Below are positions 1-32,160 of a DNA stretch of 32,160 nt, piece by piece. This DNA is from Okeania sp. KiyG1 (GTDB taxonomy: Bacteria > Cyanobacteriota > Cyanobacteriia > Cyanobacteriales > Microcoleaceae). The notes under the pieces are model-generated. The model ran no database searches. It saw only the letters and a program-made list of their open reading frames with translations, and was not told where the DNA came from. How positions within the stretch are numbered: position 1 is the stretch's first letter; each line of letters opens with the position of its first letter. A program made the translations under genes and the position numbers. Location: the NCBI RefSeq assembly GCF_014132355.1, contig NZ_BLZO01000164.1, forward strand, positions 1 through 32,160. The letters are read 5' to 3'.

Positions 1-2
1 AT

Positions 3-137
3 GACCCTAACTTCAACAATTATCGTGCAGAGAATGGTGCAGAAACTCTTTATATTGGTGTGAGTGGTTCAAGTACATTTTATGACCCAAGTACTGATAC
101 TGTTGGTAGTGATGGTTTCTCCTGGGCAAGTGGGTAG
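3..137 (+). pseudogene. Upstream piece of giant PPC-repeat protein (frame-shifted end)
   Basis: Read in the frame that begins at base 3, the left edge encodes the end of a PPC-like unit (YRAENGAETLYIGVSGSS, then FYDPSTDTVGSDGFSW). It then hits TAG at 135-137. Later copies read FPWEVGSYDL at the same place. The DNA here has one extra base near 127 (gggcaag where the other copies have gggaag), which moves the reading frame and creates the stop. This is therefore the continuation of the gene to the right, not a separate gene, and its true start lies outside the window. The indel may be a real mutation or a sequence error. Confidence 0.75.
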
Positions 138-3100
138 TTATGATTTAACCATTGAAACTGTGGGTCGGACTTTAGGAGTAGATGAAACTAACGATATACT
201 AGCAGAAGCAATAGATACTGGTTTAAATTTAACTAACTCAGGAATCTTCAACTATTCAGGAGAAATAGGAGATAACACTAACCTATTACCAGAAAACGAT
301 GTAGATTTATTCAAGTTGGAGCTCGATATTGGAGAACAGGTGAAATTCTCTGAGAATATTGACCTGTTAGATGAGAATGGAAATCCCATCCCTAGTGGTC
401 GAGTTCAATTGTTTGATGCTAATGGTTTGTTCTTGTCTACAGAACAAGACCCAGAAAGTCCAGATTTTGATGACAGAATTTACCGTGCTGAAAATGAACC
501 GGAAACTCTATATATTGGTGTGAGTGGTTTTGGTACATTTTATGACCCAAGTACTGATACTGTTGGTAGTGATGGTTTCCCTTGGGAAGTGGGTAGTTAT
601 GATTTAACCATTGAAACTGTGGGTCGGACTTTAGGAGTAGATGAAACTAACGATATACTAGCAGAAGCAATAGATACTGGTTTAAATTTAACTAACTCAG
701 GAATCTTCAACTATTCAGGAGAAATAGGAGATAACACTAACCTATTACCAGAAAACGATGTAGATTTATTCAAGTTGGAGCTCGATATTGGAGAACAGGT
801 GAAATTCTCTGAGAATATTGACCTGTTAGATGAGAATGGAAATCCCATCCCTAGTGGTCGAGTTCAATTGTTTGATGCTAATGGTTTGTTCTTGTCTACA
901 GAACAAGACCCAGAAAGTCCAGATTTTGATGACAGAATTTACCGTGCTGAAAATGAACCGGAAACTCTATATATTGGTGTGAGTGGTTTTGGTACATTTT
1001 ATGACCCAAGTACTGATACTGTTGGTAGTGATGGTTTCCCTTGGGAAGTGGGTAGTTATGATTTAACCATTGAAACTGTGGGTCGGACTTTAGGAGTAGA
1101 TGAAACTAACGATATACTAGCAGAAGCAATAGATACTGGTTTAAATTTAACTAACTCAGGAATCTTCAACTATTCAGGAGAAATAGGAGATAACACTAAC
1201 CTATTACCAGAAAACGATGTAGATTTATTCAAGTTGGAGCTCGATATTGGAGAACAGGTGAAATTCTCTGAGAATATTGACCTGTTAGATGAGAATGGAA
1301 ATCCCATCCCTAGTGGTCGAGTTCAATTGTTTGATGCTAATGGTTTGTTCTTGTCTACAGAACAAGACCCAGAAAGTCCAGATTTTGATGACAGAATTTA
1401 CCGTGCTGAAAATGAACCGGAAACTCTATATATTGGTGTGAGTGGTTTTGGTACATTTTATGACCCAAGTACTGATACTGTTGGTAGTGATGGTTTCCCT
1501 TGGGAAGTGGGTAGTTATGATTTAACCATTGAAACTGTGGGTCGGACTTTAGGAGTAGATGAAACTAACGATATACTAGCAGAAGCAATAGATACTGGTT
1601 TAAATTTAACTAACTCAGGAATCTTCAACTATTCAGGAGAAATAGGAGATAACACTAACCTATTACCAGAAAACGATGTAGATTTATTCAAGTTGGAGCT
1701 CGATATTGGAGAACAGGTGAAATTCTCTGAGAATATTGACCTGTTAGATGAGAATGGAAATCCCATCCCTAGTGGTCGAGTTCAATTGTTTGATGCTAAT
1801 GGTTTGTTCTTGTCTACAGAACAAGACCCAGAAAGTCCAGATTTTGATGACAGAATTTACCGTGCTGAAAATGAACCGGAAACTCTATATATTGGTGTGA
1901 GTGGTTTTGGTACATTTTATGACCCAAGTACTGATACTGTTGGTAGTGATGGTTTCCCTTGGGAAGTGGGTAGTTATGATTTAACCATTGAAACTGTGGG
2001 TCGGACTTTAGGAGTAGATGAAACTAACGATATACTAGCAGAAGCAATAGATACTGGTTTAAATTTAACTAACTCAGGAATCTTCAACTATTCAGGAGAA
2101 ATAGGAGATAACACTAACCTATTACCAGAAAACGATGTAGATTTATTCAAGTTGGAGCTCGATATTGGAGAACAGGTGAAATTCTCTGAGAATATTGACC
2201 TGTTAGATGAGAATGGAAATCCCATCCCTAGTGGTCGAGTTCAATTGTTTGATGCTAATGGTTTGTTCTTGTCTACAGAACAAGACCCAGAAAGTCCAGA
2301 TTTTGATGACAGAATTTACCGTGCTGAAAATGAACCGGAAACTCTATATATTGGTGTGAGTGGTTTTGGTACATTTTATGACCCAAGTACTGATACTGTT
2401 GGTAGTGATGGTTTCCCTTGGGAAGTGGGTAGTTATGATTTAACCATTGAAACTGTGGGTCGGACTTTAGGAGTAGATGAAACTAACGATATACTAGCAG
2501 AAGCAATAGATACTGGTTTAAATTTAACTAACTCAGGAATCTTCAACTATTCAGGAGAAATAGGAGATAACACTAACCTATTACCAGAAAACGATGTAGA
2601 TTTATTCAAGTTGGAGCTCGATATTGGAGAACAGGTGAAATTCTCTGAGAATATTGACCTGTTAGATGAGAATGGAAATCCCATCCCTAGTGGTCGAGTT
2701 CAATTGTTTGATGCTAATGGTTTGTTCTTGTCTACAGAACAAGACCCAGAAAGTCCAGATTTTGATGACAGAATTTACCGTGCTGAAAATGAACCGGAAA
2801 CTCTATATATTGGTGTGAGTGGTTTTGGTACATTTTATGACCCAAGTACTGATACTGTTGGTAGTGATGGTTTCCCTTGGGAAGTGGGTAGTTATGATTT
2901 AACCATTGAAACTGTGGGTCGGACTTTAGGAGTAGATGAAACTAACGATATACTAGCAGAAGCAATAGATACTGGTTTAAATTTAACTAACTCAGGAATC
3001 TTCAACTATTCAGGAGAAATAGGAGATAACACTAACCTATTACCAGAAAACGATGTAGATTTATTCAAGTTGGAGCTCGATATTGGAGAACAGGTGAAAT

Positions 3101-6100
3101 TCTCCGAGAATATTGACCTGTTAGATGAAAATGGAAATCCCATCCCTAGTGGTCGAGTTCAATTGTTTGATGCTAATGGTTTGTTCTTGTCTACAGAACA
3201 AGACCCAGAAAGTCCAGATTTTGATGACAGAATTTACCGTGCTGAAAATGAACCGGAAACTCTATATATTGGTGTGAGTGGTTTTGGTACATTTTATGAC
3301 CCAAGTACTGATACTGTTGGTAGTGATGGTTTCCCTTGGGAAGTGGGTAGTTATGATTTAACCATTGAAACTGTGGGTCGGACTTTAGGAGTAGATGAAA
3401 CTAACGATATACTAGCAGAAGCAATAGATACTGGTTTAAATTTAACTAACTCAGGAATCTTCAACTATTCAGGAGAAATAGGAGATAACACTAACCTATT
3501 ACCAGAAAACGATGTAGATTTATTCAAGTTGGAGCTCGATATTGGAGAACAGGTGAAATTCTCCGAGAATATTGACCTGTTAGATGAAAATGGAAATCCC
3601 ATCCCTAGTGGTCGAGTTCAATTGTTTGATGCTAATGGTTTGTTCTTGTCTACAGAACAAGACCCAGAAAGTCCAGATTTTGATGACAGAATTTACCGTG
3701 CTGAAAATGAACCGGAAACTCTATATATTGGTGTGAGTGGTTTTGGTACATTTTATGACCCAAGTACTGATACTGTTGGTAGTGATGGTTTCCCTTGGGA
3801 AGTGGGTAGTTATGATTTAACCATTGAAACTGTGGGTCGGACTTTAGGAGTAGATGAAACTAACGATATACTAGCAGAAGCAATAGATACTGGTTTAAAT
3901 TTAACTAACTCAGGAATCTTCAACTATTCAGGAGAAATAGGAGATAACACTAACCTATTACCAGAAAACGATGTAGATTTATTCAAGTTGGAGCTCGATA
4001 TTGGAGAACAGGTGAAATTCTCTGAGAATATTGACCTGTTAGATGAGAATGGATTCCCCATTGCTCCAGGTCGAGTGCAGCTATTTAATGCTGATGGTAT
4101 GACATTGTTTGGAGAGTCAGACCCAGATGGTTCTAGTTTTGACAGAATTTACCGTGCTGAATTTGAACCGGAAACTCTATATATTGGTGTGAGTGGTATC
4201 AACACATTTTATGACCCCAGCACTGATACTGTTGGTAATGGTGGTTTCTCTAATGAAGTGGGAACTTATAATTTAACGATTGAAACTGTGGATCGGACTT
4301 TGGGTGCTGATGAAACTAACGATATTTTAGCTGAAGCAATAGATACGGGATTAAATTTAACTAACTCAGGAGTATTCAACTATTCAGGAGAAATAGGAGA
4401 TAATACCAACCTCTTACCAGAAAATGATGTAGATTTATTTAAGTTTGAGCTGGATATTGGGGAACAGGTGAAATTCTCTGAGGAAATTGAGCTGTTAGAT
4501 GAAAATGGCAATCCCATTGCTCCAGGTCGAGTGCAGCTATTTAATGCTGATGGTATGACATTGTTTGGAGAGTCAGACCCAGATGGTTCTATTTTTGACA
4601 GAATTTACCGTGCTGAATTTGAACCGGAAACTCTATATATTGGTGTGAGTGGTTCAATGACAAGTTATGACCCTAGCACTGATACTGTTGGTGATGGTGG
4701 TATGGTTGACCAAGTGGGTAGTTATGATTTAACTATTGAAACTAACGACCCTCCCACATTAGATTTAGACGGTAACGACAGCAGTGGAGCCACAGGTAAC
4801 GACTACACAACAACCTTCATAGAAGGAGGAAATGCAGTTGCCATAGGAGATAACGGTGACGTTGTGATTACAGACGTAGACGACACAAATATAGAGTCAG
4901 CCACAATCACATTAACCAACCGACCAGACGGAGATACAGTAGAAAGCTTATCAGTCAACAGCACACTACCAACTGGAATAACAGCCAGTAGCTATGACAG
5001 TGCCACAGGAACAATCACACTAACAGGTAGTGCTACACTAGCAGATTATCAGACTGCTATAGCTCAAATAGAATACAACAACAGCTCAACAAATCCCAAC
5101 ACCAACGCTCGTAGCGTCACAGTAGTGGTAAATGATGGGGATAGCGATAGCAACACAGCTACAACAACAATTAATATCATAGCCACAAACAGCGCTCCTG
5201 TAGTCAATAGCAACGCCATCACTGTAGATGAGGCCAGTCAAAATACAGGATTAGGACTAACAGCTCCCACGGACGCAGATGGAGACCCATTGACCATCAC
5301 CGTCACCGGACTGCCCACATTAGGCCAAGTTACCAAAGCAGACGGTACAGTAGTTAATAATGGGGACACATTAACATCAGAGGAACTACAAGGACTCCTC
5401 TACGATGCTCCTGCTGACTACGATGGAACAAAAGATCCTGGAGATTTCACCTATAATGTCGGCGACGGTACAACAAATGTATCTGGTAGCACAGACATAA
5501 CTATAACCACAGTCAACGAGCCGCCTGTAGCCGAAAACGACAGCGCTAGTACCAACAGAGGAGAAGCAGTCACCTTCAGCATTACCAGCAATGACTCAGA
5601 TACAGACGACACCCTAGACCTAACTACAGTAGACCTAGACCCTAGTACACCTGAACGAGACACTAGCATAACTGTACCAGGAGAAGGCGGCTATACAGTT
5701 GATGATGCTGGGAATGTTACCTTTACCCCTGAAGCTGGTTTCACTGGTGTTACTACTCCCATTACATACACTATTCAAGATAACTTGGGAGCAGTTTCCA
5801 ACGAAGCCAATATTTCCATAGAAGTCACTGAGATAGGAAATCTAGAAAACGATAGTACTTCCACACCACCCAACACCCCAGTCACATTCAGCATCAGTGA
5901 CAACGATGAAAATGTAGACCCCTCTACTATAGACCTAGACACAGAAACCCCAGGAATACAGAAAAACATCACAGTCCCAGGAGAAGGAACATTTGCCGTA
6001 GATGATGACGGGAACGTCACCTTTACCCCATTAGCAGGTTTTGAAGGAGAAGCATCCATTCCTTATACTGCTAATGACAACCAAGGCAACCCCTTAGAAC

Positions 6101-7194
6101 CCGCAGACATAACTGTAACTGTGGCTCCCATACCAGAATTAACAGATGACACAGCAAACACACCACCCAACACCCCAGTCACATTCAGCATCAGTGACAA
6201 CGATGAAAATGTAGACCCCTCTACTATAGACCTAGACACAGAAACCCCAGGAATACAGAAAAACATCACAGTCCCAGGAGAAGGAACATTTGCCGTAGAT
6301 GATGACGGGAACGTCACCTTTACCCCATTAGCAGGTTTTGAAGGAGAAGCATCCATTCCTTATACTGCTAATGACAACCAAGGCAACCCCTTAGAACCCG
6401 CAGACATAACTGTAACTGTGGCTCCCATACCAGAATTAACAGATGACACAGCAAACACACCACCCAACACCCCAGTCACATTCAGCATCAGTGACAACGA
6501 TGAAAATGTAGACCCCTCTACTATAGACCTAGACACAGAAACCCCAGGAATACAGAAAAACATCACAGTCCCAGGAGAAGGAACATTTGCCGTAGATGAT
6601 GACGGGAACGTCACCTTTACCCCATTAGCAGGTTTTGAAGGAGAAGCATCCATTCCTTATACTGCTAATGACAACCAAGGCAACCCCTTAGAACCCGCAG
6701 ACATAACTGTAACTGTGGCTCCCATACCAGAATTAACAGATGACACAGCAAACACACCACCCAACACCCCAGTCACATTCAGCATCAGTGACAACGATGA
6801 AAATGTAGACCCCTCTACTATAGACCTAGACACAGAAACCCCAGGAATACAGAAAAACATCACAGTCCCAGGAGAAGGAACATTTGCCGTAGATGATGAC
6901 GGGAACGTCACCTTTACCCCATTAGCAGGTTTTGAAGGAGAAGCATCCATTCCTTATACTGCTGATGACACTGAGGGCAACTCTTTAGAACCCGCAGACA
7001 TAACTGTAACTGTGGAACCCGTACCAGAATTAACAGATGACACAGCAAACACAGCTCCTAATACTCCAGTCACATTCAGCATCATCGAAAACGATGAAAA
7101 TGTAGACCCCTCTACTATAGACCTAGATCCAGAAACCCCAGGAATACAGAACAACTATCACAGTCCCAGGAGAAGGAACATTTGCCGTAGATGA
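64..7194 (+). CDS. Giant repeat protein, main piece: PPC-like repeats, cadherin/Ig-like domains, CshA-type fibril repeats
   Basis: This is the longest open piece of a very large, probably extracellular, repeat protein. From about residue 23 there are ten PPC-like units of 152-153 aa with the core PENDVDLFKLELDIGEQ and the closing strand GSYDLTIE. Next come a cadherin-like stretch (about 1560-1700), an Ig/tandem-95-like stretch with DADGDPLTI and TYTIQDN (about 1710-1920), and then the first CshA-type fibril units of 99 aa (NTPVTFSI, VPGEGTF, DDDGNVTFTP). The protein is very acidic and cysteine-free in what I read. The nominal GTG at 64 is not credible: its first 22 residues are repeat DNA read out of phase, and the true frame enters near 128. 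A +1 insertion near 7152 (cagaacaactatc, where sister units have cagaacactatc) ends this piece early at 7194. Adhesion, sheath or matrix function is inferred from domain type. No LPXTG, PEP-CTERM or RTX signal is seen. Confidence 0.75.
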   Translation: MVQVHFMTQVLILLVVMVSPGQVGSYDLTIETVGRTLGVDETNDILAEAIDTGLNLTNSGIFNYSGEIGDNTNLLPENDVDLFKLELDIGEQVKFSENIDLLDENGNPIPSGRVQLFDANGLFLSTEQDPESPDFDDRIYRAENEPETLYIGVSGFGTFYDPSTDTVGSDGFPWEVGSYDLTIETVGRTLGVDETNDILAEAIDTGLNLTNSGIFNYSGEIGDNTNLLPENDVDLFKLELDIGEQVKFSENIDLLDENGNPIPSGRVQLFDANGLFLSTEQDPESPDFDDRIYRAENEPETLYIGVSGFGTFYDPSTDTVGSDGFPWEVGSYDLTIETVGRTLGVDETNDILAEAIDTGLNLTNSGIFNYSGEIGDNTNLLPENDVDLFKLELDIGEQVKFSENIDLLDENGNPIPSGRVQLFDANGLFLSTEQDPESPDFDDRIYRAENEPETLYIGVSGFGTFYDPSTDTVGSDGFPWEVGSYDLTIETVGRTLGVDETNDILAEAIDTGLNLTNSGIFNYSGEIGDNTNLLPENDVDLFKLELDIGEQVKFSENIDLLDENGNPIPSGRVQLFDANGLFLSTEQDPESPDFDDRIYRAENEPETLYIGVSGFGTFYDPSTDTVGSDGFPWEVGSYDLTIETVGRTLGVDETNDILAEAIDTGLNLTNSGIFNYSGEIGDNTNLLPENDVDLFKLELDIGEQVKFSENIDLLDENGNPIPSGRVQLFDANGLFLSTEQDPESPDFDDRIYRAENEPETLYIGVSGFGTFYDPSTDTVGSDGFPWEVGSYDLTIETVGRTLGVDETNDILAEAIDTGLNLTNSGIFNYSGEIGDNTNLLPENDVDLFKLELDIGEQVKFSENIDLLDENGNPIPSGRVQLFDANGLFLSTEQDPESPDFDDRIYRAENEPETLYIGVSGFGTFYDPSTDTVGSDGFPWEVGSYDLTIETVGRTLGVDETNDILAEAIDTGLNLTNSGIFNYSGEIGDNTNLLPENDVDLFKLELDIGEQVKFSENIDLLDENGNPIPSGRVQLFDANGLFLSTEQDPESPDFDDRIYRAENEPETLYIGVSGFGTFYDPSTDTVGSDGFPWEVGSYDLTIETVGRTLGVDETNDILAEAIDTGLNLTNSGIFNYSGEIGDNTNLLPENDVDLFKLELDIGEQVKFSENIDLLDENGNPIPSGRVQLFDANGLFLSTEQDPESPDFDDRIYRAENEPETLYIGVSGFGTFYDPSTDTVGSDGFPWEVGSYDLTIETVGRTLGVDETNDILAEAIDTGLNLTNSGIFNYSGEIGDNTNLLPENDVDLFKLELDIGEQVKFSENIDLLDENGFPIAPGRVQLFNADGMTLFGESDPDGSSFDRIYRAEFEPETLYIGVSGINTFYDPSTDTVGNGGFSNEVGTYNLTIETVDRTLGADETNDILAEAIDTGLNLTNSGVFNYSGEIGDNTNLLPENDVDLFKFELDIGEQVKFSEEIELLDENGNPIAPGRVQLFNADGMTLFGESDPDGSIFDRIYRAEFEPETLYIGVSGSMTSYDPSTDTVGDGGMVDQVGSYDLTIETNDPPTLDLDGNDSSGATGNDYTTTFIEGGNAVAIGDNGDVVITDVDDTNIESATITLTNRPDGDTVESLSVNSTLPTGITASSYDSATGTITLTGSATLADYQTAIAQIEYNNSSTNPNTNARSVTVVVNDGDSDSNTATTTINIIATNSAPVVNSNAITVDEASQNTGLGLTAPTDADGDPLTITVTGLPTLGQVTKADGTVVNNGDTLTSEELQGLLYDAPADYDGTKDPGDFTYNVGDGTTNVSGSTDITITTVNEPPVAENDSASTNRGEAVTFSITSNDSDTDDTLDLTTVDLDPSTPERDTSITVPGEGGYTVDDAGNVTFTPEAGFTGVTTPITYTIQDNLGAVSNEANISIEVTEIGNLENDSTSTPPNTPVTFSISDNDENVDPSTIDLDTETPGIQKNITVPGEGTFAVDDDGNVTFTPLAGFEGEASIPYTANDNQGNPLEPADITVTVAPIPELTDDTANTPPNTPVTFSISDNDENVDPSTIDLDTETPGIQKNITVPGEGTFAVDDDGNVTFTPLAGFEGEASIPYTANDNQGNPLEPADITVTVAPIPELTDDTANTPPNTPVTFSISDNDENVDPSTIDLDTETPGIQKNITVPGEGTFAVDDDGNVTFTPLAGFEGEASIPYTANDNQGNPLEPADITVTVAPIPELTDDTANTPPNTPVTFSISDNDENVDPSTIDLDTETPGIQKNITVPGEGTFAVDDDGNVTFTPLAGFEGEASIPYTADDTEGNSLEPADITVTVEPVPELTDDTANTAPNTPVTFSIIENDENVDPSTIDLDPETPGIQNNYHSPRRRNICRR
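130..4713 (+). repeat. Ten tandem PPC-like coding units, 459-bp period
   Basis: Units begin at 130, 589, 1048, 1507, 1966, 2425, 2884, 3343, 3802 and 4258. The first eight are 459 bp and, by eye, identical except for two synonymous changes shared by the units at 2884 and 3343 (TCT to TCC, GAG to GAA). Unit nine diverges in its second half after about 4050 and is 456 bp. Unit ten is clearly older and also 456 bp. Near-identical DNA points to recent amplification or gene conversion. The copy number in an assembly of such a region is uncertain. Confidence 0.95.
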
Positions 7195-9994
7195 TGACGG
7201 GAACCTCACCTTTACCCCATTAGCAGGTTTTGAAGGAGAAGCATCCATTCCTTATACTGCTGATGACAACCAAGGCAACCCTTTAGAACCCGCAGACATA
7301 ACTGTAACTGTGGCTCCCATACCAGAATTAACAGATGACACAGCAAACACAGCTCCTAACACCCCAGTCACATTCAGCATCAGCGACAACGATGAAAATG
7401 TAGATGTCACCACCATCGACCTGGACCCAGAAACCCCAGGAATACAGAAAAACATCACAGTCCCAGGAGAAGGAACATTTGCCGTAGATGATGACGGGAA
7501 CGTCACCTTTACCCCAGTGGAAGGTTTTGAGGGTGAGTCATCTATTCCTTATACTGCTGATGACACCTCTGGCAACTCTTTAGAACCCGCAGACATAACT
7601 GTAACTGTGGCTGCCATACCAGAATTAACAGATGACACAGCAAACACACCACCCAACACCCCAGTCACATTCAATATCAGCGACAACGATGAAAATGTAG
7701 ATGTCACCACCATCGACCTGGACCCAGAAACCCCAGGAATACAGAAAAACATCACAGTCCCAGGAGAAAGTACATTTGCCGTAGATGATGACGGGAACGT
7801 CACCTTTACCCCAGTGGAAGGTTTTGAGGGTGAGTCATCTATTCCTTATACTGCTGATGACACCTCTGGCAACTCTTTAGAACCCGCAGACATAACTGTA
7901 ACTGTGGAACCCATACCAGAATTAACAGATGACACAGCAAACACAGCTCCTAATACCCCAGTCACATTCAATATCAGCGACAACGATGAAAATTTAGACC
8001 CCTCTACTATAGACCTAGACCCAGAAACCCCAGGAATACAGAACACTATCACAGTCCCAGGAGAAGGAACATTTGCCGTAGATGATGACGGGAACCTCAC
8101 CTTTACCCCATTAGCAGGTTTTGAAGGAGAAGCATCCATTCCTTATACTGCTAATGACAACCAAGGCAACCCCTTAGAACCCGCAGACATAACTGTAACT
8201 GTGGAACCCGTACCAGAATTAACAGATGACACAGCAAACACAGCTCCTAATACTCCAGTCACATTCAGCATCATCGAAAACGATGAAAATGTAGACCCCT
8301 CTACTATAGACCTAGACCCAGAAACCCCAGGAATACAGAAAAACATCACAGTACCAGGAGAAGGAACATTTGCCGTAGATGATGACGGGAACCTCACCTT
8401 TACCCCATTAGCAGGTTTTGAAGGAGAAGCATCCATTCCTTATACTGCTGATGACAACCAAGGCAACCCCTTAGAACCCGCAGACATAACTGTAACTGTA
8501 GCTCCCATACCAGAATTAACAGATGACACAGCAAACACAGCTCCTAATACTCCAGTCACATTCAGCATCATCGAAAACGATGAAAACATCGACCCAGCAA
8601 CGATAGACCTAGACCCAGAAACCCCAGGAATACAGAACACTATCACAGTCCCAGGAGAAGGAACATTTGCCGTAGATGATGACGGGAACCTCACCTTTAC
8701 CCCATTAGCAGGTTTTGAGGGTGAGTCATCCATTCCTTATGCTGCTGAGGACAATGAGGGCAACTCTTTAGAACCCGCAGACATAACTGTAAATGTAGCT
8801 CCCATACCAGAATTAACAGATGACACAGCAAACACAGCTCCTAATACTCCAGTCACATTCAGCATCATCGAAAACGATGAAAACATCGACCCAGCAACGA
8901 TAGACCTAGACCCAGAAACCCCAGGAATACAGAACACTATCACAGTACCAGGAGAAGGAACATTTACAGTAGATGATGACGGGAACGTAACCTTTACCCC
9001 AGTAGATGGTTTTGAGGGTGAGTCATCCATTCCTTATGCTGCTGAGGACAATGAGGGCAACTCTTTAGAACCCGCAGACATAACTGTAAATGTAGCTCCC
9101 ATACCAGAATTAACAGATGACACAGCAAACACAGCTCCTAATACTCCAGTCACATTCAGCATCATCGAAAACGATGAAAACATCGACCCAGCAACGATAG
9201 ACCTAGACCCAGAAACCCCAGGAATACAGAACACTATCACAGTACCAGGAGAAGGAACATTTACAGTAGATGATGACGGGAACGTAACCTTTACCCCAGT
9301 AGATGGTTTTGAGGGTGAGTCATCCATTCCTTATGCTGCTGAGGACAATGAGGGCAACTCTTTAGAACCCGCAGACATAACTGTAAATGTAGCTCCCATA
9401 CCAGAATTAACAGATGACACAGCAAACACAGCTCCTAATACTCCAGTCACATTCAGCATCAGCGACAACGATGAAAATGTAGATGTCACCACCATCGACC
9501 TGGACATAGACACCCCAGGAATACAGAAAACAATCACAGTCCCAGGAGAAGGTACATTTGCCGTAGATGATGACGGGAACGTAACCTTTACCCCAGTAGA
9601 TGGTTTTGAAGGAGAAGCATCCATTCCTTATACTGCTGATGACACTGAGGGCAACTCTTTAGAACCCGCAGACATAACTGTAAATGTAGCTCCTGTACCA
9701 GAATTAACAGATGACACAGCAACCACCCCTCCCAACACCCCAGTCACATTCAGCATCAGCGACAACGATGAAAATGTAGATGTCACCACCATAGACCTAG
9801 ACCCAGAAACCCCAGGAATACAAAAAAACATCACAGTCCCAGGAGAAGGAACATTTGCCGTAGATGATGACGGGAACGTCACCTTTACCCCAGTAGATGG
9901 TTTTGAAGGAGAAGCATCTATTCCTTATGGTGCTGATGACACTGAGGGCAACTCTTTAGATCCCGCAGACATAACTGTAACTGTGGAACCCATA
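5836..9994 (+). repeat. Fourteen tandem CshA-type fibril units, 297-bp period
   Basis: Units of 99 aa start near 5836, 6133, 6430, 6727, 7024, 7322, 7619, 7916, 8213, 8510, 8807, 9104, 9401 and 9698. Boundaries are set on the codons for PELTDDTAN. The unit at 7024 is 298 bp and contains the frame-breaking extra base. The units from 5836 to about 6957 are essentially identical at the DNA level, and those at 8807 and 9104 also match each other, so expansion happened more than once. The pattern of N-D-E-N, T-V-P-G-E-G-T-F and G-N-V-T-F-T-P fits the CshA fibril repeat family, which builds long surface fibrils in streptococci. The family assignment is from memory of the consensus. Confidence 0.85.
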
Positions 9995-10534
9995 GTGGAG
10001 AGTAGCGAACCAGTTCGGTTTGATTTTGATGGAGATGGCAAAGCTGATATTCTGTGGCGAGACCAAGAAACCGGAAAAAATCGGATGTGGTTGATGGATG
10101 GTACCACCAGGAGGGACCGTGGTGCAATTCCTACCTGGAACAATGATTTTGAAGTGGCAGGAGTAGCAGATTTTGATGGAGATGGCAAAGCTGATATTCT
10201 GTGGCGAGACCAAGAAACCGGAAAAAATCGGATGTGGTTGATGGATGGTACCACCAGGAGCGACCGTGGTGCAATTCCTACCTGGAGCACTGATTTTGAA
10301 GTGGCAGGAGTAGCAGACTTTGATGGAGATGGCAAAGCTGATATTCTGTGGCGAGACCAAGAAACCGGAAAAAATCGGATGTGGTTGATGGATGGTACCA
10401 ACAGGAGCGACCGTGGTGCAATTCCTACCTGGAGCACTGATTTTGAAGTGGCAGGAGTAGCAGACTTTGATGGAGATGGCAAAGCTGATATTCTGTGGCG
10501 AGACCAAGAAACCGGAAAAATCGGATGTGGTTGA
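7310..10534 (+). CDS. Giant repeat protein, second piece: CshA-type fibril repeats plus FG-GAP/VCBS-like repeats
   Basis: This continues the same protein after the 1-bp insertion near 7152. The frame is open from just after that point, so the GTG at 7310 is only the first possible start and not a real one. It carries nine CshA-type units of 99 aa, then a short linker (about residues 896-905), then FG-GAP/VCBS-like units with the calcium-loop sequence DFDGDGKADILWRD. The reading frame breaks at an A-run: 10516-10520 has five A where all sister units have six, after which it runs into TGA at 10532-10534. A 1074-aa protein starting in the middle of a repeat without a secretion signal is unlikely to be functional alone. 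Confidence 0.75.
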   Translation: MAPIPELTDDTANTAPNTPVTFSISDNDENVDVTTIDLDPETPGIQKNITVPGEGTFAVDDDGNVTFTPVEGFEGESSIPYTADDTSGNSLEPADITVTVAAIPELTDDTANTPPNTPVTFNISDNDENVDVTTIDLDPETPGIQKNITVPGESTFAVDDDGNVTFTPVEGFEGESSIPYTADDTSGNSLEPADITVTVEPIPELTDDTANTAPNTPVTFNISDNDENLDPSTIDLDPETPGIQNTITVPGEGTFAVDDDGNLTFTPLAGFEGEASIPYTANDNQGNPLEPADITVTVEPVPELTDDTANTAPNTPVTFSIIENDENVDPSTIDLDPETPGIQKNITVPGEGTFAVDDDGNLTFTPLAGFEGEASIPYTADDNQGNPLEPADITVTVAPIPELTDDTANTAPNTPVTFSIIENDENIDPATIDLDPETPGIQNTITVPGEGTFAVDDDGNLTFTPLAGFEGESSIPYAAEDNEGNSLEPADITVNVAPIPELTDDTANTAPNTPVTFSIIENDENIDPATIDLDPETPGIQNTITVPGEGTFTVDDDGNVTFTPVDGFEGESSIPYAAEDNEGNSLEPADITVNVAPIPELTDDTANTAPNTPVTFSIIENDENIDPATIDLDPETPGIQNTITVPGEGTFTVDDDGNVTFTPVDGFEGESSIPYAAEDNEGNSLEPADITVNVAPIPELTDDTANTAPNTPVTFSISDNDENVDVTTIDLDIDTPGIQKTITVPGEGTFAVDDDGNVTFTPVDGFEGEASIPYTADDTEGNSLEPADITVNVAPVPELTDDTATTPPNTPVTFSISDNDENVDVTTIDLDPETPGIQKNITVPGEGTFAVDDDGNVTFTPVDGFEGEASIPYGADDTEGNSLDPADITVTVEPIVESSEPVRFDFDGDGKADILWRDQETGKNRMWLMDGTTRRDRGAIPTWNNDFEVAGVADFDGDGKADILWRDQETGKNRMWLMDGTTRSDRGAIPTWSTDFEVAGVADFDGDGKADILWRDQETGKNRMWLMDGTNRSDRGAIPTWSTDFEVAGVADFDGDGKADILWRDQETGKIGCG

Positions 10535-10903
10535 TGGATGGTACCAACAGGAGCGACCGTGGTGCAATTCCTACTTGGAGCAGTGATTTTGAAGTGGCAG
10601 GAGTAGCAGACTTTGATGGAGATGGCAAAGCTGATATTCTGTGGCGAGACCAAGAAACCGGAAAAAATCGGATGTGGTTGATGGATGGTACCAACAGGAG
10701 CGACCGTGGTGCAATTCCTACCTGGAACAATGATTTTGAAGTGGCAGTAGTAGCAGACTTTGATGGAGATAGCAAAGCTGATATTCTGTGGCGAGACCAA
10801 GAAACCGGAAAAAATCGGATGTGGTTGATGGATGGTATCAACAGGAGCGACCGTGGTGCAATTCCTACCTGGAACACTGATTTTGAAGTAGTCTCAACTG
10901 ATA
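10022..10903 (+). repeat. Six tandem FG-GAP/VCBS-like coding units, 147-bp period
   Basis: Units begin at 10022, 10169, 10316, 10463, 10609 and 10756. The spacing is 147 bp except 146 bp for the fourth unit, which has lost one A. Each 49-aa unit holds DFDGDGKADILWRD, then NRMWLMDG, then RGAIPTW. The D-x-D-x-D-G loops resemble the calcium-binding loops of FG-GAP/VCBS beta-propeller blades. Six blades of this kind could close one propeller at the C-terminus. Confidence 0.9.
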
Positions 10904-10908
10904 TTTGA
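10495..10908 (+). CDS. Giant repeat protein, C-terminal piece (FG-GAP/VCBS-like)
   Basis: This is the last piece of the giant protein, in the original frame again after the missing A near 10518. The first ten or so residues are an out-of-phase reading of the repeat. From NRMWLMDG onward it carries the last two and a half 49-aa units and ends FEVVSTDI, with TGA at 10906-10908. Nothing follows that looks like an anchor or transport signal. If the three indels are sequence errors, positions 1-10908 form a single gene that starts upstream of the window. If they are real, the locus is a pseudogene. Confidence 0.7.
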   Translation: MARPRNRKNRMWLMDGTNRSDRGAIPTWSSDFEVAGVADFDGDGKADILWRDQETGKNRMWLMDGTNRSDRGAIPTWNNDFEVAVVADFDGDSKADILWRDQETGKNRMWLMDGINRSDRGAIPTWNTDFEVVSTDI

Positions 10909-11037
10909 TTTTAATATAATGTTCGGATAATCAGCGATAGAACTCCGTTCCGCTTACGCGACCACAAAGTTGTTGTTTGTAGTAGGGCTGAAACCCTATC
11001 TATCTTATTGCTCAAACCCTACTACGAACTTTAATTA
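10909..11037 (+). other. Intergenic spacer with a 9-bp stem hairpin
   Basis: The arm GTAGTAGGG at 10979-10987 pairs with CCCTACTAC at 11017-11025. Inside, GGG and CCC around ctgaaa (10985-10996) could form a second small stem. There is no T-run, so a terminator role for the giant gene is only possible, not shown. I see no gene here; the short reading frame starting at 10970 crosses repeats and looks spurious. Confidence 0.5.
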
Positions 11038-11310
11038 TGGTTTGCTGAAAACATCTTTTTGCTGGGGTAGGAGACAGGAGACAACCCACCCCTCGCCCCT
11101 CCCAGGAGGGGAGGGGAAAACAGGAGACAGGAGAAATGGGAATTTAGAAGAGGTAGAAGCTAAGTTTTGTCTGTTGATTTTTCTGCCCAACTATGCGCCT
11201 AAAATACTAACTTTTTGAGCATGAAGAGCTGAAAACCAGGTACTTTGTCAATGCCCAAAAAAGCATAAAGTTTTTATATGTCAATGCTTTTAGATTTAAT
11301 CAACAAGCCC
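11038..11310 (+). mobile_element. MITE-like element A (273 bp) with TAATTA flanks
   Basis: The left end TGGTTTGCTGAAAA and right end TCAACAAGCCC are imperfect inverted repeats. TAATTA stands directly outside both ends (11032-11037 and 11311-11316), as expected for a target duplication. Inside are a purine-rich tract with ACCCACCCCTCGCCCC and GGAGGGGAGGGG (11084-11116), then a conserved block (TTCTGCCCAAC, GAGCATGAAGAGCTGAAAA) shared with the elements at 18194 and 22162. A second end-like GCAAACCC followed by TAATTA lies at 11317-11330, so the right boundary could be 11324. No transposase is encoded. The name and family are mine. Confidence 0.65.
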
Positions 11311-11352
11311 TAATTAGCAAACCCTAATTACAGGATAAATCAATGTTAACAG

Positions 11353-12285
11353 TTAATTTTTAGACAATAGTTTTTTTATTCCCAGATCGATATTAATTTT
11401 AGGCTCAAAGCCCAATTCATTTTTAACTAAACTAGCATCAGACCATGAATGTCTAATATCTCCTACTCTAGGTGGATGAAACTCTGGCTGGATTTCATAA
11501 CCTATTTGAATGGCGATCGCCTCCAACAATTTTAATAAACTCAAACCTTTGCCAGTACCAACATTAAAAGCTCTATGGTTAGCTATTATTTCAGAAGAAG
11601 CAGTAGAAGCCAAAAAATTAGCCTTAGCTACATCTTCTACATAGATAAAATCCCTCGTCTGAAGTCCATCTCCATAAACTTTGGGTCTTTGCTGGCGATG
11701 ATAACAATCTAAAAATTTGGGAATAACCGCAGCATAGTCAGAATCAGATTTTTGCCCTGGACCGTATACATTAAAATATCTCAAACAAACTGTTTCTAGT
11801 CCATAGGATTGATAAAAACTTTCGGCCCAAGCTTCAGCAGTTAACTTGCTGGCAGCATAGGGAGATTTTGGCATTGGCAAATCAGTTTCTTTTAGTGGGG
11901 GTTGATTGCGATCGCCATAAACAGCACAACTAGAAGATATAACTACCCTAGAAACATCTGACTTAAGAGCAGCGGACAATACATTTAGGGTTCCCTCAGC
12001 ATTAATCTCATAAGTAAGGCGGGGATTATTTACTGATTTTGGCACAGAAACTAAGGCCGCTAGATGAAATATGGAATCTACTCCCTCCATAGCTACAACT
12101 AAGGCATCGAAATTCCTGACATCTGATTCAATTACCTCAATTTCTGACTGGATGGATGCCAAATTTTTCCAGCTACCAGAAGAAAGGTTATCGTAAACCT
12201 TGGCATCTACTCCATTGTTCAACAGAAACCGAACAAGATGAGAACCAATAAATCCTTCTCCACCTGTAACTAGCACTTTTTTCAT
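11353..12285 (-). CDS. NAD-dependent UDP-hexose/UDP-N-acetylhexosamine 4-epimerase (extended SDR)
   Basis: This 310-aa protein has the complete extended short-chain dehydrogenase fold. It shows the NAD-binding GGEGFIG (8-14), HLAA (74-77), the catalytic SSSC (117-120) and Y-A-A-S-K (Y143, K147), then YFNVYGPGQ and the substrate-binding RDFIYVEDVA. The late GDIRHSWSDAS stretch resembles the WbpP/TviC group, which epimerises UDP-GlcNAc to UDP-GalNAc; plain UDP-glucose 4-epimerase activity cannot be excluded. The ATG overlaps the stop of the upstream glycan synthase gene (ATGA, 12282-12285), so the two are translated from one message. It would supply UDP-GalNAc or UDP-Gal to that synthase. Length is normal and no key residue is missing. 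Confidence 0.88.
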   Translation of the reverse strand: MKKVLVTGGEGFIGSHLVRFLLNNGVDAKVYDNLSSGSWKNLASIQSEIEVIESDVRNFDALVVAMEGVDSIFHLAALVSVPKSVNNPRLTYEINAEGTLNVLSAALKSDVSRVVISSSCAVYGDRNQPPLKETDLPMPKSPYAASKLTAEAWAESFYQSYGLETVCLRYFNVYGPGQKSDSDYAAVIPKFLDCYHRQQRPKVYGDGLQTRDFIYVEDVAKANFLASTASSEIIANHRAFNVGTGKGLSLLKLLEAIAIQIGYEIQPEFHPPRVGDIRHSWSDASLVKNELGFEPKINIDLGIKKLLSKN

Positions 12286-14543
12286 AAGTTTTGGGTAACA
12301 ATCTTTTGCCTACAGACCTCAAGCTTCCTGGGGTTATTAGGATCGCTTCGCTTAACTATCCATACATCGCTTAACCCTAAACGATCTAAAGAGCGATTGA
12401 TTACAGTAATAGTGTTGTTATCTTGTTCCTTTTCATAAAGCAAAGAAGTATTTTTTCCATGTATCCGTCGAGAATATGTCACCTTGTTAATATGATGAAA
12501 AGAGCAAACCTCGCTTAACTTCATGTACATATCATAATCGACCGCATTAAACAAATCTTCAGCAAATCCTTCAGTCTTCATCCAGTCCCTCTTTCTAAAC
12601 ATTCGGAAATGATGAATGATCATATTAATCATCAGTTTCTCCCGGGAAAATTCAGGCCAGTTGTATTCTGGTTTAACATAATTTCCATACTTATCAATTC
12701 TTTCACAACAGCTATAGACGCAACCAACATCATACTTGTCTAAATATTTAACCATAGTCTCCACTGCATCTGGTTTGAGCATATCATCAGAATCAAGTTG
12801 ACCAATGTACATACCCCTACACATTTTTACTGCAGTATTAGAAGCTTTCCCTATCCCACCATTAGGTTGAGAAACCCACCTAACGCGAGGATTTTCTGAG
12901 TAGTTTTCCTCCAAAACTTCCAGGGTTCGATCCGTGGAACCATCATCACAAATACAAACTTCTAAATCTGTGTAGGTTTGATTGAGAACGCTATCAACAG
13001 TATGCTTAATAAACTGCTCAACATTATAAGCAGGAATGTAAATCGAAACTTTAGGCACTTCATAAATTTCACCTAGTCGATATTTGCGATACCAACCAGC
13101 AGGACATTTTTGTTCTAATAATTTTTGAGTAATTTGTTTTCCAGTTATGCGGTCAGTTTCATTACTACCACCTGGTGGTTCTTGATGTAAATCAATTGCG
13201 GTTAATACTGGAATGAAATAATAGCCAGCATTATAAACTCGATACCCAAATTCAATATCTTCGCAACCCCATTCTTGAAAATCTTCATCATACCAACCTA
13301 CTTTGTGAATAATATTTTTTGAATAAGCAACGTGACCGGAAGCAAATGCTCGAAAAGGATACTTTTCTTTCTTTAAGTTATCAGTTTGTTCATATATTCT
13401 AAAGCGCCAGTCTATGGTAGCTTTATTTTTAATATCGCTCTTAAACATGACGTTTTCAGTTACAATATCTTCTAATCCTAAAGCAATATTAATATCCTCA
13501 AAAATTTCGTCATCTGTAATTGCATCTGTATTTACAAATCTCCGATGAGCCATTAAAACAGCTTTGTCAGTTACATGAAGATATTTCATCAATTCTTCAA
13601 CAAACTGGGGTTCTGGAATCAAGTCACAATCTAAAAGAATTAAATGTTCGTGTTTAGAGGTGCGTATTCCCAGGTTACGAACTGCACATAAACGATACCC
13701 TTGGTCTTGCTGTCGGACATGAATTAATTCTAAATATTTCTCATATTTTAAAATTACTTCTTCCACACCATCTGTACTACCATCATCAGCTACAATTACT
13801 TCTATTAAATGCTTGGGATAAGTTTGATGAGTAATGGCAGCCAAAGTCTTAGCCAAAATTGCCTTGCGATTATAGGTAGGAATAATCATCGAAACAGGAA
13901 GTTTATAAGGTTTTTTACTCTCCACAAATTCCTTAACTTTCTCTTCTATAAAAGAATAGTCGTTTCCTTCTCCCACAATGGAAGGAATTACAAAATTATC
14001 GGGAATACCTTCTACTTTTTTAACTGTTTTCGTGTTTTCTTGCTCTTTTAAAGCTTTTTGGAGGTTTGCTTCAATTTCAGGTAACTTTTGATTGAGCTTG
14101 AGGACACGGTTATAGAGCTTAATTTCTTCTTCTAAATCTCCCTTTTCTTTTAATAGGTTTCCCAGTTTTCCGTAAACTTTCCATAAATCTTGCTTTAGTT
14201 CTAATGCTCTTTGATAACAGGAAATAGCTCCTTCTATTTTTCCTTCTAAAACTAGCTTATCTCCCAAGTTATAACAAGTTTCAACTGGATTATCTTTTAA
14301 ATTTTTTACCAATAATTTATATTCTTGAGCTTCATCTACCCGGTCCTGTTTTTCCAGCAAATCAGCTAACTTTTGATAAGTATCTATATTATGTGGTTGA
14401 ATTTCAGCAGCGTAAAAATAAGAAGCAATCGCCCGGTCTAGATTTCCTTGTCGTATCAGAGTATTTCCTAAATTATAAGCAGACCAAAAAAAGTGAGGAT
14501 TAATATTAATTGCTTGGCAATAACAAGCAACAGCATCATCCAA
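12282..14543 (-). CDS. TPR-fused bifunctional glycosyltransferase, class II hyaluronan/chondroitin synthase-like (two GT2 domains)
   Basis: Residues 1-170 are TPR units. Two GT-A domains of family GT2 follow. The first has IPTYNR, DDGSTD (253-258), the metal-binding DCD (305-307) and EWGCEDIEFGYR (424-435), then HQEPPG (453-458). The second has IPAYN, DLEVCICDDGSTD (526-538), NGGI, GQLDSDD (581-587), NWPEFSREKL, HHFRMF and NAVDYDM (666-672). These motifs, in this order, match Pasteurella multocida hyaluronan/chondroitin synthase and E. coli KfoC, in which one site adds a hexosamine and the other a uronic acid. The C-terminal membrane-association part of PmHAS is absent; the protein ends at 753 aa. 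The nominal start is TTG at 14543-14541, but the frame is open up to the stop at 14751-14753 and encodes more TPR, so the real start probably lies in the upstream TPR gene. The epimerase gene follows with a 4-nt overlap. Exact sugar specificity is not readable. Confidence 0.82.
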   Translation of the reverse strand: MDDAVACYCQAININPHFFWSAYNLGNTLIRQGNLDRAIASYFYAAEIQPHNIDTYQKLADLLEKQDRVDEAQEYKLLVKNLKDNPVETCYNLGDKLVLEGKIEGAISCYQRALELKQDLWKVYGKLGNLLKEKGDLEEEIKLYNRVLKLNQKLPEIEANLQKALKEQENTKTVKKVEGIPDNFVIPSIVGEGNDYSFIEEKVKEFVESKKPYKLPVSMIIPTYNRKAILAKTLAAITHQTYPKHLIEVIVADDGSTDGVEEVILKYEKYLELIHVRQQDQGYRLCAVRNLGIRTSKHEHLILLDCDLIPEPQFVEELMKYLHVTDKAVLMAHRRFVNTDAITDDEIFEDINIALGLEDIVTENVMFKSDIKNKATIDWRFRIYEQTDNLKKEKYPFRAFASGHVAYSKNIIHKVGWYDEDFQEWGCEDIEFGYRVYNAGYYFIPVLTAIDLHQEPPGGSNETDRITGKQITQKLLEQKCPAGWYRKYRLGEIYEVPKVSIYIPAYNVEQFIKHTVDSVLNQTYTDLEVCICDDGSTDRTLEVLEENYSENPRVRWVSQPNGGIGKASNTAVKMCRGMYIGQLDSDDMLKPDAVETMVKYLDKYDVGCVYSCCERIDKYGNYVKPEYNWPEFSREKLMINMIIHHFRMFRKRDWMKTEGFAEDLFNAVDYDMYMKLSEVCSFHHINKVTYSRRIHGKNTSLLYEKEQDNNTITVINRSLDRLGLSDVWIVKRSDPNNPRKLEVCRQKIVTQNL

Positions 14544-14827
14544 TTTTCCTTGCTTTTGCAGTACATCTCCTAAGCTATGATGAACTTGCCAAAAATTATG
14601 TTGCAGTTCTAGTGCTTGGCGATAATTATTAGCAGATTCTTCTAGTTTACCTTCTTTTAATAACTGGTCTCCTAAATCACGATAATCTTGAGCAGAATTA
14701 AGTTTTATTTCTTGCTCTTTTTGATTCTTTTGCTGAGTTTTTTTCTGGAACTAATTTAGCTAAATTTTGTTGAATATCAAGGGGATTAGATTGAATTTGT
14801 ATCGCTTTTTGATAAGCAGCAATTGCC
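14544..14827 (-). pseudogene. Frame-broken TPR segment joining the two TPR genes
   Basis: On the minus strand, the frame that follows the stop at 14828-14830 reads NEAIAAYQKAIQIQSNP, a TPR helix, and runs to a stop at 14698-14700. The frame of the glycosyltransferase gene is open from 14750 down and reads SAQDYRDLGDQLLKEGK, EESANNYRQALELQ and VHHSLGDVLQKQGK, again TPR. So TPR coding continues without a gap through three frames. The switches fall near T-runs at 14834-14840 and 14738-14744. Either two real indels split one long TPR-synthase gene, or these are homopolymer sequencing errors. Confidence 0.65.
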
Positions 14828-16015
14828 TCATTCTTTTTTTCCTATATTTTCCAGGATTTCACCTAACTTTTGATGATAATCCCATCTATGAGGAGAAATT
14901 TTAATTGCATAACGGTAACTAACAATTGCTCCTTCAAAATTTTGCTGCTTAACTAAAATATTAGCCAAAAAGATATGACCTTCAACTTCTTTGGAGTTAC
15001 TGGCGATCGCATTTTTACAAAAAACAATTGCCTGGGAAAAATTACCTTTTCTTTCCCAAACTTTTGCTAGTTGTAAGTTAACCCGATAATCATCTGGAAT
15101 AATTTCAAGTATCTTGTAGTAATTTTGAATATTATCTGGTTCTTTTTCTATTTTATCGCGATATAAATTAACCAATTTTTCCAATTTAATTCTTTTTTGA
15201 TAATGTAGCGCATCTGCTAATTTTGTATGAATTCCGACTAACTCTGGCTGTAAATTAATTGCTTTCAGATAAGCATTGATAGCTTCTTCCCAATCTTTCA
15301 ACTTAACTAAAACATCTCCCAATTTATAATAACCCCAAGGAAAATCAGGATTCAATTCAACAGCCTGATGATAAGCACGAACTGCTTCTTCCCAATTTTC
15401 TAACTTAACTAATACATCCCCTAAATTATTATAAGACCAACAAAAATCAGACTTTAATTCTATCGATTTATTATAAGCACTAACAGCTTCTTCCCAATTT
15501 TCTAACTTAACTAATACATCTCCCAATCTATAATAACCCCAATGAAAATCAGGACTCAACTCAATAGCCCGACGATAAGCACTAACAGCTTCTTCCCACT
15601 TCTCTAACTTAACTAATACATCCCCCAAATTATTATAAGACCAACAAAAATCAGACTTTAATTCTATCGATCTATTATAAGCAGCAACTGCCTCTTCTAA
15701 CTCCTCTTTTTCCTGCAATAAATCACCTAATTTATGATGCACTTCCCATAATTCCGGCTGCATTTCAACAGCTCTTCTGTAAACCCTTATTGCCTCTTCT
15801 TTCTCTCCTTTTTCTACCAAAGCATCACCTAAAAAGTGGTAAGCATCTGCAAAATTTTGTTCTCTGTCAATTGCTTGACGATAAGCAGCGATCGCCTCTT
15901 TCCATTCTCCCTTTTTTGCTAAAATTTTACCTAAGTTGAAATAAGTTTTTGCCTGGTTAACATTTTTTGTTTGTTGTTGCGTGGGCGAGACAAAATTTGT
16001 TGGAGTTTCCTGCAT
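14828..16015 (-). CDS. Tetratricopeptide repeat protein (N-terminal part of, or partner to, the glycan synthase)
   Basis: The 395-aa protein is built almost wholly of 34-aa TPR units (for example YNNLGDVLVKLEKWEEAV and YHFLGDALVEKGEKEEAI) after a polar head of about 20 residues. Two alternating unit types (DFCWSYNNLGD and DFHWGYYRLGD) show that pairs of units were duplicated. TPRs form superhelical scaffolds for protein contacts; here they would position or regulate the synthase. The last unit stops at GKKE, where the next frame continues with a matching TPR, so the stop at 14828 may be an artefact and the original gene may have run to 12282. ATG at 16015 is the only plausible start. A clear ribosome binding site is not seen. 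Confidence 0.75.
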   Translation of the reverse strand: MQETPTNFVSPTQQQTKNVNQAKTYFNLGKILAKKGEWKEAIAAYRQAIDREQNFADAYHFLGDALVEKGEKEEAIRVYRRAVEMQPELWEVHHKLGDLLQEKEELEEAVAAYNRSIELKSDFCWSYNNLGDVLVKLEKWEEAVSAYRRAIELSPDFHWGYYRLGDVLVKLENWEEAVSAYNKSIELKSDFCWSYNNLGDVLVKLENWEEAVRAYHQAVELNPDFPWGYYKLGDVLVKLKDWEEAINAYLKAINLQPELVGIHTKLADALHYQKRIKLEKLVNLYRDKIEKEPDNIQNYYKILEIIPDDYRVNLQLAKVWERKGNFSQAIVFCKNAIASNSKEVEGHIFLANILVKQQNFEGAIVSYRYAIKISPHRWDYHQKLGEILENIGKKE

Positions 16016-16948
16016 TATCTACCCCTGTCTGATATATCTACCTCAATAATATTTTGCCATAGGTGGGGCGATCGGACAGTAGTTATACAAATATCAAAAA
16101 CTTTTCTATGTTTCCTTGAGTAGGGGAGTAGGGGTGCTTACAAGTTAATAAATTTTATAATTCTGTGCCACCTCACATAAAATTGGTATAATACCAAGTT
16201 GATAAATATTTGCTACAAATAGCCAGGATATTTCTTAGGAGTCAGGAGTCGTATGGGAATGGCTTTAATACCATTTTTTAGGGCGTAAATTATCTTTTTT
16301 GTCAAAGGGACATCTCCTGCATTTGTCTTTTTATTGATCTTACTATTCGTAACATTCTTTTTTCAAATCAAATTGGTATAACACCTACAACCTAACAACT
16401 AATACTACCATTTATCAAAAAGAATGCTATGTATGATTGGGTGGAGACCCACCCCTCGCCCCTCCCCGACCGTGGAGGGGAAGTGTGGGAAGTGTGGGAG
16501 GTGAGGGGAGGGGTTATAAAGTAGGAAAAATCTATACTAACTGACTAATAATTGTCAAAAAAAGACTTTTAATCTTGGTAAATATTTGACTGTTGAAGTC
16601 TAACTGAAGTATAGCATTGCTTTTGGGAATTAGTATAATACCTAATTATTTGCACTCTCACATAAAATTGGTATAAAGTATTCGCTGTCAAAGAAACTTT
16701 TTGATATTTTTGAACCAACCAATGATACAACCAATTGATTATCTTTCTCCTGATGTACCCCTTAAAAAATTAGATAATTAATTTTATAACAAGTATTTTT
16801 ACTTATTTACTTTTTTTTTAATACTATCAGGCACGCTAATTAAAATATTTTGCCGATCGAGGATGGGGTTAATAGGCGATCGCTCTAATAATAATATTTA
16901 TTAGAATAAAGTTTTTACCTCGATCCCCTATCCTATTAGCCTCCAAAC
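16016..16948. other. Long non-coding stretch with small dispersed motifs
   Basis: I find no gene. The stretch holds three copies of AAATTGGTATAA (near 16180, 16370 and 16665). Two of these are within CACATAAAATTGGTATAA (16174, 16659), and the first forms the perfect palindrome TTGGTAT-A-ATACCAA (16183-16197). A GC-rich hairpin lies at 16447-16480: CCCCTCC and GGAGGGG after ACCCACCCCTCGC, the same motif as in elements A and B. An octamer-like AGTAGGGG pair lies near 16121-16137. A weak AT hairpin, TCTAATAA (16884-16891) with TTATTAGA (16898-16905), lies just downstream of the small gene on the minus strand. Confidence 0.5.
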
Positions 16949-17056
16949 CTAGCCAAGTCTCTTAATTCTATTTGGAATCCACCTCAATGCTAAGTAAATT
17001 AGTCCCAAGTAAACTGTAGCTATTAGTAAAATGTAAAACCCCTCAAAGTCAATCAT
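16949..17056 (-). CDS. Small single-pass membrane protein, 35 aa
   Basis: This frame of 35 codons starts at ATG 17056 with AGGGAG about 7 nt upstream, and ends TAG at 16949-16951. The peptide begins MIDFEG, continues with a hydrophobic helix (FYILLIATVYLGLIYLAL, residues 7-24) and ends with the basic tail RWIPNRIKRLG. Short N-terminus, one helix and an Arg/Lys tail are the layout of the small subunits of thylakoid complexes (photosystem, cytochrome b6f, NDH-1). I cannot match it to a named subunit. It stands alone, with a long AT-rich leader up to 17550. The good ribosome binding site and clean helix make chance unlikely. Confidence 0.6.
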   Translation of the reverse strand: MIDFEGFYILLIATVYLGLIYLALRWIPNRIKRLG

Positions 17057-17550
17057 TATGGATACTCCCTAGATGTAATTTTTTTCTCTCTAATACTCTT
17101 ATTATTACTCTAATTATAGATAATGACATCCCCTAATTTAGTATCTCAATAGGGTGAAACCTGGAACTACCAGTTGGGTTAATCCGATGCCATCAACCAT
17201 CTCTCGCCTGTTTCTTAACAAAATGCACCCTAGTATACATTCCCAATTTTTATTGGTAATTTGTATCATATACTAATCCTAACATAAATCATTTTTTTCA
17301 GAAACATACTGCTAAAGTTTTTCTACAAATATCTAAAATATAACTAAATAAAGACTTTAAAAATATAAATTATAAACAAAAGTTATATATTTGAGTGTTA
17401 ATGTAGAGAATTCGATCTTATGTATTCAGCTATGAGGATTTTTTATGATATTTTTTTCAAACGCATTTTCATCAGCTCAAATATAATTGCCAAATAACTA
17501 GACTTCACCTTAATATCTGAAAGAAGTTGAGTTGATATTAATTCAAATAA
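17057..17550. other. AT-rich spacer between divergent genes
   Basis: The spacer separates the small membrane-protein gene (minus strand) from the NUDIX gene (plus strand) and must hold both promoters. I see no RNA gene, repeat family or convincing promoter pair in it. The part from about 17270 is very AT-rich. Confidence 0.4.
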
Positions 17551-17988
17551 ATGCAAACAGAAGTAAGATTGAGAGTAGCAGTATTGGGGTTATTCGTCGC
17601 AGACAATCAAGTTTTGTTGTTGCATCAAATGACAGACCCAGAACCTAATTGTTGGGACTTACCAGGAGGGGGACTGCAACCACAAGAGACGCTGATGGAG
17701 GGACTAAGGCGGGAAATTAGAGAAGAAACAGGAATTACTGATTTTCAAGTAGAGCGACTGCTAACAATAGCAGAGAATTTTTTTCCTCAAGGAGAGGGGA
17801 AGGTACTTCATAGTTTAAATATTATCTATCAATGTCGGGTGGAACCAAAACCAACTAATCTTAGTAGCGACGATCCAGAAGTCGGACCTTTGGGTATTCA
17901 GTGGTTGGCGATCGCAACTCTGACACCACAGATGTGTTCAAATAGAGCTTGGGCCGCATTACAGGAAGCAGGTTTGGTGTCAACTTGA
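17551..17988 (+). CDS. NUDIX hydrolase
   Basis: The 145-aa protein contains a full NUDIX box at about residues 41-63 (GGLQPQETLMEG followed by LRREIREETGI, matching G-x5-E-x7-R-E-U-x-E-E-x-G-U), which binds the divalent metal and hydrolyses nucleoside diphosphate-linked compounds. The N-terminal strands (VRLRVAVLGLFVADNQVLLL) and the late VGPLGIQWLAIATL are typical of the fold. The box cannot tell the substrate. ATG at 17551 is preceded only by AAATAA; no strong Shine-Dalgarno is seen. The gene stands alone. A HIP1 site (17908-17915) is inside the reading frame. Confidence 0.88.
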   Translation: MQTEVRLRVAVLGLFVADNQVLLLHQMTDPEPNCWDLPGGGLQPQETLMEGLRREIREETGITDFQVERLLTIAENFFPQGEGKVLHSLNIIYQCRVEPKPTNLSSDDPEVGPLGIQWLAIATLTPQMCSNRAWAALQEAGLVST

Positions 17989-18022
17989 GGAGATGTTTTT
18001 TTTGGCGTTGGTAATTGCTCAA

Positions 18023-18057
18023 GAATTTAGAATGCGCGAATTTAGAATGCGCGAATT
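18023..18057 (+). repeat. 15-bp tandem duplication
   Basis: GAATTTAGAATGCGC occurs at 18023-18037 and again at 18038-18052, followed by GAATT. It lies 35 bp after the NUDIX stop codon. Confidence 0.8.
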
Positions 18058-18109
18058 ACCTCTCCTTGAAAAGAAGAGGATTGACGAACAGGAAAATTTT
18101 TATTTATTA

Positions 18110-18125
18110 TCCCCTTAAAAGGGGA
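18110..18125. repeat. Perfect palindrome TCCCCTTAAAAGGGGA
   Basis: This 16-nt palindrome lies about 120 bp after the NUDIX stop. It could help end transcription, but no T-run follows. A related TATCCCCTTAAAA sits near 30157, so it may belong to a dispersed repeat. Confidence 0.5.
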
Positions 18126-18193
18126 GGCTTTAAACCACAATATTTCGGTAAGATGATTTTCTATTTTCTACTAGGGGTGATACCAATTACTTA

Positions 18194-18445
18194 GGGTTTG
18201 CGCTTCACTAGTCTTTTTTAAGGAGTAGAGGACCCACCCCTCGCCCCTCCCCTCCCTGGAGGGGAAAAGGGGAGTAGGGTAGGGACGTTGCATAAGGGCG
18301 TCCGTACGGGAGTATTTTTTTGCCCAACTCTCGCCCAAAATACGCTCCATGCATGAGCATGAAGGGCTGAAAATCAAGGTATTTCAGACCTAAAAAGTCT
18401 AAAACCTTTACCTGTAAATGCTTTGAGATTTATGAGCGCAAGCCC
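18194..18445 (+). mobile_element. MITE-like element B (252 bp) with TACTTA flanks
   Basis: The left end GGGTTTGCGCT and right end AGCGCAAGCCC are inverted repeats with one mismatch. TACTTA lies directly outside both ends (18188-18193 and 18446-18451). Inside are TCTTTTTTAAGGAGTAG, a purine-rich tract with the CCCCTCC/GGAGGGG hairpin (18232-18264), TTTGCCCAAC, GAGCATGAAGGGCTGAAAA and a small hairpin AGAC-ctaaaaa-GTCT. It matches element C along its length in inverted orientation and element A over the right half. It has no coding capacity. Confidence 0.72.
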
Positions 18446-18451
18446 TACTTA

Positions 18452-19108
18452 CTTTTGTAAAATGTTTCGAGATATCAGAAACAGATTACTCTTAAAGTTT
18501 CATCTCTTGATTTACCAACGCTTTTTTTTGATCAGGACTTACGCTGAATAGAAAACAGATAGCAGGGAGTAGGAGAATATAAGAGCCTATCCCACTATTT
18601 TTAATAGGCTTATTTGCTTAAGTAAAATGTATCTGAAAAGCTTAATTTTCCGTTTTTAGCTCTCAAAATATTTAGGGTTTTTAGCCAAAATTTTATTACT
18701 GGGATAGGTTCAAATGTTGGAAAAAAGAGAAAATAAAGATTAAATACTTGCAATATCTGTGAAAATCAAAGTTTGATATTATAGGCATGAAATACAGATT
18801 AAGATGTATAGCAAGCAACAAACAATAGTAGGCAATGTCTTTCCTACCTAGTCTAAGATTAATCATCAGTATAAGTCCTAACCGCTCTAGCTATTGCTAT
18901 AACTACTTTTTTTGGATTTGGTATAAACTTCGCTATATCCAATCAACTAATGGTACTTATATCTTGGAATAGTATTTATCAACTATGTTGACTGTTGAGA
19001 AAATTACTATTTATACAGTACTACCAATCTTTTGATCCTTTTTTGATTCTTAACTCTTCCTTCCTGTTTTCTATAATTTTTTTCTATCGATCTTAGTTTA
19101 ATATCTCA
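18452..19108. other. Non-coding stretch before the metal ATPase gene
   Basis: I see no gene. AGGACTTACGC at about 18535 matches the end of the hairpin element at 30219. AGCCTAT (18584-18590) and ATAGGCT (18604-18610) form a 7-bp stem. The rest is AT-rich and unassigned. Confidence 0.4.
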
Positions 19109-19154
19109 AATGTAAATAATATATACATTAATTTTGAAGTTAATTGATTATAAT
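19109..19154 (+). promoter_or_regulatory. Candidate operator and -10 box of the metal ATPase gene
   Basis: AATGTA (19109-19114) and TACATT (19124-19129) form a 6-9-6 inverted repeat. TATAAT lies at 19149-19154, about 40 bp before the ATG. No good -35 is at the right distance. An imperfect AT-rich palindrome next to a promoter is what ArsR/SmtB metal sensors bind, but no such regulator gene is in the window. This is a suggestion only. Confidence 0.3.
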
Positions 19155-19195
19155 GTTTACAACAAAAATTGTCTTGCTTGAGGAGCAGAATAAAA

Positions 19196-21229
19196 ATGAG
19201 TAATCATAATCATTCTCATTGTTGTAGTTGTCACCACCATGAAGAAAACCATACAGATGCTAATCTACCTATTCAAGGGTCAAGTTTAAAACAGGAAATT
19301 TTACCCCTACTTCCCGTCATTATCATCTATATTTTAGGTTTAATTTTCTATCAACAATTACAAAATAATATCTATGGCATAGGAAAATATATAGTGTTTA
19401 TTCCTATCTATATATATAGTGGTTGGACTGTACTTACTACTGCTGGAAAAAATATTTTGAGAGGTAGAATATTTGATGAAAATTTTTTAATGACTGTAGC
19501 TACATTGGCAGCGATCGCTATTCATAAATTGCCGGAAGCAGTGGCAGTAATGTTGTTTTATCAAATAGGGGAAACATTCCAAGAATATTCTGTAAAACGT
19601 TCCCGTAATTCTATCAAATCATTATTAGAAATTCGTCCAGATTATGCAAATTTAAAATTTAACAATTCTCTACAAAAAGTCTCTCCTGAAGTAGTAGAAG
19701 TTGGTAGTGAAATAGTTGTCAAACCAGGAGAAAGAATTCCCTTAGATGGTGAAATTATTTCTGGAAGTTCCCAAGTTGATACTTCTGCTTTAACTGGAGA
19801 ATCAATACCTAAAAAATTTACAGTTGGGCAAACAATATTAGCAGGTATGGTTAACCAAACGGGAGTATTAACAATTTACGTTACTAAGCCATTTTCTGAA
19901 TCTTCAATTTCCAGGATTTTAGAGTTAGTTGAAACTGCCAAAACTAAAAAATCTAAAACTGAAAGATTTATGACAACTTTTGCCAGGTACTATACCCCAG
20001 TAGTTGTCTTTATTTCTCTAGCGATCGCTCTTCTGCCTCCTCTATTTATCTCCGGCGCTACTTATGCAGATTGGATAAATAGAGCTTTAATTGTCTTAGT
20101 TGTTTCCTGTCCTTGTGGATTAGTAATTAGTATTCCTTTGGGTTATTTTGGTGGTGTTGGTGGAGCGGCAAAACGAGGAATATTAGTCAAAGGTTCTACA
20201 TTTTTAGATGATTTAGCTGCTATTAAAACTGTGGTTTTTGATAAAACTGGAACTTTAACAGAAGGTAAACTTCAGGTGACAGATATTGTGACAAAAAATG
20301 GCTTGACAAAACCAGATTTAATCGCAGTAGCAGCTAAAGTTGAATCTTTATCAAATCATCCTATTGCTCAAGCAGTTGATAAATATAATTCTCGGAAAAT
20401 TGATTATTCTGATGTGTCAGAATATCAAGAAATTGCCGGGTGTGGAATTAAGGCAAAAGTTGGTAATAAAACAGTTATTGCGGGAGCTGAACGCCTCCTA
20501 CATTTAGAAAATATTCAACATGAGATTTGTGATATTGGGGATACTGCAGTTCATTTGGCAATTGATAGTAAATATGTTGGTTATATCGTAATATCTGACC
20601 AAATTAAATTAGATGCTGCTCAGGCAATTAAATCTTTGAAAAATTTGGGTGTGGAAAAAACTGTCATGTTAACGGGAGATAATCAAACAGTTGCTCAACG
20701 GGTGGCAGAAAATTTAGGTTTAGATAGTTATGAAGCGGAATTATTGCCAGAAGATAAAGTTAATGCCATTGAAAAATTACTATATAAGAATAATGGGAAA
20801 GTTGCTTTTGTTGGTGATGGAATTAATGATGCTCCGGTTATTGCTCGTGCTGATGTTGGTATGGCAATGGGTAGCATGGGTTCGGATGCGGCAATTGAAA
20901 CTGCGGATGTTGTAATTATGAGCGATGCTCCTTCTAAGGTTGTTGAAGCAATACAAATTGGCAGAAAAACGCGTCGCATTGTTTGGCAAAATATTGGTTT
21001 TGCTATAGGAGTAAAGGGGTTGTTTATTTTGTTGGGAATAGCAGGGTTGGCAAATATTTGGGAAGCGGTATTTGCAGATGTTGGTGTGGCGTTAATTGCT
21101 ATTTTTAATTCTAGTCGAGCGTCTATGAATTCAAAAGTCAAAAGTCAAAAGTCAAAAGTAAGAGAAGTTAAAAATTCAAAAGTTAAAAGTCAAAAGTTAA
21201 AAATTCAAAAGTCAAAAGTCAAAAGTTAA
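19196..21229 (+). CDS. Heavy-metal P1B-type ATPase, zinc/cadmium class
   Basis: ATG at 19196, 10 nt after AGGAG (19181-19185), gives 677 aa; the TTG at 19169 has no such site. The N-terminus is His/Cys-rich (HNHSHCCSCHHH) instead of a ferredoxin-like metal domain. All P-type signatures are present: TGES (200-203), the membrane C-P-C (305-307), the phosphorylated D349 in DKTGT, HP (388-389) and GDGINDAP (540-547). CPC together with D628 in the last helix (ADVGVALIAIFN) indicates the Zn2+/Cd2+ (P1B-2) exporter group. Residues from M644 on (NSKVKSQKSKV and similar) are not family sequence: the frame runs into a heptamer repeat and stops there at 21227-21229. The normal end of the family falls at NSSRAS, so the pump should still work. 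The metal is inferred. Confidence 0.9.
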   Translation: MSNHNHSHCCSCHHHEENHTDANLPIQGSSLKQEILPLLPVIIIYILGLIFYQQLQNNIYGIGKYIVFIPIYIYSGWTVLTTAGKNILRGRIFDENFLMTVATLAAIAIHKLPEAVAVMLFYQIGETFQEYSVKRSRNSIKSLLEIRPDYANLKFNNSLQKVSPEVVEVGSEIVVKPGERIPLDGEIISGSSQVDTSALTGESIPKKFTVGQTILAGMVNQTGVLTIYVTKPFSESSISRILELVETAKTKKSKTERFMTTFARYYTPVVVFISLAIALLPPLFISGATYADWINRALIVLVVSCPCGLVISIPLGYFGGVGGAAKRGILVKGSTFLDDLAAIKTVVFDKTGTLTEGKLQVTDIVTKNGLTKPDLIAVAAKVESLSNHPIAQAVDKYNSRKIDYSDVSEYQEIAGCGIKAKVGNKTVIAGAERLLHLENIQHEICDIGDTAVHLAIDSKYVGYIVISDQIKLDAAQAIKSLKNLGVEKTVMLTGDNQTVAQRVAENLGLDSYEAELLPEDKVNAIEKLLYKNNGKVAFVGDGINDAPVIARADVGMAMGSMGSDAAIETADVVIMSDAPSKVVEAIQIGRKTRRIVWQNIGFAIGVKGLFILLGIAGLANIWEAVFADVGVALIAIFNSSRASMNSKVKSQKSKVREVKNSKVKSQKLKIQKSKVKS

Positions 21230-21500
21230 AAATTCAAAAGTCAAAAGTCAAAAGTCAAAAGTAAGAGAAGTTAAAAATTCAAAAGTCAAAAGTCAAAAGT
21301 TAAAAATTCAAAAGTCAAAAGTCAAAAGTCAAAAGTAAGAGAAGTTAAAAATTCAAAAGTCAAAAGTCAAAAGTCAAAAGTAAGAGAAGTTAAAAATTCA
21401 AAAGTCAAAAGTCAAAAATTAAAAGTAAGAGAAGTTAAAAGTTAAAAGTCAAAAGTTAAAAGTCAAAAGTAACAGAAGTTAAAAGTCAAAAATTCCAAAT
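21128..21500 (+). repeat. Heptanucleotide (AAAAGTC) repeat array
   Basis: About 370 bp are made of AAAAGTC and variants (AAAAGTT, AAAATTC), broken by a recurring spacer GTAAGAGAAGTT (five times, plus one GTAACAGAAGTT). It starts inside the ATPase gene and supplies its last codons and stop. It resembles the short tandemly repeated repetitive (STRR) heptamers known from filamentous cyanobacteria. Confidence 0.9.
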
Positions 21501-21507
21501 AAAAAGT

Positions 21508-21541
21508 TAGATTTTAGGGTGTGTTAGATGGCTAAAATCTA
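21508..21541 (+). terminator. 10-bp stem inverted repeat after the ATPase array
   Basis: TAGATTTTAG (21508-21517) pairs with CTAAAATCTA (21532-21541) around a 14-nt loop. It could end the ATPase transcript, but no U-run follows, so the terminator call is weak. From here to 21892 I see no gene. Confidence 0.35.
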
Positions 21542-21892
21542 GACCATGAAAAGCCTTTTTATTCATAAGTTTTAATTCTCTTTATACCAAAGGGAATTAT
21601 CCACCAAGGAGAGTTAAAATTCATTAATGAAATTGGCTATAACCTAATCTCAGTTATTGCTTGCATAAGTTTAAAAGCTGATTGCTGTTTGCGGAGCATG
21701 ACCTAGGAAATACTAATAGCTGAATGTTTACTATTCTTCAAAGTCAGCGTATTTAATCTGAAAAAGGAGAATTAATTGGTTGGGAAATCATTAAAGCAAG
21801 TAGTTTTATTCGAGATTAAATTAGCAAATGTTCGATTAAAGTTACTGCAATTATCATCTTAAATACCTAATATTAAGGAGTTAATTAAACCG

Positions 21893-22141
21893 ATGAATGC
21901 TTACAAAAAATATGTAATAATTGATAATCCTCAGCAGTTGGTTTTATCAGATTTGCCATTTACAGCCGGTCAAAAAGTTGAAATTATTATTTTAGCTGAA
22001 GGTCATAATGAAGTTGATAGTCAACTAGAGGAATTACGCAAAAAAATTGATAGTGCAACTGAACAAATTTTAGCGGGAAATGTGAAAGATGGAGAATTAG
22101 TTTTTGAGCAGTTACAAGCTAGATTAATAATTAATAATTAA
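21893..22141 (+). CDS. Small antitoxin-like protein, orphan
   Basis: The 82-aa protein starts at ATG 21893 with AAGGAG 12 nt upstream. The first half (YVIIDNPQQLVLSDLPF then AGQKVEIIILAE) resembles short cyanobacterial proteins found as antitoxins next to small toxin genes. The second half (DSATEQILAGNVKDGELVFEQLQARL) resembles the charged C-terminal tail of ParD-type antitoxins, which wraps the toxin. The last five residues (LIINN) and the stop come from a TAATAAT heptamer array, so the end of the gene has been rewritten or cut. No toxin gene follows: the next 210 bp are mobile element C. The antitoxin assignment is by resemblance only. Confidence 0.5.
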   Translation: MNAYKKYVIIDNPQQLVLSDLPFTAGQKVEIIILAEGHNEVDSQLEELRKKIDSATEQILAGNVKDGELVFEQLQARLIINN

Positions 22142-22161
22142 TAATTAATAATTAATAATTA
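22123..22161 (+). repeat. Heptanucleotide TAATAAT array
   Basis: About five and a half copies of a TAATAAT heptamer overlap the 3' end of the antitoxin-like gene. Its last TAATTA serves as the left flank of element C. Confidence 0.9.
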
Positions 22162-22373
22162 GGGCTTGCTGATTAAATATCAAATGATTACCAGATAAAG
22201 GTTTTAGCCTTTTTAGGCATTGAAAAAGTACATGGTTTTCAGCTCTTCATTCTCAAAAAGTTAGCATTTTTAGCGCATGGTTGGGCAAAAAATTATCCCC
22301 TACTCCCCTACTTCCCTACTCCCGTACTCCCCCGATCTCCTACTCCTTAAAAAAGACTTTTGAGCGCAAATCC
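22162..22373 (-). mobile_element. MITE-like element C (212 bp) with TAATTA flanks, inverted
   Basis: The left end GGGCTTGCTGATTAAA and right end GAGCGCAAATCC are imperfect inverted repeats. TAATTA lies directly outside both ends (22156-22161 and 22374-22379). Read on the minus strand it follows element B throughout: GGATTTGCGCTC, GTCTTTTTTAAGGAGTAG, a purine tract of GGGAGTAG-like octamers, TTTTTTGCCCAACCATGCGC, TGAGAATGAAGAGCTGAAAA and a GCCT-aaaa-AGGC hairpin. No protein is encoded. Confidence 0.72.
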
Positions 22374-22376
22374 TAA

Positions 22377-22460
22377 TTACCTCTTCGGCTATTATTGGGA
22401 GAAGTTTCACCAGAAATTCAGAGTCAAATCAAACAGTTGTCTTATGAAGTACAGATATGA
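22377..22460 (+). pseudogene. Possible gene tail cut by element C
   Basis: Directly right of element C a frame reads LLLGEVSPEIQSQIKQLS and ends with TGA at 22458-22460. The composition looks coding and there is no start. It may be the end of a gene lost through the element insertion, but it is too short to identify. Confidence 0.25.
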
Positions 22461-22479
22461 AAAATTAAATGTTCCCAGT

Positions 22480-22496
22480 GCGAGCATCTTGCTCGC
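22480..22496. terminator. GCGAGC-atctt-GCTCGC hairpin
   Basis: A 6-bp perfect GC-rich stem (22480-22485 with 22491-22496) lies about 40 bp downstream of the minus-strand Roco stop. An AT-rich tail follows on the minus strand. It may be a terminator or one of the small GC-rich palindromes common in cyanobacteria. Confidence 0.4.
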
Positions 22497-22535
22497 TTCG
22501 GGGTGTACCTCACCAAGGTGGAACCCGCTGTAATA

Positions 22536-24005
22536 TTACTGATTTTTATCAAATTCTTTTTCTACTTGTGGAGCTGGTAATATATCTTGAATTTTTTCTA
22601 CCAATTTAGGAAACCCGGATGGAAATAACTTAGGATAAATAATCAGCAAAATAACTCCAAGAATAGCAGAACCTAAGTAGTAAATAATTTGCCCATTCTG
22701 CATCCAAGTCAAGGAATCTAGAAATCCAAATTTCTTGGGTTTTTCTATTTCTGGTTGAGGATAATTTCCTGTGACTTTACCTTGAATCTTACTCTCATCA
22801 CCGAATACGTTACCCACAACATTTCCATCTTTATTTTCTATTGTCCGACTTTGGTCATTGACAAATTTTTCAGCTTCTAAAAATCCAAGTTTCTTGGGTT
22901 TGTGTTTTTCTGGTTGAGGATAATTTGCTGTGACTTTACCTTGAATCTTACTCTCATCACCGAATACATTACCAACAACATTTCCATCTTTATTTTCTAT
23001 TTTCCGACTTTGGTCATTGACATTTTTTTGAGTCATGGTTTTATTCCCAACAATATTATTACTGTCTATAAAAAAATCTCTACCACCAATGATATAAAGA
23101 TCATTTAGACGATGACTAGCTTGTAAAAATTCTCTACTCAAGTCTCTGTCTATTACATCATCAATTACTATTACATCATCAATTAAACTTCGGATATCAA
23201 CTTCATGATATGGATAATTATCGCACTTAGTTTTTTGTCTACCATTACTCTTCCATTCATTTAATTTATCAAATTTGTAGAAGTGAGGATTCTGACTATT
23301 ATTACAAGCTGCACAATTACAAGGAATTAATTTATTATATTTGAGTCGATTATTGTAGGAACCATGAATTTTATCCAACTCGTAAGTCACAATAGTCATT
23401 AAATCCCGTTTTTGTTGCCCAGAAATTCTAACTTTTATTTCTCTCTTGCCATAATATTCAATTACTTCTGCTCTGGTTTGATTTTTCTTGAGAATAACTC
23501 CACTTTTCCAAACATATTTTTGCTCCTCAATATCTTTGTGCATCACCACAATAAACTGAGTAATAATTCCTTTGGGCATAAATTCGTAAGTGTAACGTAA
23601 TATCAAATTATTATTTTCATCCCAGTCATATTCTGGTTGAGCTTCTGTTAGGAGTTGAGGGGCAATATAGGTTTGAGAAGTATCAGGAATTTTATAGCAA
23701 AGTTTAAATTTAATCATTAATTGCAGTAACTCATCGTGCATATTGGCATATTTATCTTCATGCCAAATATTAGTCAAATCATCTTTGGTAAATTTACCAA
23801 AATTATCATAAACTTGCGGATTATCTAGAGCTTTGTAGACTGCTGCTGTTCCCCATTCTGGTTTTAGAATAACTGTTTTATTTAACAGTGGGTCATCTTG
23901 AAAATGAAGAAAAACTCCTAAGTCATGTAAGTAACCACTTAATTGTAATTTATCCTCTCGTTTCTTAAAGCCATTTTCTTCACAAATAGATAAATATTCT
24001 GTCAA
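22536..24005 (-). CDS. Roco protein, COR domain and C-terminal membrane part (separated by an in-frame stop)
   Basis: The start at 24005 is a TTG inside the gene; the same frame is open back to the TAA at 24123-24125 and reads RTDIKHYISNLPHIG there. The beginning is a COR (C-terminal of Roc) domain: EYLSICEENGFKKRE, then GYLHDLGVFLHFQDDP, VILKPEWGTAAVYKALD and a four-Cys/His patch (CNCAACNNSQNPH). Two copies of a unit of about 54 aa follow (NDQSR-x-IENKDGNVVGNV, FGDESKIQGKVT, NYPQPE). A membrane helix (IIYYLGSAILGVILLIIYP) comes near the C-terminus. COR dimerises Roc GTPases. With the LRR-Roc piece upstream this was one gene of about 984 codons, so this fragment alone is probably not made. 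Confidence 0.72.
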   Translation of the reverse strand: MTEYLSICEENGFKKREDKLQLSGYLHDLGVFLHFQDDPLLNKTVILKPEWGTAAVYKALDNPQVYDNFGKFTKDDLTNIWHEDKYANMHDELLQLMIKFKLCYKIPDTSQTYIAPQLLTEAQPEYDWDENNNLILRYTYEFMPKGIITQFIVVMHKDIEEQKYVWKSGVILKKNQTRAEVIEYYGKREIKVRISGQQKRDLMTIVTYELDKIHGSYNNRLKYNKLIPCNCAACNNSQNPHFYKFDKLNEWKSNGRQKTKCDNYPYHEVDIRSLIDDVIVIDDVIDRDLSREFLQASHRLNDLYIIGGRDFFIDSNNIVGNKTMTQKNVNDQSRKIENKDGNVVGNVFGDESKIQGKVTANYPQPEKHKPKKLGFLEAEKFVNDQSRTIENKDGNVVGNVFGDESKIQGKVTGNYPQPEIEKPKKFGFLDSLTWMQNGQIIYYLGSAILGVILLIIYPKLFPSGFPKLVEKIQDILPAPQVEKEFDKNQ

Positions 24006-24272
24006 ACTAATATAGTTACGACCATCTGTTTCTAATACTTCACGGACTTTTTTCCATGTCTTAGGAAGAGGGCTACCAATATGAGGTAAATTACTGATGT
24101 AATGTTTGATATCTGTTCTAATTTATTCTAATCCTCGGTTAGTTGCAAGATTGGTGGCTAATATTTCTTTGATATTAGAAAATTGACCTTGCAATGCTCT
24201 TTGATTAATTTCCCGTTTGCGTTCTTGTTTCTCATTTTTGATAATTAATAAAGGGCTATTATCGCTCAACAA

Positions 24273-25490
24273 TTATGCTATATTCAGCCAATAATAAAAA
24301 TCTGTATCTTCTTTACGAGTATCTGCCACAAGAATATATAAGGAGCGTTTGGTGAGAAAAAATTGGTGAGTAGCATGATAAATTTCTTGTCCGCCAAAAT
24401 CCCAAATATTCATCTGAAAGTCATGTTGATTTGCTGTCTGAAAATTACACTGATTAACCTCAATTCCTTTGGTGGAATCTTCATCTCGGAGTTGATAGTT
24501 TGGGTTTTGAATTTTATTAGCTAGAGTTGTTTTACCCGCGCCAGCTTCACCAATAATTAGTAATTTTGCTTCATAGAGATAATCTGTTCCTTCTTCTTTT
24601 ATTTGTTGGAAATATTCTCTAATTCCTTTTATTCCTTTTTCAGCAATTTCTATTGGTGGATCTTCAAGAGGATTACCATATAAATAAAGCTGAATTAAAT
24701 TGGTGAGTTTAGTGATTGATTCCGGGATACTTATTAATTGATTATCACTTAAATCAAGCTTAGTTAAATTGGTGAGTTTAGATATTGATTCCGGAATGCT
24801 TGTTAATTGATTACCATATAAATCAAGCCAAGTTAAATTGGTGAGTTTAGATATTGATTCCGGGATGCTTGTTAATTGATTATCACTTAAATCAAGCCAA
24901 GTTAAATTGGTGAGTTTAGATATTGATTCCGGGATACTTGTTAATTGACTATCGCTTAAACAAAGCTGAGTTAAATTGGTGAGTTTAGATATTGATTCTG
25001 GGACGCTTGTTAATTGATTACCATATAAATAAAGCCTCGTTAAATTGGTGAGTTTAGAGATTGCTCCCGGGATGCTTGTTAATTGGTTACCATATAAATA
25101 AAGCTCGGTTAAATTGGTGAGTTTAGAGATTGCTCCCGGGATGTTTGTTAATTGATTACCATATAAATAAAGCTCGGTTAAATTGGTGAGTTTAGAGATT
25201 GCTCCCGGGATGTTTGTTAATTGATTACCACTTAAATCAAGCCAAGTTAAATTGGTAAGTTTAGATATTGATTCCGGGATGCTTGTTAATTGATTATCTC
25301 TTAAATTTAATACTTCTAGCTGCTCTAACTCCCAAACTTCAGTAGGAATTTCAGTTAATTTTTCATCATTTTTGCTAGAAACATTATTACTTAAGTCTAA
25401 CCCCTTAAGTTTTTTATCTTTAGCAGCTTGTATTCTTTCTTGAAAACGTTGCGGTATCTGATTCTGCTTATTTCTTCTAGGAGAAGTCAT
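24273..25490 (-). CDS. Roco protein, leucine-rich repeats and Roc GTPase domain (ends at an in-frame stop)
   Basis: After a basic head, about ten 23-aa leucine-rich repeats (LTNLTWLDLSGNQLTSIPES type, residues 46-275) lead into a Roc GTPase. It has P-loop GEAGAGKTT (314-322), a switch I region DEDSTKGIE (336-344) and switch II DFGGQE (364-369). The frame stops at TAA (24273-24275) after FYYWLNIA. Without any frame change, the next codons read LLSDNSPLLIIKNEKQERKR, the missing end of Roc with its guanine-binding motif, up to a second TAA at 24123-24125. So the GTPase is cut before its G4 motif. Such proteins act as signalling switches, and LRRs are thought to sense a ligand. ATG at 25490 lacks a strong ribosome binding site. 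Confidence 0.8.
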   Translation of the reverse strand: MTSPRRNKQNQIPQRFQERIQAAKDKKLKGLDLSNNVSSKNDEKLTEIPTEVWELEQLEVLNLRDNQLTSIPESISKLTNLTWLDLSGNQLTNIPGAISKLTNLTELYLYGNQLTNIPGAISKLTNLTELYLYGNQLTSIPGAISKLTNLTRLYLYGNQLTSVPESISKLTNLTQLCLSDSQLTSIPESISKLTNLTWLDLSDNQLTSIPESISKLTNLTWLDLYGNQLTSIPESISKLTNLTKLDLSDNQLISIPESITKLTNLIQLYLYGNPLEDPPIEIAEKGIKGIREYFQQIKEEGTDYLYEAKLLIIGEAGAGKTTLANKIQNPNYQLRDEDSTKGIEVNQCNFQTANQHDFQMNIWDFGGQEIYHATHQFFLTKRSLYILVADTRKEDTDFYYWLNIA

Positions 25491-25705
25491 AGCTCAATAA
25501 AATAATTTTTACAATTATTGTAATAGCTACAAATACAAACATTCATTTTCCATAACCATCAGAACTTTCTTATTTCAACCCAACCTACAAAAAATGCTTA
25601 TACACAGCCACCCGATGTTTTGCCTCAAAAATTTTCTCAGTATTTCAGCAACGTGCTAGAAAATTATTGTATAGAATTTCTCAGTAAGTGTGAGCTACAC
25701 CCCTA

Positions 25706-25909
25706 GAGATCCCCCCTAACCCCCCTTGATAAGGGGGGAACCGGAAGTCCCCCTTAAAAAGGGGGATGCGCGGGGGATCTTTGTTTTTCGTACCTCATGC
25801 ATAAGTGGAGATCCCCTCTAACCCCCTTGACAAGGGAGGAAACCAGAAGTCCCCCTTTTTAAGGGGGATGCGCGGGGGATCTTTGTTTTTCGTACCTCAT
25901 GCGTAAGTC
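25706..25909. repeat. Two tandem double-hairpin elements, 102-bp period
   Basis: Copies start at 25706 and 25808. In each, AGATCCCC at the start pairs with GGGGATCT at the end, enclosing two GC-rich hairpins (CCCCCCTT-gat-AAGGGGGG, then CCCCCTT-aa-AAGGGGG in the first copy). A shared tail follows: TTTGTTTTTCGTACCTCATG then CrTAAGT. The fold is a three-way junction. It lies just upstream of the Roco gene start, in a stretch with no coding sequence. Confidence 0.85.
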
Positions 25910-25918
25910 CCGATCATA

Positions 25919-26531
25919 CTTACTAGATGGAAAAACTAAGACGTTATAGTTTTCAGTGCCTGATTTCTAGAGGCAACAACACCTAATAGATGGAAAAACT
26001 AAGACGTTATAGTTTTCAGTGCCTGATTTCTAGAGACAACCTACTTAGGGTCTGTTGAAAAAATTGGTTGGTGGGGGTAGGACACGGGGAGGCGGAGACG
26101 CGGAGACGAAGAAACGCAGGGAACAGGGAACGGTTTAGGCCATTTTATGTGAAGAAATTTGCTTGAATTTCAGCAGAAAATTTCAGTAAATTGATGCAAA
26201 TAAGAGCCATAAACTTGGAGATAAACTGAATAGAAAAAGCTCTTAAGCCTTAGCTATCGTGACTTTTAGCTTTATTCAGCAAGCCCTACTTACTAGATGG
26301 AAAAACTAAGACGTTATAGTTTTCAGTGCCTGATTTCTATAGGTAACAACATCTACGAGATGGCAAAACTAAGACGTTATAGTTTTCAGTGCCTGATTTC
26401 TAGAGGCAACAACATCTAATAGATGGAAAAACTAAGACGTTATAGTTTTCAGTGCCTGATTTCTAGAGGCAACAACATCTAATAGATGGAAAAACTAAGA
26501 CGTTATAGTTTTCAGTGCCTGATTTCTAGCA
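25919..26531 (+). repeat. 63-bp tandem array (six units) interrupted by element D
   Basis: Units (anchor GATGG) lie at 25926, 25989, then 26296, 26359, 26422 and 26485, with 63-bp spacing in each cluster. Each contains AAAACTA and TAGTTTT around agacgtta, then a second stem GCCT and AGGC around gatttctag. Removing 26048-26292 puts 25989 and 26296 at a distance of 62, so this was one array. All units are alike, including the parts between the hairpins. Confidence 0.92.
26048..26285 (+). mobile_element. MITE-like element D (238 bp) inserted in the 63-bp array
   Basis: The ends GGGTCTGTTGAAAAAA and TTTATTCAGCAAGCC form an imperfect inverted pair. CTACTTA flanks both sides (26041-26047 and 26286-26292). 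A G/purine-rich tract lies near the left end (GGGGGTAGGACACGGGGAGG and following). The interior (for example AAACTTGGAGATAAACTG) differs from elements A-C, so it is a second type sharing ends, flanks and layout. No protein is encoded. Confidence 0.75.
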
Positions 26532-26550
26532 GAAACTATACATATAGCGA

Positions 26551-26575
26551 GAGCGAATACCATTCGCCCCCTACA
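26551..26575. repeat. GCGAAT-ATTCGC palindrome
   Basis: GCGAAT-acc-ATTCGC followed by CCCCTAC is an imperfect copy of the palindrome that interrupts tnpB at 28458-28480. Confidence 0.5.
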
Positions 26576-26584
26576 AATGGAAGG

Positions 26585-26956
26585 AATTTTCCCCTAAACT
26601 TCCTTCAAAAATTATTTGACTGATAACTGATAACTGAAATTTGCCCCCCTAGCCCCCCAACTTTGGGGGGAATAAGAGTAAATTTGCTTGCTCTAGTCCC
26701 CCAATTTTGGGGGATTTAGGGGGCGAGTGATGTAGCATATTGGACTTCTCAGACAACCTCTAATGCGTATTAGTTGGAAACTTTTGGTAGAAATTTCCCC
26801 CTAAACTTCCTTCAAAAATTATTTGACTGATAACTGAAATTTGCCCCCCTAGCCCCCCAACTTTGGGGGGAACAAGAGTCACATTTGCTTGCTCTAGTCC
26901 CCCAAAATTGGGGGATTTAGGGGGCTTTGGATATCGCAAATTTCTCAGACAACCTC
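26585..26956. repeat. Direct pair of double-hairpin elements (about 175 and 166 bp)
   Basis: Copy one is 26585-26760 and copy two 26791-26956; their cores are 200 bp apart. Both read CCCCTAAACTTCCTTCAAAA, then TAACTGA heptamers (two GATAACT in copy one, one in copy two), a GC-rich core, and TCTCAGACAACCTC. The core folds with CCCCCTA (26645-26651) pairing TAGGGGG (26717-26723) around two hairpins, CCCCCCA/TGGGGGG and CCCCCAA/TTGGGGG. That is the same plan as at 25706 with a different sequence. The minus-strand frame across it is an accident of these repeats. Confidence 0.85.
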
Positions 26957-26970
26957 TTAAAGGTAGTAAA

Positions 26971-27006
26971 GCTGATAACTGATAACTGATAACTGATAAC
27001 TGAAAA
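26971..27006 (+). repeat. Heptanucleotide TAACTGA array
   Basis: Four copies of GATAACT are followed by GAAAAATG, next to the 3' end of the sulfotransferase gene. The same heptamer occurs inverted at 29850. Confidence 0.9.
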
Positions 27007-27018
27007 ATGCTTACCCCG

Positions 27019-27918
27019 CTACACCAACCAAGATGAAAGGTCTCTGTCAATCAAATCTTGTAACTTGAGAATATCTTCACGGTAAAATTCAGTTAATACT
27101 TGACGCTCTTCTGAAGAAAGAGGTTTGAGTTCTTTTCCTGCTGAATTTAACTCAATTATACTAGAGCGTAATTTCTGCCGCATTTCTAAAGGCATTAATA
27201 CTTTAAGCGTTGATGAAATAGCTGTCCTAACTGGATTTTTTGTTTGCAATAAATTATTCAATGCTTGATTCTTAGGTATAGCTGCACTTTGACTACGCTT
27301 TGAAGTATCAGGATTAAATGTATCATCTACCCCAATAAACCCATAAATCTCTTGCATAACCTTTAAAGAATCTTTAGTTAAATCATCATAGAGAATAACT
27401 TTTAATTGTTCCAGGTTAAAAGTCTCAAAATAATGTTTGATAGGAGAATAATATAATCCTTTCTTGATTGTTGAAGAACTATCTGCCCGAAATTTAACTT
27501 GTTCGCTGAGAGACCTAACTTTTCCTACATTTATCCCATCACGAAGGTGCATTAAATAATCAGAATAAGCTCTCTCCACAGGATTTCTCAATATAGCAAT
27601 CATTTTCACATCAGGAACATAACGTTGAATCATTTCCGATGAAGTTTTATAGCTAACAAGATAGTTAGGAGATGCCTCTCCTATAGCAATCTCATCTTTA
27701 ACATCCATAAAAAGTTCACAGTATCTTTCCCAGCTATTAATTCTTTTTCTTGTTCCTGTATCTGGTGCTTTTTCTGTCTTATTTTCCCAATCTGTAGCGA
27801 AAAAATTTGTTTCCTTAATGGGACTCATATAAACTTGGGGATGTTCATTTAAATATTTATAGATAGATGTAGTTCCTGCTTTCTGTACTCCTATTATGAG
27901 AAAAGTTGGCAACTTCAT
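27019..27918 (-). CDS. PAPS-dependent sulfotransferase
   Basis: The 299-aa protein has the two PAPS-binding signatures of the sulfotransferase fold: the 5'-phosphosulfate loop GVQKAGTTSIYKYL (10-23) and the 3'-phosphate site ILRNPVERAYSDYLMH (109-124, with R111 and S119). KETNFFA (35-41) and GEASPNYL (80-87) are typical of the heparan/GlcNAc sulfotransferase-like bacterial group acting on carbohydrates. ATG at 27918 follows AGGAG by about 7 nt. No operon partner adjoins. In this window the likely substrate class is a polysaccharide, possibly the product of the synthase at 12282-14543, but 11 kb of DNA lies between them and this link is inference. Confidence 0.88.
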   Translation of the reverse strand: MKLPTFLIIGVQKAGTTSIYKYLNEHPQVYMSPIKETNFFATDWENKTEKAPDTGTRKRINSWERYCELFMDVKDEIAIGEASPNYLVSYKTSSEMIQRYVPDVKMIAILRNPVERAYSDYLMHLRDGINVGKVRSLSEQVKFRADSSSTIKKGLYYSPIKHYFETFNLEQLKVILYDDLTKDSLKVMQEIYGFIGVDDTFNPDTSKRSQSAAIPKNQALNNLLQTKNPVRTAISSTLKVLMPLEMRQKLRSSIIELNSAGKELKPLSSEERQVLTEFYREDILKLQDLIDRDLSSWLV

Positions 27919-28121
27919 TGTATTTCTCCTAAATTTAAACTTATAGATATAGACACTTATTATTAAAGGTATCAGACTACTAATTCGGAGTTTAGAGCAT
28001 AATTTAGTATAATGCTGAAATTACAATTTATTAAGAGCTATCTTCCACACATTCCGATAACTTAGTAACTCTTCATTCCTTGTTATATCTTAAATTTAGT
28101 TTACTGCATTGATAGGCTATT
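27919..28121. other. AT-rich upstream region of the sulfotransferase gene
   Basis: I see no gene and no clear promoter pair. The right end of the IS605-type remnant starts at about 28122. Confidence 0.4.
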
Positions 28122-28256
28122 TTGACTACTCCCCGGACTCAAGTCACGGGGATTCTAAGTAGATACTACGCAACAGAATAAATCCGTGTTGCTCCCTCTG
28201 TTCTTAGCTGACCAAAGATAAACTCTCTGGGGACAAGTCAATGTGCCCCTACACAG
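28122..28256 (-). mobile_element. Right end of an IS200/IS605-type element (possible omega-RNA region)
   Basis: On the minus strand, the 135 bp after the tnpB stop end in a hairpin: GACTTGAGTC inside CCCCG and CGGGG (28131-28151, one bulged base, TTGA loop), followed by GTCAA. A subterminal hairpin followed by a short conserved motif is the form of IS200/IS605 right ends, and the guide RNA of TnpB is made from this end. The hairpin is well preserved although tnpB is broken. The exact boundary is uncertain. Confidence 0.5.
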
Positions 28257-28265
28257 TTAGCTTAA

Positions 28266-28289
28266 GTAGGGGCGAACGGCCGCCCCTAC
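28266..28289. repeat. GTAGGGGCG palindrome at tnpB 3' end
   Basis: GTAGGGGCG (28266-28274) and CGCCCCTAC (28281-28289) form a perfect 9-bp stem inside the last codons of the tnpB remnant. It belongs to the same family as 28458-28480. Confidence 0.75.
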
Positions 28290-28457
28290 AGCTTTGCGGC
28301 TTACTTTTGCGATTATATTTGCAGCCCCATTACAGTCTGCATTAATACACCAATTATTGCCTGTTCTATACAAACCACTCTTTATTCTCTTTCCTGACGG
28401 TTTCCAATTATTGGGTTTCTCACCATAATTAGGCAGATAGTCACCATCTAAAAATGA

Positions 28458-28480
28458 AGGGGCGAATGCCATTCGCCCCT
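28458..28480. repeat. AGGGGCGAAT palindrome interrupting tnpB
   Basis: AGGGGCGAAT (28458-28467) and ATTCGCCCCT (28471-28480) form a 10-bp stem with a 3-nt loop, exactly at the break between two conserved TnpB blocks. It looks like a small palindromic repeat inserted in the gene. Confidence 0.75.
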
Positions 28481-28744
28481 ACAAGTATAACTTTCTTGGT
28501 GTTTCTATAAATATTATTCCATATTCATCACACAACTGAGCTATCCTTTCTTTCAGTCTAGCTGTCGGAATTAGTACAAATTCTGAATTACTTTTCTTTC
28601 CTAATTCTATTTGATTTTTCTGACCTTTATTCCAACCAAAAACAATTGTACCAAGATGATTTTTAAACAATGATTAATTACTATTCTGGCCGCTTTATTA
28701 ATACCCAAATCGAATTTGGCGGTTACGCTTTTCTGTAATGGCAG

Positions 28745-29060
28745 CTAATTTAGGAGTAGAAAAATCGAATATTTGACCATCAACAAAAAACTTGAATAGC
28801 CATTTTATTATTTTAAAGGAACTGCAAAAATGATAAAATTGCCCCATGAAGCTTTTTCCTTGCTAAGGAAATATTTTCTACGGGGTTTTTATCCAGAGTA
28901 TTAGGGGCGAATTTTGTACAAGTTATCAACCATTCTTACTCGAATATATCTTGATTAATTTTAGTTAAATATTCTCGCAATTATTGAGAGTCATTAAGGA
29001 GTTACACCATCCCAAAATATCGGTAATCTTTTTCCTGGTATTTGTTTCTACGGGAATATT
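28745..29060 (-). pseudogene. IS630-family transposase remnant (C-terminal half)
   Basis: Broken minus-strand frames read LPIFWDGVTP, LREYLTKINQDIFE-stop-EW, ITCTKFAPNTLDKNPVEN, ARKKLHG, and FKIIKWLFKFFVDGQIFDF. This is the usual order at the end of IS630/Tc1-like DDE transposases: the second Asp in FWDG, and the catalytic Glu in NPVEN. There are at least two frame changes and several stops. FDFSTPKL runs straight into TnpB sequence (TEKRNRQ) with no visible IS end, so a deletion has joined two remnants. Confidence 0.7.
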
Positions 29061-29212
29061 CTTTCACTATAAATTATTTAGTTTGATAATCTCATACTAT
29101 TTCTCAAAAGAATACTATACTTATGCAATACTTCAATGATTAAATAATTAGTAGGATTCAATAACGTTTTGAGCGATTATTAGCGAGTAAGTGTATATTA
29201 TTCTTATGTTTA

Positions 29213-29245
29213 CTACTCCCCTACTCCCCTACTCCCCTACTCCCC
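29213..29245. repeat. CTACTCCC octamer tandem repeat
   Basis: Four copies of CTACTCCC lie at 29213-29244. Their complement, GGGAGTAG, is the same type of purine octamer found inside element C and near 16125. It lies just downstream of the minus-strand gene at 29275. Confidence 0.85.
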
Positions 29246-29274
29246 TGTACCTTCTGCCTTCTTCAATTATTATC

Positions 29275-29847
29275 TCACTTTTTGAGTTTGTTTTTAATTG
29301 GGTCCACGGGAGATTTTGACTCTAACAACAAACCAGTATGTTCATCATCATTATCCTCGTCTTGAGGAAATAATTCGGAAATTTCTGATTGATATTTCTC
29401 CGTTCGATTTGGAATCATTTTATAAGCTTTTAATAAAATTTCCGATTGTGCCAATAGTAAATCATGTAAATCTATCAATCTTAAATTCCCATTCGACAAA
29501 ACTATAACTATCGGCTCGTAAACATAATTTTTTGGTCTATTTAAGGCAGTTAGTACTGCAGCATTAATTTGAAAATTTTCAGAAAGAACTAAAGGGGGAG
29601 TACTAAGAACATCTAGCAATTCACTCACAGGTTTCTTAGAGTAAAAGTCTTTATTTCCTGGTAATTTCATATACTCTAAGAATCTGACTTGTGAAATCAT
29701 ACCCAACATTTTTGTACTTTTAGTAATAATAACTCCTGGTAATTCTGGTTGTAGTCTAAATTTTTCGGCTACTCTTTTTCCGGAAGTAGTAATATTCACT
29801 TGAAAATCGTGGAAAGGTAAATTTCCGACAGTAGAATAGAGTGTCAT
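29275..29847 (-). CDS. Stand-alone CBS-like signalling module
   Basis: The 190-aa protein begins MTLYSTVGNLPFHDFQVNI and continues with GKRVAEKFRLQPELPGVIIT, QVRFLEYM and, later, YEPIVIVLSNGNLRLIDLHDLLLAQSEIL. This is the N-terminal module that in cyanobacteria usually precedes a histidine kinase or GGDEF domain, with a degenerate CBS pair. Here no output domain follows: after LLAQSEILLKAYK the chain has an acidic stretch (QDEDNDDE) and a basic end (KNKLKK). It may act as a separate ligand-sensing partner or be a cut-down sensor. The start codon touches a TTATCAG heptamer array (29850-29894), so the normal ribosome binding site is missing. The assignment is by resemblance. Confidence 0.65.
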   Translation of the reverse strand: MTLYSTVGNLPFHDFQVNITTSGKRVAEKFRLQPELPGVIITKSTKMLGMISQVRFLEYMKLPGNKDFYSKKPVSELLDVLSTPPLVLSENFQINAAVLTALNRPKNYVYEPIVIVLSNGNLRLIDLHDLLLAQSEILLKAYKMIPNRTEKYQSEISELFPQDEDNDDEHTGLLLESKSPVDPIKNKLKK

Positions 29848-29849
29848 TT

Positions 29850-29894
29850 CAGTTATCAGTCATCAGTCATCAGTTATCAGTTATCAGTTATCAG
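29850..29894 (+). repeat. Heptanucleotide CAGTTAT/CAGTCAT array
   Basis: Six and a half heptamers of CAGTTAT type run up to the start codon of the minus-strand gene. It is the same heptamer as at 26971, on the other strand. Confidence 0.9.
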
Positions 29895-29940
29895 TACCTC
29901 TTGCTGGAGCAAGAGGCTTGAAATCTGAAATATTCTCTTT

Positions 29941-30175
29941 CTCTTGGCCTAATGGATCTGGCGCAGGTTTTCTCCCCATCCTACCCTACGGGAAGCCCCG
30001 AAGATCAACCGATCTCTTGGTCTCATGGATATGGTGAGGAGACCCGCTCTTATCAGAGCCGCTCCGCGGTCCGCCATCCCACCCTACGGGAAGCTCTGCT
30101 TTCCGTTTGTCATGCTGCGCTTGACCTTTTGCGAAGTGCAAAACGACCGCTTTTTATCCCCTTAAAAGAGCAGGG
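29941..30175. other. GC-richer patch with duplicated CCCTACGGGAAGC
   Basis: ACCCTACGGGAAGC occurs at about 29983-29996 and 30081-30094, each after CCATC. TTTTGC-gaagt-GCAAAA forms a small stem near 30128. The base composition differs from its surroundings. A 75-codon frame crosses it but follows the repeats and has no recognisable protein. Confidence 0.45.
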
Positions 30176-30218
30176 CTAATTCATTGTCGTCAGAGAATAT
30201 TTATAACCCTATATTTTT

Positions 30219-30307
30219 AGGACTTACGCAGATACGCTATATATAGCGCTCATAACTGTTGGACAATAGTTATTGGGCTCTATAAATAGTGCCTTTGCGT
30301 AAGTCCT
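30219..30307. mobile_element. 89-bp hairpin MITE-like element
   Basis: AGGACTTACGCA (30219-30230) and TGCGTAAGTCCT (30296-30307) are perfect 12-bp inverted ends. Inside, CTATATATAG faces CTATAAATAG and ATAACT faces AGTTAT, so almost the whole element folds into one long hairpin. I see no clear flanking duplication. Half-copies of the end occur near 18535 and 25900. Confidence 0.7.
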
Positions 30308-30319
30308 GATTTGAGATCC

Positions 30320-30365
30320 TGTGCTTCCCACCCTCCCCACCCTCCCCACACTCCCCACACCCTCC
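30320..30365. repeat. Pyrimidine-rich CCCTCCCCA minisatellite
   Basis: Tandem variants of CCACCCTCCCCA/CCACACTCCCCA lie just after the hairpin element. Otherwise, 30308-30505 shows no gene. Confidence 0.7.
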
Positions 30366-30505
30366 TTTTTTCTCTGGTGACAATAAATTGACCCTGCCTT
30401 AAAAGGCTATCCATTACCCACATCTTTCTTAACATAAGGTTTGACAAAATCTAGGAATTGTGTATTTTTAAAGAAAAACTCTGAGTTTAACCAAAAAGTC
30501 AGTCA

Positions 30506-31077
30506 ATGGAACAGTGGATAACAGCAGAACTTGAAAGAACTGAATTGGGGATAAAGAAGGACTAAAGGTTAATTAAAATAGTAGAATATCTGAGTGCTTC
30601 ACGCCTAAGCCAGTGTACCTCAAGCCAGTGGAACATGGTAACAAACCAAAGCCACCTATAAATTCTGGGATTCACCCTACATCAAACCATCTATGATCAG
30701 ACTTGGACATATTGATGCCACAGTAGAGAGAATGGCCAAATATCAGGTAGTATTAGCAATACAAGATACTACAGAACTGAATTACACCAGCCATAAAGCT
30801 CTATCAGGAACAGGATATCTCGACAGTAAATATGCACTCTTGACTAAAAGTCCACTCAGTTTTAACAGCGAGTACACAGGGAATACCACTAGGCATTATT
30901 GAACAAGAGGTATGGTCCAGAAATGAAGTTGAATTAGGAAAGGCTGAACAAAGAAAACAAAAACCAACCACACAAAAAGAAAGTCAAAGATGGCTTGATA
31001 GTTTAATTAAAACTGAGTCAATCATTCCCAATCACTTGCAAGTAGTGACAATTAGACATCTCCAAAATAGAAAATAA
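30506..31077 (+). pseudogene. IS4-family (Tn5-like) transposase remnant, N-terminal part
   Basis: Starting at ATG 30506, MEQWITAELERTELG, IKIVEYLSAS and, in a further frame, MIRLGHIDATVERMAKYQVV and LAIQDTTELNYTSHKAL follow the N-terminal and first catalytic part of Tn5-like IS4 transposases (the Asp of QDTTELNY). After two frame changes come LTASTQGIPLGIIEQEVWSR and WLDSLIKTESIIPNHLQVVT, then RHLQNRK and a stop. The next family motif, GDREGDIY with the second catalytic Asp, is missing. The remnant is cut and shifted and not active. Confidence 0.82.
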
Positions 31078-31117
31078 GGTAAAATTATCAAAACCATTTA
31101 TGTATACAGTCTCCCAA

Positions 31118-32042
31118 ATGAATCCAACTTTAGAATATATTTCTAATCATCCACTCATAAACAAAAAGAATTATTGGTATTACTTATGAACAGCTAATAA
31201 AATTAATAGAAAATGCCCAAAGAATAGAATCAGAAAAAAAGGAGGCGATGTAGCTGCCGCACTTGCTCCGCCAACGCCAAAACAGAAAAAGATTAATTAA
31301 AGCAGGTGGAGGAAGAAAAAAGAATTTAACAAAGGAAGAAGAAATAATTTTAACGTGATTTTATTTACATCAAATACCAACTTTTCAAACATTAGGAATT
31401 AACTTTGGTATAAGTGAATCAAGTGCTAATAATATTTTTCGCGCTCTGGATAGATATTCTCAGAGAATTACTGCCAGCAAGTTTATTAGAACAAGTAAAA
31501 AAAAAGTTTTAGGTATTGGAATGGGTAAAGGAGATATTAACAGAATTAGAATTAATTGTAGATAGTACAGAACAAGGTAGAGAAAGACCAAGTGAATATA
31601 AAAACCAAGAAAAATATTACTCAGGAAACAAGAAAAATCATAATGAGTAAAAATCAAATAATAACGACACCAAAAGGAACAGAAATAGTGGATGTAATAG
31701 TAGGAGAAAAAGGTCCAGTAAGTGATGTAAAAATATTAAGAAAACAACAGGATAAAAAACTTTGATAAAAAACAAAAATTCCAAGGAGATAAAGCTTATG
31801 AAGGAGTAGAAAGAACTACTACACCAAAAAGAAACCAAGAAAAAAGAAATGCCACCAGAAATCAAAGAAGAAAATCAAGAAAAAGCCAAAAAAGAATATT
31901 TGTAGAACATGTAATAAGATTAATTAAAATATTTGGACTTGCTAGAGAAAGATTCAGATTAAAAGATAATAATTATCAAAAAGTAATTTTAACAATATGT
32001 GGTTTAGTGCGACTAAGAATTGGCTCATTTATATTAGTATAA
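31118..32042 (+). pseudogene. IS5-like DDE transposase (DDE_Tnp_4 type) remnant
   Basis: In changing frames the DNA reads MNPTLEYISNHPLIN, ITYEQLIKLIENAQRIESE, RLIKAGGGRKKNLTKEEEII, FQTLGINFGISESSANNIF, DILRELLPASLLEQV, VDSTEQGRERPSEY (first Asp), KNQIITTPKGTEIVDVIVG, FQGDKAYEGVERTT (second Asp), IFVEHVIRLIKIFGLARERF (Glu) and LRIGSFILV, ending TAA 32040-32042. The order and the D-D-E residues fit the helix-turn-helix plus DDE_Tnp_4 family. About six indels or stops make it inactive. The opposite-strand frames over this region are shadows. Confidence 0.82.
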
Positions 32043-32160
32043 ATCATCAAAAACTGAGATAAAAATAATAAATCAAAGTCTAATAAATATTTGAATTAGT
32101 AACACTAAGTGTCTCTGATACCCATAAAACTGTACAAATTAACTATCTTCATAAGTAGCG

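Follow-up and report, generated by a model that had tools for sequence, protein, structure and literature searches.

Class I hyaluronan synthases are defined, in parts of a 2023 review (PMC10939387), by a single GT2 in an integral membrane protein. The same parts describe class II hyaluronan synthases as so far Gram-negative only, from P. multocida type A and Avibacterium allies, and residues from about 704 to 972 of PmHAS as a likely membrane anchor. KfoC is reported, in sections of PMC7764085, to accept UDP-Gal if no UDP-GalNAc is present and, to a degree, UDP-GlcNAc. Prior art on sulfated glycosaminoglycan (GAG)-like polymers in bacteria comes from Pontiella, for which excerpts of PMC7356697 name three candidate genes; the same 2020 text held that sulfotransferases acting on GAGs were unknown from prokaryotes. 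In addition, in cyanobacterial EPS hydrolysates from Shark Bay mats, unidentified peaks overlapped chondroitin sulfate and fucoidan standards, according to passages of PMC12555021. Our literature search, whose reach stopped short of most subscription papers, found no paper on a KfoC-type polymerase in cyanobacteria.

The DNA analyzed here, called the window, is a 32,160-nt stretch from Okeania sp. KiyG1. With a probability of about 0.68, its polymerase gene would encode a TPR-tethered enzyme of the KfoC/PmHAS/PmCS family whose two GT2 sites make a GAG-type [HexNAc-GlcA]n backbone. The three minus-strand open reading frames (ORFs) of the locus lie where the first-pass annotation had put them (Table 1). 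The length given for the central ORF is counted from a TTG at 14543, a mechanical ORF start with no evidence of being the true one; the open frame as a whole spans 822 aa.

Table 1. Features of the polymerase locus in window coordinates; motif positions were derived by calculation from residue numbers
Feature	Position	Strand	Basis or remark
N-terminal TPR part of the polymerase gene (predicted)	14828..16015	(-)	395-aa ORF; Pfam TPR_11, 6.3e-74
Double reading-frame change	14738..14840	(-)	Beside two 7-nt A/T runs; sibling copy intact
TPR remainder and two-GT2 polymerase part	12282..14543	(-)	753 aa from TTG; Pfam GT2, 5.2e-63, 2 stretches
GT2 module A1 (in KfoC, hexosamine transferase site)	13104..13895	(-)	Alignment to KfoC
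A1 DCD	13623-13631	(-)	Residue mapping
A1 WGCED	13257-13271	(-)	Residue mapping
A1 Ala at KfoC Ser334 position	13341-13343	(-)	Residue mapping
GT2 module A2 (in KfoC, GlcA transferase site)	12363..13055	(-)	Alignment and residue mapping
A2 DSD	12786-12794	(-)	HHFRMF and NAVDYDM motifs also in A2
Polymerase stop/epimerase start overlap	12282..12285	(-)	ATGA, 4 nt
Short GalE/WbpP-type UDP-hexose(NAc) 4-epimerase-like protein	11353..12285	(-)	310 aa; PF01370, 6.5e-62

A phmmer comparison of the polymerase ORF with the PDB ranked KfoC first (2z87/2z86; E = 1.2e-167, 562 bits against 2z87), with query residues 167-727 aligned to chain residues 39-605, and the next GT2-type chain, 3bcv, followed at 2.4e-19; a chance match to KfoC can be dismissed at this score. 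Identity to E. coli K4 KfoC was 48% (47.7% over 560 residues by BLAST), and the glycosyltransferase part aligned along the length of KfoC. All nine class II motifs listed by the first-pass annotation were found in the translation. The two GT2 modules stand in one polypeptide in the A1-A2 order, as in the family, and the single GT2 of the class I definition is thereby excluded. An AlphaFold model of the 753-aa ORF, built from an alignment of 26 rows (the ORF itself and 25 relatives) and scoring a pLDDT of 84.4 and a pTM of 0.75, matched 2z86/2z87 far above other structures. Six KfoC chains came first (E = 8.1e-63 to 4.4e-59, TM 0.83-0.85 by target), ahead of a single-GT2 structure (2.7e-15) and of heparosan synthase 2 (2.1e-14, TM about 0.3 by target, rmsd >20), so that the fold goes with KfoC and not with heparosan synthase or single GT2s. 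Whole-chain rmsd to the KfoC chains was 8.0-9.5 Å, and the predicted domain arrangement thus differs from the crystal one. With KfoC the best match by sequence, predicted fold and site residues, the earlier placement in the class II hyaluronan/chondroitin synthase family is borne out: on these comparisons the protein is a genuine member of the KfoC/PmHAS/PmCS family, a TPR-associated variant in a new setting, and its host, Okeania, is a filamentous marine cyanobacterium.

In the sibling Okeania sp. SIO3B5, whose genome encodes a 91% identical protein, the gene is a single intact TPR-GT2-GT2 frame of 1242 aa (L021:3973-7701). The window's TPR ORF shares its start region with this gene and is 91% identical to its N terminus at the amino acid level over 395 codons. 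Since the SIO3B5 gene is intact and the window gene is cut by two frame changes, we read the TPR ORF as the N terminus of an interrupted polymerase gene running from 16015 down to 12282. The N-terminal TPR scaffold proposed at first pass is thus present, but scaffold and glycosyltransferases, which share one frame in SIO3B5, are severed in the window. A programmed frameshift was not favored as the cause of the split, given the intact sibling copy. The window gene may instead be a decaying pseudogene, or its breaks may be sequencing or assembly indels in A-runs, a view that is compatible with the other readings and has a real chance of being right, if somewhat short of even. Both frame changes lie beside 7-nt A/T runs, the adjoining LRR-Roc-COR gene has in-frame stops, and the assembly is 92% complete, versus 96-99% in the other five Okeania; under this view the window copy would tell little about the chemistry of the strain either way. 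Against it, the catalytic half is fully open and its dN/dS is 0.14, a value that averages both lineages and leaves room for recent decay. In comparison with SIO3B5, dN/dS was 0.178 for the glycosyltransferase ORF, 0.144 for its catalytic part, and 0.31 for the TPR ORF; a nearby Nudix gene gave 0.141. By these values, the catalytic half has evolved under constraint.

KfoC residue numbers were fixed uniquely via the K4CP residues named in the consulted sections of PMC2889854. The window polymerase keeps R268, D311, R313, the DCD at 239-241 and the DSD at 519-521, and departs from KfoC in having Ala for Ser334 and WGCED for WGGED. Among the 33 family rows, R268/D311/R313 were kept in 32 and the DxD was present in all 33 in A1 and in 32 in A2; the window protein has the full set, both DxD motifs and the three residues, looked for in members of the family. 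Identity to KfoC is 59% in A2 (134/229) versus 43% in A1 (109/251), which makes the putative GlcA site, A2, the better supported of the two. Site A1 drifts within the Okeania/Waterburya/Thiomargarita clade, as judged from an altered motif in the SIO3B5 sibling (NDGS for DDGS) and the loss of several A1 residues in Pleurocapsa CCALA 161.

Of the 33 rows, 17, that of KfoC among them, have Ser at position 334, 8 have Ala, 7 have Val and 1 has Cys. Ala is found in both Okeania polymerases and in L055, the Bisgaard Taxon 45 polymerase, which we take to be a PmHAS orthologue. Judged by Ser334, a weak GalNAc-site marker chosen in this analysis rather than an established rule, the window polymerase looks hyaluronan-like rather than chondroitin-like. 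Outside Okeania, GalE-type 4-epimerases, sorted by tail motif, lay near 5 of the 16 Ser334 loci and none of the 14 non-Ser loci (p = 0.045, for loci that are not phylogenetically independent and of which several have short flanks). With Ala rather than Ser at this position, GalNAc (chondroitin) is not favored over GlcNAc (hyaluronan-like) at A1, and the first-pass preference for a GalNAc-containing product finds no support here.

The KfoC/PmHAS/PmCS family is characterized as non-processive, peripheral membrane enzymes that transfer GlcA and HexNAc in alternation. In the mechanism that we propose, site A2 would add glucuronic acid and site A1 an N-acetylhexosamine, either GlcNAc or GalNAc; the two most likely alternate at the non-reducing end of the growing chain, and the product would be the GAG-type [HexNAc-GlcA]n backbone. 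Docking to a partner or an acceptor is the probable role of the N-terminal TPR superhelix, which in the Waterburya/Pleurocapsa group is encoded by its own gene immediately upstream of the polymerase. UDP-GlcA can be expected, given a UDP-glucose 6-dehydrogenase-like gene at another place in the same genome (446 bits to TIGR03026, cut-off 189.8; best match TuaD at 531.8 bits, under the TuaD cut-off of 700).

The first-pass annotation had likened the locus to a KfoC-KfoA pair making chondroitin, in which the epimerase would supply UDP-GalNAc to the polymerase. The 4-nt ATGA overlap of the two genes is real and speaks for such a pair. The epimerase scored 214.7 bits against the galE model, under the cut-off of 262.3, and its PDB matches included 6dnt (2.1e-65) and WbpP (8.9e-53), the latter also in keeping with the pair. 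The GalE-type epimerase encoded in an E. coli KfoC-type locus shares 31% identity with it, and a Ser of that enzyme aligns with a Ser here, at a position that is presumably the substrate gatekeeper. KfoC is itself lax toward donors, by the sections of PMC7764085 drawn on above, so that the single residue 334 does not settle the donor. Nonetheless, that residue is Ala and not Ser, and the epimerase was found at E = 1e-60 in only one of six Okeania, its own genome, being missing from the other five, the polymerase-bearing one included. In SIO3B5, the polymerase gene has a stop codon to itself, and the remaining 298 nt of the contig contain no epimerase start. A tblastn search with the window and E. 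coli-locus epimerases (E = 1e-4) found no 4-epimerase in the flanks, short for SIO3B5 and the deltaproteobacterial MAG, of eight related loci (SIO3B5, MS008, Thiomargarita, Pleurocapsa, the deltaproteobacterial MAG, the Acidimicrobiales MAG, Waterburya, and L115); the same search gave a match in 4 of 9 capsule-type control loci, some of the matches being to other SDR genes. With the epimerase in one of six Okeania and without a match in the flanks of the eight related loci, the pairing is not conserved in the way expected of a chondroitin synthase and its KfoA-type epimerase, and it finds no support as a functional signature. The overlapping epimerase is, as far as these genomes indicate, a local addition and not a conserved partner, and we consider a chondroitin-making pair improbable. 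What stands of the overall first-pass interpretation is the class II family, the TPR part and the cyanobacterial host, but not the epimerase pairing or the GalNAc preference.

The polymerase gene was found in at least 2 of 386 genomes of the phylum and at least 5 of 389 genomes of the order, own genome included in each case, with the best 3 candidates per genome scored and a missed copy therefore possible. It was present in one of the five other Okeania and in 3 of the 27 genomes of Waterburya's family, Waterburya included. A scan of named genomes yielded 74 loci, 28 of which show 43-92% identity across an alignment of 490 residues or more. A tree of two-domain GT2 proteins, a check suggested at first pass, was built from family members only, with no outgroup and no inferred root; it had 29 rows, namely the window, KfoC and 27 of the 33 extracted loci (L042, L048, L051, L052, L053, and L058 were excluded for being partial or distant, and L115 and L121, obtained later, are absent). 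The window fell not beside KfoC but in a starred set of eight (97/92) comprising the two Okeania, Waterburya, Pleurocapsa, MS008, Thiomargarita nelsonii, the Acidimicrobiales MAG, and the deltaproteobacterial MAG, and KfoC and other Pseudomonadota lay on the opposite side. L032, L040, and L030 formed long branches whose placement is unsure. L115 was counted with the window set on the strength of a genus code shared with Waterburya and Pleurocapsa and of 64% identity to the window protein. Viral contigs scanned with the full protein gave no confirmed relative, and those scanned with A1 gave 6 weak matches at 22-31% identity and no full-length relative; a viral origin was rejected, as neither scan produced one. 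The clade of the window polymerase is sparse, spanning cyanobacteria, Thiomargarita, an Acidimicrobiales MAG, and a deltaproteobacterial MAG.

Among the nine polymerases compared, that of the window and those of eight relatives, seven had TPRs either fused or encoded by the next gene upstream: fused in the window, SIO3B5, MS008, and Thiomargarita, and in a separate gene directly upstream in Waterburya, L115, and Pleurocapsa. None were detected for the deltaproteobacterial and Acidimicrobiales polymerases, and of ten N termini from the KfoC clade, 4 gave TPR matches, all of them below threshold (E = 0.03-0.05). An extra N-terminal GT2 was present in Waterburya, L115, and Pleurocapsa, the last of which also had a C-terminal GT1, and the Thiomargarita polymerase contained four GT2 stretches.

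Kps-type export genes were not found in the window, and tblastn with KpsM, the KpsE-like protein, and ugd gave no match in the window or the eight related loci. The sole KpsT-type match in the window's clade was an MS008 ABC ATPase (28% identical, E = 5.8e-7), so that the linked ABC export and ugd genes of a kps-type (group 2) capsule were not seen. With the same KpsT, KpsM, KpsE-like and ugd queries, 7-9 of the 9 capsule-type control loci were matched, or 8-9 of 9 when the KpsE-like query is left out. When genes were clustered, a UDP-glucose dehydrogenase-like gene was found in 15 of 33 sources, each of them proteobacterial in placement; an ABC ATPase was found in 11 of 33, one being MS008, and a permease in 8 of 33, one member of each cluster being checked by Pfam. 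By gene content, the window clade appears to be without the capsule genes that are linked to the other clade, save the weak MS008 ABC ATPase.

The finding of no linked capsule export genes would also fit a different use of the same two-site logic, with other sugars, or with a protein acceptor, recruited by the TPRs, that carries the glycan in place of a free polysaccharide. So would the TPR fusion, which resembles that of O-GlcNAc transferases (the window TPRs match the TPR parts of these enzymes), and the additional GT2, GT1 or methyltransferase domains that some relatives carry or have close by. The high A2 identity and the retained donor-site residues point instead to GlcA and HexNAc, and we regard this alternative as unlikely.

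Locus scans with two sulfotransferase profiles built in this analysis gave several matches near relatives of the window polymerase. A PF03567 gene (L117:12824-13588) lies 40 nt after the polymerase in Waterburya; in Thiomargarita, a PF03567 domain ends a gene that starts 2.2 kb downstream, the domain itself being about 4.3 kb away. The deltaproteobacterial MAG polymerase is fused to PF13469 (1.9e-14), with the contig ending inside the domain, and in L115 a TPR-PF13469 gene lies on the opposite strand at a distance of 2.5 kb. Pleurocapsa gave a weak match below the cut-off (PF00685, 2.8e-4), and the SIO3B5, MS008, and Acidimicrobiales MAG loci were negative with these profiles. In the Caulobacterales capsule-type locus L049, a TPR-PF13469 gene lies 69 nt upstream of the polymerase. 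In total, the window side had 5 positive loci among 8, or 4 when the weak Pleurocapsa match is discounted, and the KfoC side had 1 among 23 (Fisher p = 0.0018 and 0.0098, respectively), for loci that are related and a test that was framed after the first cases had been seen. The half-polymerase loci L051, L052, and L053, of which L051 was positive (PF03567 gene), lie outside this count; flanks were short for SIO3B5 (298 nt at one end) and L030 (0 nt) and, on the other side of the comparison, for L035, L039, L042, and L057. The genomes also differ in sulfotransferase content and are rich in these genes, with 27 family rows in Waterburya and 35 in the window's own genome, some perhaps representing one gene twice. 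For these reasons, the association was not accepted as proof.

The window has a sulfotransferase gene of its own (27019-27918), whose product is nearest to 3rnl and then to heparan sulfate 3-O-sulfotransferases. It was rejected as a partner because it occurs in all six Okeania whether or not they have the polymerase, at 92-94% in the five besides this one, and the probability of a sulfotransferase within 13 kb by chance is about 0.08. Similarly, a gene annotated as a sulfotransferase and lying upstream of the kfoC-like gene in E. coli was set aside: it had no Pfam match at E = 0.01 and no match to the sulfotransferase profiles at E = 0.5, and its one weak NCBIfam match was to another family. 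Sulfated GAG-like polymers are possible in the relatives. That the clade represents a natural bacterial sulfated GAG-like pathway, in which a TPR-scaffolded KfoC-type polymerase works with a linked or fused sulfotransferase, is a tentative proposal that we hold to be doubtful.

For the preferred reading, a TPR-tethered polymerase making a GAG-type backbone, the points counted against it were the interrupted gene, the replaced Ser334, the WGCED motif, the rmsd, the A1 drift, and the tblastn result of no linked exporter or precursor genes. A close, TPR-fused relative found in filamentous cyanobacteria, outside any capsule cluster seen, widens the range of settings in which GAG-type backbones may be made, and it offers new polymerases for GAG synthesis. 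Should the sulfotransferase link hold, bacterial sulfated-GAG synthesis by a dedicated polymerase and sulfotransferase would become testable; if the pathway is real, the assembly of chondroitin or hyaluronan sulfate in animals would have a counterpart in bacteria.

Among known systems, the window protein resembles KfoC in its two GT2 modules in the order A1-A2, 48% identity, both DxD motifs, R268/D311/R313, and fold, and differs from it in the long TPR N terminus, the Ala for Ser334, and the lack of linked kps-type genes and of a conserved epimerase. The PmHAS type, represented by L055, is 44% identical and likewise has Ala at 334, but L055 continues for about 300 residues after A2 (967-aa frame, match ending at 664), whereas little of the window protein follows A2. 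In proteobacterial kps-type capsule loci that carry KfoC-like genes, the polymerase core is shared with the window, and the difference lies in the capsule genes. Finally, the sulfated polysaccharide systems of cyanobacteria (synechan, xss) and the sulfated GAG-like exopolymers of Pontiella show a similar logic of glycosyltransferase plus sulfotransferase, and in the portions of PMC13125312 and PMC7356697 that describe them, neither is ascribed to a KfoC-type two-site polymerase.

The polymerase of a deltaproteobacterial MAG that is fused to a Sulfotransfer_3 domain is incomplete, as its sequence ends at the contig end. The clustered genes of a Caulobacterales MAG constitute a candidate sulfated capsule locus. 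A permease was also recognised by eye within this cluster. The sulfotransferase gene of the window was found in all six Okeania genomes (the window's own and five others of the genus). Upstream of the kfoC-like gene of an E. coli locus lies a gene annotated as "sulfotransferase family protein", the product of which had no match in a Pfam search at an E value of 0.01.

Coordinates of features in the window and in loci (L) from other genomes
Feature	Coordinates	Source	Remarks
Two-GT2 KfoC-type polymerase fused to Sulfotransfer_3 domain	L030:3572-6269	Deltaproteobacterial MAG	
KfoC-like polymerase, TPR-sulfotransferase, nucleotide-sugar dehydrogenase-like gene and ABC ATPase, clustered	L049:849-9722	Caulobacterales MAG	
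Sulfotransferase	27019-27918	Window	Nearest 3rnl, then heparan sulfate 3-O-sulfotransferases/NDST
Annotated sulfotransferase family protein	L121:5501-7255	E. coli	
LRR-Roc-COR gene	22536-25490	Window	Two ORFs separated by in-frame stops
CshA/Big_9/cadherin-repeat ORFs	64-10534	Window	Two long neighbours, frames differ, gap 115 nt
Polymerase with C-terminal GT1 domain	L029:6759-10754	Pleurocapsa CCALA 161	

Elsewhere in the window, the interrupted LRR-Roc-COR gene is an apparent pseudogene or read error. The two CshA/Big_9/cadherin-repeat ORFs, the second of which ends in FG-GAP repeats, are perhaps a single surface protein gene, since the repeat series continues through the gap between them.

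Three alphaproteobacterial proteins (L051, L052, and L053) contain a half resembling A2, the second GT2 module of KfoC, followed by a GT1 domain; a second GT2 stretch was not detected in them, the L053 protein being truncated at the start of its contig. A PF03567 gene lies near the L051 gene. The Pleurocapsa CCALA 161 polymerase carries a GT1 domain at its C terminus, and it has lost D311, R313, DDGS, and WGGED of module A1 (KfoC numbering); given the loss of these several residues, its A1 site may be dead.
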